From Halomonas sp. M20 (GTDB lineage Bacteria; Pseudomonadota; Gammaproteobacteria; Pseudomonadales; Halomonadaceae), in the NCBI RefSeq assembly GCF_020622265.1, contig NZ_JACNMQ010000006.1:1-64000 (forward strand): 64,000 bases of DNA, read 5' to 3'. The position numbers were made by a program, and so were the translations under genes. The notes beneath the pieces were generated by a model. The model was not told where the DNA came from and did no database searches. It saw nothing but the letters and a program-made list of their open reading frames with translations. How positions within the stretch are numbered: the stretch's first letter is position 1; every line of letters starts with the position of its first letter. Of this stretch, positions 1-64,000 are shown in pieces.

Positions 1-170
1 GGGAGGCGGAACAATCCTGCTCAAGGGTCAAACGTCTCTTGACGAGTCGCTTGCCTCGATCTAGATGACTGGCATCCGATCGCTCACAAGCGCCCACATG
101 AATTACCTGATCAATTGTTAAAGAGCGGTGCTGGTGCCTCTCGGGTGACCCCTCGTCGGCAGCAGCGGAT
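1..170 (-). promoter_or_regulatory. rRNA operon leader with boxA antiterminator (operon runs off left edge)
   Basis: Read leftward, positions 126-116 give GCTCTTTAACA, the boxA antitermination element of gammaproteobacterial rRNA operons. It is followed by the leader-type stretch AATTGATCAGGTAATTC and TGTGGGCGCTTGTGAG, as seen upstream of 16S genes in pseudomonads and relatives. BoxA recruits the NusB/NusE antitermination complex. The 16S gene itself is not in the window and should start a short distance past position 1. The alternative, a 16S-23S spacer, is unlikely because a promoter sits directly upstream. Confidence 0.8.
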
Positions 171-174
171 GCGT

Positions 175-203
175 ACTTTACGGATCCAGATCGGGCCTGA
201 CAA
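175..203 (-). promoter_or_regulatory. Promoter of the leftward rRNA operon
   Basis: On the minus strand TTGTCA (203-198) and TAAAGT (180-175) are separated by exactly 17 bases, a sigma-70 layout, about 50 bases upstream of boxA. It starts only 20 bases after the pssA stop codon, so pssA and the rRNA operon are packed tightly. An A+T-rich run just upstream (about 204-222) could act as an UP element. The -10 is imperfect. Confidence 0.6.
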
Positions 204-222
204 GCCCCTTGGATGAAAAAAG

Positions 223-1065
223 TTACGCGGCTTTCTTTTTGCTCTTGCTGTGACGAGCCTTGCGCATGGCCGCCATGATCGGGCCGGAGGCGACATAACA
301 ACCAAACAGCGCCAGCAGCATGACAGAAGGCTCAATGGAAATAACGACGAAGCCGAACACGATGGCCAACAAGGCCACGAAAGGCACCGGGCCTTTGACG
401 TCGACATCCTTGAAGCTGTAATAGCGAATATTGCTGACCATCAATACACCGGCAGCTGCCACCACCAAGGTCATGAATACCTTGAAGCCGAACGCGGTAG
501 CATCGAAATTGTGAAACACCCAGACACAGCCTGCCACGAGGGCTGCAGCAGAAGGACTGGGCAGACCAATGAACCAGCGCTTATCGACGGAACCAATCTG
601 CACATTGAAGCGAGCCAGGCGCAGCGCAGCGCAGGCAACATAAACGAAGGCAGCAATCCAACCGATCTTGCCAATGTCCTGCAATATCCAGGCAAATGCC
701 ACGACAGCCGGTGCCACGCCAAACGAAAGCATGTCCGCCAGACTATCGTATTGTGCCCCGAACTCGCTTTGCGTATTGGTCAAACGTGCTACGCGTCCAT
801 CCAGGCCGTCGAGAACCATCGAAACGAACACCGCGATGGCTGCCGCTGCAAAGTCGCCGTTGATCGAGGCCACGACAGCAAAAAAACCGGAAAACAGCGC
901 CGACGTGGTGAAAAGGTTAGGCAGCAGATAAATACTGCGCCGAGGTGCTTTCTTGTTGTCCTCGGCAGTATCCCCCGAAGCATTCGCTTCTTGATTAGCC
1001 TCGGAGTGCTCCGGACTGGTTGCCATTGATGAGAAAGATTCTTCCTGATTCGAATGCTGAGTCAT
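223..1065 (-). CDS. pssA: CDP-diacylglycerol--serine O-phosphatidyltransferase
   Basis: Inner-membrane enzyme that joins serine to CDP-diacylglycerol to make phosphatidylserine, the precursor of phosphatidylethanolamine. The CDP-alcohol phosphotransferase signature D-x2-D-G-x2-A-R-x8-G-x3-D-x3-D is complete at about residues 86-111 of 280, followed by several hydrophobic segments. The N-terminal 40 residues are hydrophilic and Ser/Glu/Asn-rich, and the C-terminus is a basic Lys tail. The ATG at 1065 is preferred; an upstream ATG at 1092 adds nine residues without better support. The gene follows ilvC after a strong hairpin, so it is probably transcribed separately. The subclass (PssA of the CDP-alcohol type, not the phospholipase-D type of E. 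coli) is the one common in pseudomonads and halomonads. Confidence 0.93.
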   Translation of the reverse strand: MTQHSNQEESFSSMATSPEHSEANQEANASGDTAEDNKKAPRRSIYLLPNLFTTSALFSGFFAVVASINGDFAAAAIAVFVSMVLDGLDGRVARLTNTQSEFGAQYDSLADMLSFGVAPAVVAFAWILQDIGKIGWIAAFVYVACAALRLARFNVQIGSVDKRWFIGLPSPSAAALVAGCVWVFHNFDATAFGFKVFMTLVVAAAGVLMVSNIRYYSFKDVDVKGPVPFVALLAIVFGFVVISIEPSVMLLALFGCYVASGPIMAAMRKARHSKSKKKAA

Positions 1066-1165
1066 AATTCTCGTTCCGTTGCCATGGGGCATGAGTCGTC
1101 ATTCTACATCCTGGCATCTAAAACGGTAGGCGTACAACGAGACCAATTGCTTGGTCGTCAACGAC

Positions 1166-1191
1166 GAAAGGCACGGTCACCCGTGCCTTTC
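1166..1191 (-). terminator. Probable ilvC terminator
   Basis: Perfect 11-bp stem GAAAGGCACGG with a four-base loop, 40 bases past the ilvC stop. The T-tract on the minus strand is short, so termination may be partial or protein-assisted. Confidence 0.6.
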
Positions 1192-1230
1192 CTACCTATT
1201 GAGTATCCACTCAGGTGTTTATTCGACCAC

Positions 1231-2337
<1,107 letters not shown>

Positions 2338-2339
2338 TC

Positions 2340-2392
2340 AAGATACGACAGGCAGAGCGTTGCGTAAAACGCTATATTTGCAACATTGCAAT
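2340..2392 (-). promoter_or_regulatory. ilvC promoter and putative IlvY operators
   Basis: On the minus strand TTTACG (2368-2363) and TATCTT (2345-2340) are 17 bases apart, a plausible ilvC promoter. Overlapping its -35 is the inverted repeat AGCGTT-N6-AACGCT (2356-2373). Close by is a doubled palindrome, TTGCAA-CA-TTGCAA (2379-2392). Two dyads, one covering the -35, match the known IlvY mode of activating ilvC in enterics. Assignment to IlvY is inference from position. Confidence 0.45.
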
Positions 2393-2413
2393 TCACAGGA
2401 TGAAATACTCTCC

Positions 2414-3295
2414 TTGGACCTTCGACTTTTGAAACATTTCTTGGCGCTTGCGGAAACATGCCACTTCGGCCGCGCAAGCGACAGCTGCCATGTCAGCCCT
2501 TCGACGCTAAGCCGTTCGATTCAACAGCTGGAAAGCCGTTTGGGTGTCCTGCTTTTTGCACGGGACAATCGCAGCGTTCACCTGACACGAGAAGGCTGCC
2601 TCTTCCAGCAATACGCGCGGGATGCTCTGGAGCAGTGGGATCTGATTCGGCACACCATGATGAGCGAGTCCGGCGAACTGTCCGGAGAAATCAGCATCTA
2701 CTGCTCGGTGACTGCCAGCTACAGCTTTCTTTACGAATTGCTGAGCGAATTCCGCCTGCGCTACCCGCGCATCGAGCTCAAACTGCATACCGGCGATCCA
2801 GCGGAGGCCATTCAGCGAGTGCTCGGCGGAGACGAGGACATGGCGATCACCGCGCGCCCAGAGACACTACCGCGCCAAATTGCCTTCAAACCCATTGCTA
2901 CGTCGCCGCTGGTCTTCATTGCTCCCGAAGACCCAACGGACTGGATGCCGGCCGATCTCTTTTCGCCGCAAAAGAATGAATGGGCGCGGGTGCCCATGAT
3001 CCTTTCCGAAACAGGGCTGGCCCGGGAGCGCAGCGACGCCTGGTTTGCCGCACTGGGAATCAAACCCCACATCTACGCCCAGGTAGGCGGAAATGAAGCC
3101 ATCGTCAGCATGGTCGGTCTGGGTTTCGGCATCGGCGTGGTGCCCAAGATCGTGTTCGACAACAGTCCATTGGCCGATCGGGTACGCCTGCTCGACATAC
3201 AGCCCGCCCTGACCCCCTACGATGTCGGCTTATGCGTTACGGAGAAGAAACTCAAGAACCCTCTGATCCATGCGCTGTGGGATCAGGTACGTTGA
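2414..3295 (+). CDS. ilvY: LysR-family activator of ilvC
   Basis: Transcriptional activator that senses acetolactate/acetohydroxybutyrate and turns on ilvC. The N-terminal winged HTH (residues 1-60, with DLRLLKHFLALAETCHFGRA) and the segment HVSPSTLSRSIQQLESRLG closely follow IlvY of enterobacteria. The effector domain carries GGNEAIVSMVGLGFGIGVVP near the C-terminus. A TTG start at 2414 is chosen because homologues begin with (M)DLR and because the ATG at 2246 would lie inside the ilvC start region. This gives 293 residues against about 297 in E. coli. An AGGA sequence lies 11-13 bases upstream, slightly far. Convergent with ilvN beyond a shared terminator. Confidence 0.9.
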   Translation: MDLRLLKHFLALAETCHFGRASDSCHVSPSTLSRSIQQLESRLGVLLFARDNRSVHLTREGCLFQQYARDALEQWDLIRHTMMSESGELSGEISIYCSVTASYSFLYELLSEFRLRYPRIELKLHTGDPAEAIQRVLGGDEDMAITARPETLPRQIAFKPIATSPLVFIAPEDPTDWMPADLFSPQKNEWARVPMILSETGLARERSDAWFAALGIKPHIYAQVGGNEAIVSMVGLGFGIGVVPKIVFDNSPLADRVRLLDIQPALTPYDVGLCVTEKKLKNPLIHALWDQVR

Positions 3296-3326
3296 TCAAG
3301 CGACAACGTGGGCAGGCACAGACAAG

Positions 3327-3351
3327 AAAAAGCCGCCCCGAGGGGCGGCTT
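3327..3351 (-). terminator. Rho-independent terminator of ilvBN
   Basis: Stem AAGCCGCCCC with a two-base loop (3330-3351), followed on the minus strand by TTTTTC. It lies between the convergent ilvN and ilvY genes and ends the leftward ilvBN transcript. Confidence 0.85.
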
Positions 3352-3370
3352 GGCCATTGCCAGTAGACGC

Positions 3371-3862
3371 TCACAGACTGAGCATCTTGTCGCCGCGGGC
3401 GATGCCCGACACACCGGTACGGGCTACTTCCAGAATCCCAATCGGCGCCATGGCCTGGACGAAGGCGTCCAGTTTGCCGGCGTCGCCGGCGATCTGAACA
3501 GTGTAGACACCCGGTGCAACGTCAACTACCTGAGCCCGGAAGATATCCGCCGTGCGCTTGACCTCATCGCGCTGCGCGCCTAGAGCCTTGACCTTGACCA
3601 GCATCAGCTCCCGCTCGATATGGTTGCCTTCGGTCAGATCCACCAGCTTGACCACATCGATGAGCTTGTTGAGCTGCTTGGTGATCTGCTCGACGATTCG
3701 GTCATCCCCTATCGTGGTCACGGTCAAGCGCGACAGGGTTTCATCTTCCGTCGGCGCCACGTTGAGGGATTCGATATTGAAGTTGCGCTGGGAAAAGAGT
3801 CCCACTACTCGCGAGAGCGCGCCGGGTTCGTTTTCCAGCAGGATCGAAATGATATGACGCAT
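3371..3862 (-). CDS. ilvN: Acetolactate synthase small (regulatory) subunit
   Basis: Regulatory subunit of acetohydroxyacid synthase; it binds valine and raises activity of the large subunit. The N-terminal ACT domain (HIISILLENEPGALSRVVGL, residues 3-22, then FNIESLNV) and a conserved C-terminal half that includes TGVSGIARGD are present; 163 residues is the normal length. Its ATG overlaps the ilvB stop in a TGATG arrangement, so the subunits are translationally coupled. The family is called ilvH in some genomes (pseudomonads). Confidence 0.95.
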   Translation of the reverse strand: MRHIISILLENEPGALSRVVGLFSQRNFNIESLNVAPTEDETLSRLTVTTIGDDRIVEQITKQLNKLIDVVKLVDLTEGNHIERELMLVKVKALGAQRDEVKRTADIFRAQVVDVAPGVYTVQIAGDAGKLDAFVQAMAPIGILEVARTGVSGIARGDKMLSL

Positions 3863-5586
3863 CAGGTCCGCTCCGTCTTCGAAAGCAGCATGTCACGCAT
3901 GGAACCAAGAGGCACATGCATCGGATAGACGTGTTCGCGCGGGTCGACATAGATGTCCAGGAACACCAACTCGTCCTTGTCCGCAAAGGCCCGCTCCAGC
4001 GCTGGTTCGAGCTCCTCAGAGGTTTCTACCCGAAGAGCGGTGAAACCGTAAGCCTCGATCAACTTCTGGAAATCCGGCAACGACTCCATGTAGGAGTGGG
4101 CGTGGCGAGACTTGTAATTCAAATCCTGCCACTGACGCACCATGCCCAATGAGCCGTTGTTGAGATTGACGATCTTGACGCCGATACCGTACTGCTTACA
4201 GGTCGACAGCTCCTGCATCATCATCTGGAAGCTGCCCTCGCCGGTCACGCAGACCACATCATCCTTGGGATAGCTTTGCTTGACCCCCATGGCGGCGGGA
4301 AACCCGAACCCCATGGTGCCAAGTCCACCGGAGGTGATGAAACGGTTGGGCTTGTCGAACTTGTAATACTGTCCGGCAAACATCTGGTGCTGACCGACAT
4401 CCGTGGTGACGTACGCCTCGCCTCGGGTCAGGCGGCAAATCGCCTCGATCACCTGCTGCGGCTTGAGCGGCTCACCCGGCTCCGCAGCATCATACAGCTT
4501 GCCCTTGCGCTCATCGCGCCAGCCATCGATCTTCTGCCACCATTCGATCAGCGCTTCGGGATTGCTCGGTTCGCGACCCTGCACGATGCTGATCATTTCG
4601 TTGATGACACTGACCGCAGGGCCCACGATGGGCACATCGGCGCGCACGGTCTTGGAGATCGAGCTGGGGTCGATGTCCACGTGCACGATCTTGGCCGTCG
4701 GGCAGAACTTCGAGGTGCTGTTGGTCACCCGGTCATCGAAACGTGCGCCGATTGCGATGATCAGATCCGCATGGTGCATGGCCATGTTGGCTTCATAGGA
4801 GCCATGCATTCCCAGCCAGCCCAAGGACTGGCGATCGCTTTGCGGGTAGGCGCCAATTCCCATCAGGGTGGTCGTGATCGGATAGCCCAGACGACGTACC
4901 AGATCCGTCAACGGCTCACAGGCCCGACCTGTCACAATGCCGCCGCCGGTATAGAACACCGGACGCCGCGCCTTGAGCATCAGCTCCACGGCCTTCTTGA
5001 TCTGGCCCGAATGCCCACGGGTGACCGGACTATAAGAGCGCAGTTTGACTTTCTGCGGATAGACATACTCGTAGCGCTCGGTCGGCGCGGTCATATCCTT
5101 GGGAATGTCCACCACCACCGGGCCTGGGCGGCCTGAAGCCGCCAGATAGTAAGCCTTCTTGAGCACCATCGGAATCTCGGCGGGATGACGAATCGCGAAG
5201 CTGTGCTTCACGATCGGCCGAGTCACGCCGATGATGTCGGTCTCCTGGAAAGCATCCTCGCCGATCAGGTGACTCGCGACCTGACCGCACAGCACCACCA
5301 TAGGAATCGAGTCCATGTAGGCGGTAGCGATACCGGTCACGGCATTGGTTGCACCGGGCCCGGAGGTGACCAGTACCGTGCCGGGCTTGCCCGAGGCGCG
5401 CGCATAGCCATCGGCAGCGTGGGTCGCGGCCTGTTCGTGACGAACGAGGATGTGCTTGACGTCATCCTGGCGAAACAGCGCATCATAAATGTGAAGCGCG
5501 GCTCCTCCGGGATAACCATAAATGTATTCGACGCCCTCATCTTTTAGGAAGCGGGCGATCATATCGGCGCCGGAAAGCAATTCCAC
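3862..5586 (-). CDS. ilvB: Acetolactate synthase large (catalytic) subunit
   Basis: Thiamine-diphosphate enzyme that condenses pyruvate with pyruvate or 2-oxobutyrate, the first common step of branched-chain amino acid synthesis. The three TPP-enzyme domains are seen: the N-terminal segment with the catalytic Glu in RHEQAATHAADGYAR, the central FAD/Rossmann-like domain, and the C-terminal TPP-binding segment from TGEGSF to VNLNNGSLGMV. A GTG start at 5586 is chosen over an ATG 36 codons upstream because GGGGAGA lies about seven bases before it and homologues start (M)ELLSGA. This gives 574 residues, the family length. Coupled to ilvN. Called ilvI in pseudomonads. Confidence 0.94.
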   Translation of the reverse strand: MELLSGADMIARFLKDEGVEYIYGYPGGAALHIYDALFRQDDVKHILVRHEQAATHAADGYARASGKPGTVLVTSGPGATNAVTGIATAYMDSIPMVVLCGQVASHLIGEDAFQETDIIGVTRPIVKHSFAIRHPAEIPMVLKKAYYLAASGRPGPVVVDIPKDMTAPTERYEYVYPQKVKLRSYSPVTRGHSGQIKKAVELMLKARRPVFYTGGGIVTGRACEPLTDLVRRLGYPITTTLMGIGAYPQSDRQSLGWLGMHGSYEANMAMHHADLIIAIGARFDDRVTNSTSKFCPTAKIVHVDIDPSSISKTVRADVPIVGPAVSVINEMISIVQGREPSNPEALIEWWQKIDGWRDERKGKLYDAAEPGEPLKPQQVIEAICRLTRGEAYVTTDVGQHQMFAGQYYKFDKPNRFITSGGLGTMGFGFPAAMGVKQSYPKDDVVCVTGEGSFQMMMQELSTCKQYGIGVKIVNLNNGSLGMVRQWQDLNYKSRHAHSYMESLPDFQKLIEAYGFTALRVETSEELEPALERAFADKDELVFLDIYVDPREHVYPMHVPLGSMRDMLLSKTERT

Positions 5587-5978
5587 AGTTGTTTCTCCCC
5601 TGGAGGTCTCGAGTGTCATTTCGCCTTCGGAATGAATGACGAAAATCGAGTGCAGCAATACGCCGCTGCCGGCCATGCCGGCACCTGATGCCAAACCCTG
5701 GCGTTTTACGGCCCCGATAGGGCCTGAACTTCATATCGCGACGGATCGCCGCGGCGGGGTTGGGCCAGGCTGAACGGTTGGTCCATACCTGGAAATCCTT
5801 GCAAGGCGGGTAGAGGTCTCACACCTACCCTTCACGCAGCGCTCGAGGATCGCCCGATATTGCCGCGCCTACAATCAGGAATCGTCAAGATTCCATTAGC
5901 AGCCCAAAACTGTCAACCGATGGAACATGCTGCGACGCAAAAATCATGCCCGATCGTACCAATCCAACGTTTTCCAGC
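5587..5978 (-). promoter_or_regulatory. Long structured 5' region of ilvBN
   Basis: About 390 bases without a recognisable gene. It holds several hairpins: TGCCGG/CCGGCA (5667-5683), GGCCC/GGGCC (5711-5725) and GGGTAG/CTACCC (5808-5830). A 26-codon minus-strand ORF (5706-5786) ends next to the second hairpin. That ORF is not rich in Leu, Val or Ile codons, so a classical attenuator is not supported. A TTGACG hexamer lies at 5888-5883 but no good -10 follows it. Confidence 0.35.
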
Positions 5979-6002
5979 AAAAAGCCCGCCAAATAGGCGG
6001 GC
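5979..6002 (-). terminator. Rho-independent terminator of clpB
   Basis: Stem GCCCGCC / GGCGGGC with loop AAATA (5984-6002), followed on the minus strand by TTTTT. It lies 28 bases past the clpB stop. Confidence 0.85.
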
Positions 6003-6030
6003 CAAGGAGGAGAGAGCATTCAAGCCGGAC

Positions 6031-8616
6031 TTATTTATCAAATTTCAAATGGCCATCCTCGGTACTCACGCGGATGGTATCACCGGGAGCAAAACGACCG
6101 GCCAGCAGATCCTGAGCCAGCGGGTTTTCGATGCGGCTCTGGATGGCGCGCTTGAGCGGACGCGCACCGAACACTGGATCGAAGCCCACCACCGCCAATT
6201 GGGCCATGGCATCGTCGCTGACCTCGAGCATGAGACCGTGCTCTGCCAGTCGAGTGCGCAACCGGTCGAGCTGGATACTGGCAATGGCCTGGATCTGCTC
6301 CTGCCCCAGTGCATGAAAGACCACCACTTCATCGATGCGGTTGATCAGCTCAGGGCGGAAATGATTGCCCACCACCTCCATGACGGCGTCACGCATTACC
6401 GCGTAATCCGTATCCTCGCCCCCCATGCGCTGAATGATGTCGGAGCCCATGTTGGAGGTCATGACGATCACCGTGTTGCGGAAATCCACGGTACGGCCCT
6501 GACCGTCGGTGAGGCGGCCGTCTTCCAGTACCTGCAACAGGATGTTAAAGACATCCGGATGCGCCTTCTCGACTTCATCCAGCAACAGCACTGAATAAGG
6601 CTTGCGACGCACCGCCTCAGTGAGATAGCCACCCTCTTCGTAGCCCACATAGCCAGGGGGCGCACCGATCAGCCGGGCCACGGAGTGCTTCTCCATGAAC
6701 TCGGACATGTCGATGCGCACCATCGCCTCCTCGGTATCGAAGAGGAAGTTGGCCAAGGATTTACACAGTTCGGTCTTGCCCACCCCGGTCGGGCCGAGGA
6801 ATAGGAACGAACCGTTGGGTCGGTTGGGGTCGGCAAGCCCGGCCCGAGAACGGCGCACCGCGTTGGCTACCGCATTGACCGCTTCATCCTGACCGATCAC
6901 CCGTTCATGCAGCGCGTCTTCCATGCGCAGCAATTTATCGCGCTCGCCTTCGAGCATCTTGGATACCGGAATGCCGGTCCAGCGAGAGACCACCTCGGCG
7001 ATCTCCTCCTCGGTGACGTTGGAGCGCAGCAGCTGGTGCTTGGTCACGTCCGCCGTCTCGCCCTCGCCGGATTCGGCGATCTTCTTCTCGAGTTCGGGGA
7101 TCACGCCGTACTGCAATTCCGACATTCGCCCCAAGTCGCCCTGGCGCCGAGCCGCCTCGAGATCAAGCCGGGCCTGTTCGAGATCCGCCTTGAACTGGGC
7201 CGCTCCCTGGATGCTTGCCTTCTCGGCTTTCCACACCTCCTCGAGATCCGCGTACTCGCGCTCGAGCTCACTGATGTGTGTTTCAAGATCCTCCAGGCGA
7301 CGACGGGAGGCCTCATCGGTCTCCTTCTTGAGTGCTTCGCGCTCCATCTTGAGCTGAATGAGCCGGCGATCGAGGCGATCCATCTCCTCGGGCTTGGAAT
7401 CGAGCTCCATGCGAATGCGGGAGGCGGCTTCATCGATCAGGTCGATGGCCTTGTCCGGCAGCTGACGATCCGTGATGTAGCGGGTCGACAGCTTGGCCGC
7501 GGCAATGATAGCGGAATCCGTGATATCGACCCCGTGATGCACCTCGTAACGCTCCTTGAGCCCGCGCAGGATGGCCACGGTGTCCTCTTCACTGGGCTCA
7601 TCCACCAGCACCCGCTGAAAGCGCCGCTCAAGCGCCGCATCCTTCTCGATGTACTTGCGGTATTCGTCCAGGGTCGTGGCACCCACGCAGTGCAATTCAC
7701 CCCGAGCCAGGGCGGGCTTCAACATGTTGCCCGCATCCATGGAGCCTTCCGCCTTGCCGGCGCCAACCATGGTATGTATCTCATCGATGAACAGAATCAC
7801 CCGGCCCTCTTCCTGGGCCAGTTCCTTGAGTACCGCCTTCAGGCGCTCTTCGAATTCACCGCGAAACTTCGCCCCGGCCAACAGCGCCCCCATGTCCAGG
7901 GACAGCACTCGCTTGTCCTTGAGCCCTTCCGGCACCTCACCGTTGATGATGCGGCTTGCCAGACCCTCGGCAATGGCGGTCTTGCCCACGCCGGGTTCGC
8001 CAATCAGTACCGGGTTGTTCTTGGTACGCCGCTGCAGCACCTGAATCGTGCGGCGTATTTCATCGTCCCGTCCGATCACCGGGTCGAGCTTGCCTTCTGC
8101 CGCCCGGGCGGTGAGATCCAGGGTGTATTTTTCCAGCGCCTCGCGATTCTCCTCGGCGTTGGCATCGTCGACCTTGGCGCCGCCGCGCAGGCTGTCGATG
8201 GCGGCCGCCACCGCCTTCTTGGTCAAACCGGTCTGGGTCAGCACCCGAGTGATGGCGTGATTCATCTCCAGCGCCGCAAGCACCACCAGCTCGCTGGCGA
8301 TGTATTGATCGCCGCGCTTTTGCGCTTCGCGGTCGGCGAGATTGAACAGGCGAGCCAGGTCCTGGCTCATGTTGACGTTGCCATCGAACTGCCCCACCAC
8401 GGGCAGATTATCCAGGTAGTCGCTCAGGCCGCTGCGCAGCTTGGCTATGTCGCCGCCGCTTTTCTGGATCAGGCCCTTGATGCCGCTATCCTGGGCATCG
8501 AGCAGTGCGGCCATCAGATGGCCCGGGTCGAGTTGATTGTGGCCCTGGCCCACGGCCAGCGACTGGGCTTCTGCCAAGGCGCTCTGCAACTTGCTGGTCA
8601 TTCGGTCGATTCGCAT
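6031..8616 (-). CDS. clpB: ATP-dependent chaperone ClpB (disaggregase)
   Basis: Hexameric cytoplasmic AAA+ machine that, with DnaK/DnaJ/GrpE, pulls proteins out of heat-induced aggregates. All parts are in order: a substrate-binding N domain (residues 1 to about 150), first ATPase module with Walker [14 protein letters not shown], the Arg/Glu-rich middle coiled coil ([20 protein letters not shown] region) that contacts DnaK, and a second ATPase module with Walker [14 protein letters not shown] and pore segment GYVGYEEGG. Its 861 residues are close to the 857 of E. coli. The start [11 protein letters not shown] matches homologues, and a GGAG sequence precedes it. A sigma-32-like promoter lies about 70-95 bases upstream. 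Confidence 0.98.
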
Positions 8617-8683
8617 CGAACTCCTCCATTAGGGGTCGAGCGCGGTTGGACGCGCCCTGCAACCTTTATTCACGTTGACATGT

Positions 8684-8712
8684 TAATGGAGGTATGTTGG
8701 GAAGGTTTCAAG
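8684..8712 (-). promoter_or_regulatory. Sigma-32 (RpoH) heat-shock promoter of clpB
   Basis: On the minus strand CTTGAAA (8712-8706) and CTCCATTA (8691-8684) are separated by 14 bases. This is a near-consensus RpoH promoter (CTTGAAA, spacer 13-15, CCCCATNT), correctly placed before a known heat-shock gene. Confidence 0.85.
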
Positions 8713-8749
8713 TCAGGGGAAGAAGGAAGCTTGGCCTGTTTCAACTAGA

Positions 8750-9505
8750 TTATTTCAACCAGATCATGCTCGCCATGCGTCCGGTGACTCCATCATCGCG
8801 ACGGTGCGAGTAGAAACGCGGCTCGCAGGCAGTGCAAAAATGACCGCCGCTGATATGTGAAACACCCAGGCGCTCCAGCCGCAGCCGCGCCAGCCGATAG
8901 AGGTCGCCCATGTAATGTCCGAGGCGATAGGGGCTGGGCTCGAACGCGCTGGCCGCCTCAGGTTGAATTGCAACGAACGTGTCGAAGACCTCTTTGCCCA
9001 CTTCGAACTGTGCGTTCGAGATGGCGGGCCCGAGCCAGACCAGCACATCCTCGGGCGCACACCCCAATGCCGCCACGCTAGCTTCGAGAACGCCATTGGC
9101 AAGCCCCCGCCAGCCTGCATGGGCGAGCCCGACCCGGCTACCCTGGCGATCGCAGAAAAACACCGGCAGGCAATCCGCGGTAAGGATCACGCAGACATAG
9201 CGTGTGTCGAAGGCAACAGCGGCATCCCCCCGGGGCGGTTTATCGACGTACTCCTGCTCATAATCCTGTAGAACATCGATACCATGCACCTGTTCAAGCC
9301 ATAGAAGCGGTCGCGCGTCATCGACCTGCGCCGCCAGCAAGCTACGGCAATGGGCCACCGTGGCCAGCTCGTCCCCCACGTGAAGCGCCGGATTGAAGGA
9401 GGCATAAGCACCCTGGCTCGGCCCGGTTTCCCGGGTAGTGATGAAGGCACCGACGGTGCTCGGCGCCGGCCAGTCCGGCAGCAGTAAGGTCGGCTGCTCG
9501 CTCAT
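8750..9505 (-). CDS. pgeF: Multicopper-oxidase-like / purine nucleoside phosphorylase (YfiH family)
   Basis: Member of the YfiH/PgeF (DUF152) family. Members are reported to act as purine nucleoside phosphorylase/adenosine deaminase or to edit peptidoglycan precursors; older annotation calls them polyphenol oxidase or laccase-domain proteins. The metal-binding motifs are present: WLEQVHG (His), TADCLPVFF (Cys) and HAGWRG (His). Its 251 residues are typical. The start overlaps the rluD stop by four bases (ATGA), and the rluD-yfiH-clpB order is the usual one in gammaproteobacteria. The biochemical activity cannot be decided from sequence alone. Confidence 0.9.
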   Translation of the reverse strand: MSEQPTLLLPDWPAPSTVGAFITTRETGPSQGAYASFNPALHVGDELATVAHCRSLLAAQVDDARPLLWLEQVHGIDVLQDYEQEYVDKPPRGDAAVAFDTRYVCVILTADCLPVFFCDRQGSRVGLAHAGWRGLANGVLEASVAALGCAPEDVLVWLGPAISNAQFEVGKEVFDTFVAIQPEAASAFEPSPYRLGHYMGDLYRLARLRLERLGVSHISGGHFCTACEPRFYSHRRDDGVTGRMASMIWLK

Positions 9506-10461
9506 CTCATCTCCTCGCTGTCGGTTCGCAGATAATCCAGCAGCATCAATAGGTCATCCGGCAACTGGGCACGAAATGCCATCGACTTGCCGTTACGCGG
9601 GTGAATGAAGGCCAGCTTGCGGGCATGCAACGCCTGGCGGGGAAATTCCCGCAGAATCTCCTTGAGGGTATCCGAAGCGCCGGCGGGCAGCTTGAAGCGG
9701 CCGCTGTAAAGCGCATCTCCAATCAGGGGAAAGCGCTTGTAGGCCATATGCACCCGAATCTGGTGAGTACGACCGGTTTCCAGTTTGCAGCGCACATGGG
9801 TATGACCGCGAAAGCGTTCCGCCACCCGATAATGCGTGACGGCTGGCTTGCCAGAAGCGGTAACCGCCTGGCGCTTGCGATCCTTGGGATGACGCCCAAT
9901 CGGTGCATCCACCGTACCGCCGGCGGTCATTACTCCAATGACCACTGCATCGTACTCCCTGGAAACGCTGCGCGCCTGGAGCTGTTCGACCAGCGAGGTC
10001 TGCGCCTGCAGTGTCTTGGCGACGACCATCAGGCCGCTGGTGTCCTTGTCGAGACGATGCACGATGCCTGCCCGAGGAATCGCGCCCAAGGCCGGACAGT
10101 GATGCAGCACCGCATTGAGCAGAGTGCCGTCCGGATTGCCTGCCGCAGGATGCACCACCAGCCCTGGCGACTTGTTGATGACCAGCACATCCTCGTCCTC
10201 GAAGACGATATCCAGCGCAATGGCCTGGGCTACCCATCGCGTCTCCTCCTCGAGCACTGCCTGTAACGACAGTTGCTCGCCGCCATAGACCTTGTCCTTG
10301 GGCTTGGCTTGCGCCCCGTCCATGACTAGCTCCCCCTGCTTGATCCAGCTCTTGAGCCGTTCACGGGAAAAATCAGGGAAAAGCTCAGCGGCAGCCTGAT
10401 CGAGCCGCATGCCGACCATGGTCTCGGGAATACGTTCATCGCGCTGGATGGTCTCTGGCAT
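9502..10461 (-). CDS. rluD: 23S rRNA pseudouridine(1911/1915/1917) synthase
   Basis: Converts three uridines of 23S helix 69 to pseudouridine, needed for efficient ribosome assembly and termination. An S4 RNA-binding domain (about residues 18-75) precedes the RluA-type catalytic domain. The motif HRLDKDTSG at 135-143 contains the catalytic Asp138. Later family motifs RTHQIRVHM and the LIGDALYSG segment are intact. At 319 residues it matches the family. It is divergent from bamD, as in many gammaproteobacteria, and followed by pgeF with an ATGA overlap. Confidence 0.96.
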   Translation of the reverse strand: MPETIQRDERIPETMVGMRLDQAAAELFPDFSRERLKSWIKQGELVMDGAQAKPKDKVYGGEQLSLQAVLEEETRWVAQAIALDIVFEDEDVLVINKSPGLVVHPAAGNPDGTLLNAVLHHCPALGAIPRAGIVHRLDKDTSGLMVVAKTLQAQTSLVEQLQARSVSREYDAVVIGVMTAGGTVDAPIGRHPKDRKRQAVTASGKPAVTHYRVAERFRGHTHVRCKLETGRTHQIRVHMAYKRFPLIGDALYSGRFKLPAGASDTLKEILREFPRQALHARKLAFIHPRNGKSMAFRAQLPDDLLMLLDYLRTDSEEMR

Positions 10462-10572
10462 AGCGTTGTTGTGGCCTGTGACGTTTCGCCCCTGCGGGGC
10501 TTTGCTTTATAGTGAGCCGAATTCGGCCGATTCTAGCATGGCCACCATAGATTGCCCGATACGAGGATGACG

Positions 10573-11370
10573 ATGCGCGCGACTCCCCTAGCTGCCCTGT
10601 TGCTTTCCGCCGCTCTGCTGACTGGCTGCGCCAGCAACGAGGCCGCCCCGGATTTGCAGGAGCAGGAGCTCTACCAGAAAGCTCAGACATCACTGGATGC
10701 AGGACGCTACAACAGTGCCGTGACTCAGCTCGAAGCCCTCGATACGCGTTTTCCCTTCGGCAGCTACGCAGAACAAGCCCAGCTCGAGCTGATCTACGCC
10801 TATTACAAGGTGGATAACTGGGAAGCCGCCCGAGCCGCCGCCAGCCGCTTCATTCGCTTGCACCCGGATCACCCCCAGGTGGACTATGCCTACTACCTGC
10901 GTGGTCTGGCCGCCTACCAAGCGGGACGCTTCAGCCTCGAAAGTCTGAGCATGATCGATATTTCCAAGCGCGATCTCGGCGCGTCCCGAGATGCCTATGT
11001 GGATTTCGGCGAGCTGGTGCGGCGCTATCCGGACAGCGCCTACGCCCCGGATGCGCGGCAACGCATCATCTATCTGCGTAACGTGATCGCACGCAACGAA
11101 CTGCAGGTGGCCGACTTCTATCTACGCAAGGGCGCTTATGTTGCCGCCATCGAACGCGGTCGCTGGGTCATCGAGCACTATCCGCAATCCACTGCTACCC
11201 GTGACGCTCTGGCAGTCATGGTGGAAGGTTATCTGGGCATGGACATGCGCGACCGCGCTCGGGAAGTGCTGGCGACCCTGATAGAGAACGATCCCGACAA
11301 CCCGAGTCTGGACGGGCGTACTTTCGAGCCGGCACACGTCGATGCCGAACCGCTCAGCCTAGCAGGTTGA
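10573..11370 (+). CDS. bamD: Outer-membrane assembly lipoprotein BamD
   Basis: Essential component of the BAM complex that folds beta-barrel proteins into the outer membrane. The N-terminus is a lipoprotein signal ending in lipobox LTGC, so the mature protein starts at the Cys. The body is built of TPR helices (YQKAQTSLDAGRYNSAV, FGSYAEQAQLELIYAYYKVD, HPQVDYAYYLRGLA). The ATG at 10573 follows GAGG closely; upstream in-frame TTG (10552) and ATG (10567) are less likely. This gives 265 residues. Divergent from rluD. Confidence 0.94.
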   Translation: MRATPLAALLLSAALLTGCASNEAAPDLQEQELYQKAQTSLDAGRYNSAVTQLEALDTRFPFGSYAEQAQLELIYAYYKVDNWEAARAAASRFIRLHPDHPQVDYAYYLRGLAAYQAGRFSLESLSMIDISKRDLGASRDAYVDFGELVRRYPDSAYAPDARQRIIYLRNVIARNELQVADFYLRKGAYVAAIERGRWVIEHYPQSTATRDALAVMVEGYLGMDMRDRAREVLATLIENDPDNPSLDGRTFEPAHVDAEPLSLAG

Positions 11371-11402
11371 TATCCGGCCAGCGTCTTTAGCAATGCTTTG
11401 AA

Positions 11403-11436
11403 CCAAGAACCCCTGCCGATTGGCAGGGGTTCTTGG
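11403..11436. terminator. Bidirectional terminator between bamD and nadE
   Basis: Perfect 15-bp stem CCAAGAACCCCTGCC with a GATT loop, centred between two convergent genes. There is no long T-run on either strand, but the stem is very stable. Confidence 0.65.
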
Positions 11437-11459
11437 CTGGGCCGCAATTCAGGCATTAT

Positions 11460-13091
11460 TCACTCACCCGGCTGCCAGCCATTGACGACCGGATAACGCC
11501 GGTCCCGCCCAAAGCCTCGTGAGGTCACCCGCACTCCGAGAGAGGCTTGGCGACGCTTATACTCACTGCGATCGACCAGCTTCACTACTCGGTAGACGTC
11601 TTCCTCGGCAAATCCTGCCTCGATGATGGCCTCGGCGCTCATGTCTCTTTCGATATAGCGTTCGAGAATCCCATCGAGATCATCGTAGCCCGGGAGAGAA
11701 TCGCTATCCTGCTGATCCGGCGCCAGCTCCGCCGAAGGCGGACGTGTAATGACCCTCTCGGGAATCACCAGCCCTTGGGTATTGCGCCATTTGGCCAGAC
11801 GATAGACCCCGGTCTTGTAGACATCCTTCAGGGCGTTGTAACCGCCTACCATGTCGCCGTAGAGCGTGGCATACCCTACCGCCATCTCGCTCTTGTTACC
11901 GGTGGTCAGCACCATCAGGCCTTTCTTGTTGGAAATGGCCATGAGCAGCACACCACGACAGCGCGACTGCAGATTTTCCTCGGTGGTGTCACGCTCACAA
12001 CCTTCAAAACTCTCCGCCAAGGTCTCGGTGAAGGCCTCGACCATCGGAGCTATCGGCATTACGTCATACTGCACTCCGAGCAGACGCGCTTGCTCCGCCG
12101 CGTCATCTCGGGAGATATCCGCGGTGTAGTGATACGGCATCATTACCGCTTGCACACGCTCCGGCCCCAAGGCATCCACGGCAATGGCCAGCGACAGGGC
12201 GGAATCGATGCCGCCGGAAAGCCCGAGCACCACCCCTTGAAAACCGCTTTTATTGACGTAATCCCGCAGCCCCGTGACCAGGGCGCAATAGAGGTTATCC
12301 TCATCGTCACCCAGGGGCTCGCACTCGCCCGCCTCGGGCTCCCAGCGCTCCTCATGCTTGACGAAGCGCACCGGCATCAATCCGACCTGCCAATGCGGGG
12401 CTCGCACCCGAAGATCGCCTTCGGCGCTCACTGCCAGCGAGCCGCCATCGAATACCAGATCGTCCTGCCCGCCGATCTGATTGACGTAAACCAAAGGGCG
12501 CTGGACGGTCTTGGCCCAGTCGGCAAATAGCGCTAGACGCTCTTCGGGTTTGTTCTGATGAAAAGGCGAGGCGTTCAGAGTCACCAGAATATCGGCGCCG
12601 GCGTCGCAGGCCTTGCGCACCGGTTTGCCTTCCCACAGATCCTCGCAAATCAGGATGCCCAGCCGCGCGCCCCGGTGTTCGATCACCAGGGGCTGGCGAC
12701 CCGACTTGAAATAGCGTTGTTCATCGAAGACCAGATAGTTGGGCAGCGCCTGTTTGGCATATTCGCCAATCCATTCGCCGTTGTAGAGCACACCGGCCAG
12801 ATTGAAATACCCCTTCTTGCGGCGTCCGGGATAACCGACGATCACCATGACGTTGCGGACCATCTTCTTGGCCATGCGTGCACGTGCTTCTTCCAGTCGA
12901 GCCTCCATGGAAGCACGTAGCATCAGATCCTCGGGCGGGTAGCCGGTAAGAAATAGCTCTGGCAGTACCACCACATCCGCTTTGTGCTCGATGCTCGCTT
13001 CGCGCACCGTCTCGATGGCAAGCTCAGTGTTGCCAGGGATGTCACCCACCAGAGGATCCAGTTGGGCCATGACCAGCGTCAGGTCTTGCAT
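11460..13091 (-). CDS. nadE: Glutamine-dependent NAD+ synthetase
   Basis: Last step of NAD synthesis: amidates nicotinate-adenine dinucleotide using glutamine. It is a fusion of an N-terminal nitrilase-type glutaminase (Glu45 in VVLPELFLTGYPP, Lys113 in YAKQALPNY, Cys149 in ILICEDLWEG) and a C-terminal ATP-pyrophosphatase synthetase with P-loop LSGGIDSALS (residues 291-300). A 543-residue protein with the glutaminase half is the glutamine-using form, unlike the short ammonia-only NadE of E. coli. The C-terminus carries the conserved RVTSRGFGRDRRYPV. Convergent with bamD. Confidence 0.95.
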   Translation of the reverse strand: MQDLTLVMAQLDPLVGDIPGNTELAIETVREASIEHKADVVVLPELFLTGYPPEDLMLRASMEARLEEARARMAKKMVRNVMVIVGYPGRRKKGYFNLAGVLYNGEWIGEYAKQALPNYLVFDEQRYFKSGRQPLVIEHRGARLGILICEDLWEGKPVRKACDAGADILVTLNASPFHQNKPEERLALFADWAKTVQRPLVYVNQIGGQDDLVFDGGSLAVSAEGDLRVRAPHWQVGLMPVRFVKHEERWEPEAGECEPLGDDEDNLYCALVTGLRDYVNKSGFQGVVLGLSGGIDSALSLAIAVDALGPERVQAVMMPYHYTADISRDDAAEQARLLGVQYDVMPIAPMVEAFTETLAESFEGCERDTTEENLQSRCRGVLLMAISNKKGLMVLTTGNKSEMAVGYATLYGDMVGGYNALKDVYKTGVYRLAKWRNTQGLVIPERVITRPPSAELAPDQQDSDSLPGYDDLDGILERYIERDMSAEAIIEAGFAEEDVYRVVKLVDRSEYKRRQASLGVRVTSRGFGRDRRYPVVNGWQPGE

Positions 13092-13215
13092 GGCGATTCA
13101 CTTCCTTGAATTGGCTGAAACAGACAAGGGCTTTACACTGTCACCCTTAATACACATTGTCCCGCAAGGACTGCGCTGAGGCAAAGCGCCTACCGGTCAC
13201 CAAGGGAGTCAGAGG

Positions 13216-13476
13216 ATGAATCTTTTGATCATACGCCTGATCATTTTTGTCGTGCTGTTCTGGGCGGGCCTCAAGCTGTATCGCATGTACCGGGAATGGC
13301 AGCTGGAACGTGATACCGATCAGTCGCGACGCCTCGACGATGGCCAGATGGTACGTTGTAGCTATTGCCGAGTGCATCTGCCCGAGAACGATGCCGTGCG
13401 TCAGGGCGATCAATGGTTCTGCAGCCCAGAGCATCGCGACAAGTTTCTGGAACGGAAGCCGCCTCCCCAGGAATGA
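13216..13476 (+). CDS. Small membrane-anchored PP0621-family protein
   Basis: 86-residue protein: one N-terminal membrane helix (about residues 3-22), a short charged linker, then a small probable metal-binding domain with CSYC and a later Cys-Pro-Glu-His segment. It resembles a treble-clef/YHS-like unit. The family (called PP0621 after the Pseudomonas putida member) is widespread in pseudomonads and halomonads and usually sits near pilus or nad genes; no function is established. An AGAGGATG sequence places the ATG at 13216. It is alone on the plus strand between nadE and pilE. Confidence 0.75.
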   Translation: MNLLIIRLIIFVVLFWAGLKLYRMYREWQLERDTDQSRRLDDGQMVRCSYCRVHLPENDAVRQGDQWFCSPEHRDKFLERKPPPQE

Positions 13477-13510
13477 TCACACCCACCTGGAGACGCAACC
13501 AAGGCTCAAC

Positions 13511-13957
13511 TTACCAGCAAGTGTCTCGAGTGCTCTTGCCCTTCCCGTCTTGAGCGGTACGAATACCAAGGTGGTTCAGCGCTATCCGCTGACATTGCTC
13601 ATCGCTGGCCTGAGCTCCCCGCGGTGTTGCCGTCAGGGTATAGCTCGTTGCAGTGGCGTTCATCGAAAACACATAGAATCCCTCTTCGCCCAAAGCATCG
13701 CCCAGGCCCAACCCTGAATCCGTGTCACTGCAATCACTCTTGCCATCAAGCCTGGACGCGTATTCGCCGCAGCGCGACATGAAGCGCTCCTGGGATTGCG
13801 CCAGGCTCAACAACCCGGTGGTAGCGTCGCCGCGCCTAGAACGTTCGGCATAGGACTGATAGCTCGGATAGGCGACGGATGCCAGGATACCGACGATCGC
13901 CACCACGATCATCAGCTCGAGCAGGGTAAAACCTTGGTTTCGATGCTGTGTATTCAT
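13511..13957 (-). CDS. pilE: Type IV pilus minor pilin PilE
   Basis: Class III prepilin. After the short leader the PilD cleavage site reads [15 protein letters not shown], with Glu at position +5 of the mature protein, followed by the hydrophobic N-terminal helix and a globular C-terminal domain with Cys pairs ([14 protein letters not shown]; terminal CW). At 148 residues it resembles P. aeruginosa PilE. It is the last gene of the minor-pilin operon and overlaps pilY2 by four bases. Minor pilins prime pilus assembly and form the tip complex with PilY1. Confidence 0.9.
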
Positions 13958-14271
13958 TGCGCTACCTTCTGATCGAGGCGTTGTAGGCTAATCAGCGTCT
14001 GGGGCGCGCCTTGAGAAACGTAGCGCACCCGATCCCCCACACGCAGATCGCCAATCCGCATCGACTTGCCATCACGGCGATACAGCTTGGAATCGAGGGG
14101 TACATTGAATAGCGAATCCGAGATCAGTACCTGGCCACCAAGATCGACCTCCTGCACGATGCCTTCTCGCTCCCAGGTCTGATTCAAGAACGACTGGGCG
14201 CTTGCGGATGCCGTCACCGAACCCAACCCACCCGCCGTTAGAATCACCAAGAGTCCTTTGAGCTGCTTCAT
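13954..14271 (-). CDS. pilY2: PilY2-like small exported protein
   Basis: 105-residue protein with a Sec signal peptide (basic MKQLK, hydrophobic core, Ala-Ser-Ala cleavage region) and a short beta-rich mature part ([31 protein letters not shown]). Its place between pilY1 and pilE is that of pilY2 in P. aeruginosa. The role there is poorly defined but linked to fimbrial biogenesis. The ATG at 14271 is chosen because an in-frame upstream ATG (14355) lies inside pilY1. It stops inside the pilE start (ATGA). Identification rests mainly on position, size and export signal. Confidence 0.75.
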
Positions 14272-14281
14272 TTTCTTCTCC

Positions 14282-17200
14282 TCAACGCAACTGATACCAG
14301 GCACTGCGCCGCCGAGCATTGCTGCCGCTATCTGACGGCCGAGGTGGGCGTCCATCTTCTTCCAGTTTCACCTCAGTAATACTTTCGGCCCCGCCTTCGC
14401 TTGTCAGCATGTTATCTTCGTGGAACGCTGGCGCCGTAGGTTCACCGCTGAGCTTGATGGACAACACCAGGCTGTCATTCACATCATCGGCTCCATCGAC
14501 CGTGCCATCCTGGTTGTAATCGAAAATCTGCTGAATGGCGTTCGACCCCGAACGCAGCGGCGCAATGCCATCGCGCAAACTGACTGCGCTTTGCCAACCG
14601 CTGCCACCCGCGGTACAGATACCCCCTGCCCCCGGCACGGTAGTGTTGAACAGCACCAGATCGCCGCGTATCGCCGGCGTCACGATCAACCGTTCACCGG
14701 CTTCGGCAAAGGGTAGATACCATCCATATCGACTCGCATCATTTTTACTGGAGTAGTCCACGCGATTACCGGTCACGGTACGAGCATCGTTGACGCCGGA
14801 AAGCGCGGTAAAACTCTGTTTCTCGAGGTCGGCGTGATAACGACGCTCTCCATCGCCCATGTGCAGCACGCTGTAGAAGGCTTGGGGCTTATCGTCTTTA
14901 TCCTGCAAACCGAGTAGCTGGCCGGTACCCCAATAGACATTGAGATTGGGTGCATCCACGGTGCTGTCGAGAACACCGTTACGCGCCACCGCCACCCGGG
15001 TGGTGATCGGTTGGCGTTGCTCAAGGGCACAGTTTGGCGATTGTGCACTCAGCGGCGTGGCACAGGACTGGAACAGACGATTCACGTCGTCGCTGCCGCT
15101 CGCTGTCAGGTCGAAATCACGCAGATCGAAGGACCAGACGTTTCCGTGAAGATCGCCGGCATAAACCCAATCAACAACACTGTCGGCGTCGAGATCCGCC
15201 ACTTCAGGGCTCGACAGACCGTTGCAGTCGCTGCCGGCAGCGATACAGGTTCCAGCATTGTTGTGACCGACGCCGGTATCCAATAGCGCGTATCGAGAAG
15301 GGTCAGCAAGATCGACGATGAATAGCTTGGCCTTGCCATCGCTGTCCGCGTTATAGCCGTTGCCGAAAATTGCGTACCAGTTGCCATCATCGAGCTTGGC
15401 CACCTGTACATCGCTGAAGCTGTAGCCGAGATCCCGGTGCGAGAACTCCCACTTGATGACATTTTCGGGCTTATCGAACCGGTCAGGATCCGTGACATCC
15501 AGCAGGTATACCGACTTGCCCCCAGCGCCAAGCCCACCTAGCAACAAGGTGTGCCAGCTCGCGTGCTCTTCTCCCGGGAGCTTGACATAAGCGTCTCGCG
15601 CCACCGGCGAGGCATTGACATAGTAGCGATGCACATAGTCCTTGCGAGCCAACTGGTGCACGCCACTGCCGGGTTCAGTACTGAATACACCGTGGGGCAT
15701 GAAGGCGAAGACCTCTTCCCCACTGATCATGTCGATGGCATGCAGCATGCCATCGTTGGCGCCCACATAGACCATGGCATCCCGGTCCTTGTAGGCAGTG
15801 CGAAAGGCCGAGTGCTTCGCACTGGCGACATCGTCATCGTAGTACCGCGTCGGCGCGCCCACGATAACGGGAGACGAGTGAACGATATCCCCTAGATACT
15901 TGCCGTTGCGGGCACGAAACTTGGTGCCTTCAGCCAGGGGGTCGCCTCTCAAGTAGTCGATCAGCGTCTGGATCTCATCGTTTGTAGCTGGCGAGCCATC
16001 ATCGAAGAAAGCCGTCAGATCAAGAAGTTGGGTTTGGCTAAACTTCCCGATCTGGTCGGCCTTGAATTCAAAGGCTTGATCGGCGGGATTTGCGGAGGGA
16101 TCGATCGTCCAGATATTGCGATTTACATGACGCTCCTTCTGGTCTGCCAATTGCTGGGAAAGTGACCACAAGGGGTCGACACTGAGTTTTCCCTGGTCAT
16201 CGAACTTGCGCGCAGTGACATCGCCCTTCCAGATTGCCGGGTCGTAGATCGTCTGGATCAAGGTGGCGTCGGCTCCTACCGAGGTACGGCTGACCGCAAG
16301 GCCGCCGGTACTTGCTGAGCGCGCCGCGATATCCCGCGCGACGTTGTTCAATGCATCGATCAATGCCTTCGGATCGGCCGCATTGAGGAACTTGCCGCGA
16401 GAATTCCAGGCGGCATGACGCAGATCGTCGATTGTGGTAAGGCTATCTCTTTCCGGCCAGGGCCAATCGAAGGGTGCATCAGGATTCTCGGGATCGTTCT
16501 CGACAGTGCCATTGACCCCGAAACCCACGGTATAGGTCACGAGATGTTGCGCCTGGTTCTCATCCACCCCCGGCACGATAGGCACCAGGTCTTCAAGGTG
16601 GGGAGAGAGATCGGTCTGATAATACTTCATGGCCACATCGGCCAGGGTATTCGAATAGTTGTCATGATCGCTCGGGCGTACCCAGGCACCGCCCTGCCTA
16701 TCGGTATTGCCCACCCACGGGGAAAAACCGTTCCAATAACCATCGGTCATCAGCACGGCGTAGTTCTGTTGGCACATGCCGCCTTCATCGGCACTCAGAA
16801 TGGGGGAATTATTACCTTTGAAGTATTCTCCTGCTCTTCTCAACGCCCAGCGTAGTGGCGTACCGCCTTCAGTCTCGGCCAGCAAGATACTGTCGACAAG
16901 GCTCTGGCGATGACTGTCTTTTAAAATATCGTCTATATCCTGCTCGTTACGCTGATGAATAGTGCGCAAACCGACCCTTGCATTGCTTTCGGCAACGATG
17001 CCCGAAAAAGCCGTTTTGGCGACCTTCATGCGGTCCCGATAATAGTGGAACCAATTGGCATAATTGGTCTTTTGCAAGCCACTCATATCACTTACATTGA
17101 CTTTATAATTATCATCCAACTTAAATTTTTCTTTTCTGGTAACATAACCGCACTCTCCAACATCATATACACCATCGCCATCATCATTCCAGCGAAGATA

Positions 17201-17602
17201 ATAGAGCCTTTCAAGGCCTTCAGCGGTTTTGTCAGCATGACCCGGCCAAGGTTCATAGCTGACGTCAGGGTCATAAGCGAGGACATTGAAGCCGCGGCAT
17301 GTGGCAATATCGGCATGGGTCTCAAAGCCATACCTATTGAAGTTATTTATTTCCCATCTCTGTTTTCCGCGACTAAATATTTTCGTGCTCTGCAAATATG
17401 ATGACGTTGGTTGTAGACCAAGGCTCTCCACACCTTTATTCAAGGTATCCTCCCAATCCATGCTTCCCGAATCATCAAGAATCAGAAGAATATTGGGCTG
17501 TACACCGGTAGCCTCGATGACCGGGGATTGGGCAATCAATCCAGGAGCAGCCAGGCAAGTAGGTGCCCAAAGACACAAGGCGACACTCAACCTAAAGCGC
17601 AT
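14282..17602 (-). CDS. pilY1: Type IV pilus tip adhesin / assembly factor PilY1
   Basis: Large exported protein (1106 residues) that sits at the pilus tip, promotes extension and, in P. aeruginosa, takes part in surface sensing. A signal peptide is followed by a von Willebrand factor A-like domain with MIDAS-type DDSGSMDWED (near residues 41-50) and MTDGYWN. The C-terminal half is a beta-propeller, the conserved PilY1 core, with GGLGAGGKSVYLLDVTDPD. Calcium-type loops are VADLDADSVVDWVYAGDLHG and, near the C-terminus, DYNQDGTVDGADDVND. The N-terminal third (about 17080-17420) is markedly A+T-rich compared with the rest, suggesting recombination of the variable adhesin part. Cotranscribed between pilX and pilY2. 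Confidence 0.95.
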   Translation of the reverse strand: MRFRLSVALCLWAPTCLAAPGLIAQSPVIEATGVQPNILLILDDSGSMDWEDTLNKGVESLGLQPTSSYLQSTKIFSRGKQRWEINNFNRYGFETHADIATCRGFNVLAYDPDVSYEPWPGHADKTAEGLERLYYLRWNDDGDGVYDVGECGYVTRKEKFKLDDNYKVNVSDMSGLQKTNYANWFHYYRDRMKVAKTAFSGIVAESNARVGLRTIHQRNEQDIDDILKDSHRQSLVDSILLAETEGGTPLRWALRRAGEYFKGNNSPILSADEGGMCQQNYAVLMTDGYWNGFSPWVGNTDRQGGAWVRPSDHDNYSNTLADVAMKYYQTDLSPHLEDLVPIVPGVDENQAQHLVTYTVGFGVNGTVENDPENPDAPFDWPWPERDSLTTIDDLRHAAWNSRGKFLNAADPKALIDALNNVARDIAARSASTGGLAVSRTSVGADATLIQTIYDPAIWKGDVTARKFDDQGKLSVDPLWSLSQQLADQKERHVNRNIWTIDPSANPADQAFEFKADQIGKFSQTQLLDLTAFFDDGSPATNDEIQTLIDYLRGDPLAEGTKFRARNGKYLGDIVHSSPVIVGAPTRYYDDDVASAKHSAFRTAYKDRDAMVYVGANDGMLHAIDMISGEEVFAFMPHGVFSTEPGSGVHQLARKDYVHRYYVNASPVARDAYVKLPGEEHASWHTLLLGGLGAGGKSVYLLDVTDPDRFDKPENVIKWEFSHRDLGYSFSDVQVAKLDDGNWYAIFGNGYNADSDGKAKLFIVDLADPSRYALLDTGVGHNNAGTCIAAGSDCNGLSSPEVADLDADSVVDWVYAGDLHGNVWSFDLRDFDLTASGSDDVNRLFQSCATPLSAQSPNCALEQRQPITTRVAVARNGVLDSTVDAPNLNVYWGTGQLLGLQDKDDKPQAFYSVLHMGDGERRYHADLEKQSFTALSGVNDARTVTGNRVDYSSKNDASRYGWYLPFAEAGERLIVTPAIRGDLVLFNTTVPGAGGICTAGGSGWQSAVSLRDGIAPLRSGSNAIQQIFDYNQDGTVDGADDVNDSLVLSIKLSGEPTAPAFHEDNMLTSEGGAESITEVKLEEDGRPPRPSDSGSNARRRSAWYQLR

Positions 17603-17607
17603 ACCGG

Positions 17608-18198
17608 TTACTCCTTGTAATAAGAAGGGTCAAGCGACATTTCACTTTGAACCACCGCCCAGGAAGATCCACTGGCCCCGGCACTGCCCAGCGCGCTGAC
17701 GCGAAAGGCCTCTTTTAATGGGTTATCAAAAGCGTTCTCAGCATTGGCCTGATTTACCGGCGCATCGCCAGAGCTACTCATTGGCATTTCGTCTAGCTTA
17801 CCCAGGTATTCGATTACATAAACGCCTATGGCGATGCCCTTTTCTTTGATCTCAATGCCATTTACCATCATGGCGTCTCGATCGGCAGCATCGAAGGGGG
17901 CTAGGTCATCAGTATTATTCAACAACCCTTTTATCCCCGTGTCTTTATCGAAGCTGCTTTCTACTTGCCAGGTGCCGTCCTTGAGATTATCCAATAGCGT
18001 TTTTTCGGCGATCACCAACGTACTTTCGGCGTTGTTGTATGCCTGTTCGTAATGGCGACTATTGAGACTCATTTTGGCCTGTAGCTGAGAGTCCTCGGCG
18101 CCGATGACGGCCAGCAGGCCGACCGCCGCCAGCATCACCAATACCACAAGCAGGGCAGCGCCTTGTTGTGCCCTAGGCTGTGTGCCGCGCGATCGCAT
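17608..18198 (-). CDS. pilX: Type IV pilus minor pilin PilX
   Basis: 196-residue PilX-type pilin. The N-terminus has the prepilin-like QQGAALLVVLVMLAAVGLL helix with conserved G-AALLV rather than the F-T-L-x-E form, as usual for PilX/GspK-like members. The soluble part contains the PilX-typical motif RHYEQAYNNAESTLVIAEK. The ATG at 18198 overlaps the pilW stop (ATGA); 49 extra upstream in-frame codons lie in pilW and are rejected. Part of the minor-pilin priming complex. Confidence 0.88.
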   Translation of the reverse strand: MRSRGTQPRAQQGAALLVVLVMLAAVGLLAVIGAEDSQLQAKMSLNSRHYEQAYNNAESTLVIAEKTLLDNLKDGTWQVESSFDKDTGIKGLLNNTDDLAPFDAADRDAMMVNGIEIKEKGIAIGVYVIEYLGKLDEMPMSSSGDAPVNQANAENAFDNPLKEAFRVSALGSAGASGSSWAVVQSEMSLDPSYYKE

Positions 18199-19139
18199 CA
18201 ACCTTCTCCCGCCAACTGCAGGTTGCGTGGTGTAAAAGTCAGATTGAAGGTACGCTCGAGGCGCCCTTGATTGGGGCCGCCAGATACCGCACCGGGTTGA
18301 CTCTGCAGCGTCAGGGCGAGTTCGATACGGCGCACCTTTTGCCAATCGTCGCCTGTCATTGAATTTGCTGCCTTGTTGGGCGTATCCACTTTTCCGTCAC
18401 CGTCAGTGTCCAGACTAAACGTGATAACAAAGCCGGTAACACCGGAGACAATTTCTTCAGCTGCGAAATCTGCCCCGACTCTATCCAGATAAAGGGAACG
18501 AATCTCTTCGTTGCCACCTTGATCGTTCAAACGTAGCGTCCAGACCTTTACGGGGTATACGTAGCTAACGGGGGATGAACCACTATTATAAAGCCTACTT
18601 AAACTGCTATCGGGATAAATACTCCCGCCCACAATTTTATCTATAATAAAGACTTCACTATTTAGACAGTCACTGAGCGAGGCCACTTTTTCTACTAAAT
18701 TTCCAGCCTCATTCAAGAATATTTTTTCGTATCCGCTTTTTAAGCTTAGCGAATTATCCTCATCCGATATGCTTTCAAGGGGAGCCCGGCCTGCTTCCTT
18801 ATCGGCAAAGACGAAGGTCATTTCCCAGTAGGAAAGACCGCGATGAGTACGCTCTTTACCACCCATGGGGAACTCAATACTATAAGGTGGGTTTTTTAAA
18901 TCGGGATCTATATAGAGATTGTTACTGGCACAGCCTGCATAGCCAATATTGCGCATCATCGGTTGCAGACGATAGGACGCATAGCGCGCGGACTCCTGCA
19001 GAAATGACAGGGCCTCCTGAGTCGAAACACTCGCCCGTGAGGTCATGAACATCTGCATCGCCAATGCGCTGATCAAAAGCCCCAGCACCAGGGAGATCAT
19101 CAACTCGACCAGGCCGGATCCTGTCTGGCGGCTTTTCAT
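18198..19139 (-). CDS. pilW: Type IV pilus minor pilin PilW
   Basis: 313-residue PilW-family prepilin: the cleavage motif G-LVELMISLVLGLLISALA with Glu at +5 and a membrane helix, then a large globular domain containing the RLQPMMRNIGYAGCAS segment typical of PilW. Stretches near 18560-18770 are notably A+T-rich, like the start of pilY1, which fits allele exchange in the surface-exposed part. Overlaps pilV by four bases and pilX by one. Acts with PilV, PilX, FimU and PilE at the pilus tip. Confidence 0.9.
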   Translation of the reverse strand: MKSRQTGSGLVELMISLVLGLLISALAMQMFMTSRASVSTQEALSFLQESARYASYRLQPMMRNIGYAGCASNNLYIDPDLKNPPYSIEFPMGGKERTHRGLSYWEMTFVFADKEAGRAPLESISDEDNSLSLKSGYEKIFLNEAGNLVEKVASLSDCLNSEVFIIDKIVGGSIYPDSSLSRLYNSGSSPVSYVYPVKVWTLRLNDQGGNEEIRSLYLDRVGADFAAEEIVSGVTGFVITFSLDTDGDGKVDTPNKAANSMTGDDWQKVRRIELALTLQSQPGAVSGGPNQGRLERTFNLTFTPRNLQLAGEG

Positions 19140-19651
19140 AACGCCACCTTGAAGCTGAATATTTGATCAACGGTGGCATCACCGCCCTTGCGTTCTTTTT
19201 CTGCAAGAGGATCCTGCCAGGTCAACCTGATTTCAACGTTTTTGACGCCATCTCCTGTATCGACATCGATGCGGCCAACACCCGAGGTGAGAGGTGAGTC
19301 GTCAATTGCCTTCGTCCAATCGGTAATATCCTGCGACACCAGCTGCGAAGGGCTGCATCCCTGTGTGCAACCACCTGATGACGCCTCGTCGGTAGATTTA
19401 CCATCATAGGTTTCCAACGCACTCAGATTGGCGCGTATCCGCTCGGCCATATCCACTGCTAAAAGCTGTGCCATCGTATTGTTATAACTTGAACGCTGAT
19501 GCTGCATGGTATTGATTTGCAGCATCCCCAGGCCCAATAGCGACACGCTGAGCAGCAACAAGGCGACCAGCACCTCGATCAGTCCTATCCCCTGTTGTTT
19601 TGACAAACGTTGTCCTGGTGCGCTCGCCCGAAGCGGTCGTCGCTGATTCAT
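19136..19651 (-). CDS. pilV: Type IV pilus minor pilin PilV
   Basis: 171-residue PilV-type prepilin with an unusually long, basic leader of about 21 residues before G-IGLIEVLVALLLLSVSL (Glu at +5). The segment MQHQRSSYNNTMAQLLAVDMAERIRAN is typical of PilV proteins, and paired Cys residues follow (GGCTQGCSP). The ATG overlaps the fimU stop (ATGA). Second gene of the operon. Confidence 0.9.
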   Translation of the reverse strand: MNQRRPLRASAPGQRLSKQQGIGLIEVLVALLLLSVSLLGLGMLQINTMQHQRSSYNNTMAQLLAVDMAERIRANLSALETYDGKSTDEASSGGCTQGCSPSQLVSQDITDWTKAIDDSPLTSGVGRIDVDTGDGVKNVEIRLTWQDPLAEKERKGGDATVDQIFSFKVAL

Positions 19652-20160
19652 GTGCAGTCCGCCTCCGTACCATCACGAACTCGAACGCGTCCTGAGGGTG
19701 CCAGCAATACTTCGCGCACGTAACCGTTGCCGCAGAAAGTCCAGGTATTATTACTGCCTCGGGCGGTTCCACGTTGGGAAAAGAATACTCGAGAACGGGA
19801 GCTCAGGATGAGCGATGATACGGTGGCATCTTTTACCCAAATGCGGGCGTCAGCAGGAACGGCACTTCCATTGCCACGATAGACGACCCAGCCATGCTGC
19901 CAGTCATCGTCTTCGCTACAATCAGAGGGGTTCGATTCGGTTGCGGTGATGGCATAAGGACATACGCTAACATCGTCGCCTTGAGAAACCGCTTCGCTAC
20001 GGGCCATGGCCAACGAACGAGTAAGCGCCCGAACGTCGTTGTCGACCTGCTGGCGCGCCATGAAACTCTGCCATGTGGGCACGGCGAAAGACGCCACGAC
20101 CGCCATCACCCCTAGAGTGGCCATCAATTCGATGAGTGTGAAGCCACGTTGCTGGCGCAC
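19648..20160 (-). CDS. fimU: GspH/FimT-family minor pilin (FimU position)
   Basis: 170-residue pseudopilin: prepilin site G-FTLIELMATLGVMAVVASFA near the very N-terminus, then a GspH-type domain (RSLAMARSEAVSQG, the DGR-like C-terminal GRVRVRDG) with four Cys. First gene of the minor-pilin operon. Its place directly before pilV is that of fimU in P. aeruginosa, but sequence alone does not separate FimU from FimT. Confidence 0.82.
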   Translation of the reverse strand: MRQQRGFTLIELMATLGVMAVVASFAVPTWQSFMARQQVDNDVRALTRSLAMARSEAVSQGDDVSVCPYAITATESNPSDCSEDDDWQHGWVVYRGNGSAVPADARIWVKDATVSSLILSSRSRVFFSQRGTARGSNNTWTFCGNGYVREVLLAPSGRVRVRDGTEADCT

Positions 20161-20236
20161 AGGCTTTCCCTATAAGCGGTTACATTTCTGTATCATTGTG
20201 TCGTGATAATACCTGCCCCCTCTGTTTTCAAAGCAT

Positions 20237-20264
20237 AAAAAAGTCGGGCAAAAGCCCGACTTTT
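20237..20264 (-). terminator. Rho-independent terminator of ispH
   Basis: Stem AAAAGTCGGGC / GCCCGACTTTT with an AAAA loop (20239-20264), with T-runs on both sides. It lies 22 bases past the ispH stop and separates ispH from the pilin operon. Confidence 0.88.
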
Positions 20265-20286
20265 CGACTGGTATAAAATATTTTAC

Positions 20287-21240
20287 TCATCCGCTGGCGA
20301 TTACTTTCTCTCTTAATTCCTTGGGCATCGAGAAGACGATGGTCTCTTCACGCCCTTCGAGTTCTTTCGGCACCGCGGCTCCCAGCTCGCGCAGGCGTTC
20401 GATTACTCCGTTGACCAGCACTTCCGGAGCACTGGCGCCGGCGGTAATACCGATGGTATCGACACCTTTCAACCAAGACTCCTCGATCAAGCTGGCATCG
20501 TCGATCAGCTTGGCACTGGAGCCCATGCGCTCCGCCAGTTCCCTCAGCCGATTGGAATTCGAGCTGTTGACACTGCCCACCACCAATACCAGATCGCTTT
20601 CCGCTGCTAGCTGACGCACCGCGTCCTGGCGATTCTGGGTGGCATAACAGATGTCGTCCTTGCGCGGGCCATCGATAGCGGGGAATTTTTCTCGCAGCGC
20701 ATCGATGACCCGAGCGGTATCGTCCATGGAGAGCGTCGTCTGGGTGACGAAGGAGAGCGTCTCGGGATTGTTGACCTCTAGCGCGGCCACATCGGTCTCG
20801 TCTTCGACCAGGTAAATGGCGCCGCCATGGGAACTGTCGTAGCGGCCCATGGTGCCCTCCACCTCGGGGTGGCCGGCATGACCGATGAGAATGCACTCCT
20901 GGCCGCGCTTGGCGTAGCGCAGCACTTCCATATGTACCTTGGTCACCAGGGGGCAGGTAGCATCGAAGACCTTGAGCCCGCGACGTTCGGCTTCCTGCTG
21001 CACGGCCTTCGAGACACCGTGGGCGGAGAAGATGACCGTGGCATCGTCGGGCACTTCATCGAGTTCCTCGACGAAAACCGCCCCGCGCTCGCGCAATGTA
21101 TCCACCACGAAGCGGTTGTGAACGACCTCGTGACGTACATAGATCGGTGCGCCCAGCACATCCAGGGCGCGATTGACGATTTCGATGGCACGGTCGACGC
21201 CGGCGCAAAAGCCCCGGGGATTGGCCAGCTTGATCTGCAT
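20287..21240 (-). CDS. ispH: 4-hydroxy-3-methylbut-2-enyl diphosphate reductase
   Basis: Last enzyme of the MEP isoprenoid pathway; an iron-sulfur protein that makes IPP and DMAPP from HMBPP. The three cluster Cys are visible: Cys12 in [11 protein letters not shown], one in [11 protein letters not shown] and one in [11 protein letters not shown]. Catalytic-site motifs AHGVS and [10 protein letters not shown] are intact. The 317 residues match the family (also called LytB). It is downstream of fkpB and lspA, the common lspA-fkpB-ispH order. Confidence 0.97.
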
Positions 21241-21294
21241 GATGAGCCTCGCTTGATACGTTGTGTATCGTGGCGGTGTCAGTAAATAGTGATA

Positions 21295-21741
21295 TTAATG
21301 CGTCGTCGCGGGCCTTACTTCAATCACCTCGACCTCGAAGGTCAGAGTACGCCCGGCCAGGGGGTGATTGAAGTCCACGGCTACCTGCTTGTCGTCTATC
21401 TCGGCGATCACGCCGGGCACTTCTCCCCCCGCCGCATCGGCAAAGGACATCACCAACCCCTCTTCGAGCTCGGTATTCTCGAAACTCTCCCTAGGAATAC
21501 GCTGCACGTTCTGGGGATTGTGCTGGCCGAAGGCGTGCTCCGGAGAAATGGTATAGCTACCGGTTTCACCATCGGTCAGCCCTGTCAGTGGCGCCTCGAA
21601 ACCCGGCGGCAGATTACCATCGCCGACCTGGAACGTCGCCGGCTGTTTGTCCCGGGTGGAGTCGACCACGGTGCCATCCTCCAGCTTGAGGGTAAAGTGC
21701 AGCGTTACCTCCATCCCCTCGTTGATACGGTATTCGCTCAT
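21295..21741 (-). CDS. fkpB: FKBP-type peptidyl-prolyl isomerase, SlpA/FkpB type
   Basis: 148-residue cytoplasmic prolyl isomerase/chaperone: an FKBP domain split by an insert-in-flap domain. Seen are the N-terminal VTLHFTLKLEDGTVVDST, the flap region with PEHAFGQHNPQNVQRIPR, and the C-terminal VDFNHPLAGRTLTFEVEV typical of SlyD/FkpB proteins. It lacks the His-rich tail of SlyD, which supports FkpB. Lies between lspA and ispH. Confidence 0.93.
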   Translation of the reverse strand: MSEYRINEGMEVTLHFTLKLEDGTVVDSTRDKQPATFQVGDGNLPPGFEAPLTGLTDGETGSYTISPEHAFGQHNPQNVQRIPRESFENTELEEGLVMSFADAAGGEVPGVIAEIDDKQVAVDFNHPLAGRTLTFEVEVIEVRPATTH

Positions 21742-21762
21742 CTTGAATATCCTCTGCAGAAG

Positions 21763-22359
21763 TCAGTGATGGCTTTTGTGTCTACGTTCACTACGCCCAT
21801 CACGCAATGCCTGAAGAATCAAACCGATGGCCCCTAGAGTGATGGCCGTATCCGCAATATTGAAAGCGGGAAAGTAGGTGTTCTGCCAATGAAAGGAGAG
21901 AAAATCCACCACATAGCCATGCATGAGGCGATCGTAAAGATTACCAAGGGCGCCACCAATCACCAATGCCAGAGAGGCGGCCGTCAGCGTCTCGTAAGCC
22001 TTGAGTCGCGTCAACCAGACGGTCAGTCCGATCGCTGCGCCAATGGCGATTAGCGCAAACAACCAACGCTGCCAGCCACCATGGGTCGCCAGGAAACTGA
22101 AGGCGGCACCGGTATTGTGCAACAGCGTGAGGTTGAATATCGGCAGCACTTCCACGGGCTGAGCATAGACGAGCATGCTCGTGGCCAGGGCTTTCGATCC
22201 CAGATCTAGCGCCACCACCAGCACCGACAACCACAGCCAGCGTAACGGCCGAGTCATTGGCGTGTCAGTGGCTGGGACTCTCTCGCCACTCTCGCTGTTC
22301 TCGCCGCTTTCTACCTGCTGACTCTTCGTTCCGACTCTCTTTGTCTCGGCTTTAGGCAT
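21763..22359 (-). CDS. lspA: Lipoprotein signal peptidase (signal peptidase II)
   Basis: Inner-membrane aspartic protease that removes signal peptides from lipidated prolipoproteins. Four hydrophobic segments and the conserved motifs [18 protein letters not shown] and FNIADTAI (catalytic Asp pair) are present. The ATG at 22359 overlaps the ileS stop (ATGCCTAA) and gives 198 residues with a hydrophilic 34-residue N-terminal extension. The alternative ATG at 22257 gives 164 residues, the usual length, but has no clear ribosome site, so the true start is uncertain. Confidence 0.92.
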
Positions 22360-25204
22360 AGTGGCGTTCTTCTCCCGGCCCGCCCGGCAGATTGCTGATG
22401 CAGCGTCCGCACAGGTCGGAATGCCCGGTGTGCTGCCCGACATCAGGGCGATGATGCCAGCAGCGCTCGCATTTGGCGTGAGGGCTTGCGATGACCGCCA
22501 CCTTGAGATCGTCGCGCTCGGTGGCCTCGACGCCCTCCGTATCAGTAGCATCAAGAGAGGCCAGATGCACCTCGCTGGTCATCAGCACGAAACGCAGCTC
22601 ATCTCCCAAGCGGCCCAATGTCTCGCGCAATGTATCGCTGACGTAGAGCGTGACCTCAGCAGCCAGGCCACTCTTGATCACCTTGGCGTTGCGAGCGTCC
22701 TCGAGGCACTTATTGACCGCCTGCTTGACCTCCAGCACCTGCTCCCAGAACGCCCGGTCGAACGCAGCGCCGTCATCCAGGGTCTGCAATTCGCCATAGA
22801 AGGTTTCCAGCAGTACGCTGTCCTTGCGCTCGCCGGGGATATGCTCGTAGATCTCCTCCGCGGTGAAGGAGAGGATCGGCGCGACCCAGCGCGCCAGGGC
22901 CTCGACCACCCGATAGAGTGCGGTCTGGCAGCTGCGCCGTGCCAATGAATCCGCCTGAGTGGTGTACTGGCGATCCTTGATGATGTCCAGGTAGAAGCCG
23001 CCAAGCTCCCGGGCGCAGAAGGTGTGCACCTGCTGATAGACATCGAGGAAACGATACTCGGTATAGGCGGTTTCGATGCGCGCCTGCAGCTGAGCGGCGC
23101 GGTCCACCACCCACTGATCCAGCGCGATCATGTCATCAAAAGGCACCACATCGCGCTCGGCATCGAAGCCATTGAGATTGGCCAGCAGGAAGCGCGAGGT
23201 GTTGCGGATGCGCCGATAGACATCGGCAGTACGCTTCAATATCTCATCGGAAACCGCCATCTCGCCGGAGTAGTCCGTGGAGGCGACCCACAGGCGCAGA
23301 ATGTCCGCGCCCAGCTTATCCATGACCTCCTGAGGGGCGACTACATTGCCCACGGACTTGGACATCTTGCGGCCCTGGGCATCCACGGTGAAGCCATGGG
23401 TCAGCAAGCCCCTGTAGGGCGCATGACCGTCAATGGCGCAGCCGGTCAAAAGCGACGAATGGAACCAGCCGCGATGCTGATCGGAACCTTCCAGATAGAG
23501 GTCCGCCACCGGGCCATCGCGCCTCTCCGGATGATCGAACACCGCCGCATGGGAGCCGCGCAGCACATGCCAATGCGTGGTGCCGGAGTCGAACCAGACG
23601 TCCAGGGTGTCGCTGATCTTTTCGTAATCCGCTGCTTCGTCGCCCAGCAGTTCGCTGGCGTCGAGCCGGAACCAGGCTTCGATGCCCTCGGCGTCGATGC
23701 GCTTGGCCACTTCTTCCATCAGCTCCAGGGTGCGCGGATGAAGCTCTCCGCTGACCCGATGCAGGAAGAACGGGATCGGCACGCCCCAGTTGCGCTGACG
23801 CGAGATGCACCAGTCCGGGCGATTGGCGATCATCGAATGCAGGCGCGCCTTGCCCCAGCCCGGTACGAACTGGGTCGTCTCGATGCCCTCCAGCGCGCGT
23901 TCACGCAGGGTCTTGCCATCCGCGCCTTGAATATCCATGCCCACGAACCACTGGGCAGTCGCCCGGTAGATCACCGGCGACTTATGACGCCAGCAGTGCA
24001 TGTAGCTATGGGTGATCTTCTCGTGGGCCAGCAGTGCGCCGACCTCTTCCAGCTTGGCGACGATCTGCGCATTGGCCTTCCAGATCATCTGGCCGCCGAA
24101 GAACTTGAGATCCTCGGCGTAGACGCCATTGCCCATCACCGGGCTCTTGATCTCCTCGAACTCCATGCCGTAGGCGCGACAGGTGATGAAGTCGTCCACC
24201 CCGTAAGCCGGGGCAGAATGCACGATGCCGGTACCGGCATCCGTCTCGACGTAATCCGCCAGATAGACCGGTGCCAGACGATCATAGAACGGATGGCGAA
24301 AGTTCAGGTTCTCGAGATGAGTGCCCGACGTGGTCGCCACGATCTCGCCCTGGAGGCCGAAGCGTTCGAGGCAGCTCTCGACCAGATCCTCCGCCAGCAG
24401 AAGCAAGCGCTCGCCGGTATCTACCAGGGCATAGCTGAACTCGGGATGCACGTTGAGCGCCTGGTTGGCGGGAATGGTCCAAGGCGTGGTAGTCCAGATC
24501 GCCACGGCCGCCGGTTTGGCAAACGCTTCGAGACCGAAGGCGGTCGCCAACGCGGCAGGATCGTCGGCGACGAAGGCGACATCGATGGCATCGGATTTCT
24601 TGTCGGCGTACTCGACTTCGGCTTCCGCCAGGGCCGAGCCGCAATCGAAACACCAGTTGACCGGCTTCAGACCCTTGAATACATAGCCCTGCTTGACCAT
24701 TTCCGCCAGGGCGCGGACCTCTTCAGCCTCATTGACATGATCCATGGTGCGATAGGGCCGCTGCCAGTCACCGATGATGCCCAGGCGTATGAAATCCTCG
24801 CGCTGGGTATCGATCTGCTCCGCGGCATAACGACGACTCAGTGCACGAGTCTCTTCCGGCGGTAAATGCTTGCCATGCAGCTTCTCGATCTGATGCTCGA
24901 TAGGCAGGCCGTGGCAATCCCAGCCGGGCACATAGGGCGCATCGTAACCGGCAATTCCCTTGGCCTTGACGATGATGTCCTTGAGGATCTTGTTGACCGC
25001 ATGGCCGATATGAATGCTGCCATTGGCATAGGGAGGCCCGTCGTGCAGCACGAAGGTCTCGCGTTCCTTTCCTGCATCACGCAGGCGCTGATAGAGATCG
25101 ATCTCCTGCCAGCGCTGGAGTCGCGCCGGTTCGCGCTTGGGCAGATTGCCGCGCATGGGAAAGTCGGTTTCAGGCAGATTCAGTGTAGGCTTATAGTCGC
25201 TCAT
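22352..25204 (-). CDS. ileS: Isoleucyl-tRNA synthetase
   Basis: Charges tRNA-Ile. Class I synthetase of 950 residues with the HIGH signature in [19 protein letters not shown] (about residues 58-76), a CP1 editing domain, the KMSKS loop in [12 protein letters not shown] and a C-terminal zinc finger with [12 protein letters not shown] and LCGRC. This is the E. coli-like (type 1) form. The start overlaps the ribF stop by four bases, and the ribF-ileS-lspA order is classical. Confidence 0.98.
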
Positions 25205-26253
25205 GAGGTTCCATCGTTGTCGCGCCTGGCGGCTCCAGGGTTGGCATGCCCGGGGGCCGACGCCAAGGGCGCCGATGCCAGATAAGGGGTTAAATCACTA
25301 TCGTCTCGATTGTGCATTTGGCCTGGCCAGGCATGGAAAAACTCCCGCGCCTGAACCTGATCGGCCTGAATCCGATGCTTTAGCTCATCCAGCCCATCGA
25401 AACGCTGCTCGCCGCGCAAACGCGCGCAGGGCAGCACTTCGATGACCTGGCCATAAAGATCGCCACTGAAGTCGAACAGATTGACTTCTAGAACCGGACG
25501 CGGCGTTCCCACGGTGGGCCGCCAGCCGATATTGGCGACTCCGGCGAATTCACGGCCATCGTCCAGCCGCGTGATGACCGCATAGACACCACGCAATGCC
25601 ATGGGCCCGGATAACAACGGCACATTGGCGGTGGGCACGCCGATGGTACGGCCCAGCTTCTGATCGGGAACGACTCGCCCCGTATAAGAATAAGGCCGGC
25701 CGAGCATGCGCGCTGCCTGCGAGAAATTGCCGCTGGCCAGCATTGTACGCACTCGGGAACTCGAGACCCGCTCCCCGTCGAGGGCAAAGGTGCGCGTATT
25801 CTCGACACCGAAGCCACACTCCTCACCCACTTGAGTCAACAGGGCAAAATCACCGGACCGATCACAGCCAAAGCGAAAGTCATCCCCCACCACCAGATGA
25901 CGCACGTCAAGACCATCGATCAATATCCGATCGATGAACTGTCGCCCCGTCATGCTCCGCAGCGCATCGTTGAAGGGCAGGCAGACGATTCGTTCGGCAC
26001 CGTGGGCCGCCAGTAGCCGAGCCTTGTCACGTAGCCGCGACAGCCGCGGCGGCGCTTGATCACCGGCGAAGAACTCCCGGGGCTGAGGTTCGAACACCAT
26101 CACCGTCACCGGCAGCTCCAGATCCGCCGCGCGACCGCGCAACTGATCGAGAATCGCCTGATGGCCGAGGTGCACACCGTCGAAATTACCGATGGTGGCA
26201 ACACTGCCACGATGATGCTCGCGCAGATTGTGTAAACCGCGAATCAATTCCAT
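25201..26253 (-). CDS. ribF: Bifunctional riboflavin kinase / FAD synthetase
   Basis: Makes FMN and then FAD from riboflavin. The N-terminal nucleotidyltransferase has [13 protein letters not shown] (HIGH-like, residues 20-32); the C-terminal flavokinase has [11 protein letters not shown]. The start [13 protein letters not shown] at 26253 matches homologues, which begin M-x-LIRG; an ATG five codons upstream is possible. The extra Ala/Gly-rich C-terminal 35 residues lengthen it to 350 against about 313 in E. coli. Overlaps ileS by four bases. Confidence 0.95.
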
Positions 26254-26339
26254 GCAGCATTCACGCATCGGTTAAAGAATCAATTATAACGAAGGCGGCA
26301 AGCCTTGACAGCCACGGCATTTGATACTTGCCCACTCCG

Positions 26340-28019
26340 TCAGCCATTCAAACGAAAATGCCGCAACCGAATACCGCAGAGGGCAAGCCAGCCAAAATAC
26401 AACGCAATACTACCTGCCACCAGCGCGCCGAGCGTCAAGACCCGCTGCCCCACTTCCCAGCTCAGCCATGCCTGCCATGGAGGGGAGAACCACCAAAGCC
26501 CCAGGGCAAGCAACGTACACCCGCCCCCCAACTGCCACGCATAGCGCCCCCAGCCGGGCTGGAAGATCAATACTCCCTGGCGGTGCAGTCCGCGTGCCAG
26601 CAGGCCGGCATTGAGAAACGCGGACAGCGCCGTCGCCAGCGCCAGACCGGCATGGGCCAAGGGCACAATGAAGATCAGATTCAACCCCATGTTGGCGATC
26701 ATGGCGATGATGCCGATCTTGACCGGTGTCGCGGTATCTTGGCGGGCAAAATAACCCGGTGCCCATATCTTGATCAGCATGAAGGCGATCAGGCCCAGCG
26801 CATAGGCACGCAGACTCATTGCAGCCATGGCGATATCATGCTCGGTCATGGCGCCATAGTGAAACAGGCTGATCAACAGAGGCTCCGCCAGCACCGCCAG
26901 GGCCAGCGCCGCCGGCAAGCCGATCAGCAATACCGCCCGCAGCGCCCAGTCGAGCATCTTGGCAAAATGCTCGCGAGACTGCTCCGCGTGACGCTTGGAG
27001 AGCGCCGGCAGAATCACCGTGCCGATGGCAATACCGAATACCCCAAGCGGCAGCTCCACCAGACGGTCCGAATAGTACAGCCAGGAAACGCTGCCCGCCG
27101 CGAGAAGCGAGGCGAGTACGGTATCGAGCAATAGATTGATCTGCGATACTGAGACGCCGAACAAGGCCGGGGTCATCAGCTTGAGTATGCGTCTTACTCC
27201 CTCATGTCGAAAACGCGGCCAGGGTCTTGGCATCAATCCCAGCCGCGCAAGAAACGGCACCTGAAAGGCCAGCTGGGCGGCACCGGCTATCAACACCCCC
27301 CAGGCCAGCGCCAATGACGGTGTTTCCATCAGCGGCGTCAACCACAGGGCGGCCCCAATCAAGGAAAGATTCAATAGCACCGGCGTAAATGCCGGTACGG
27401 CGAAGCGGCTCCAGGTATTGAGCACGCTTCCCGAGAAAGCGGTGAGCGAGATCAACAGCAGATACGGAAAGGTCAGCTGCAGCATTTCAGCGGTCAACGC
27501 GAGCTTTTCCGGGTCGCGAGCAAAGCCCGGAGCAAACAGCCAGGCAAGCCAGGGCGCCAGCAACATGGCGGCGGCGGTGATCAGTGCCAGCACGACCGCC
27601 AGGCTGCCCGAGACCGCATCGAGCAGCTCCCGCACCTCTTCCCGGGAGCGACGAGTCGCGTACTCCGACAACACCGGCACGAAGGCCTGGTTGAAAGCGC
27701 CCTCGGCGAACAGGCGGCGCAAAAAGTTGGGAATCTTGAAAGCGACGAAGAAGGCATCCGCCCCACTGCCGGCCCCCAATAGAGCGGCAATGACCACATC
27801 CCGCACCAGACCCAGCACCCGGGAGAGCATGGTCATCGCACTTACGATCACCCCGGAGCGCAGCAATCCTGCACCAGGGGCTATCTGCGCGCCGGGCTGC
27901 TTGCCGGGGGCCGGGTCGCCCTGGGCACCGTCACCTGCGGCGGGCGCATCCAACTGAGCGTCGCTGGCTGTCGTTGGCCTGGCCCCGGGCTGGACCTCTT
28001 TGTCTGACGGGTTACTCAC
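26340..28019 (-). CDS. murJ: Lipid II flippase MurJ
   Basis: Polytopic inner-membrane protein of the MOP superfamily that flips lipid II for peptidoglycan synthesis. Fourteen or so hydrophobic segments follow a hydrophilic Ala/Gly/Pro-rich N-terminal tail of about 55 residues. Conserved motifs include SRVLGLVRDVVIAALLG, SGADAFFVAFKIPNFLRRLF and AEGAFNQAFVPVL. A GTG at 28019 is preferred because GGGGAAGAAG lies upstream and the earlier in-frame ATGs (28055, 28049) abut or overlap the rpsT terminator. This gives 559 residues. Between rpsT and ribF, the standard context. Confidence 0.93.
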   Translation of the reverse strand: MSNPSDKEVQPGARPTTASDAQLDAPAAGDGAQGDPAPGKQPGAQIAPGAGLLRSGVIVSAMTMLSRVLGLVRDVVIAALLGAGSGADAFFVAFKIPNFLRRLFAEGAFNQAFVPVLSEYATRRSREEVRELLDAVSGSLAVVLALITAAAMLLAPWLAWLFAPGFARDPEKLALTAEMLQLTFPYLLLISLTAFSGSVLNTWSRFAVPAFTPVLLNLSLIGAALWLTPLMETPSLALAWGVLIAGAAQLAFQVPFLARLGLMPRPWPRFRHEGVRRILKLMTPALFGVSVSQINLLLDTVLASLLAAGSVSWLYYSDRLVELPLGVFGIAIGTVILPALSKRHAEQSREHFAKMLDWALRAVLLIGLPAALALAVLAEPLLISLFHYGAMTEHDIAMAAMSLRAYALGLIAFMLIKIWAPGYFARQDTATPVKIGIIAMIANMGLNLIFIVPLAHAGLALATALSAFLNAGLLARGLHRQGVLIFQPGWGRYAWQLGGGCTLLALGLWWFSPPWQAWLSWEVGQRVLTLGALVAGSIALYFGWLALCGIRLRHFRLNG

Positions 28020-28053
28020 GGTAGCGCTTCTTCCCCAATCGAAAGTCATGCAC

Positions 28054-28078
28054 AAAAAAACCGGCCGAAGCCGGTTTT
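28054..28078 (-). terminator. Rho-independent terminator of rpsT
   Basis: Stem AACCGGC / GCCGGTT, loop CGAA on the plus strand, followed on the minus strand by a run of seven T. About 70 bases past the rpsT stop. Confidence 0.85.
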
Positions 28079-28149
28079 CTGAGCGCTAGCGCCTCTTTTT
28101 TCCTCCATACAGCGCAGGAAGTAAATGAGGCACTCGGCGAGCGTCCGGC

Positions 28150-28416
28150 TTAGGCAGCCAGCGCTTTAATTCGCTTGTTGAGACGGCTCTTAAGACGAGC
28201 AGCCTTCTTCTTGGAAAGCGTATCCTTGTCGGCCATACGGTCGATGACCGGCTGCGCCGTACGGAACTCTTCCATGGCCTTGCCATGATCGCCGCCTTGA
28301 ATTGCCTTGATCACGCGCTTGATGTAAGTGCGGACCGTGGAGCGCTGACTGGCTTTATGCTGACGACGCTCTTCAGCCTGACGGGCGCGCTTGCGCGCTT
28401 GCTTGCTATTCGCCAC
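28150..28416 (-). CDS. rpsT: 30S ribosomal protein S20
   Basis: Binds 16S rRNA in the small subunit. Start is GTG at 28416 with a perfect AAGGAG seven bases upstream, giving 88 residues beginning (M)ANSKQARKRARQAEERR, the family hallmark. The rest is the Lys/Arg-rich three-helix bundle. GTG or TTG starts are known in rpsT and help autoregulation. Followed by a terminator and then murJ. Confidence 0.97.
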   Translation of the reverse strand: MANSKQARKRARQAEERRQHKASQRSTVRTYIKRVIKAIQGGDHGKAMEEFRTAQPVIDRMADKDTLSKKKAARLKSRLNKRIKALAA

Positions 28417-28614
28417 CGTAATCTCCTTGGAGAACCATAAAATGCGGTGTAAGTATTTGATTCGACCTGATGATCGAATATGTCCATAGCGGCTTGATCG
28501 AGCCACACGACATGCCACGAAAAGCGTTATGCGCGGGCCATGCCTGAAAGGATGCGAATCCTACCATACCGCCCCATGTCTTACCACCGGCTGCCGAAGG
28601 TTTCAAAGCGACAG

Positions 28615-29751
28615 CTAAAGAATTACCAGATTGTCGCGGTGAATCAATTCCGGCGCTTCCATATAACCCAATAACCCTTCGATGCGATGGCTTGGTTGAC
28701 CCAATATTCGAGCCGCTTCATCACTTCCATAATTGACTAGCCCTTTGGCGACCTGCTCGCCTTGCTCATCAAGACACACCACCATATCACCGCGAACGAA
28801 GCGCCCGGATAACGCCTTGACGCCGACCGGCAACAGGCTCGAGCCGCGTTCGCGCAGAACATTCGTGGCCCCGGCATCCAGGGTCAGGCTACCGCGCACC
28901 TGTAGCCGACCGGCCAGCCAGCGCTTACGCGCCGCCAGCGGGGCATGTTCGGGATGCAACAGCGTGCCCAAGGACTCCCCTTCGGCCAGTCGGATCAGCA
29001 CATCCGGCTGACGCCCGCTGGCAATGGCCGTGACCGCCCCGGAACGCGCCGCCAACTGCGCAGCGCGCACCTTGGTGGTCATGCCGCCACGCCCGAGCGC
29101 GCCACCGCTACCGGCCATCGCGATCAGGCGCGGATCATCGGCACGCCCTTCGCCTATCAACTGTGCGTCCGGCTGAAGGCGCGGGTCCGCGTCGAACAAG
29201 CCTTCCTGATCCGTCAGAATGATCAACGCCTCGGCTTCAAGCAAATTGGCTACCAGCGCCCCTAGCGTGTCGTTGTCCCCGAAGCGAATCTCGTCGGTGA
29301 CAACGGTATCGTTTTCATTGATCACCGGTATCACCCGCAGTGACACCAGAGTACTCAGCGCAGAACGGGCATTCAGATAGCGCTTGCGATTGGAGAGATC
29401 GTCATGGGTCAGCAGGATTTGCGCACTGTGCAGGCCATGGCGCGCGAAATGGCCCTCGTAGCATTGCGATAGACCCGTCTGCCCTACTGCCGCCGCCGCT
29501 TGCAGCTCGCGCACCGTCGAAGGGCGCGCACGCCAACCCAGGCGCACCATGCCGGCGGCTACCGCTCCGGAGGAGACCAGCACTACCTCGATACCTCGCG
29601 CATGCAGCGCGGCGATCTGGTCGACCCAACCGCCGATGGCGGGCTCATCCAGGCCACGCCCATCGTTGGTCAGTAGGGCACTTCCGATCTTCACTACCAC
29701 TCGCCGCGCCTTGACTAGCGCCTCGCGGCCCGATGCCCACTCATTGTTCAT
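28615..29751 (-). CDS. proB: Glutamate 5-kinase
   Basis: First step of proline synthesis (glutamate to glutamyl-5-phosphate), also relevant to osmoadaptation. It has an amino-acid-kinase domain with [11 protein letters not shown] near the N-terminus, [11 protein letters not shown] and GTGGM-like [12 protein letters not shown], then a C-terminal PUA domain (about residues 280-378). Its 378 residues are the full two-domain form. Lies downstream of obgE, a common arrangement. Confidence 0.96.
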
Positions 29752-29830
29752 CTCACCGCCATCTCCAATACGATTCGAGCTCGATCGGTGATATCAAATC
29801 GTATCGAGCGCCGTAGCTTTGAGACATCGA

Positions 29831-31024
29831 TCAAGGTACGTATTCGACTTCGACATCATACTCATCATCATCGAAGTCATCGTCGTCGTCATCCTCAACC
29901 GCGGATTTGCGCTTGCGACTCAGCTTCGCCTCGGCGCGGGCCACCGCTTCGGCCTCCATGCGACGACGCATGGCCTGCTCGCGCTCGGCGGCCTCTTCGT
30001 CTTCGGTCTCCAGGCGGCGCTGCTCGGTCAACCAGCGATAAGCCGCCTGCACGAGCGCGTCGGTGCCTTCACCGCTGATGGCCGAGATGCGAAACAGAGG
30101 GCCATCCCAATCGAGGCGAGAAATGATTTCGTCGACTCGTGCATCTCGCTCGTCCTCCGGCAGCAGGTCGAGCTTGTTGAGCACCAGCCAGCGCGGCCGC
30201 TCCGCAAGGGTAGCGGAAAACTGCTCCAGCTCATGGGTAATGGCCTGGGCAGACTCCACTGGGTCAGACTCATCAAAAGGCGCCACGTCCACCACATGCA
30301 GCAGCAGCCGCGTCCGGGTCAGATGCTTGAGAAAACGCAGCCCCAGGCCGGCACCATCGGACGCTCCTTCGATCAGCCCGGGCACGTCCGCCATGACGAA
30401 GTGTTCATGCATGCCCAGTTTGACCACACCAAGATTGGGCACCAAGGTGGTAAAGGGATAGTTGGCCACCTTGGGTTTGGCCGCTGAAACGGAGCGGATC
30501 AGCGTCGACTTGCCTGCATTGGGCATGCCCAGCAAGCCGACATCCGCCATCACCTTCATTTCAAGGCGCAGATTGCGTCGCTCGCCCTCGGTGCCTGGCG
30601 TGGTTCGCCGTGGCGCGCGATTGGTCGACGACTTGAAGTGAATGTTGCCCAGCCCCCGGCGACCGCCCTGGGCGACCAGCACCACCTGACCGATCTCGGT
30701 CACATCGGCGATCACTTCGAGGGTATCCTCATCGATCACCGTGGTGCCTACCGGCACCTTGACGTGAAGATCTTCTCCGGCCTTGCCGCTCATCTGGCGG
30801 CCCTGCCCCGGCTGGCCGTTACGCGCCTTGTAAAACCGCTGATACTTGAAATCGATCAGTGTATTAAGGGCATCGTCGCCAATTAGATGGACACTGCCGC
30901 CATGGCCGCCATCACCCCCGTCGGGACCGCCCTTGGGTACGTATTTCTCGCGGCGGAAACTCAGGCAACCGCTACCGCCATTGCCGGCTTCCACGATGAT
31001 CGAGGCTTCGTCGACGAACTGCAT
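29831..31024 (-). CDS. obgE: GTPase ObgE/CgtA
   Basis: Essential GTPase that binds the 50S subunit and links ribosome assembly to stress responses. The glycine-rich Obg fold (residues 1-158, [15 protein letters not shown]) precedes a G domain with [20 protein letters not shown] and NKLDLL. The C-terminus is very acidic ([20 protein letters not shown]), as in other gammaproteobacteria. 397 residues. In the rplU-rpmA-obgE-proB string, separated from rpmA by a terminator. Confidence 0.97.
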
Positions 31025-31060
31025 GGGTCATTCTCCCGACGGTATTTCCGTCCTGATACG

Positions 31061-31087
31061 AAAAGGCCCCGCTATCGCGGGGCCTTT
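31061..31087 (-). terminator. Rho-independent terminator of rplU-rpmA
   Basis: Stem AAAGGCCCCGC / GCGGGGCCTTT with loop TATC, followed on the minus strand by TTTTC. Located between rpmA and obgE, so obgE expression would need readthrough or its own promoter. Confidence 0.85.
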
Positions 31088-31109
31088 CCAGTGCAACGTT
31101 CGCATTGTC

Positions 31110-31367
31110 TCAGGCGGAGACGACACTCACGAACTTGCGGTTTTTCGGCCCTTTGGTCTCGAACTTGATCACGCCTTCGTTCAGTGCGAACAGAGTGTGA
31201 TCCTTGCCGATACCAACGCCTGTGCCGGCATGAAACCGGGTGCCACGCTGACGTACGATGATGTTACCGGGAACGGCGGCTTGTCCACCAAACAACTTGA
31301 CACCAAGGCGTTTGGATTCTGAATCGCGGCCGTTACGGGTACTACCAGCTGCCTTCTTGTGAGCCAT
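31110..31367 (-). CDS. rpmA: 50S ribosomal protein L27
   Basis: Sits near the peptidyl transferase centre. Starts [19 protein letters not shown], the invariant N-terminus, with no cleavable N-terminal extension; 85 residues. 33 bases downstream of rplU, with which it is cotranscribed. Confidence 0.98.
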
Positions 31368-31400
31368 TGCAAATACCTCGCTCGTTGAGGGTCATACCGC

Positions 31401-31712
31401 TTACGCGGAAATCCCGGTGATCTTGACTTCAGTAAACCACTGACGATGGCCTTGACGGCGCATGGAGTGCTTACGACGACGGAACTTGATGATGCGAACC
31501 TTCTTGCCACGGCCGTGAGAAACGATCTCGGCAGAGACTTTCGCACCGCTGACCAGAGGCGCCCCGACCTTGATGTCGTCGCCATCGGCTACCAACAGAA
31601 CCTGATCGAAATCCAGGCTTTCGCCGGTTGCCACTTCAAGCTTCTCGAGCTTCAGGGTCTGGCCTTCCTGGACGCGGTATTGTTTACCGCCACTCTTGAT
31701 AACTGCGTACAT
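31401..31712 (-). CDS. rplU: 50S ribosomal protein L21
   Basis: 103-residue 23S rRNA-binding protein beginning [18 protein letters not shown], with the C-terminal [20 protein letters not shown] typical of L21. First gene of the rplU-rpmA operon; a good sigma-70 promoter lies about 105 bases upstream. Divergent from ispB, a conserved arrangement. Confidence 0.98.
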
Positions 31713-31817
31713 TATGTTCTCCAGACACTCATCCTAGGTGGGCTCTTCATCGGCCTGCGGCGAGTGGCGCCCCTTTTGGCAGCCATCTGACAGGGAGCAT
31801 GATGAGTTGGGTCGCGG

Positions 31818-31846
31818 ATTATAACGGCAGCCAGGCACCATCACAA
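31818..31846 (-). promoter_or_regulatory. Promoter of rplU-rpmA
   Basis: On the minus strand TTGTGA (31846-31841) and a perfect TATAAT (31823-31818) are 17 bases apart, about 105 bases before the rplU start. The long leader leaves room for regulation, but no specific motif was recognised. Confidence 0.75.
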
Positions 31847-32018
31847 GACCATAGACCCGTGGGTATTCATCATAGCGGTACCGGATCTTGCTTTATGTCT
31901 TGCCTTGACGCCTTATAGAGGGCCTCATAGCATGGCTACACCATGCTTGGCTCAAATGCGGTGCGACGGGATGCAACCTTCGTGCGCAACGCGGCCCAAC
32001 CCCTTACAGACAGACATC

Positions 32019-32993
32019 ATGCAGCCCAACGCAGCGTCCATCCATGCACCGGTAGCGGAAGACTTCGCCGCCGTCGATCGTACCATTCTCGACCAGCTCG
32101 GCTCTCGAGTTCCGCTGGTCGAGAGTATCGGTCATTACATTATCGAAAGCGGCGGCAAACGCCTGCGCCCCTTGCTGGTACTGCTCGCAGCTCGAGCGCT
32201 TGGCTACGCCGGAAAACACCATATCACCCTGGCCACGTTGATCGAGTTCATGCACACCTCGACACTGCTGCATGACGATGTCGTCGACGAGTCAAGCATG
32301 CGGCGTGGCAAGCAGACCGCCAACGATCACTGGGGCAATGCGCCCTCGGTCCTGGTCGGGGATTTTCTCTATTCGCGCTCGTTCCAGATGATGGTCGAAG
32401 TGGGCTCGATGCGAGTCATGGAGATTCTCTCCGCCGCCACCTGCACCATTGCCGAAGGCGAAGTCTTGCAACTGACCAATATCGGCAACCCGAACGTCGA
32501 TGAAGCGGCCTATTTCGAGACCATTCAGGGCAAGACGGCAATGCTCTTCGAAGCCGCTTCTCATAGCGGTGCAGTACTGGCAGACGCGAGCCCCGAACAG
32601 GAAGAAGCACTCAAACTCTATGGCCGCTATCTGGGACTGGCGTTTCAATTGATCGACGATTTGCTGGACTACCAGGGTGATGCCGACACCATGGGCAAGA
32701 ACGTGGGTGACGATCTGGCCGAGGGCAAGCCGACGCTGCCATTGATCGAAGCAATGAATCGCGGCACCGAGGAGCAGACCCAGCTGATTCGCAAGACGAT
32801 TCGCAAAGGCGGGCTGGAGCGGCTCGACGACGTTTTGGCCATCGTCAGCGATACCGGCGCCCTCGACTATACCCGCCAGCGTGCAGAGGAAATGGCCGGT
32901 ATGGCGCTGGCACAGCTCAACGTCCTTCCCGAAAGCCGCTATCGTGACACCATGGCAGACTTGGCACGACTGGCGGTGAATCGCAAGGCATAA
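32019..32993 (+). CDS. ispB: Polyprenyl (octaprenyl-type) diphosphate synthase
   Basis: Builds the isoprenoid side chain of ubiquinone. Both Asp-rich motifs are present: LLHDDVVDESSMRRG (first) and LIDDLLDYQGD (second), plus the GGKRLRPLL motif. The ATG at 32019 gives 324 residues, the family length; the 38 in-frame upstream codons are rejected. Chain length (C40 versus C45) cannot be told from sequence. Divergent from rplU. Confidence 0.94.
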   Translation: MQPNAASIHAPVAEDFAAVDRTILDQLGSRVPLVESIGHYIIESGGKRLRPLLVLLAARALGYAGKHHITLATLIEFMHTSTLLHDDVVDESSMRRGKQTANDHWGNAPSVLVGDFLYSRSFQMMVEVGSMRVMEILSAATCTIAEGEVLQLTNIGNPNVDEAAYFETIQGKTAMLFEAASHSGAVLADASPEQEEALKLYGRYLGLAFQLIDDLLDYQGDADTMGKNVGDDLAEGKPTLPLIEAMNRGTEEQTQLIRKTIRKGGLERLDDVLAIVSDTGALDYTRQRAEEMAGMALAQLNVLPESRYRDTMADLARLAVNRKA

Positions 32994-33019
32994 CCGCTTA
33001 AACCTACGCCGCGCCGGGG

Positions 33020-33047
33020 TTGCGCAAGGCGATACGAGCGGTATAAT
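33020..33047 (+). promoter_or_regulatory. Promoter of tRNA-Pro
   Basis: TTGCGC (33020-33025) and a perfect TATAAT (33042-33047) are 16 bases apart, ending about 31 bases before the mature tRNA. Confidence 0.75.
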
Positions 33048-33078
33048 GCAGCCCGTTGTGGCGTACGCCCAATCGCAT

Positions 33079-33155
33079 CGGAGTATAGCTCAGCTTGGTA
33101 GAGCGCTGCCTTCGGGAGGCAGAGGTCGTAGGTTCGAATCCTGCTACTCCGACCA
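33079..33155 (+). tRNA. tRNA-Pro, anticodon CGG
   Basis: 77 nucleotides forming a full cloverleaf: acceptor CGGAGTA pairs with TACTCCG, the D arm includes AGCTCAGCTTGGTAGAGC, the anticodon stem CTGCC/GGCAG encloses loop TTCGGGA with anticodon CGG, and the T arm contains GGTTCGAATCC. C at position 1 and an encoded CCA end fit proline tRNA. A promoter lies upstream and a terminator follows at once, so it is a single-gene transcript. Confidence 0.97.
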
Positions 33156-33166
33156 GAGAATCCAGT

Positions 33167-33207
33167 AAAACCGCCACTCATGAGCTGCGTTGAGTGGCGG
33201 TTTTTTT
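33167..33207 (+). terminator. Rho-independent terminator of tRNA-Pro
   Basis: Fourteen-base arms AAAACCGCCACTCA / TGAGTGGCGGTTTT enclose a ten-base loop and end in seven T. Confidence 0.9.
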
Positions 33208-33254
33208 GTGCTCATGCCAAAGCTATAGAACGGTCATCAATGGAGCCTACCTTT

Positions 33255-34181
33255 ATGCCAAATTCGATCAAGCATTTAACGTTCATCGTAATGTTGATGA
33301 TCGGTTTAGCCTCCTTCTCTCAGGCAGCAGAAAAAGTCGAAAAAAAGGAGGCTCTAGCAAAGCACGTAATACTAGTCGGCTCCGATGGCTTCGGGGCCTA
33401 TGCATTTGAAAAGGCGAAAGTCCCGCATTTAAGAAAAATGATGGAAGAAGGCGCTTACTCCCTGAAAGCGCGCTCGGTCTTGCCCTCTTCCAGCGCCGTC
33501 AATTGGGCTTCGATGCTCATGGGTTCGGACCCTGTATTGCACGGTTATACCGAATGGGGCAGCGAAACACCTGAAATACCGTCGCGTGTCGTGGGTGAAA
33601 CAGGGATCTTTCCTACCATCTTCAGCCTGCTGGAGAAACAAAGGCCCGACGCTAAGAAAGGCGTTTCCTACACTTGGGAGGGGATAGGTCATCTTTTCGA
33701 AAAGCCCTGGGTCGATCTTGATTACAACGGCTACAGTGAAGAAAATACGTTGGAAAAGGCGCTTGAGTTTATTACCCAAGAGAAGCCGGCACTTACGTCT
33801 ATTCATTTCAATGAGCCGGATAGTATTGGCCATGAAATAGGCCACGATACGCCACAATATTATGAAAAAGTGGAAATGATAGACGGCTTGGTAGGAAAGG
33901 TTATCGAGGCCTTGGAAGAAAGCAACATGATGAAAGACTCTGTGATCATTTTTACCGCGGATCATGGAGGAATCGGCAAAGGTCATGGCGGTCAAACGCT
34001 GGTTGAAATGGAGATTCCCTGGATCATCTACGGGAAAAACATCCCGGCCCAGGGGGAATTGGAGTTTCCAATCATAACCTACGACACCGCCGCTACTATC
34101 GCCTATGTTCTGGGATTGGAAACGCCCGATGTCTGGCGGGGCAAACCGGTAATTGATGCGTTTGAAAAGGAAAGCGATTGA
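33255..34181 (+). CDS. Secreted alkaline-phosphatase-superfamily (nucleotide pyrophosphatase/phosphodiesterase-like) protein
   Basis: 308-residue exported hydrolase. The signal peptide (MPNSIKHLTFIVMLMIGLAS...FSQA) is followed by a metallo-phosphoesterase core: VGSDGFGAY (first metal Asp), SSSAVNWASM at the usual nucleophile region, the EPDSIGHEIGHD segment and FTADHGGIGKGHGG (second metal Asp-His and third His). This layout matches the type I phosphodiesterase/nucleotide pyrophosphatase and sulfatase-like clan; the substrate is not predictable. The ATG at 33255 has GGAG nine bases upstream; an earlier ATG at 33240 lacks one. Its A+T content is higher than that of its neighbours, and it lies directly after tRNA-Pro, so transfer is possible. 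Confidence 0.78.
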   Translation: MPNSIKHLTFIVMLMIGLASFSQAAEKVEKKEALAKHVILVGSDGFGAYAFEKAKVPHLRKMMEEGAYSLKARSVLPSSSAVNWASMLMGSDPVLHGYTEWGSETPEIPSRVVGETGIFPTIFSLLEKQRPDAKKGVSYTWEGIGHLFEKPWVDLDYNGYSEENTLEKALEFITQEKPALTSIHFNEPDSIGHEIGHDTPQYYEKVEMIDGLVGKVIEALEESNMMKDSVIIFTADHGGIGKGHGGQTLVEMEIPWIIYGKNIPAQGELEFPIITYDTAATIAYVLGLETPDVWRGKPVIDAFEKESD

Positions 34182-34383
34182 CCGTACTGGCACCGACGAA
34201 TTGACGGATGGTGTAAAGCATAAGAGTCTTCATGGCTTTTATGTTTTTTCCAGCTGGCTAGCCGGGTTTCGTCATTGAAGCCTTCCCTGCTCTGCTTTGT
34301 TATAAATCCTATCACTAAGCCTCGAATGGCAGAGCCGCTGCTCTGCCTTGGGCCACTGTAGAAAGCGGTTTTCCCTATCCCAT
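34182..34383. other. Intergenic region between convergent genes
   Basis: About 200 bases with no gene seen. It contains one strong hairpin (listed separately) and otherwise A+T-rich sequence with no tRNA fragment that could mark an attachment-site duplication. Confidence 0.5.
34328..34347. terminator. Possible shared terminator
   Basis: Perfect stem GGCAGAGC / GCTCTGCC with loop CGCT, between two convergent genes. No T-run follows on either strand, so the role is tentative. Confidence 0.4.
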
Positions 34384-36426
34384 CTACACCAGGTCCCGCG
34401 GTATCTCCTCATCCCAAGACTTGGAGAATATGCGGCTCTCTCCTTCATAGGCATCCAGAGTCGCCCGCATACGAAAGTGCTCGGCGTTGGAGGTCATCAA
34501 GGTGCGGGCCACGGTGCGTACCAGCCAGTCGCCCCGGCGAAAGGTGCGCTTCCATTCGGTCCAGCCGCTCAGGCTGTCGTAGTGGCCATAGGAATAGCTA
34601 TAGCGCTCGGTCACCTTGGCGGCGATGGTGAGGTCGATATCATCAAGACGGTAGCTGCCTTCGTCGTTGATCACCTCTAACGTGGTCTTGTCGTTGGCCA
34701 GGTCGCGAATCACCCGCCATTCTTCCTGGCTGGGCTGAATCAGAGTGCGTGCAAGCGCCGGCGCGCCTTCCGGCTCGCCAAAGGCAGGCAGTGCCGCTTC
34801 TTCCCGAGGTTGCGGTTGGCGGCATGGCAGAATCAAACGGCTGGTAGCGGGATGGATGGTCAGCTTGACCGGCACCGGGGCCGGCCAAGCCAGGGGCCAA
34901 TAGCTGGTGGACAGCGACAGTCGAATGGCATGACCGGCGGCGAACTGCTGTGCGATGTGCTTGAGCTTGACGCACACTCGATAACGCTTGCCGGGTTCTA
35001 GTGCTTCGGGAAACTCATCGCTATCGCGATGGGTCAGGTTGAGCAGCCCGTAGGACACTCGGGTGGCTTTATCATCCGTTGCAATATCGCTCAACCGCAG
35101 AGCGACCATGGCCACCGGTTGATCCGCTTCGATATCGAGTTCGACTTCGCACTGGCCGCAGATTTCGAGCGCTTCTTCAAGGCGAGCGGTTTGAAAGATC
35201 AGTGAGCCGCCGTCTTCGTCGCGCTGATCGTGGGGCAGATCCGGCGGGGCATTGTAGGAGCACCATTTACCGGCATATAGCCCCACGGAAAGCGGCGAAC
35301 GTACCGCCAACGGCACATCGTCGACGGCCTGCATCGCGGGCGCATCCGCTGCCTCAGGTAACAGGTCATGACCGCTGGTCAGGCGAAATATCTGCGACAC
35401 GATGCGCGGCGACGGCCAGGTCGGTTCGCTCACCCAGCGCCCAGGGCGGGTGTCATAGCGCGCAGAAGGCGGCACGCTATCCTGCATCCAGACCCGCAGC
35501 ATGGGTTCGTCCATGATGCCGGTCTCTTCACCCTTTAGCCACTGATCCCACCAGCGCAGCGATTCCTGCATGAAGCCGATGGCAGGCCCTGGCACGCCAA
35601 GATGCGGGTACTTGTGCGCCCAAGGGCCGACCAGCCCCTTGCGTGGCACATCGAGTCCTTCGAGCAAGCGAAACACGGCATTGCAGTAGCCGTCCGCCCA
35701 GCCGCTGATGGCATAGACCGGGCATTTGATGAGAGAGAAGTCCTCGCATACTGATCCATGCTTCCAGTACTCATCGCGCCGCTGATGCGCGAGCCAGGTC
35801 GCCAGCCAATGGCCGCTGCCATCGAGACGCTCGAGCCACATATCACGCCAACGCTCGCCGACCAACTCGGGGTCCGGGGGGGAGGCGTTGCCGTCGAACA
35901 TGGTCGAGGCCCAGGACAGATTGTCCCCCAGCAGACAGCCGCCCATGTGATGGATGTCGTCAGCATAGCGATCGTCCGTGGAACACAACGTGATCACCGC
36001 CTTGAGCTGAGGCGGTTGCAGCGCGGCGACCTGCAGCCCGTTGAAGCCGCCCCAGGAGATGCCCACCATGCCCACATCGCCGGTGCACCAGGGCTGCGCT
36101 TCCAGCCAAGCCAGAATCTCGATGCCATCGTCGAGTTCCTGCTGCAGGTATTCATCGGTGAGCACGCCATCCGACTCCCCGGTGCCACGAATATCCACCC
36201 GTACCCCGGCATAGCCGTGACCCGCCCAGTAGGGGTGCGTCTGGGCATCCCGCACTGCGGTCAGGTCGCGCTTGCGATAGGGCAAGTATTCGAGAATCGC
36301 CGGTACTGGATGCTGATCCGCATCCACCGGTCGCCAGATACGTACCCCCAACCGGCAACCATCGGCCAAGGTGATCCAGGTCTCTTCTTCGAAGACCTTC
36401 CGAGGAAATTCCGTGACGATATGCAT
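34384..36426 (-). CDS. CocE/NonD-family hydrolase (X-Pro dipeptidyl-peptidase S15-like)
   Basis: 680-residue alpha/beta-hydrolase of the cocaine-esterase/S15 family. The catalytic domain has DIRGTGESDG (oxyanion region) and nucleophile Ser in GMVGISWGGFNGLQ, an Asp in ISGWADGYC and a His in GPWAHKYPH. The C-terminal half is the jelly-roll domain of this family (HAIRLSLSTSYWPLAWPAP). No signal peptide is evident, so it is probably cytoplasmic. It lies 56 bases downstream of the ATP-grasp gene on the same strand, so a ligase and an amide- or ester-cleaving enzyme are probably coexpressed. The substrate is unknown. Confidence 0.85.
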   Translation of the reverse strand: MHIVTEFPRKVFEEETWITLADGCRLGVRIWRPVDADQHPVPAILEYLPYRKRDLTAVRDAQTHPYWAGHGYAGVRVDIRGTGESDGVLTDEYLQQELDDGIEILAWLEAQPWCTGDVGMVGISWGGFNGLQVAALQPPQLKAVITLCSTDDRYADDIHHMGGCLLGDNLSWASTMFDGNASPPDPELVGERWRDMWLERLDGSGHWLATWLAHQRRDEYWKHGSVCEDFSLIKCPVYAISGWADGYCNAVFRLLEGLDVPRKGLVGPWAHKYPHLGVPGPAIGFMQESLRWWDQWLKGEETGIMDEPMLRVWMQDSVPPSARYDTRPGRWVSEPTWPSPRIVSQIFRLTSGHDLLPEAADAPAMQAVDDVPLAVRSPLSVGLYAGKWCSYNAPPDLPHDQRDEDGGSLIFQTARLEEALEICGQCEVELDIEADQPVAMVALRLSDIATDDKATRVSYGLLNLTHRDSDEFPEALEPGKRYRVCVKLKHIAQQFAAGHAIRLSLSTSYWPLAWPAPVPVKLTIHPATSRLILPCRQPQPREEAALPAFGEPEGAPALARTLIQPSQEEWRVIRDLANDKTTLEVINDEGSYRLDDIDLTIAAKVTERYSYSYGHYDSLSGWTEWKRTFRRGDWLVRTVARTLMTSNAEHFRMRATLDAYEGESRIFSKSWDEEIPRDLV

Positions 36427-36482
36427 AGAGCGCTATTACTCCGCTGACAACCGAATAAGAATCGAACGACGGTGATGGAGCG

Positions 36483-37784
36483 TTACCCCACGACGTCCTC
36501 GAACTCGAAGAGCAGCTTATCCGCCAGGCGTCGATAGTTGGCTTCCAGCGCCTCGTCGTCATCCGCGCCCATCCACACATAGGCCAGGGCGAAGCTGTAG
36601 CTGTCCTGCTCCGGCAGCGTCGACAAGCGCACACCGGTCTCGACCTGCAAGGCGATCACGGTACCGGGGAACTCCTGCTGCAGTGCATCGATTTCATCGT
36701 CGCTGGGTATCCGGGTGACTATGGCATCGACGAAGAACACTCGGTAGAAGAATTTGCCCGCCACCGCAAAATCGCCGTGTCGTCGCGGCATGTCCGGCGA
36801 CAGACCCAAAGCAAGATCGATGGTGACCTGCTGGTTGCTGACACCATCGACCTTCTCGAACAGATCGCAGTGGGATTGGGAGATGCGCGTGTTGATCTCC
36901 AGTAGCCAAATGCGGTTCTGCATTTCATCCCAGAAATACTCGACGTTGAAAGCGGCGTTGTCGTAGCCGATATGGGTCATGATGGTATTGGTCAGCTCGC
37001 GCATCTTGTCCTGGATATGCTTTGGCAGCCGGGATGGATAGCGGTAATAGAAAAAGCTCAGCACCTGGGGATAGCGAATCGAATCGACGATGCCGTAAGA
37101 GACGACCTCGCCCTGGTAGACATAGCCCTCGACGGTGCACTGCCAGCCGCCGATGATCTCTTCCGCCATGCAGTAGCCGCCGTCTACTTGGCGCACCTTA
37201 TCCGGCAGATTGGCCTGGTCGAGCACGAAATTGAACGGCTCGGAGATCAGGCCGATATCCTCGCGCAGCCGTGCTACCGCCGCGGTAAAATCTTCGGGGC
37301 TGTCGATGCGAAAACCCAACCGCGAGCCGGAGGACTTGATCGGCTTGACGAAGAATGGAAAGTACAATCCCGCCTCGCCGATACGCGACAGCGCGCTGTC
37401 ATCAAACGGGTCGAAGGCAGTGAAGCGCGGGATATAGTTGCCGATCACGTCGCGCTGAGCCAGACGGCTCCAATACTTGTGCTCGCACTTGAGTAGACTC
37501 TCGAGGCTGGTGGTGCGGGTGTCGAAACGCTCGCACAGCAGCGGCAACATGGTCGAAACGGGAAAATCCATATAGCCCGCAATCGCATCGATGGGCTCGT
37601 TGAACTCGCTCAGCTGCTTTTCGGCACGGCTGAGCATGTCCTCGATGGGGAAGTGTTCCGTTTCATAGACTTCAGCGGGATCGATGACGCCGTGGAAGTT
37701 GTAATGTTCGGCACCACGCAGGGTTCGCAGTCGTTCGCGATTGAAGTCGTTGAGCCCGACGATGAAGATATTGCGCTGCTTCAT
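36483..37784 (-). CDS. ATP-grasp domain protein (carboxylate-amine/thiol ligase-like)
   Basis: 433-residue protein with a pre-ATP-grasp Rossmann-like N-terminus (RNIFIVGLNDFNRERLR) and an ATP-grasp fold: KPIKSSGSRLGFRI (nucleotide-binding Lys/Gly loop), EEIIGGWQCTVEGYV and the metal-binding WLLEINTRISQSH. Such enzymes activate a carboxylate as acyl-phosphate and join it to an amine or thiol; the closest feel is D-Ala ligase/carbamoyl-phosphate-like stand-alone ligases. The acceptor is unknown. The downstream CocE-type hydrolase is likely in the same operon. Upstream 185 bases (37785-37969) show no gene. Confidence 0.8.
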   Translation of the reverse strand: MKQRNIFIVGLNDFNRERLRTLRGAEHYNFHGVIDPAEVYETEHFPIEDMLSRAEKQLSEFNEPIDAIAGYMDFPVSTMLPLLCERFDTRTTSLESLLKCEHKYWSRLAQRDVIGNYIPRFTAFDPFDDSALSRIGEAGLYFPFFVKPIKSSGSRLGFRIDSPEDFTAAVARLREDIGLISEPFNFVLDQANLPDKVRQVDGGYCMAEEIIGGWQCTVEGYVYQGEVVSYGIVDSIRYPQVLSFFYYRYPSRLPKHIQDKMRELTNTIMTHIGYDNAAFNVEYFWDEMQNRIWLLEINTRISQSHCDLFEKVDGVSNQQVTIDLALGLSPDMPRRHGDFAVAGKFFYRVFFVDAIVTRIPSDDEIDALQQEFPGTVIALQVETGVRLSTLPEQDSYSFALAYVWMGADDDEALEANYRRLADKLLFEFEDVVG

Positions 37785-37969
37785 GACTGCCTCCCTAACG
37801 CTTTTTTATTGTAAAGCGCTCATGATCATGACGAGGCAAAATTATTGTCCATCAGACTGCCGCGTCACATGCTTCAGAAACATACTGGTTTTTGAAGCAT
37901 AGACGCTTACGACGTTTGCGTAGTACGCGGAAGGAAAATAGGCGAGCCTGGTCAGGCCAGACGATCACC

Positions 37970-38209
37970 TCAGTCGTCTTCATGCTCACTTGCATACGCC
38001 CGCTCGACAGCCGCCTTGCGTTGACGATTACGGCGATAAAGCCGCACCAGTGCGATCCAGATCGCTGTTACCAACATTACCGCCAGCGTCACGCCTTGCC
38101 AGGGCCGCGCCGCATCCCCCAACCAGGTTTCCAGGGCGATGATCAGCACGAATCCGGTGGCTTGACTGGCGATGGCCAGGGCGCGCAAGTGGTCGGTGGA
38201 TCGGGCCAT
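37970..38209 (-). CDS. Small two-helix membrane protein of unknown function
   Basis: 79 residues with two predicted membrane helices (roughly 12-30 and 39-57) and a basic RLYRRNRQRK segment before a charged tail ending HEDD. No family recognised. It is divergent from the TlpA-type gene with about 140 bases between them. Kept because the hydrophobic pattern is protein-like and no better frame competes. Confidence 0.5.
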   Translation of the reverse strand: MARSTDHLRALAIASQATGFVLIIALETWLGDAARPWQGVTLAVMLVTAIWIALVRLYRRNRQRKAAVERAYASEHEDD

Positions 38210-38348
38210 GCAAATCTCCGGCGCGGGATGTAGATAGGGATGACAGCACTGAGGCAGAACAGTAGGCTGCTACATTGTAGCGCGGTGGCGCCCTCAAGAG
38301 GCAACCATCCCTTTTTAACCCCTGTTTAGTGGATATAAAGACGTTCCC

Positions 38349-39146
38349 ATGGATGCCATCGCTCTTGGCCCGTTGTTGATTGCACTGCCACGTCTGTATG
38401 CGTTCATTGCAGCGCTTGCACTGCTGCTGGCGAGCATGGCGCTGCTGCGTCTTGAAAAGTCGCAGCGTGCCGGCTGGTTCAACGGCCTGCTGCTGAGCTG
38501 GCTGATCGGTGCTCGCCTGGGGTACGTACTGACACATGCCGACAGCTATCTTGCCGCTCCGCTGGATATTCTCAAGCTGTGGCAGCCAGGCTATAGCACG
38601 ATTTGGGGATTGCTCGCCGGGGCAGCCTTCAGCGCCTGGAAACTGCGCCAACGGATGACAACGCTGATCAAGGCCGAGGCCTTGCTGGTGGCAAGCGTAG
38701 CGTTATGGCTAGGGCTGATGGCCTGGAATCCATTAGGTCATCAGGCTGGCTTGAGCGAATTGCCGGATATCACCCTGGAGGATATCGAGGGCAACCAGGT
38801 CAATCTAAGCACATTGCAAGGCAAGCCCCTGGTGCTCAATCTCTGGGCGACCTGGTGCCCGCCCTGTCGTCGCGAGATGCCCTTGCTGGCGGAGGCGGAT
38901 AAACACGAAGACGTCAGCATCGTCATCGTCAATCAGGGCGAAACCCTGCTCACGGCGGTGCGCTATCTGGATGGAGAGGGACTAGACTTCAACCAGGCTC
39001 TGCTCGATCCGGAACAGCGCCTGATGGTTGCCGTCGAGTCTCCAGGACTGCCGACCTCGCTGTTGTTCGATGCCGACGGCGAACTCGTCAAACGTCATGT
39101 GGGTGAATTGACTCGTGCGCAGTTGGCGGCCTGGCTGAAGGAGTGA
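38349..39146 (+). CDS. TlpA-family thiol:disulfide oxidoreductase with Lgt-like membrane domain
   Basis: 265 residues in two parts. The N-terminal 125 residues are membrane-embedded (four hydrophobic segments); the segment LIGARLGYVLTHADSYLAAP resembles prolipoprotein diacylglyceryl transferase, though the catalytic region of Lgt is not complete. The C-terminal part (about 135-265) is a thioredoxin fold with active site WCPPC (Cys170, Cys173) and the cis-Pro loop SPGLPTSLLFD. It probably reduces or exchanges disulfides in periplasmic proteins from a membrane anchor. It stands alone before rapA. Confidence 0.85.
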   Translation: MDAIALGPLLIALPRLYAFIAALALLLASMALLRLEKSQRAGWFNGLLLSWLIGARLGYVLTHADSYLAAPLDILKLWQPGYSTIWGLLAGAAFSAWKLRQRMTTLIKAEALLVASVALWLGLMAWNPLGHQAGLSELPDITLEDIEGNQVNLSTLQGKPLVLNLWATWCPPCRREMPLLAEADKHEDVSIVIVNQGETLLTAVRYLDGEGLDFNQALLDPEQRLMVAVESPGLPTSLLFDADGELVKRHVGELTRAQLAAWLKE

Positions 39147-39241
39147 TGCTTGCGCTTAAGCCTGCCGCTGTATTGCTGTAGACTACCGCGCCCCCGCCGC
39201 CTGTTGGGCGAGCATACCGTTTTTCCAATATTCGAGGCAGC

Positions 39242-42190
39242 ATGAGCGTTTTTACACCGGGTCAACGTTGGATCAGTGACGGCGAGGCGGAGCTGGGTCT
39301 GGGCACCGTCTTGAACTGCGACGCTCGCAGCGTGACGGTATTGTTCGCCGCGAGTCAGCAGACACGCACCTACAGCGCTCGCCAGGCACCTTTGACCCGG
39401 GTGGTCTTCGGTAGCGGTGATCGCATTACCACTGCCGAGGGCGGTCAGCTGATGGTCGAGAACGTTCAGGAAGCCGATGACCTGCTGATCTACACCGGTA
39501 AGGATGAAGAAGGTAACGACTGCGAGCTTTCCGAGGCACGCATTGCCGACAGCATGCAGTTCAATCAGGCCCGGGACCGGCTGCTTACCGGCCAGATCGA
39601 TCGTAACGACTGGTTCGACCTGCGTTTTCGCACGCTACATCACTATCATCGGGTCGAGCAAAATCCCGCTCTTGGCTTGAGCGGCCCCAAGATCGACCTG
39701 ATTCCCCATCAGCTGTATATCGCCGATGAGGTATCACGACGCCATGCCCCGCGGGTGCTGCTGGCCGACGAGGTCGGGCTGGGCAAGACCATCGAGGCCG
39801 GACTGATACTGCATCGCCTGCTGCTCACCGGTCGCGTTGAGCGGGCGCTGATTCTGGTACCGGACAGTCTGACCCACCAATGGCTGGTCGAGCTGCTGCG
39901 CCGTTTCGCCCTGGAGGTGACCCTGCTCGACGAAACGCAAAGCCAGGCCCATGGCGATGCCAACCCTTTCGAGTCCGGCCAGCTGATCCTGGCCAGCCAG
40001 CAATGGCTCTTTGCCAATTCCCATCGCCAAGCCCAGGCCAATGCCTGCGACTGGGATCTGCTCATCGTTGATGAAGCCCACCACCTAGATTGGTCGCCCA
40101 CGACCAGCGGCCCGGGCTATTCTTGCATCGAGCGCATAGCCAGCCAGACGCCGGGGCTGCTTCTGCTCACCGCCACCCCGGAGCAAATGGGCCTCGAAAG
40201 TCATTTTGCCCGGCTGCGCCTACTCGACCCGGATCGCTATCATGACCTGGCGCGCTTTCGCCGCGAGGAAGCGAGCTACGTTCAGGTGGCCGCCGCCATC
40301 GATGCCCTGGACAGGCTACCCGGGGACGACCAAGCCGCTGCCTGCGTTGCGGATCAGGTCGACGATAGCGACAGCCGGGCACTACTGACTATTCTTGCTT
40401 CTCCAGAAAGCGATGACGCCCAGCAGGAGGACGCCCGCCGTCAGCTGCGCGAGCAGCTACTCGATCGCCATGGCACCGGCCGGGTGATGTTTCGCAACAG
40501 CCGTCGTCATGTCGGCGGCTTTCCCGAGCGCCGATTGAAGGTCGCCCGCCTCGAGCTGCCCTCCGCTTACCGCCGCATACTGAACGAGTTCAGTAGCAGC
40601 GAAGATGCGCTGGATGAGCTGCTGGTCGATGCGGATCTCGGCAATCCCGACATGCATTCCGACGTGCTGCTTTATCCCGAAATCGCCTATCGCCTGCTGG
40701 ATGACCCAGGCGCCCAGAAGGAGCCCTGGTGGCAGATCGATCCTCGGGTCGACTGGTTGCTGCAACTGCTCAGCGACAGCGCAGACGACAAGCTGCTGGT
40801 GATCGTTCACGAGCGCACGACCGCCATGGATCTAGCGGAAGCGCTACGGGTATTGAAAGGCATTCATGCACCGGTGTTTCATGAAGGCATGACGCTAGTC
40901 GAGCGGGATCGCGCCGCCGCCGCCTTCGCGGACGAGGAGTACGGCAGCCCGGTGATGGTGTGCTCGGAAATCGGCTCCGAAGGGCGCAACTTCCAGTTCT
41001 GTCGTCATCTGGTGATGTTCGATCTACCTGTGCATCCGGATCAACTCGAACAGCGTATCGGCCGTCTTGATCGCATCGGTCAACGACATGCCATCGAAAT
41101 CCATGTGCCGGTATTCATCGACAGCCCCGGCGAACGGCTGCTGCGCTGGTATCAGGAAGGCATGGACGCGTTCAGCGCCCCTCACGGCGTTGGCAGTGAT
41201 CTTCATGACGCTTTCGGCGATGCCCTGGCGGATGCGCTTCTCGACGCCGATGCCACTGCCGAGATCGTCGATGAAACCCGGGCGCTGTTCGAGACACGCC
41301 TGGAGGAGCGCAATGCCGGGCGCAATCGCCTGCTGGAACTCAATGCCTGCCGGCCGCAACGCGCCGAGGCGGTCATCGAGGCGATTCGCGAACTCGATGA
41401 TGACAAGGCGCTGATGCGTTATTTCGATCAGGCGCTGGACATCTTCGGTGTGGACAGCCAGGACCTGGGAGAGAGCCTCGTGCATCTGCGCGCCGGGTCC
41501 CACATGCTCGATGGCCTGCCCGGCCTGGCAAAAGGCGAAGAAGGTTTTACCGCGACCGCCTCGCGCCAGCAGTCGCTGATTCGAGATGATGTACAGCATC
41601 TTTCCTGGGAGCATCCGCTGATACGCGAGATGATGGGCCGCGTTCTCGATGGCACCCTGGGCAACACCGCCGTGGCACTGCTTGCCCACCCGGCCATTCC
41701 GGCGGGCCGGCTGATGGCCGAACTGGTGTTCAGTACTTACTGCCCCGCCCCGAGCCGCCTGCACATCAACCGTTTCATGCCGCCCACGGCCATTCGGGTG
41801 CTGCTCGACGAGTCTGGTGCCAATCTATCTTCCAAGGTCTCCTTTACCGGGCTTGCCAAGAATCTGCGCAAGGTCAAGAAGGCGGTGGCCCGGGATCTGA
41901 TCAAGTCACGTCAGGATCAGTTGCGTACATTGCTGGCCCAGGGAGAGAGCGAAGCGGAAAACGAGCTGCCCACCATAATCGAAGCTGCCCAGCAGCGCAT
42001 GCGAATCGAACTGAATGATGAACTGACCCGCCTGAAGGCATTGGCGCAGCATAATCCGGCGGTTCGCGACGACGAAATAAACGCATTAGAGGAAGAGCGG
42101 CGGGCGCTGGACGCAGCCATCGACGGCACCCGCCTGCGTCTGGACGCGGTGCGGGTGATCGTGACGGTCGATGAGAACAGCCGACCTTAG
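39242..42190 (+). CDS. rapA: RNA polymerase-associated ATPase RapA
   Basis: SWI2/SNF2 protein (982 residues) that binds RNA polymerase and promotes its recycling under stress or high salt. N-terminal Tudor-like domains (FTPGQRWISDGEAELGLGTV) precede the ATPase: motif I LADEVGLGKTIEAGLIL, motif II DEAHHLDW, motif VI-like EQRIGRLDRIGQRHAIEIH. The length is near E. coli RapA (968). Its stop overlaps the convergent SDR gene by four bases. Confidence 0.96.
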   Translation: MSVFTPGQRWISDGEAELGLGTVLNCDARSVTVLFAASQQTRTYSARQAPLTRVVFGSGDRITTAEGGQLMVENVQEADDLLIYTGKDEEGNDCELSEARIADSMQFNQARDRLLTGQIDRNDWFDLRFRTLHHYHRVEQNPALGLSGPKIDLIPHQLYIADEVSRRHAPRVLLADEVGLGKTIEAGLILHRLLLTGRVERALILVPDSLTHQWLVELLRRFALEVTLLDETQSQAHGDANPFESGQLILASQQWLFANSHRQAQANACDWDLLIVDEAHHLDWSPTTSGPGYSCIERIASQTPGLLLLTATPEQMGLESHFARLRLLDPDRYHDLARFRREEASYVQVAAAIDALDRLPGDDQAAACVADQVDDSDSRALLTILASPESDDAQQEDARRQLREQLLDRHGTGRVMFRNSRRHVGGFPERRLKVARLELPSAYRRILNEFSSSEDALDELLVDADLGNPDMHSDVLLYPEIAYRLLDDPGAQKEPWWQIDPRVDWLLQLLSDSADDKLLVIVHERTTAMDLAEALRVLKGIHAPVFHEGMTLVERDRAAAAFADEEYGSPVMVCSEIGSEGRNFQFCRHLVMFDLPVHPDQLEQRIGRLDRIGQRHAIEIHVPVFIDSPGERLLRWYQEGMDAFSAPHGVGSDLHDAFGDALADALLDADATAEIVDETRALFETRLEERNAGRNRLLELNACRPQRAEAVIEAIRELDDDKALMRYFDQALDIFGVDSQDLGESLVHLRAGSHMLDGLPGLAKGEEGFTATASRQQSLIRDDVQHLSWEHPLIREMMGRVLDGTLGNTAVALLAHPAIPAGRLMAELVFSTYCPAPSRLHINRFMPPTAIRVLLDESGANLSSKVSFTGLAKNLRKVKKAVARDLIKSRQDQLRTLLAQGESEAENELPTIIEAAQQRMRIELNDELTRLKALAQHNPAVRDDEINALEEERRALDAAIDGTRLRLDAVRVIVTVDENSRP

Positions 42191-43083
42191 TTACCCAGAA
42201 TCTCCTGCATTGCCTGATCAAGGGTCGGATACTCGAAGGTGAATCCGGCCTCTTCCAGCCGTTTGGGCTGCATGGCCGCGCCGGTTAGCAGCAGACGAGA
42301 CATTTCCCCCAGCAATGCCTTGAGCACTCCCGCCGGCATTGGAATCATTGCTGGCCGGTGAAGATGCTTCGCCAGCGTATGAACGAACTCGTCGTTGGTA
42401 ACCGGATTGGGGGCGGAGCAGTTGAAAGGGCCACTCAACGTATCCTGTTCGAGCAGGAACTCGATGATACGAACCATGTCTAGACGATGAATCCAGGGCA
42501 TGTACTGGCGACCATCGCCGATGCGCCCACCCAGCCCCATCTTGAAGGGTGGCAACATCTGCTTGAGCGCCCCGCCGTTGCGATCGAGCACCAAGCCGGT
42601 ACGCAGTAACGCAACACGCACGTCGTAGGCTTCTGCCCCTTGGGCAGCCGCTTCCCAGCCGGCGCACAGTCGATGAGCGAATTCATCCTGGGGAGCGGTG
42701 TCTTCATCGACCGGCCGCTGGCCTTGTGCGCCGTAATACCCCATGGCGGAGCCGGATACCATCACCTTTGGCGGCGTATTCTGTTTACCGCACAGGGTCA
42801 CCAGATCGCTGGTAATCGAAAGACGTGATTCGACCAGCTTTTTCTTCTGCTCCTCGCTCCATCGTTTACCGGCAATCGACTCACCGGCCAGGTTGACGAT
42901 GGCATCGACCTGGGTACCGTCGAAATCGTGTACCCGTTGGCGAATGTCGGTGTCTGGTGGTAACAGCCGCCGGGTCTTGGTCGGTGAACGCGAAACCACC
43001 AGCAGGCTATGACCCTGCTCGCGCAGCCGTTTGCACAGCAATTGACCGACGAACCCGCTACCGCCGGTGATGAGAATGCGCAT
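42187..43083 (-). CDS. TIGR01777-type NAD(P)-dependent epimerase (SDR39U1/YfcH family)
   Basis: 298-residue extended short-chain dehydrogenase: N-terminal ILITGGSGFVGQLL (Rossmann), VNLAGESIAGKRW, GSAMGYYG (active-site Tyr region) and C-terminal DUF1731-like FTFEYPTLDQAMQEIL. The substrate is unknown. In many proteobacteria this family accompanies photolyase and FAD-enzyme genes under light-responsive MerR control. Here it is divergent from the FAD oxidoreductase across a region with TTGTAC-like repeats. Confidence 0.88.
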   Translation of the reverse strand: MRILITGGSGFVGQLLCKRLREQGHSLLVVSRSPTKTRRLLPPDTDIRQRVHDFDGTQVDAIVNLAGESIAGKRWSEEQKKKLVESRLSITSDLVTLCGKQNTPPKVMVSGSAMGYYGAQGQRPVDEDTAPQDEFAHRLCAGWEAAAQGAEAYDVRVALLRTGLVLDRNGGALKQMLPPFKMGLGGRIGDGRQYMPWIHRLDMVRIIEFLLEQDTLSGPFNCSAPNPVTNDEFVHTLAKHLHRPAMIPMPAGVLKALLGEMSRLLLTGAAMQPKRLEEAGFTFEYPTLDQAMQEILGN

Positions 43084-43113
43084 CGACTCTCTCCTTGACG
43101 CGTTGCTATCATA

Positions 43114-43132
43114 TTATACAGCCATTGTACTA
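43114..43132. promoter_or_regulatory. Possible MerR (LitR-type) operator in the divergent SDR/FAD-enzyme promoter
   Basis: TTATACAG (43114-43121) and TTGTACTA (43125-43132) lie in the 114-bp divergent region. The second matches seven of eight bases of the perfect TTGTACAA palindromes before the MerR gene, so one regulator may serve both promoters. Confidence 0.35.
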
Positions 43133-43197
43133 ACCTGTTACCATAATACATTTTAGTCGGTATTCGATCTTCACGCCTAATGAGAAGGCGATATGTA

Positions 43198-44229
43198 ATG
43201 CATGATCCCAGTTTCGCCATTATCGGTGGTGGTATTGCTGGGCTGGCCTGCGCTCGGGCACTGATTCGACACGGCCATCCGGTACACCTCTTCGAAAAAA
43301 GCCGTGCCCTTGGTGGGCGCTTGGCAAGCCGGCGCGCACCTTCGGCCACCTTTGATCTAGGTGCCCAGTACTTCACCGCACGCTCTCCAGAGTTTCAGCG
43401 CGAGCTGGAAACATGGCAGCAAGCCAACGTGATCGCCTCCTGGCCTCGATCGCTTTGGGTGTGTGACGAGGGCGATTGGCAGCGCAAGCAAGACGATCAA
43501 ACCCGCTGGGTAGGCGCTCCACGTATGACCGCCCTGAGCCGTCATTTATCCCGAAACCTCGATTTGCATACCCAGTGTCGCATCGAACATCTGCATCGAG
43601 AAGAATCAATATGGTGGTTACAGGATGATCAGGGACTTCGCCATGGCCCTTTCACCCAGGTAATCCTGGCCATTCCCGCGCCTCAGGCACAGCTCTTGCT
43701 GGCACCTCATAGCTCGGCACTAGCCAAGGCTTGTCAACGTATCGAGATGAGCCCCTGCTGGACCGCCTATGTCCTGTTCGAAGCGCCACTAACCTCCCTT
43801 GAAACACCAGGCCCCGAGTGGCAAGCGGCTTTCATGAATGGCGGCCCCTTGCGTTTCGTGACTCGCAACGGTAGCAAGCCCGGACGCAACGACCAGGGTG
43901 AAAGTCTTTCTCTTCTGGCGACGCCTCGGTGGAGCCAAGCGCATCTCGAGCGTGATGCGAATTGGATTGCCGCTCAGCTTCTGGCAGCCTTTGCCGAGCG
44001 ATATCCGGCACCGCTGCCTGAGGCTCAATTGGTGGGTGCCCATCGCTGGCGCTTTTCCCAACCCCTGACCAATACCGAAACCAGAGCCGAGCCCGCTGCG
44101 AAAACTGATACGCTGGATTTCCAGACAGATCCATGCGGGCTTGCCCTGTGTGGCGATGGAATGAGTGCCGGACGTATCGAAGACGCTTGGCTATCAGGCC
44201 ATCATCTCGGCAATTATCTGAGCACCTGA
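43198..44229 (+). CDS. Renalase-like NAD(P)/FAD-dependent oxidoreductase
   Basis: 343-residue flavoprotein with the dinucleotide-binding motif FAIIGGGIAGLACARAL at the N-terminus, the FEKSRALGGRLASRR loop (second FAD motif) and a C-terminal CGDGMSAGRIEDAWLSG that contacts FAD. It belongs to the amine-oxidase/renalase-like group often found beside phrB. The ATG at 43198 has AAGG about ten bases upstream; the ATG-less extension to 43180 is not favoured. The cbiX gene follows after 14 bases, suggesting cotranscription. Confidence 0.87.
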   Translation: MHDPSFAIIGGGIAGLACARALIRHGHPVHLFEKSRALGGRLASRRAPSATFDLGAQYFTARSPEFQRELETWQQANVIASWPRSLWVCDEGDWQRKQDDQTRWVGAPRMTALSRHLSRNLDLHTQCRIEHLHREESIWWLQDDQGLRHGPFTQVILAIPAPQAQLLLAPHSSALAKACQRIEMSPCWTAYVLFEAPLTSLETPGPEWQAAFMNGGPLRFVTRNGSKPGRNDQGESLSLLATPRWSQAHLERDANWIAAQLLAAFAERYPAPLPEAQLVGAHRWRFSQPLTNTETRAEPAAKTDTLDFQTDPCGLALCGDGMSAGRIEDAWLSGHHLGNYLST

Positions 44230-44243
44230 ATGGAGACAGCTTT

Positions 44244-44612
44244 ATGAGCGATCCCTTGATTCTACTGGCCCACGGTTCTCGCGACCCACGCTGGCGCGCG
44301 CCTTTCGACGCCTTGGCGGACTCATTGAGCAGCCGGCTCGAAGCCCCCTTGAGACTGGCCTACATGGAGCTGTGCGATCCATCTCTTGAGCAGGTTGCCG
44401 CCGAACTTGCCGAAGCCGGCTATCCACGAGCCGACGTGTTGCCATTGTTCTTTGCGGCAGGGCGGCACCTGAGAGAAGACGTACCTCGCCAGATCGAAGC
44501 GCTGCATGCCAAGCACGAGACCTTGACCATCGAACTGCTGGCGCCCGTCGGCGAGCATCCTGCCTTCGTCGATGCCTTGACCAGCATTATCGAAGGGCGC
44601 GCCCGTACTTAG
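44244..44612 (+). CDS. cbiX: CbiX/SirB-like sirohydrochlorin chelatase family protein
   Basis: 122-residue short-form chelatase (CbiXS-like): ILLAHGSRDPRWRAPF with the metal-binding His near residue 10, LAYMELCDPSLEQVA, and VLPLFFAAGRHLREDVPRQ with a second His. The short form usually acts as a homodimer and inserts cobalt (or iron/nickel) into sirohydrochlorin. Linkage to a B12-family MerR regulator is suggestive. GGAG precedes the ATG at 44244; in-frame codons back to 44133 lie in the preceding gene. Confidence 0.85.
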   Translation: MSDPLILLAHGSRDPRWRAPFDALADSLSSRLEAPLRLAYMELCDPSLEQVAAELAEAGYPRADVLPLFFAAGRHLREDVPRQIEALHAKHETLTIELLAPVGEHPAFVDALTSIIEGRART

Positions 44613-44655
44613 GATTCATGAATGCATACAACGATTACAGTGGCTTGCGCCCTAG

Positions 44656-44681
44656 TTGTACAAGGTGATCGGATTGTACAA
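44656..44681 (+). promoter_or_regulatory. Paired TTGTACAA palindromes upstream of the MerR gene
   Basis: Two perfect TTGTACAA palindromes, 44656-44663 and 44674-44681, start 18 bases apart on the same helix face about 100 bases before the MerR start. This spacing is expected for cooperative binding of a MerR-type repressor and suggests autoregulation. No well-matched -10/-35 pair was assigned. Confidence 0.55.
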
Positions 44682-44776
44682 TATCGTCCACAGGCTGAAT
44701 GACGCCGAGATTCGATAAGACAAATGACGCGATATCCACCGTCCGAGTACTTTCCTTACAAGGAGGCCGATTACGC

Positions 44777-45688
44777 ATGAGTGACAAGGCGATAGACCCG
44801 ATCCATGCGCCGCTCTATCCAATTCGAGAAGTATCGCGGCTCACCGGCGTCAATTCGGTGACGTTGCGAGCCTGGGAGCGCCGCTACGGATTGATTCGCC
44901 CTCAGCGCACGCCTAAAGGGCATCGGCTCTATGCGCGCCAGGATATCGAGCGCATCGAACGGATTCTGCAGTGGCTCAATCGCGGTGTTCCGGTTAGTCA
45001 GGTGCATGATCTTCTGGATCAGCCGGAGAGCATGGAAATTCCCGTGCCGGAGGCGGGGGATTGGCCCTGTCAACGCGAACAGCTGATCCTGGCAGTGGAG
45101 GCCTTGGATCTGGAACGGCTGGAGACGCTATACAATCAGGCATTGGCCCTTTATCCAGTGTCCATCTGCCTGCATGAACTATGGCAGCCAGCGGTCTTGC
45201 AGCTCGAAGAACGCTGGAATGGCCAACTGGGTGCGTTGCTGCAACAGCGCTTGCTCGAGGGATTTCTACGCACCCGTATTGGCACGCGAATGTATCATGC
45301 CAACCTGGTGAGCCATGGCCCTCAACTGCTGATCACCCAGCTCTCCGAGGAGAGCGGTGCGCTATGGCCGCTACTCTTTACCCTGGCGGCCATAGACGCC
45401 GGTTATCGCGTCATATTGCTAGATAATTCTCCCGCCCTGGGTGATCTGGGGCTAGCGGCCAACCGCCTGCATCTTTCTGCGCTGGTACTGGCAAGCGGTC
45501 GGGCGGAACGCAGTGAGTTGATCCGGCGCCAATTGCCGCGTCTAGCGGATCAGCTCTCGGTGCCAGTATGCCTGACCGGTCCCATCACGCGGATCCGCGA
45601 CGATGAGCTTCTCGACAGTGGTGTGGAGCTGCTTGGCGATGACTCGGTGCAGTCAATCAGTCGGCTGCGCCCGCTATTGGGCCAATAA
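44777..45688 (+). CDS. MerR-family regulator with degenerate cobalamin-binding domain (LitR/CarH-like)
   Basis: 303-residue regulator. The N-terminal MerR HTH (YPIREVSRLTGVNSVTLRAW, then ERRYGLIRPQRTPKGHRLY; residues 15-53) is joined to a helical bundle and a Rossmann-like B12-binding fold, as in the photosensors CarH/LitR. The B12 motifs are lost: in W-x9-E-H (Trp147) the final pair is Gln-Arg, and the D-x-H-x2-G site reads L-S-E-E-S-G, so the axial His is absent. This resembles LitR classes that do not use B12 as the light sensor. ATG at 44777 with AAGGAGG upstream. phrB follows after 17 bases, so they form an operon. Confidence 0.87.
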   Translation: MSDKAIDPIHAPLYPIREVSRLTGVNSVTLRAWERRYGLIRPQRTPKGHRLYARQDIERIERILQWLNRGVPVSQVHDLLDQPESMEIPVPEAGDWPCQREQLILAVEALDLERLETLYNQALALYPVSICLHELWQPAVLQLEERWNGQLGALLQQRLLEGFLRTRIGTRMYHANLVSHGPQLLITQLSEESGALWPLLFTLAAIDAGYRVILLDNSPALGDLGLAANRLHLSALVLASGRAERSELIRRQLPRLADQLSVPVCLTGPITRIRDDELLDSGVELLGDDSVQSISRLRPLLGQ

Positions 45689-45705
45689 GAGAGCGATAGT
45701 TTTTT

Positions 45706-47151
45706 ATGCAACGACAACTGGTCTGGTTTCGTAGCGATCTTCGCACCTTGGATAACACCGCCTTGGCTACCGCTGCCAAGTCCGGACCAGTCATTGCAGT
45801 ATTTCTTCGCAGCGTACCGCAATGGCAAGCTCAGGATCATGGCATCAACAAGATCGATTTCTGGCACCGTGGCGTACGCGCCCTGGGTGACGATCTGAGA
45901 GGACTCAACATCCCACTGCTGCATCGCGACATCGACACCTTCGATGAAGCGCCCAAGGTTTTGTTGAAAATTGCCGATGAGTACGGCATCGAGGGCGGGC
46001 TGCATTTCAATCGCGAATACCCCCTCAATGAATGGCGCCGGGACGAGGCGGTGATAAAGGCCTTCAAGCAGGACAATCACGCGGTACATCCTCATACGGA
46101 TGCGGTGGCCTTTGCACCGGGAGAGTTGCTGACCGGCCAGGGCGACTATTACAGCGTTTTCACGCCTTTCGCCAAGGCTTGGCATCGAGAAATAAGTGCC
46201 GAACGCCTTGCCCTACGGGATTCACCCGAGGCCCAACAACACCTTGGCATCGATAACGATCGTATCCCCGCACTATCCACGCTTCAGGCTAAACAAAAGA
46301 ACGTACTCGACGGCAAGCCTGTGGATGCCAGACACTGGCCTGCTGGTCAGGAGGCTGCCGCGGATCGCCTCGAACGTTTTCTGCACTACCGAGTGCGACA
46401 TTACAAGGACCAGCGCAATTTTCCCGCCATTCAGGGCACCAGCGAACTGTCCGCCTATCTGTCCCTGGGCATGATTTCCCATCGCCAGTGTCTACAGGCG
46501 GCGATGAGCGCAAATGGCGGCAGCCTCGCAGAGGGCGATGCCGGCCTGACCAGCTGGGTCAACGAGCTCATCTGGCGCGAGTTCTATCAGCATATCGTGC
46601 TGGGTTATCCGGATATCTGTCGCCATGAACCTTTCCAGCGCTACACCGAGAAACTGGCCTGGCGCGATGACGATGAGGCCTTTGCCGCCTGGTGCGAAGG
46701 GCGCACCGGCTATCCGCTGGTGGACGCCGCCATGCGCCAGCTGGTGCAGCGAGGCTGGATGCACAATCGCCTGCGCATGGTGACCGCCATGTTCCTGAGC
46801 AAGCATCTCTTGATCGACTGGCGGCGCGGAGAGGCATTCTTCATGAAGCACCTGATCGATGGGGACTTCGCCTCCAACAACGGCGGCTGGCAATGGGCCG
46901 CTTCTACCGGCACCGATGCATCGCCCTATTTTCGAATCTTCAATCCCACGACCCAATCTCGGCGCTTCGACCCTCAGGGCGAGTTCATCGCCGAATTCCT
47001 GTCGGAGCTTGCAAAATTGCCCGACAAGGCACGCCATGCGCCGCCCAAGGACATGCTCAAGGAGGTCGACTACCCTGCCCCCATTGTCGATCACAAGGCA
47101 GCTCGCGCCCGGGCGCTGGACGCTTTCAAGGCGCTCAAGCGCGACGATTGA
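45706..47151 (+). CDS. phrB: Deoxyribodipyrimidine photolyase (CPD type I)
   Basis: Light-driven repair of cyclobutane pyrimidine dimers. 481 residues: N-terminal antenna domain (LVWFRSDLRTLDNTAL), C-terminal FAD domain with ELIWREFYQHI, WCEGRTGYPLVDAAMRQL and WMHNRLRMVTAMFLSKHL, then the conserved NNGGWQWAASTGTDASPYFRIFNP. These are CPD class I signatures. It directly follows the MerR gene and so is probably light- or stress-regulated. Confidence 0.96.
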   Translation: MQRQLVWFRSDLRTLDNTALATAAKSGPVIAVFLRSVPQWQAQDHGINKIDFWHRGVRALGDDLRGLNIPLLHRDIDTFDEAPKVLLKIADEYGIEGGLHFNREYPLNEWRRDEAVIKAFKQDNHAVHPHTDAVAFAPGELLTGQGDYYSVFTPFAKAWHREISAERLALRDSPEAQQHLGIDNDRIPALSTLQAKQKNVLDGKPVDARHWPAGQEAAADRLERFLHYRVRHYKDQRNFPAIQGTSELSAYLSLGMISHRQCLQAAMSANGGSLAEGDAGLTSWVNELIWREFYQHIVLGYPDICRHEPFQRYTEKLAWRDDDEAFAAWCEGRTGYPLVDAAMRQLVQRGWMHNRLRMVTAMFLSKHLLIDWRRGEAFFMKHLIDGDFASNNGGWQWAASTGTDASPYFRIFNPTTQSRRFDPQGEFIAEFLSELAKLPDKARHAPPKDMLKEVDYPAPIVDHKAARARALDAFKALKRDD

Positions 47152-47272
47152 TTACCTGGATTATCAGCGAGCGGAATTGGCGCATACTCTGGCGCCCCTA
47201 GAGCAGCGAACCGGGCGTTGGTATGCCTATGGTTATGTCGTCGTTTGGAGCATCGAGCTTGAGTCAAGAGCC

Positions 47273-49099
47273 TCAAGGATCATGATGTGATGGGTAGCGG
47301 GTCTCGATACCACTCGCTGACTCTGGGCGCGAGAGCAGGAATCCCTGACACAGCTGGCACCCGTCCGCTGTCAGGTGATCGCGCTGAGCCACGGTTTCCA
47401 CGCCTTCGGCGATGACTTCCAACTTCAATCCGCGCGCCATCGACAGCACTGCCTTGACAATGGCGGCATCACCGGAATCCTCGGGCAAGCCACGAATGAA
47501 CATGCGATCCAGCTTGAGCTTGTCCACCGGCAGATGCTTGAGATAGGCCAATGAGGAGTAACCGGTCCCGAAATCATCGACAGCGATGAGATGACCACTG
47601 TCACGCAGTGCGTTGAGCCGCGGGGAAATATCGCCGGCACGCTCGTCTAGCAGCACCGACTCGGTCAACTCGAGGCCGATCAATCGAGCAGGCACCCCAT
47701 GCTGGGCCAAGGAAGCAGCAATGCGCGATTCAAGATCCCCCTGGATCAACTGCAATACCGAAATGTTGATCCAAATGGGTACGCAGGTATCATTTCTTGT
47801 AAGCCATTTGGCCTGCTGTGCTACGGCCTGTTCGATAACCCAGCTACCCACGGCATTCATCAAGCCGTGACGTTCCGCCAAGGGAATGAAGTCAACAGGC
47901 GATATCATCCCATGTTCAGGATGGCGCCAGCGTAATAACGCCTCCATCCCTACCAGGGAATCATCCGAGAGCCGGTGCTGGGTCTGGTAATGTAGCTCTA
48001 GCTGGTTACCCTGAATCAAGGCACGGCGAAGATCGTTGACCAGCGTCAACTGTCTGTCGCCCTTGATCTCAAGAGAAGGCTGAAAACGTTGATCGTGGCT
48101 ACGGCCATGATGTTTGGCGCTGTAAAGCGCTGACTCGAGACGTTGAAACAAGAGCCCCGAATCGCTGCCGTCTTCAGGGGCTCGGCAACTGCCAATGGAA
48201 AAGCCAAGCCGCAGTGAGCGATCGTTGTACTCGAAAGGCTCGCTGAGATGCTCTCGCAAACCGGCAATCCATTTCTCATGATCGTCGAAGGTCGTGGTAC
48301 GAATCAGCATGAACTCGTCTCCCCCAAGACGACCCACCGTTGCCTGAGCGGCAACGGTAGACAAGCGCTGGCCGAAGCGCGCCAGTAATCGATCCCCCCC
48401 CTCGACCCCAAGGCCATCGTTGACCGACTTGAAACCATCGATATCGATTAGCGCCAGATCCAGCCCTTCGCCGGCGCGCAAATGCTGCAACCGCGATGTG
48501 AGTATGTCGTGCAGCCGTCGTCGATTGGGCAGACCGGTCAGAGGATCCTCGAAGCCTACACGCTCGAGATCCTGTTCCCGTGCCTTGTGTTTGGAAATAT
48601 CGGTGAACAGCGCAATGTAGTTTTCGGTGCGGCCATGTCGATTCGAACATGCCTGAACCCGAAGCCATTCAGGATACTGTTCGCCGCGCTTGCGCTTGTT
48701 CCATATTTCACCTTCCCAGCGCCCCGTAGTATCGAGCGCGTGCCAATAGCGTTCAAAGAACGTCTTGTCATGACGTCCCGAAGACAATACCGAGGGATCG
48801 AGGCCTATCACTTCCTGACGCTGAAAGCCGGTAATATGAGTGAAGGCAGCATTGACACTGATTATGCGATTGGCAGCATCGCAGATCATTACGCCATCCT
48901 CTGATAGTTCCAACGCTTTCTCGATTAACTGACGCCGACAATGCTCTTGGCGCATCTGTCGCGTCACATACAGCAGGGCCAGGATCACGACCGCCAGTGC
49001 TATCAAGCGTAGCGACATGAGCGGTAACAAGGGCAACATCCCTAGAGCGACAATGCCTAGCCAGACCACTGGATGTTTAAGAGAAAAAGAGGGCCACAT
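47273..49099 (-). CDS. Membrane-anchored PAS-GGDEF-EAL c-di-GMP enzyme
   Basis: 608 residues: two N-terminal membrane helices (about 9-45), a PAS domain (about 55-175, ALELSEDGVMICDAANRIIS), a diguanylate cyclase domain with intact GGDEF at 259-263, and an EAL phosphodiesterase domain with MEALLRWRHPEHG, ELTESVLL and DDFGTGYSSLAYL. Both catalytic signatures look intact, and no RxxD inhibitory site is evident before GGDEF. It could make or break c-di-GMP, affecting motility and biofilm; the net activity is not predictable. Convergent with phrB. Confidence 0.93.
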   Translation of the reverse strand: MWPSFSLKHPVVWLGIVALGMLPLLPLMSLRLIALAVVILALLYVTRQMRQEHCRRQLIEKALELSEDGVMICDAANRIISVNAAFTHITGFQRQEVIGLDPSVLSSGRHDKTFFERYWHALDTTGRWEGEIWNKRKRGEQYPEWLRVQACSNRHGRTENYIALFTDISKHKAREQDLERVGFEDPLTGLPNRRRLHDILTSRLQHLRAGEGLDLALIDIDGFKSVNDGLGVEGGDRLLARFGQRLSTVAAQATVGRLGGDEFMLIRTTTFDDHEKWIAGLREHLSEPFEYNDRSLRLGFSIGSCRAPEDGSDSGLLFQRLESALYSAKHHGRSHDQRFQPSLEIKGDRQLTLVNDLRRALIQGNQLELHYQTQHRLSDDSLVGMEALLRWRHPEHGMISPVDFIPLAERHGLMNAVGSWVIEQAVAQQAKWLTRNDTCVPIWINISVLQLIQGDLESRIAASLAQHGVPARLIGLELTESVLLDERAGDISPRLNALRDSGHLIAVDDFGTGYSSLAYLKHLPVDKLKLDRMFIRGLPEDSGDAAIVKAVLSMARGLKLEVIAEGVETVAQRDHLTADGCQLCQGFLLSRPESASGIETRYPSHHDP

Positions 49100-49177
49100 A
49101 ATTTTTCATTATAATACTAGGTTGCGGACTGAGCGGGCATCATGCCTTGCAGGCTTACCCAGGCGCAAGAGAGAGGA

Positions 49178-49192
49178 TTACAACGTTTGTAA
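49178..49192 (+). promoter_or_regulatory. Candidate operator upstream of fabA
   Basis: Inverted repeat TTACAA-CGT-TTGTAA about 150 bases before fabA, in a 245-base region that otherwise shows no gene. fabAB is regulated by FabR/FadR or DesT in relatives, but this dyad does not match their consensus closely. Confidence 0.3.
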
Positions 49193-49344
49193 ACTCGAAC
49201 TAATGTTTGTGTCCGGGCGACGATCGAACTTCAACCCGAGCAATACCTCTATTCGACGACGTGCATTCATTCCTTACTGCCAGTAAACTAGGCGCGTACA
49301 CACAATGCGTAGTACACGACACTTCTGACACTTGGAACGACTCA

Positions 49345-49860
49345 GTGACCGAGCAACACTCCTTTGCATATGAAGAGCTGCTAGCCTGCAGCCAGGGCAA
49401 GCTATTTGGCCCCGGCAACGCCCAATTGCCGGCCCCCAATATGCTGATGTTGGATCGTATAACCCGTATCGAAGAAGCCGGTGGCCGCTATGACAAGGGT
49501 GAGCTGATCGCCGAGCTGGATATTCGCCCTGACCTATGGTTCTTCGACTGCCATTTCCCTGGCGACCCAGTGATGCCGGGATGCCTAGGGCTAGATGCCA
49601 TGTGGCAACTGGTCGGCTTTTACCTAGGCTGGCTCGGCCATCCAGGGCGTGGGCGCGCCTTGGGCTGCGGCGAAGTCAAGTTTTCCGGACAAATCATGCC
49701 CGACGCTGAAAAAGTCACTTACCATATTCATGTAAAACGCATCATTACCCGACGCCTCATCCTGGGTATTGCTGACGGTACTGTCGCGGTCGACGGCCGC
49801 GAGATCTATCAGGCCAACGACTTACGTGTCGGTCTGTTCACCTCCACTGCAAACTTCTGA
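49345..49860 (+). CDS. fabA: 3-hydroxyacyl-[ACP] dehydratase/isomerase FabA
   Basis: Dehydrates 3-hydroxydecanoyl-ACP and isomerises trans-2 to cis-3-decenoyl-ACP, the entry to anaerobic unsaturated fatty acid synthesis. The GTG start at 49345 gives 171 residues, the E. coli length. It places catalytic His70 in [11 protein letters not shown] and Asp84 in [12 protein letters not shown] exactly as in E. coli. The 46 upstream in-frame codons are not homologous to FabA and are rejected. fabB follows after 13 bases. Confidence 0.95.
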
Positions 49861-49873
49861 TCAGGAGGCTTCC

Positions 49874-51091
49874 ATGCGACGAGTGGTCGTCACTGGCCTG
49901 GGCATCGTCTCCTGTCTTGGCAATGATCAGCACCAGGTGCTGGATGCGCTCAAGGCAGGCCGTTCGGGCATCCGCTTCAAGGAAGAGTATGCTGAGCGCG
50001 GCTTCCGCAGTCATGTGGCCGGCACAATCGATATCGACCTGGATACACTGGTCGACCGAAAACAACGCCGCTTCATGGGCGATGCAGCCGCATACGCCTA
50101 CGTCTCCATGGCGCAGGCCATAGAGGACGCGGGGTTAGCACCGGAGCAGGTTTCCAATGAGCGCACCGGTTTGATCGCCGGCTCAGGCGGGGCTTCCAGT
50201 GCTAACCAGGTCGAGGCGGCGGACGTACTGCGTGATAAAGGGCTGCGCCGCATCGGCCCTTATCGTGTAACCCGCACCATGGGCAGCACGGTGTCTGCCT
50301 GCTTGGCCACCCCCTTTCAAATAAAGGGCATCAATTACTCGATCTCCTCTGCCTGCGCTACGTCGGTACACTGTATCGGCAACGCCATGGAACAGATCCA
50401 GATGGGCAAGCAGGATATCGTGTTCGCCGGTGGCGGCGAAGAAGAGCACTGGACGCTCTCCTGCCTGTTCGATGCCATGGGGGCTTTGAGCAGCAGCTAC
50501 AACGCTACGCCTGAAAAGGCGTCACGTCCCTACGACAAGGCACGGGATGGCTTCGTCATTGCCGGTGGCGGCGGCATGCTGGTACTTGAAGATCTGGAAC
50601 ATGCCAAGGCCCGCGGTGCCAAGATCTACGCGGAACTCGTGGGTTACGGCGCGACGTCCGATGGCTACGATATGGTTGCACCTTCCGGTGAAGGCGCCGT
50701 GCGCTGCATGCGCCAGGCCATGGCCGGAGTGGAAGGCAATATCGACTATATCAATACCCACGGCACCTCGACCCCGGTAGGCGACATTTCCGAACTTCGA
50801 GCGATCCGCGAGATTTTTGGCAACCAGACGCCGGCGATAAGTTCGACCAAATCCTTGACCGGCCATTCCTTGGGCGCCACCGGTGTGCAGGAAGCCATCT
50901 ACTCCTTGTTGATGATGGAACATGGATTTGTCGCCGCTTCGGCGAACATCGAAGAACTCGATGATCAGGCTGAAGGCATCGATATCGTGCGAACTCGACG
51001 CGACAATGTGACCATAGAGAGAGCGATGACCAACAGCTTCGGCTTCGGTGGTACCAACGCCTGCCTGGTCTTACAGCGTCTAGATACCTGA
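49874..51091 (+). CDS. fabB: 3-oxoacyl-[ACP] synthase I
   Basis: Condensing enzyme that elongates the cis-3-decenoyl-ACP made by FabA. Catalytic Cys161 lies in [14 protein letters not shown], and the two His are in [10 protein letters not shown] and [20 protein letters not shown] ends the fold. The ATG at 49874 follows AGGAGG; the ORF extension upstream overlaps fabA in another frame. 405 residues, as in E. coli. The fabA-fabB pair is the gammaproteobacterial unsaturated-fatty-acid operon. Confidence 0.97.
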
Positions 51092-51121
51092 TTGACCGCA
51101 CCGCTAAATCGAAAAAAGATT

Positions 51122-51150
51122 AAGGGCGTCTCGTTGGGCGCCCTTTTTTT
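51122..51150 (+). terminator. Rho-independent terminator of fabAB
   Basis: Stem AAGGGCG / CGCCCTT with a ten-base loop followed by a T-run, 30 bases past the fabB stop. Confidence 0.85.
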
Positions 51151-51179
51151 ATATCAAGTTTATATCAAGACAGGTTCTT

Positions 51180-51941
51180 CTAGGTAGGAAGCTGTGGCGC
51201 CGGCGCGTCAGTAACGCGCGGCGGCCGAGGGACTTCTGAAATCAGGGTCAGCTGCGACTCGATCCACTCTTCAACCTTGACCAGCACCTCTTCCGGGGTA
51301 CGCCCTTCCGTTGCGATAGGCTCACCCACCACCACCGTCAAACGCCCGGGATTCTTGACCCAATGTCGCCCCGGCCAGCGTTCACCGCCATTATGGGCCA
51401 CCGGCATCACAGGAACGCCGGCGCGACAGGCAATGACCGCACCGCTCTTGTTGTAACGTCGCCGCTGCCCCGGCTCGACTCGGGTGCCTTCAGGAAAAAT
51501 CAGTACCGACAGCCCTTCTTTCAGCCGCTTGGGCCCCTGAGACAACACCTGTTTCATGGCACGCGCCGGCCGCGAACGATCAAGAGCAATAGGATGAAGC
51601 AATCGCAGCGCCCAGCCGAACAGCGGTAGACGCAGGAGCTCCTGCTTGAGCACGGTGCAGACCGGGGGCTTGAGTACCTGCAGGAAAAGCGTTTCCCATT
51701 CACACTGGTGATTGGCCAGAATCACCACCGGCCCCTTGGGCACGTTCTTCCGACCATGCACTTCGTAGCGCACCCCGCAGATGAGTGAGAACCAGGCAAT
51801 GATGAAGTGGTTGTAGAGGTTAAGCAGCTTGTAGCGAGCCGCCAGGGGCAACAGTGGCGTGATCGGCAGACACACCAATCCAAAAAATAGAATGGCAAGA
51901 AAGTAGACCACATAGAATATCAGGCTGCGTAGCGTGTTCAT
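51180..51941 (-). CDS. plsC: 1-acyl-sn-glycerol-3-phosphate acyltransferase (PlsC family)
   Basis: 253-residue membrane-bound acyltransferase that makes phosphatidate from lysophosphatidate. An N-terminal membrane helix is followed by the acyltransferase box ANHQCEWETLF, in which the usual H-x4-D is H-x4-E, a variant common in HQSxWE-type PlsC proteins. FPEGTR and VMPVAHNGGERW (later motifs) are also present. The start at 51941 overlaps the stop of the upstream gene (ATGA). There may be a second PlsC elsewhere, so the symbol is provisional. Confidence 0.85.
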   Translation of the reverse strand: MNTLRSLIFYVVYFLAILFFGLVCLPITPLLPLAARYKLLNLYNHFIIAWFSLICGVRYEVHGRKNVPKGPVVILANHQCEWETLFLQVLKPPVCTVLKQELLRLPLFGWALRLLHPIALDRSRPARAMKQVLSQGPKRLKEGLSVLIFPEGTRVEPGQRRRYNKSGAVIACRAGVPVMPVAHNGGERWPGRHWVKNPGRLTVVVGEPIATEGRTPEEVLVKVEEWIESQLTLISEVPRPPRVTDAPAPQLPT

Positions 51942-52813
51942 GCGCTTTTCTCCCGAGCCTGATAGGCGTGACACCAGGTATCCAGCATCCGGCCCAGTTC
52001 AAGCCGCCAGAGCTTTTGATGCACGCCGTAGACATCGAGTACCCGCTGACAGTTGAGCACGCGCCGTAGCGGCTGGTCATGATGATGATTAAGCGCCTTG
52101 AGATCGCCCAGCGCGACCTTCTCGCCCAACCCGGCAAGGCGTGTATCGAGCTGTGTGCGCACCGTCGACGTAAAGGTATAGGCACTGACAGGTTCGATAC
52201 CGGCCAAATGATAGGCTCCCCAGGCTGCCGCACTGCAGCTCAGTTGCTGCAGCATACCGATCAACGCCATCGCTACCGCATCTGCCGAAATCGGACAAAA
52301 AACGATATCTTCCGCGACACGAACACTGCGCCCTTGCAGAAGCTGCTCGATCAACTCAGCCAACCAGGCCTCGCTGCCTTCGAGGGCAAACAATGGCCCC
52401 AGACGTACGATCAGATGCTCCGGCAAGTCCGTGCGAATGCGATTACCGGTAGCAATCAATCGGCACAGGCTTTCATCCCGTGGATGGGGAATCACATGCT
52501 CATCGATGGGTAGCTCGGCACCATCTTCGTAAAGCTCATCCGAGACACACCACACCAAGGGAACGCCGGCATGGCGACACAATGCCAAACAGCTTTCCAC
52601 GGCCTTAGCATGAGACTCCACCATCGCCGGCGTCGCATTGCTGGGGGATGCCAAAGGCGGAATGATCAAGGCATCCGGGGCGACTTCTTCAAGCTGCTCG
52701 GAGGTGAGCGTCAACGCCTGCGCAATCACCAGTTCAGTATCATTGCGACGATTGGCTTGACGCGTAAATGCCAGACTCAAACAATGCCCTGCATCAAGAA
52801 TCAACAGCTTCAC
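51938..52813 (-). CDS. RmlD-like NAD(P)-binding sugar-nucleotide reductase/epimerase family protein
   Basis: 291 residues with a divergent Rossmann N-terminus (MKLLILDAGHCLSLAF; the glycine motif is weak) and segments resembling RmlD/extended SDR proteins (VPLVWCVSDELYEDGAELPI, RLGPLFALEGSEAWLAELI, GAYHLAGIEPVSAYTF). The usual YxxxK pair is not evident, so catalysis is uncertain. Translationally coupled to plsC. No specific pathway can be assigned. Confidence 0.7.
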   Translation of the reverse strand: MKLLILDAGHCLSLAFTRQANRRNDTELVIAQALTLTSEQLEEVAPDALIIPPLASPSNATPAMVESHAKAVESCLALCRHAGVPLVWCVSDELYEDGAELPIDEHVIPHPRDESLCRLIATGNRIRTDLPEHLIVRLGPLFALEGSEAWLAELIEQLLQGRSVRVAEDIVFCPISADAVAMALIGMLQQLSCSAAAWGAYHLAGIEPVSAYTFTSTVRTQLDTRLAGLGEKVALGDLKALNHHHDQPLRRVLNCQRVLDVYGVHQKLWRLELGRMLDTWCHAYQAREKSA

Positions 52814-52871
52814 GGCGCTTCCTTCTACAAGAATGCAGGCTCAATATCATGATGATGGGGACTCTTTGGCA

Positions 52872-53468
52872 ATGATCAACGATGGGCCGTTAACCCGGAG
52901 CTTCTATGCGCGCCCAGCCCTGGAAGTCGCTCGGGACTTGCTGGGACGACATCTTGTACGCGTCCAGGGTGACGAGCGCCTGGTAGGTCGTATCGTCGAA
53001 ACCGAAGCCTACGGCGGAACCGAGGACAGCGCCAGTCATGCTGCCCGCGGTCTTACACCGCGCAATGCGCCCATGTTTGGCCCACCCGGGCATGCCTATG
53101 TCTACCTGATATATGGTATCCACGATATGTTCAACCTAGTTACCGAATCATCAGGCCACCCAGGCGCCGTGTTGTTGAGAGCCCTCGTCCCGATCACAGG
53201 GGAAACGTCCATGATCGCTCGACGCAGTGGCAAGAATGGCCGCAATCTGGCAAACGGTCCCGGCAAGCTCACCCAGGCAATGGGTATCACCCTGGCGGAG
53301 TTAAACCGCCATGATATATGCCAGGGAAAACGGCTGTGGCTCGAGCAGGGAACGCCTGTTGAAGATAGTCACGTCATTGCCGGCCCCCGAATCGGTATTC
53401 CCTACGCCGAATCCAAGGACCGGGAAGCTCCCTGGCGCCTGCGCTACCAGCCGAACTCAAAGAAATGA
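52872..53468 (+). CDS. 3-methyladenine DNA glycosylase (AAG/Mpg family)
   Basis: 198-residue base-excision repair enzyme of the mammalian-AAG type. Catalytic Glu lies in GRIVETEAYGGTEDSASHA; the DNA-intercalating and substrate-pocket segments are MFGPPGHAYVYLIYGIHDMFN, and LANGPGKLTQAMGI is the family C-terminal motif. The ATG at 52872 is preferred over one 13 codons earlier, which homologues lack. Convergent with ssb, 19 bases apart. Confidence 0.92.
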   Translation: MINDGPLTRSFYARPALEVARDLLGRHLVRVQGDERLVGRIVETEAYGGTEDSASHAARGLTPRNAPMFGPPGHAYVYLIYGIHDMFNLVTESSGHPGAVLLRALVPITGETSMIARRSGKNGRNLANGPGKLTQAMGITLAELNRHDICQGKRLWLEQGTPVEDSHVIAGPRIGIPYAESKDREAPWRLRYQPNSKK

Positions 53469-53487
53469 CGCATTTTCAAGCAAACGC

Positions 53488-54078
53488 CTAGAACGGGATT
53501 TCGTCATCGAAATCATCGAAGCTGCCAGGATTGGGCGCACCGTAGTTATTACCCTGCTGTCCGGCACTCCCTTGGCCACCCTGAGCAGGAGGCTGTTGCG
53601 CGGGGCGCTGAGCCTGACCGCCGCCCTGCTGGCCCCCACCTTGCGGGGCATTGCCATAGCCGCCCTGTTGGCCATAGCTGTTCTGCTGGGCACCATAATT
53701 GCCCTGGGGCTGCTGAGCGTAGTCGCCACCGCCTTGAGCGCCCCGAGAATCGAGCATCTGCATGTCGTTGCCGACGATCTCGGTACTGTAGCGATCCTGG
53801 CCGTCCTGCCCTTGCCACTTGCGCGTCTGCAGACGCCCTTCGATGTAAATACGCGAACCTTTCTTGACATACTGCTGGGCGATCTCCGCCAACTTGTTGA
53901 ACAGCACGACGCTATGCCACTCGGTGCGTTCCTGACGCTGCCCGCTTTGCTTGTCTGTCCAGCTATCGGTCGTCGCGATGCGCAGATTGGCGACCGGGTT
54001 GCCGGAGGGCAAAAACCGCACATCCGGATCCTGCCCCAGGTTGCCAATCAGAATGACTTTATTCACCCCTCTAGCCAT
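53488..54078 (-). CDS. ssb: Single-stranded DNA-binding protein
   Basis: 196-residue SSB: OB-fold (residues 1 to about 110, starting [21 protein letters not shown], with [14 protein letters not shown]), a low-complexity Gly/Gln/Ala/Pro-rich linker, and the acidic tip DDFDDEIPF that recruits partner proteins. ATG at 54078 follows GGAGG. In many gammaproteobacteria ssb is divergent from uvrA; here an island begins 84 bases upstream, so that linkage is broken or shifted. Confidence 0.97.
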
Positions 54079-54162
54079 ATATTTAGCCTCCAAGCCTTTG
54101 TGATTAATAGATTTTTTCTAGTCTAGCACAGTCATCGACTACACAATATACTGCCTCTGAGC

Positions 54163-54756
54163 CTATTTTCTCATGCCCGGCAAGGAAACCGTAGCCCCCG
54201 ACAGCTCTTGGCGTAACTTTTCGGCCGCGGCTTGTGACTCCTTAAGTCGCTCTGTCCCCTTGTGGACAATTTCATACCGCCTTACGATAGAGTCGAGGGA
54301 TTCATGAGAGCCAGAGGTTTTTCCTAAAAGAATTTTTGCCAGCACATAAATATCATCATCCTTTGCTTTAGCAACTCCCAAATCTGAGCGTTTTAAAGAC
54401 TTCAACTTAATTAGCTCTGCCTCCTGCGTTACTACCTGATCGACAAGAGCTTGATTCTCCCTCTTTAACTCTCTAATTACGCCCTTCAACTCTATTACAG
54501 TTTCTTTTTTGGTAGGCCTACCTCTAAACCTTCTCTGTCTTGATGCAGCGTTATCAATCTCTGCAAGCAGGCCTTTGTAGAAATGCTCTTTTGTTACCGG
54601 GTCCTTACGATACAGCGTAGACTTCCCAACATGCCTGCCATTATCAAATAAAGCGTTATCAATTACCGCCTTTTGAGTAATTGAAACCCCTGAATCCTCA
54701 AGGTGTTTGATTGACCGCCTAATGGCATCGGAAAACTTTTCACTGCTTCTTTTCAT
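54163..54756 (-). CDS. TnpC-like (DUF6262-type) small recombinase accessory protein
   Basis: 197 residues: an N-terminal helix-turn-helix-like part with ITQKAVIDNA and GKSTLYRKDPVTKEHF (reminiscent of the TLYR turn of TetR and of Tn554 TnpC relatives), then a long coiled coil (about 85-120, VIELKGVIRELKRENQALVD) and a helical C-terminus. Last gene of the recombinase operon; its ATG overlaps the preceding stop (ATGA). In Tn554 the small third protein influences transposition frequency and orientation; that role here is inference. Confidence 0.7.
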   Translation of the reverse strand: MKRSSEKFSDAIRRSIKHLEDSGVSITQKAVIDNALFDNGRHVGKSTLYRKDPVTKEHFYKGLLAEIDNAASRQRRFRGRPTKKETVIELKGVIRELKRENQALVDQVVTQEAELIKLKSLKRSDLGVAKAKDDDIYVLAKILLGKTSGSHESLDSIVRRYEIVHKGTERLKESQAAAEKLRQELSGATVSLPGMRK

Positions 54757-56537
54757 TCTCCACCCTCCCTATCGATCAGGCGAACAATAGTTTCAGCTCT
54801 CTTAACCCCTTCTGAAGCTGCTTCATACATCATCCCTTTCTCATTCTCATGATAGCTCATGACTTTTATATGCGCGTCTCTTCGGTGCATCCAATATTCT
54901 CTACGCGTACTATCAACCCCGAAATTAGGACAACTTGCGCAAGTGATTTCGCTCCTATTTGCATAGTTCACCTTACGTCCATTCGTTGAGCATTTTGCTC
55001 TTGAGCCTCGCCCACGACTGATAAAACAGTAACCATCCGCATTGGGAATAACGCGGTACTCGTGCTTCATCATAATACTATCAACAAAATCAGACACCCT
55101 ATCGGGAGTAGCCACACTAAACCTCGCATGAAAAATTCTTTTATACTTGCTCAATGTACTGCTAATCCCTCCCGCAACTGACACATCCCCTAAAAAGATT
55201 CGCTCAAGGTAGTCGTGCGTATACTCTCTAAACCCGTCGTCGAGAAACTCTTCCACATCCTCATCGTCAACATAAGCTATTGTATAGCGATAATCGTTGT
55301 GATATAAAATATTCGACAAATACTCAAGATCCCCAACATCAAACCTCCAGCTCCACATCAAAGAAAATGCTCTTCTCATCATATGAGGCCTAACCTTGTA
55401 ATCAAGACCGGCCGCCTCTGACAAGATGTCAAACATGCGATATAGCTTATTTGTACTAATAGTGTCATCAGGCTCCTGACCTTCCTTTAACCCATAGCTA
55501 AAGGGAAGCTCGAGCAATAACTTATCACGATTGCTTGAAACTTCACGAGTAGAGCTTGTCAATGCTATTATTACAGACAAAGAGTCAATTACTTCCTTAG
55601 GCACTGGCCTAGACGTTGGCTGCCCTGTCTGCGTGCCCGCAGTTTTATGCACAACTCCTGACAAATACTCCCCTAAATATACTGAGGCTACCGCATTATC
55701 GTAGCTTATCCCGGCTGCTTCGTGCTTACGCATTGCAGTTAGAGCCATGACCAGCAAAATGGCAGAGGAATATAATAGCTTAACCTCTTTCTTGAGCATG
55801 CCAACACTTATTCCAAACTCTGATTCAAACCTCCTGTTCTTCTTTTTTCTATCAAATCTTTCACCAAAAGATGAATACCCTTTAAGAAGCGTGATCACGC
55901 GTTCTGAATCTGCAACCTTTCCCAGAGAAAAGTCTATCAGACCGAGAAACTGCCTAGGAAAAATAGTTCTTGTATGCCCCCCCTTCTTGCCCATTTTTTT
56001 TGCCACACTGACGATATCACTTACGTAGGGAGAAAACACTAAACCGTCCCCAACCTCCTCCTTCAAAGTAAACATGTAAGAAAAAATTGAAAGTTTTGTA
56101 ACAATGCTATTAACAGTAAGACCTGCTCTGAAAAAATGCCGCTCATATGCATCAACATGCATCCTGCTGACATCTTGCACTCTACTAAGCCCACATGAAA
56201 AACAAAACCATTCTGCAAGAGCCCGAACTTCTCGACAGCATAGTGCAAGAGTAGATGTTTTATTAACACTTGTCTTGTCAGACTCCATTATGAAATATGA
56301 CAGTCTTTGTGAGTACCCCTTCCACCATTCCCACCTATGAACCGAAAGAGGCGTCAGCTCGTCGTTGCGCGGAGTCCAGCTTACAGTGAAATAGGAATAT
56401 GACGAACCAGGGACCATATTCTTAAGCTTCCATCTATCACGTGTAGAGTCAGGATTTAACCACCATACATCCCCTTCATCTGAGCTTGCTTTTCCTTGCG
56501 GAGTACCATAAAAGTCTAGAAACATAGTTTCTTTCAT
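54753..56537 (-). CDS. Tyrosine recombinase (third of a trio)
   Basis: 594-residue integrase-type recombinase. Catalytic residues are visible: Arg I in LTAMRKHEAAGI, a Lys in VVHKTAGTQTG, His-x-x-Arg in VRPHMMRRAF, a second His in ILYHNDYRYT and the Tyr in TIAYV. It is much longer than a typical 300-400-residue integrase: a long N-terminal segment and a C-terminal extension with a Cys cluster (KCSTNGRK...ITCASCPNFG) that may bind zinc. Four bases after the second recombinase and overlapping the TnpC-like gene. Confidence 0.85.
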   Translation of the reverse strand: MKETMFLDFYGTPQGKASSDEGDVWWLNPDSTRDRWKLKNMVPGSSYSYFTVSWTPRNDELTPLSVHRWEWWKGYSQRLSYFIMESDKTSVNKTSTLALCCREVRALAEWFCFSCGLSRVQDVSRMHVDAYERHFFRAGLTVNSIVTKLSIFSYMFTLKEEVGDGLVFSPYVSDIVSVAKKMGKKGGHTRTIFPRQFLGLIDFSLGKVADSERVITLLKGYSSFGERFDRKKKNRRFESEFGISVGMLKKEVKLLYSSAILLVMALTAMRKHEAAGISYDNAVASVYLGEYLSGVVHKTAGTQTGQPTSRPVPKEVIDSLSVIIALTSSTREVSSNRDKLLLELPFSYGLKEGQEPDDTISTNKLYRMFDILSEAAGLDYKVRPHMMRRAFSLMWSWRFDVGDLEYLSNILYHNDYRYTIAYVDDEDVEEFLDDGFREYTHDYLERIFLGDVSVAGGISSTLSKYKRIFHARFSVATPDRVSDFVDSIMMKHEYRVIPNADGYCFISRGRGSRAKCSTNGRKVNYANRSEITCASCPNFGVDSTRREYWMHRRDAHIKVMSYHENEKGMMYEAASEGVKRAETIVRLIDREGGE

Positions 56538-56540
56538 TAT

Positions 56541-58385
56541 TCAGTCCAAAAATGGAAGATGCTGTTCGATTTCAAACGCCAATAAACTAGCTTTTTCAAC
56601 TTCTGAACGCGTACACAAGGAAACCATAGACTCATATTCTGCAAGCCTCACTTCCCAATAACCACTCCACCTCTCAGGATTATTATGTTTTAGTCTATTC
56701 ATGCTTTTCTTAATCTTGATAATCCATGCTAACCACTCAGACAAAGAGCGAGAATCTTTCAAAATTATTCGCTTAGCCTCACAATTAAAACACATGTCTA
56801 CACCCTTGCAAGTAACGCCTTCTTCGCCTTTGATACCACAAAAGTAGCCTGTACCAGTTCTTTCTCCCTCTCCCCTATTACAGCTCAGAAGGTATTCCTG
56901 GAAATTTCTTAATTTCATCTCAAGAGACGACTGTGTCTCTATTCGCAACGCATATCCAGCAGTTGTGGAAAAGTTGGCATGGTTCAACTTTTTACTCACG
57001 TCCGAAAAAGAAGAACCTTCAGCCACATCCATTGCCACAATGGTAGGTCTAAATGATTTACCTGTGATTTTTCCTATTAGTGGCCTCAAGACAGGGTAGG
57101 TTTCTGACAGGTCACGAGCAGCATACCGAACCATATCAACAGTTGAGCTTGGATCCACCAGTTTCAAACGGTAATCTTTACCTCTTTTTCCTGAAAAAAT
57201 TATAAATAGCTCACAACGCTCCTTGTTTAGCCAATTAGCGCCACCGGTAACTTCGGAAAGTAACCTTTTCTGCCTTTCCTGAAAGTTTATAAAAACCTCA
57301 CACAGCGGATCCATAACCGGCAACGTGGCATTTACAGGGCCTCCTCTCTTTTTACCAAAAAAAACGTTGATACTTCCTATCTCATTTCCTTTTTCAAACG
57401 AATTTAGGTAAGAATAGAATGCAACACTGTCAACATTTGGCAAAAGATCTTTGTGCGTTAGCGCGGCTACCAAGAAATATTTTAGGTTATTAGTACTGTT
57501 GAAAAATGCTGCAACCACTCTCGATTGAGGCCAACCTCTAGACTTAAGGTAATCACAAATTCCCGGGGGCCACTCCGAGGAAGCAGGAAGTAATCTGTTA
57601 AATCGCGCATATAAAACACCTATAGCGCCCTCGAAATTCCTGCTTGGCATTATGCTGCTTTGCCAGTTGCCTTCGCGTTCGCGAAAATCACTTACTCCTC
57701 CAAGCGCAACAACATCATCACTCCCATATTTTCTTATTGCTTTATCTATTTTTTCGCAGTCTTCCTCCCACTCCTTTATTTTCTTTATAGCTCCATGATG
57801 GAAAGCGGACAAAACCTCATTTCCGTATTTAACAATAACAGCTTCTTTCTTACCTACCCCCAACTCTTTCTGGAGACTTTCAATTTCCAGCTCTTTCTCC
57901 TTCGCGAATCGCTCCATTTCGATAGCAGACAATTCAAAGATGCTCGGATATGTTTTTTTCTTAACTCTATCAAAGTTTTTGGGTATGGCTTCATGCGCAA
58001 TAACCTCTGCAGCCATCAAACGTTTAACAAACCCTGCAGCGGCTGAATACATTTGGCTTTTCGTGTGGACGCTGACATAAAGATCTTTATCAAGATATAG
58101 TTTATATTCCAAAAGACTATTCGCGTCGACTCTACCACTTGCTTTTGCCATGAACCTCAAAAACCTTAGAATCACGTTGCCAACAGCTCTTTTTTTCCTT
58201 TGCCCTCTCAATTGCAAAGAAAGCTGCTCTTGAATTAATCTTCCTCCGGCAACATTATAAAGAAAAGATACGTCTATAGGATCTCCAGCTTCAACCTCTA
58301 ATTCCCAGCCCACATAAGGGACAACATCGATAATATCTGCTGATTTTTTTACTTTTAATTTTTCCCTAGAAAGCCTGGCCATCAA
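56541..58385 (-). CDS. Degenerate tyrosine recombinase (second of a trio)
   Basis: 614 residues with a recombinase-like C-terminal domain: KSFRPTIVAMDV corresponds to box II but has Lys for the first His, LNHANFSTTAGYAL keeps the later His and Tyr, and the Arg I region (VAALTHKDLLPN) has no Arg. So by eye two of the six catalytic residues are missing, although the reading frame is full length. A Cys cluster (YFCGIKG, VTCKGVDMCFNCEAK) follows, as in the third recombinase. Possibly a structural or DNA-binding partner. Overlaps the first recombinase by four bases. Confidence 0.75.
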   Translation of the reverse strand: MMARLSREKLKVKKSADIIDVVPYVGWELEVEAGDPIDVSFLYNVAGGRLIQEQLSLQLRGQRKKRAVGNVILRFLRFMAKASGRVDANSLLEYKLYLDKDLYVSVHTKSQMYSAAAGFVKRLMAAEVIAHEAIPKNFDRVKKKTYPSIFELSAIEMERFAKEKELEIESLQKELGVGKKEAVIVKYGNEVLSAFHHGAIKKIKEWEEDCEKIDKAIRKYGSDDVVALGGVSDFREREGNWQSSIMPSRNFEGAIGVLYARFNRLLPASSEWPPGICDYLKSRGWPQSRVVAAFFNSTNNLKYFLVAALTHKDLLPNVDSVAFYSYLNSFEKGNEIGSINVFFGKKRGGPVNATLPVMDPLCEVFINFQERQKRLLSEVTGGANWLNKERCELFIIFSGKRGKDYRLKLVDPSSTVDMVRYAARDLSETYPVLRPLIGKITGKSFRPTIVAMDVAEGSSFSDVSKKLNHANFSTTAGYALRIETQSSLEMKLRNFQEYLLSCNRGEGERTGTGYFCGIKGEEGVTCKGVDMCFNCEAKRIILKDSRSLSEWLAWIIKIKKSMNRLKHNNPERWSGYWEVRLAEYESMVSLCTRSEVEKASLLAFEIEQHLPFLD

Positions 58386-59506
58386 CTAAAATCCTCATCA
58401 AACCGTCCAGATGAATAGCCACCTAGCGAATCCACTGACTTATGCCTTGAAGATTGCCGAACATAATTTTCTGAATGTTTGATCTTCATATCATCTGCCG
58501 CCTTAAACTTAAGGCTTATGAAATTATGTCTCAACCCGTGAAGCCATACTCTCTCATCTGTTGAAAGCTGCTTATCTTCTACTGCTGTTAGGAATGCTTT
58601 TCTAACAGTGTTCGAAAATCCTCTAGGAGTACTAGGCCCGCCCGTTGCATCTGATAAAAAAATATAATCTGGCTCTAAGTAATTCTCTCGCTTTTTTTTC
58701 TGGATTTTTTTATGCTTCCTGACCACATCTCGCCTGTAAATTTCAACATACTCCCAAGTTTTAATCACAAGCAACGGCGGCACGTAAATACATCCCTCCT
58801 CTCCGCCTTTAGTAACGAAGAGCTTAATTTTTATTTTTCGTTTTTTTTCCAGTTTCTTAAAGGCTGATTCTTTGTCCGGCAACTGCCAGACCTTTAGCCC
58901 ACATATTTCATGGGCCCTGAGGCCTCCAAGACGGCCCCAATCGATCATTAGCTCGAACCTCCTAGCCAAGTCCTCTCTCTTCGGTCCATATTTTTTTATA
59001 ACTTCGATCCACTGGGTCCAAGGTGCTGAAATGGCTTTGGAGTCGCTATTTTCATTTTTAATCAAAGGGTGCTTTATGCCACCCTTCCTTCCTGCTGAAA
59101 TCTGTATGTTATACCCAATCCCTTCACCACATAGGACATCACTGAAACCCTGCTCCGTAAGCCAGCTACAGTAAAGGACCACTGTTCTAATTACTTGGCT
59201 AGCATAGTTTTGAGTATTTTCAGGTCTCTCATCATTCCGGCGGATCAAGTACTGTTTGTAAGCTGACAGCCAGTCATCGTCCACATCAAAAACATCCAGC
59301 TTATCAACTTCAAGCTGGCTATAAAAATCTGTCAAATGGACAGCATATGTTTTTACCGAGCTCACAGCACTTTTCCTGGCAAGATAAAAGATAAAATGCA
59401 ATGTCAACCAGTTTACTCTATAGTCTTCAGTAAGAATTAAAGGGAAGCCTTTGATGCTCTTCAACCCTGCTACATGAGCCTTACACGTCGTTCTAAGGTA
59501 AGCCAT
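58382..59506 (-). CDS. Tyrosine recombinase (first of a trio)
   Basis: 374 residues with all catalytic positions: Arg I in GGLRAHEICGLKV, Lys in LFVTKGGEEG, His-x-x-Arg in LHGLRHNFIS, His in SSRHKSVDS and Tyr in GGYSSG. An N-terminal SAM-like core-binding domain precedes it. The ATG at 59506 has GGGAGTGAGG just upstream and is preferred to a TTG at 59560. First gene of the operon; an A+T-rich promoter with a dyad lies upstream. Confidence 0.88.
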   Translation of the reverse strand: MAYLRTTCKAHVAGLKSIKGFPLILTEDYRVNWLTLHFIFYLARKSAVSSVKTYAVHLTDFYSQLEVDKLDVFDVDDDWLSAYKQYLIRRNDERPENTQNYASQVIRTVVLYCSWLTEQGFSDVLCGEGIGYNIQISAGRKGGIKHPLIKNENSDSKAISAPWTQWIEVIKKYGPKREDLARRFELMIDWGRLGGLRAHEICGLKVWQLPDKESAFKKLEKKRKIKIKLFVTKGGEEGCIYVPPLLVIKTWEYVEIYRRDVVRKHKKIQKKKRENYLEPDYIFLSDATGGPSTPRGFSNTVRKAFLTAVEDKQLSTDERVWLHGLRHNFISLKFKAADDMKIKHSENYVRQSSRHKSVDSLGGYSSGRFDEDFS

Positions 59507-59630
59507 AGCCCTCACTCCCGCATTTCTGTTGTATCCATCGGCGCGCAAAAGCAAGCGCAACTAGATGATTGACTAAAGTTCTTGTCATCGCAAACACAAT
59601 CTCGAAATAGTGGAAAATACCGAGAAAAAT

Positions 59631-59655
59631 ATCTTACACAAGATGGTATATTATA
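59631..59655 (-). promoter_or_regulatory. Promoter and dyad of the recombinase operon
   Basis: A perfect TATAAT reads leftward at 59655-59650 with only a T-rich -35. Just downstream, ATCTT-GTGT-AAGAT (59644-59631) forms an inverted repeat near the expected transcription start, a position suited to autorepression. The distance to the first ATG is about 125 bases. Confidence 0.4.
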
Positions 59656-59733
59656 TTTTTTGCATGTTTATAAAAAAAAAGCCGCTGCTAATAAACGTTA
59701 AATCCAGGCTGAAATAGCAGTTTCGAATAGGCG

Positions 59734-59755
59734 AAAAAAGGTGCTTCAGTACCTT
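59734..59755 (-). terminator. Displaced terminator of the SNIPE-like/CoiA-like operon
   Basis: On the minus strand AAGGTAC-TGAA-GCACCTT is followed by T residues. Its first bases repeat the sequence at the end of the CoiA-like gene (ATAAGGTACT at 61007-60998). If the IS scar is removed, the stem starts immediately after that gene's TAA stop. Confidence 0.65.
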
Positions 59756-59757
59756 AT
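59748..59757. repeat. 10-bp direct repeat, left copy
   Basis: AGTACCTTAT, identical to 60998-61007. Interpreted as the target-site duplication of the outer insertion. Confidence 0.7.
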
Positions 59758-59847
59758 GTAGTGTCTCGGATGATCAGATCGCCTATAGAAGTTATCCTCT
59801 GCTGACAGCCAAGGAGCTTCTTCGGCAATTCATTCAGGAACAGGTTC

Positions 59848-59889
59848 ATGGACATCAAGCTGCATAAACAAGCGACGACACCGAAGCTA
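59848..59889 (+). pseudogene. N-terminal remnant of an IS481-family transposase
   Basis: ATG followed by codons for MDIKLHKQATTTPK, the typical beginning of IS481-type transposases, then interrupted by the IS630-family left end, where a stop occurs at 59896-59898. The rest of the gene is missing on the other side of the insert. Confidence 0.65.
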
Positions 59890-60965
59890 AGTGCTTGACC
59901 TAAAGTCTTCGAGTAATATCCATGTCAGGTCTTCTGACACGGACGGAACCATGGAAAAGCGCTTCGTTGCCCCTCTCACTGAATCTGAACACCAGACGCA
60001 GGCCTCAGCCTATCACCATGGCGAGAAGCGCGCCCTCCGTCGCCGAGCGCATGCCATTCTACTGAGTGACCAAGGCCATACCATCAACCAAATCAGTGAG
60101 ATACTACAGGTTCGTCGTGATGCCGTGTCACGATGGTTCAAGCAATGGGAAGTGTCCGGCCTCGACGGGCTCATTGATAAGCCGCGCAGTGGGCGAACAC
60201 CCGCCCTCGACGAACACGATCACAAACGACTGCAGGCGTTGGTGGCCGAGCATCCTCATCAGATTCGAGCCTTGCAGGCTCGCTTTCAGGAAGAGACCGG
60301 TAAGACGGTCGCCACGGTAACCCTCCGACGGGCGTTGAAAAAAAACGACCATAGCTTCAAGCGCATTCGGTACTCACTGAAAGCGCGCCGTGACGAAAAG
60401 GACTTCCGCAATACACAGGGCTTGATGAAGGCGCTTCACAAGCGGGAAGACCAGGGCACGAGCTTTACTACTTTGATGAGTCAGGCTTTTCACAAGCGTC
60501 ATCGGTGCCGTATGCGTGGAGCCCGATCGGCAAGCCTTGGGAGGTAGCTGCCTACACTCACAGCCGGAGGCTAAACGTGCTGGGGTTCCTCAGTCGAGCC
60601 GGGAAGCTGGTCTACCATACGACAACCGAGACCGTAACCACGGAAACGGTCATCGAAGCGTTTGACCAGTTTGTGGCTCAGAAGGATCCAGGCACCTTCG
60701 CCGTCGTGGTGCTCGATAATGCCAGCATGCATCGCTCCAAGGCATTCAGGCGCAAGATAGTGGACTGGATGTCGCAGCGTGTGCATCTGGTCTATCTGTC
60801 TGCCTACTCACCGGAGCTGAATCTGATTGAGATTCTGTGGCGGCAGATGAAGTACACCTGGTTGCCTTTGAGCGCCTATCTCTCATTTGATCGCCTATGT
60901 AATGAGGTGCACCGCCTGCTTGGTGGCTACGGAGCTGATAACACGATTAATTTTGAATAGGCACT
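59890..60965 (+). mobile_element. IS630-family insertion sequence
   Basis: 1076-bp element flanked by TA (59888-59889 and 60966-60967), the target duplication of IS630/Tc1 elements. Imperfect terminal repeats begin AGTGC on both ends (AGTGCTTGACC... and, inverted, AGTGCCTATTC...). Base composition is closer to the core than to the surrounding island, so it probably arrived later. Carries one transposase gene in two frames. Confidence 0.75.
59951..60960 (+). pseudogene. IS630-family transposase, frameshifted
   Basis: The first frame (59951 to about 60457) encodes the HTH part (TINQISEILQVRRDAVSRWF) and leads to KREDQG; the catalytic DDE domain continues in the -1 frame from about 60457 (LYYFDESGFS), then VVLDNASMHRSKAF and SPELNLIEILW, ending at 60960. 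Catalytic residues (Asp in FDESG, Asp in VLDNAS, Glu in NLIEILW) are all kept. The shift lies in 60451-60460, with no obvious slippery heptamer, so it looks like a mutation, although some IS630 elements use programmed frameshifting. Confidence 0.75.
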
Positions 60966-60997
60966 TACTGCCCAGTACGAATTGTTCAGTGATTCTA

Positions 60998-61007
60998 AGT
61001 ACCTTAT
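60998..61007. repeat. 10-bp direct repeat, right copy
   Basis: AGTACCTTAT, identical to 59748-59757. Contains the TAA stop codon of the CoiA-like gene. Confidence 0.7.
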
Positions 61008-61858
61008 CTCCGACGATACCAAGAATGTCTGTAGAATTTCTTACGCCAGATCTGTTCCGCTAACTCATCTGCGTTTGTCGGCGTGTGGTATTGGGTTGCA
61101 TCATCAGCCGCATGGTTAGCGTATCTGGACGATCCTTTATCTTTCGCTAGCCTCATGAATTTCTCGATCTGCTTGTTTATAGCGTTCACTTCAGCCTTGA
61201 GATCCATCGACAGTAAGCGCGTCCAGCGTACACACTCAGGATGAAACACCCAGAGTGAATTATCTGGATCAAAGATATGGGCCTTCAACTCATGTAACGT
61301 ACAGTTTCTATTCACTTTGCTTAAATCAATCTCAATACACCTGATGCCGAGACTAGCTATCTTATCAAATTTAGCAGAATCGACGAAATGATTTACCGCA
61401 ATTTCTATTAGCAGCTGTCCCTCTTTATCTTCCACACAGAGGTCGGCAACAATAGTCGCCAATCGTACTTCTGGTTGTGCATTGTACACATCACATCGCT
61501 GTGACTTGTCTAATAGCTTTCTATGCTTTGTGTGCTCTTTACCATTCAAGTCATTCAGCGTGCAATTAACCGATAATTCGGGGATTGCAATGGCGGACTC
61601 GTTTAGGATTAGTTGTTTAGCTGCTAAATGAATCCCAGTTTCCGCCCCCGAGCCGCAATCTGTGTAGTTAGGTGCGTGCGCAAAGTGCCACTCTTTCTTG
61701 TCACCTAGCTTAGACCACAGTGGCATCCTGCATCCAGGACAGATACATTCACAAGACTTACCTCGTTGATTTTCACGGTCCAACTCAGAAGCATGCCAGA
61801 CGCGCCCATCCTCAACCCCGAGGCCAAAGGGGATATAGTTTGCGTGATTATTCTTCAT
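61004..61858 (-). CDS. CoiA-like protein with Cys-rich N-terminus and possible PD-(D/E)xK nuclease domain
   Basis: 284 residues. The N-terminus has a Cys cluster C36-x-C-x-C-x2-C43 and HFAH (58-61), the arrangement CP-C...K-G...HFAH seen in CoiA-type competence proteins. The middle contains IVADLCVEDKEGQLLIEIAV (Asp139, Glu152) and IRCIEIDLSK, a beta-rich pattern like a restriction-endonuclease fold. Whether the catalytic Lys is present is unclear (Lys163 or Lys166 are candidates). Its ATG lies inside the end of the SNIPE-like gene (11-base overlap), so the two proteins are translationally coupled. Function is not known; a DNA-processing partner in phage defence is inferred. Confidence 0.7.
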   Translation of the reverse strand: MKNNHANYIPFGLGVEDGRVWHASELDRENQRGKSCECICPGCRMPLWSKLGDKKEWHFAHAPNYTDCGSGAETGIHLAAKQLILNESAIAIPELSVNCTLNDLNGKEHTKHRKLLDKSQRCDVYNAQPEVRLATIVADLCVEDKEGQLLIEIAVNHFVDSAKFDKIASLGIRCIEIDLSKVNRNCTLHELKAHIFDPDNSLWVFHPECVRWTRLLSMDLKAEVNAINKQIEKFMRLAKDKGSSRYANHAADDATQYHTPTNADELAEQIWRKKFYRHSWYRRR

Positions 61859-63359
61859 TTTCTAAAAGTTCTGCGGGGAATTCTTCCACTTCCATCCTAG
61901 CGAGATATTCTTCCTGGTCACTCATCTCTGCAAGAATGGCAGAGGTTTCCCTGTACTGTTGTGCTTCAGCTTTCTTAGTTAGCTTAAGTTCCAAGCCTAA
62001 ATCCTGAACAACATCCTGGATTTCAGAGAGAGTTACATTAAAAAATTCTTTTCTGAGGTTAACCATATTTATGCGCCTGTCTGAAAATTTGCGATGCAAT
62101 GTATTCTCAAGTCCCGGCGCATTATCCGAGTACACCATGCCATGCACATCAAATGGGAAAGGTACAGATGCACCCCCAAGCTCACGTATTCGGTCTGATG
62201 GATCTAAGCGGCGAGTCATTCCTATTTTGAATACCTCTTCACCGAAACACCCAATATTTGAGATAATGTAAACATGCCCTGCCCGTGTTAGTTGTGCTTG
62301 TGAAAGCGCCCTTTCCTTCCTTGCTATCGCTTCATCCAAATGAGCCTGTATCTCAGAAACCTTTCGCTCGGCTTCCCCCTTCTCGATATATCCAGCCTCA
62401 TCTAGGTCTTTTCTGGCTTTACGAAGCGCTCGCTCGTAGTTTGCTCTATCCTGATCAGCCTTTTTCGTTGCTTTTTCTACATCCTTTTGAAGCTTGGCCT
62501 CTTCACGCATAGCCTCACGAATTTGACGCTGTTCTTCTTTCTCTTCATGTATTTTTAACTTCAGTTCATAATGAAGCTGGAATTCTTTAAGTTTGTGCTC
62601 AAGATATGTCTCAGTTATCTCAATGTCATTTGATTTACCAAGCTTATTAATAGCATTGAATGACTTCTGTATGCGTTGCTTCATGATGGTGGCATTATTC
62701 CATGTTACTTTCACCATTGCAGCATCGCATTCACCGTTAAACGCTCTGAGCATAAGCTTTGCTTGGCGCTTTGTCATGGTTCTTCCTTTTACTAGGCTGT
62801 CCCCCACGCTCCAGACCGTACTACAGCTCCAAGCCAAGTCATACTTAATATCCTCTTTTTGCTCCCTGCTAATATCAAGAAGCGCTTCTTTGAACTCGTC
62901 AGAATGCTGATAGGTGAAATGTGGGCGATAAACACCGTATGTCATGCACTCCAAATCCTCCTCTTGCTCTGAAATTCTTTTCCTAAGCTCATCATATGTA
63001 ATTTTATAGTTTTTGTAATTTTTAGACAACTTACTTATTCTGGATTTAAATTTGTAATACTCCAATTCTAGATTTTTATTTTTATTTTGGTATTCTTTTT
63101 CAAGCTCCTTCTCATGCTCTTCTATGTTCCTAATTTTTGAAAATCTAGCAAACTCATTTTCCAAATAGTCACGCCATTCTTTTTGTATTTTTTTTACCTC
63201 AACCTGGTGAAGCACTTTTGACAACCTGTATTCTTCTAAAGACTTTGCCTGCCTTATTTTGTAAGTATTACTGATTCTATGGATTTTGTAATGTAGATAG
63301 GCAATATATAAGAATAAAGCTGAAAGAGGGATGGCTAAATATAAAGCAGGTATTCCCAT
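61848..63359 (-). CDS. SNIPE-like membrane-anchored DUF4041 + GIY-YIG nuclease (anti-phage)
   Basis: 503 residues: one N-terminal membrane helix (about 4-22), a long coiled coil (38-136), a DUF4041 domain (about 137-260; YGVYRPHFTYQHSDEFKEAL, LMLRAFNGECDAAMVKV), a second charged helical stretch (260-355), and a T5orf172/MUG113-type GIY-YIG domain (361-445) with HVYIISN, FKIGMT, Arg390 and Glu418 in GLENTLHRKF. The same order occurs in SNIPE, reported to sit in the inner membrane and cut phage DNA as it enters. ATG at 63359 with AAGG upstream. First gene of a two-gene operon with the CoiA-like protein. Confidence 0.82.
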   Translation of the reverse strand: MGIPALYLAIPLSALFLYIAYLHYKIHRISNTYKIRQAKSLEEYRLSKVLHQVEVKKIQKEWRDYLENEFARFSKIRNIEEHEKELEKEYQNKNKNLELEYYKFKSRISKLSKNYKNYKITYDELRKRISEQEEDLECMTYGVYRPHFTYQHSDEFKEALLDISREQKEDIKYDLAWSCSTVWSVGDSLVKGRTMTKRQAKLMLRAFNGECDAAMVKVTWNNATIMKQRIQKSFNAINKLGKSNDIEITETYLEHKLKEFQLHYELKLKIHEEKEEQRQIREAMREEAKLQKDVEKATKKADQDRANYERALRKARKDLDEAGYIEKGEAERKVSEIQAHLDEAIARKERALSQAQLTRAGHVYIISNIGCFGEEVFKIGMTRRLDPSDRIRELGGASVPFPFDVHGMVYSDNAPGLENTLHRKFSDRRINMVNLRKEFFNVTLSEIQDVVQDLGLELKLTKKAEAQQYRETSAILAEMSDQEEYLARMEVEEFPAELLENEE

Positions 63360-63551
63360 TACACACCTTTAAGCATCGTATGATCCTGATGTTAAATTAT
63401 AATCGACTTATTGAGGTAATACCAGCATTAGCATAGACTGATCATTGTCCTTTTCGACCGACTGATGTTTAAAAACAATTGACTTAAACGGCACAAACAC
63501 ATTCGAACGGCACGGTAACCCCGCTTATATGTAACTGATTCATACGCATTA

Positions 63552-63716
63552 TCACGGCTGCTTGTGAGGAACAGCCACACTTAACCAGGGCTTAACCAGA
63601 CCTAGCATTGCAGGGTTCTTAAGCACATAGGTGATTTCCCTGTCCACTGCATCGGCAGCGCCTTGATTTTCTAGCTGGTCCAGCAAGGCCTCTTCACCTC
63701 GGCCCCGCGCAGCGAG
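63552..63716 (-). pseudogene. Possible gene remnant (C-terminal fragment)
   Basis: A 54-codon frame without a start, bounded by stops, with protein-like composition (RGEEALLDQLENQGAADAVD, then REITYVLKNPAMLGLVKPWL). No family recognised. Could be the tail of a decayed island gene. Confidence 0.3.
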
Positions 63717-63752
63717 TTAAGCTAGGAGGGCCAGCTTAATTCTCGGTGGGCC

Positions 63753-63902
63753 CTAATAACCCGCTATGTCCTCTTGCCGTTCTACTGATTGCATCGCCTT
63801 CATTAGCTTATAAGCTGGTCCATTACCGTCATAAACGATCCGCTTAATCACTTCAAAATCGATAGCAAGACATGTTTTCCTGAAGTTTCTATACGTTCGA
63901 AG
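63753..63902 (-). pseudogene. Possible gene remnant
   Basis: About 49 codons between stops without a convincing start, with protein-like content (CLAIDFEVIKRIVYDGNGPA, then YKLMKAMQSVERQEDIAGY). No family recognised. Same strand as the previous fragment. Confidence 0.25.
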
Positions 63903-64000
63903 GCTTTAAGACCATCAGTTCAATATGGATATTCCGCCCAGTATTCTTTTTCTGGCAAGCCCTACGCCCCTATACGTCTATTATCATTGTTCTACTATGT

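Follow-up and report, generated by a model that had tools for sequence, protein, structure and literature searches.

An overlapping SNIPE and CoiA-like gene pair

The window analysed here is a stretch of 64,000 nucleotides from Halomonas sp. M20. Two overlapping open reading frames lie on its minus strand, encoding proteins of 503 residues (P0001, 61848-63359) and 284 residues (P0002, 61004-61858). P0001 is a SNIPE (PD-Lambda-1) homologue and matches the PADLOC profile over its full length (5.1e-167, residues 14-493 against profile positions 13-486 of 491). Pfam recognizes the domains DUF4041, T5orf172 and MUG113. The protein likely begins with a membrane helix at about residues 1-24 (63288..63359), as judged by hydropathy alone, with the three best Kyte-Doolittle windows (window 19, mean 1.82-1.87) starting at residues 1-3. 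A basic stretch rich in lysine and arginine follows at residues 25-45, and the topology would fit an outside N-terminus and an inside C-terminus. DUF4041 occupies residues 201-256 (62592..62759; PF13250, 9.4e-25), and alignment and Pfam place a GIY-YIG domain of the T5orf172 type at residues 361-452 (62004..62279). The residues that we take to be catalytic in this domain are well kept: across an alignment of 36 SNIPE sequences that contains P0001, Y364, K378-I379-G380 and R383 occur in every row and E418 in 34 rows. E418 likely corresponds to E414 of the published SNIPE. The preliminary description had read P0001 as a SNIPE-type nuclease with an N-terminal membrane helix, DUF4041 and GIY-YIG, and all of these parts are present. 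P0001 is probably an ordinary SNIPE that works alone, as published. Its N-terminal helix would sit in the inner membrane, with DUF4041 and the nuclease in the cytoplasm, and the protein would cut phage DNA during injection, a function assigned here because P0001 is homologous to the E. coli protein for which others have shown it.

P0002 is CoiA-like by Pfam, alignment and structure model. Its CoiA_N zinc finger (PF25164; Pfam match at residues 31-68, 61655..61768; 2.8e-9, 36.8 bits against a cut-off of 26.3) contains C36, C38, C40, C43, H61 and C68. In an alignment of 70 rows, which took 69 of 76 relatives from 80 loci, C38, C40, C43 and C68 are kept throughout, H61 in 69 rows and C36 in 68. 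Beyond CoiA_N, P0002 has no further match over a Pfam cut-off, and searches against PADLOC and NCBIfam returned nothing at E<=1, with no defence model matched. The predicted structure (pLDDT 89) suggests a PD-(D/E)XK-like core at residues 71-205 (61244..61648) with D139, E152, K81 and K163. D139 and E152 are found in 70/70 rows, and K81 and K163 are invariant as well. The active-site positions read A138, D139, E152 and A154, and the PD-EXQ pattern is not matched. The usual lysine two residues past E152 is an alanine, as is the proline of the PD motif; position 154 is alanine in 49/70 rows and otherwise arginine, phenylalanine, threonine or glycine. P0002 is therefore called CoiA-like and not CoiA in the strict sense. 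The Cys/His N-terminus noticed earlier holds up, and the nuclease-like core proposed for the second protein appears likely. We infer a soluble DNA-cutting or DNA-processing enzyme, a zinc-finger protein that is probably an active nuclease working independently of SNIPE. Catalysis by P0002 is a prediction, against which the alanines at the usual lysine and at the PD proline count.

Only one other short CoiA-like gene with the C-terminus of P0002 was seen (G118:C17:8359-9076, locus L061). It is broken into two frames, and its genome has no SNIPE. In the open reading frame list of the window, inspection by eye revealed no com gene beside the pair. Type IV pilus minor-pilin-like genes may take part in DNA uptake, and genes that we take by eye to be of this kind lie 40 kb from the pair (14282-20160).

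The two genes overlap by 11 bases (61848..61858), and the ATG of the second falls within the last SNIPE codons. No anti-Shine-Dalgarno pairing is predicted at the P0002 start; equally weak starts occur in 4 of 31 long open reading frames of the window, a rough control based on mechanically assigned first starts. Because of the overlap and the missing predicted pairing, translation of P0002 probably re-initiates on the shared message once ribosomes have terminated at the SNIPE stop codon. The translational coupling proposed earlier is thus plausible. The overlap together with the missing ribosome site suggests selected co-expression, which counts against a reading of two independent proteins. 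In favour of that reading, the genes are unlike in composition, with GC contents of 39.6% versus 45.4%.

A genomic island inserted at ssb

Homology of the window to five relatives (G073, G122, G110, G118 and G038) stops at 54078/54079, placing the left junction of an island (54076..54081) at the start codon of the native ssb (54078-54076, minus strand). G073 was the single relative whose empty site was inspected; there, ssb is preceded by a transporter gene. The window genome has the counterpart of this gene at contig position 173967-175355. The right junction ends at position 173743 of contig C12 with an imperfect copy of the initial 26 bases of ssb, 22/26 being alike by eye. The island in the window genome accordingly extends over about 119.7 kb, from window position 54079 to position 173743 of C12. 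The genome G083 has the same right island end, and the island measures about 66.7 kb there. Since homology to relatives breaks at ssb and the ssb repeat stands at the far end, the SNIPE and CoiA-like pair is carried as cargo by the island, some 7-9 kb inside its left end and beside a recombinase operon. GC content is 45-46% in the first 10 kb of the island, 58% in the chromosomal part of the window and 55-68% in most of the remaining island. Given these differences between its parts, the island may be composite.

The operon at the left end (54163..59560, minus strand) is of tyrosine-recombinase type and consists of four genes encoding 197, 594, 614 and 392 residues. Phage_integrase is matched over the cut-off in the 594-residue protein and under it in the 392-residue protein, where a SAM-like domain is over the cut-off. 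The 594-, 614- and 392-residue proteins have weak XerA-type NCBIfam matches, all under cut-off, and the 197-residue protein has no match over a cut-off. For the 614-residue protein (56541-58385), neither Pfam at E<=1 nor the plasmid search gave a match. Between operon and pair lies an IS630-type transposase in two overlapping frames on the plus strand (59891..60960; DDE_3, 5.8e-30; transpos_IS630, 7.2e-27, just under cut-off). Near the far island end, contig C12 carries a full-length PD-Lambda-4_A homologue of 1283 residues (164725-168576; L239:7726-11574) and two more integrase-type genes.

The CoiA-like protein could serve the island or other incoming DNA and not defence, with its position behind SNIPE being incidental. 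The pair adjoins the recombinase operon, and 1476 plasmid records match P0002, mostly as distant relatives, with 1250 of them predicted to be conjugative. However, no transfer gene is named in the eight plasmid regions examined, in which many genes are labelled 'hypothetical'. Among ten large neighbours of CoiA-like genes, four match models for restriction or defence and one more matches a WYL regulator model, though these neighbours were picked by size and 4/10 is not a rate. We consider this service role unlikely. The neighbours at loci L126, L128, L150 and L184 are a type ISP/IIG restriction enzyme, a helicase-nuclease, a type II restriction enzyme and a protein with a PtuB-like C-terminus.

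Recurrence of the pair and related arrangements

In a family sample of 201 genomes, P0002 has matches in 23 and P0001 in 20, including two weak GIY matches (G195 and G198) that were tallied and not counted as SNIPE. Five genomes have both, and in three (G000, G051 and G083) the genes are adjacent. In a class sample of 369 genomes, P0001 matches 17 and P0002 matches 11, and both occur only in the window genome; 11 of the 17 are weak matches to the GIY part and a twelfth (G325) is a fragment, none of which were counted as SNIPE. All genome tallies are lower bounds, as part of the candidates was scored (for CoiA_N mostly 16 of up to 46). Of 178 CoiA-like loci found in genome contigs, 80 were kept. 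SNIPE is present in two, L112 (Modicisalibacter ilicicola) and L113 (uncultured Halomonas), which correspond to G051 and G083 and carry the same block, and no SNIPE was found beside the 78 others within the available flanks. Conversely, 0/44 other SNIPE loci have a CoiA-like open reading frame in the available flanks (E<=0.1, default filters). These loci come from genomes, viral contigs (partly near-copies), one E. coli chromosome and plasmids, after exclusion of one fragment (L204) from 45. With filters off, a CoiA-like match at 0.062 appeared in one opposite-strand open reading frame, which lies about 5 kb away from the SNIPE of its locus.

The three adjacent pairs lie in a block that is 100% identical (54053..64000 in the window). 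Between G000 and G083 identity is complete from window position 54053 up to contig position 64992; G051 agrees fully with G000 over the compared part, past contig position 71000. Identity is 70-85% to the left of the block and 88-90% to the right of it in G083. Because identity is complete amid surroundings of 70-90%, the three pairs are not independent and represent a single DNA block, probably from one joining event. In G051, an insertion element that is presumably IS30-like has split the SNIPE gene near codon 77 and duplicated 3 bases of the target. Both contigs (L058/L059) end inside the element, and the CoiA-like gene is intact.

We suggest as the best explanation, and consider it fairly probable, that a single-protein SNIPE and an independent CoiA-like nuclease were joined once on the ssb island. 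This island integrates at the ssb start codon, and the genes would have spread together only through its recent transfer. The two nucleases may add up against foreign DNA, and interaction would not be needed. The preliminary description had proposed that the two genes form a system and that their linkage in unrelated genomes would decide the matter; the linkage found is confined to one block and the samples searched hold no independent pair, so the proposal is not supported. The pairing has the look of one local arrangement rather than of a two-part defence system with a wide distribution, and the CoiA-like neighbour is unreplicated. A tempting two-gene reading can thus be a single island event, with one block in three species not amounting to three witnesses. 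The locus contributes a further SNIPE, its motif intact, from salt-loving Halomonadaceae, carried on a large ssb island.

Alternatively, the genes might constitute an entry defence of two components, with the CoiA-like nuclease degrading or processing the DNA ends that SNIPE leaves when it cuts at the membrane. The overlap and the coupled start speak for this, as does the predicted nuclease-like core of P0002. The lack of any independent SNIPE-CoiA pair in the samples speaks against it, and E. coli SNIPE protects alone (PMC13190303). We regard cooperation of this kind as rather unlikely. Were the two proteins to cooperate, this would be the first case, within the searches made, of a SNIPE accompanied by a second nuclease, and the fate of phage DNA after the first cut would be shown. 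It is very improbable that the CoiA-like protein restrains SNIPE or shields host DNA from it. The gene order and the coupled translation resemble toxin-antidote pairs, yet none of the 44 other SNIPE loci has a CoiA-like gene in the available flanks and the published SNIPE is checked by its own membrane anchor (PMC13190303). The intact CoiA-like gene beside the broken SNIPE in G051 is neutral in this respect.

Close associations of CoiA_N with T5orf172 domains are a weak counter-signal to a flat accident. Among 398 genomes of the phylum, CoiA_N matches 24, T5orf172 matches 77 and both match five, with the domains within 5 kb only in the window genome and in G881. In G881, a single 429-residue open reading frame carries both domains over the Pfam cut-offs (L256:439-1728). 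For the four genomes with both domains besides that of the window, 0.021 close cases are expected by chance and one was seen, in a post hoc test. The fusion speaks for a two-component defence. It lacks DUF4041 and, as judged by eye, a PD-(D/E)XK core between the domains, and hence links only the zinc finger to the GIY-YIG domain, which speaks against such a defence. A second case (L166) comes from a Verrucomicrobiae MAG, where an open reading frame of 1314 residues (3960-7904) with a C-terminal T5orf172 domain, the single one found in that genome, is followed after 63 bases by a CoiA-like open reading frame (7968-8921). This is the sole one of the 78 other CoiA-like loci with a T5orf172 domain in the available flanks. 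None of the other CoiA-like relatives, plasmid-borne or genomic, was found to have a GIY-YIG open reading frame beside it, with many flanks spanning only 1.5 kb. Fusion and pair hint at a possible partnership of such domains, and the pair, too, speaks for a two-component defence. DUF4041 plays no part in either case, and both may only show the zinc finger travelling with nucleases. CoiA_N zinc-finger proteins and T5orf172 GIY-YIG nucleases could form a loose functional class, with members fused in L256, adjacent in L166 and joined here to a SNIPE. The locus described here would then be a two-nuclease entry defence in which the finger protein finds or trims the injected DNA once it is cut, a reading that we find rather doubtful.

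Other arrangements were seen around SNIPE. A small basic gene (93-147 residues, starting M/L/V-ARR-x-SG) lies 1-4 bases upstream of SNIPE in 7/44 loci (L069, L077, L078, L081, L084, L280 and L281). These loci occur in Halomonadaceae genomes, in another gammaproteobacterium and on plasmids of Vibrio harveyi and Pseudoalteromonas; both plasmid loci were found by searching with the small gene itself. Three tested copies gave no Pfam match at 0.01, and the SNIPE locus of the window is without such a gene. The small gene and SNIPE look like a true recurrent two-gene arrangement, seen in several orders, and this is a better candidate for a two-part SNIPE than the pair with the CoiA-like gene. On a Hymenobacter plasmid (L282), a TerB-family gene lies 11 bases upstream of SNIPE. 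On a Bacteroides plasmid (L284), a hypothetical gene of 121 residues lies 1 base upstream.

Comparison with known systems

CoiA proteins were earlier predicted to be PD-(D/E)XK nucleases with the active site PD-EXQ (PMC1189080). P0002 has the zinc-finger N-terminus in common with this family and probably also the PD-(D/E)XK-like core that its structure model suggests, but differs in having alanine at position 154 and its lysines K81 and K163 elsewhere. A CoiA domain is also found among the proteins of 21 phage-protective E. coli systems (Vassallo et al. 2022, PMC9519451). In that defence screen, the DUF4041 protein and the CoiA-domain protein belong to different systems. Given that P0002 has no PADLOC match at E<=1, no direct kinship to the CoiA-domain system is shown. 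The fusion of L256 brings CoiA_N and a SNIPE-type GIY-YIG domain together, as at the locus described here, but in one chain and without DUF4041.

SNIPE of E. coli is an inner-membrane protein that cuts phage DNA during injection, as shown in a study (Saxton et al. 2026, PMC13190303) whose main text contains neither 'CoiA' nor 'two-gene'. Two SNIPE homologues of Streptococcus thermophilus are 98.5% alike, with one conferring strong resistance and the other none (PMC12322248), so not every SNIPE homologue protects. E. coli SNIPE shares the N-terminal membrane helix, DUF4041 and the C-terminal GIY-YIG domain with P0001, and the Halomonas locus differs from it in the overlapping CoiA-like gene that follows.
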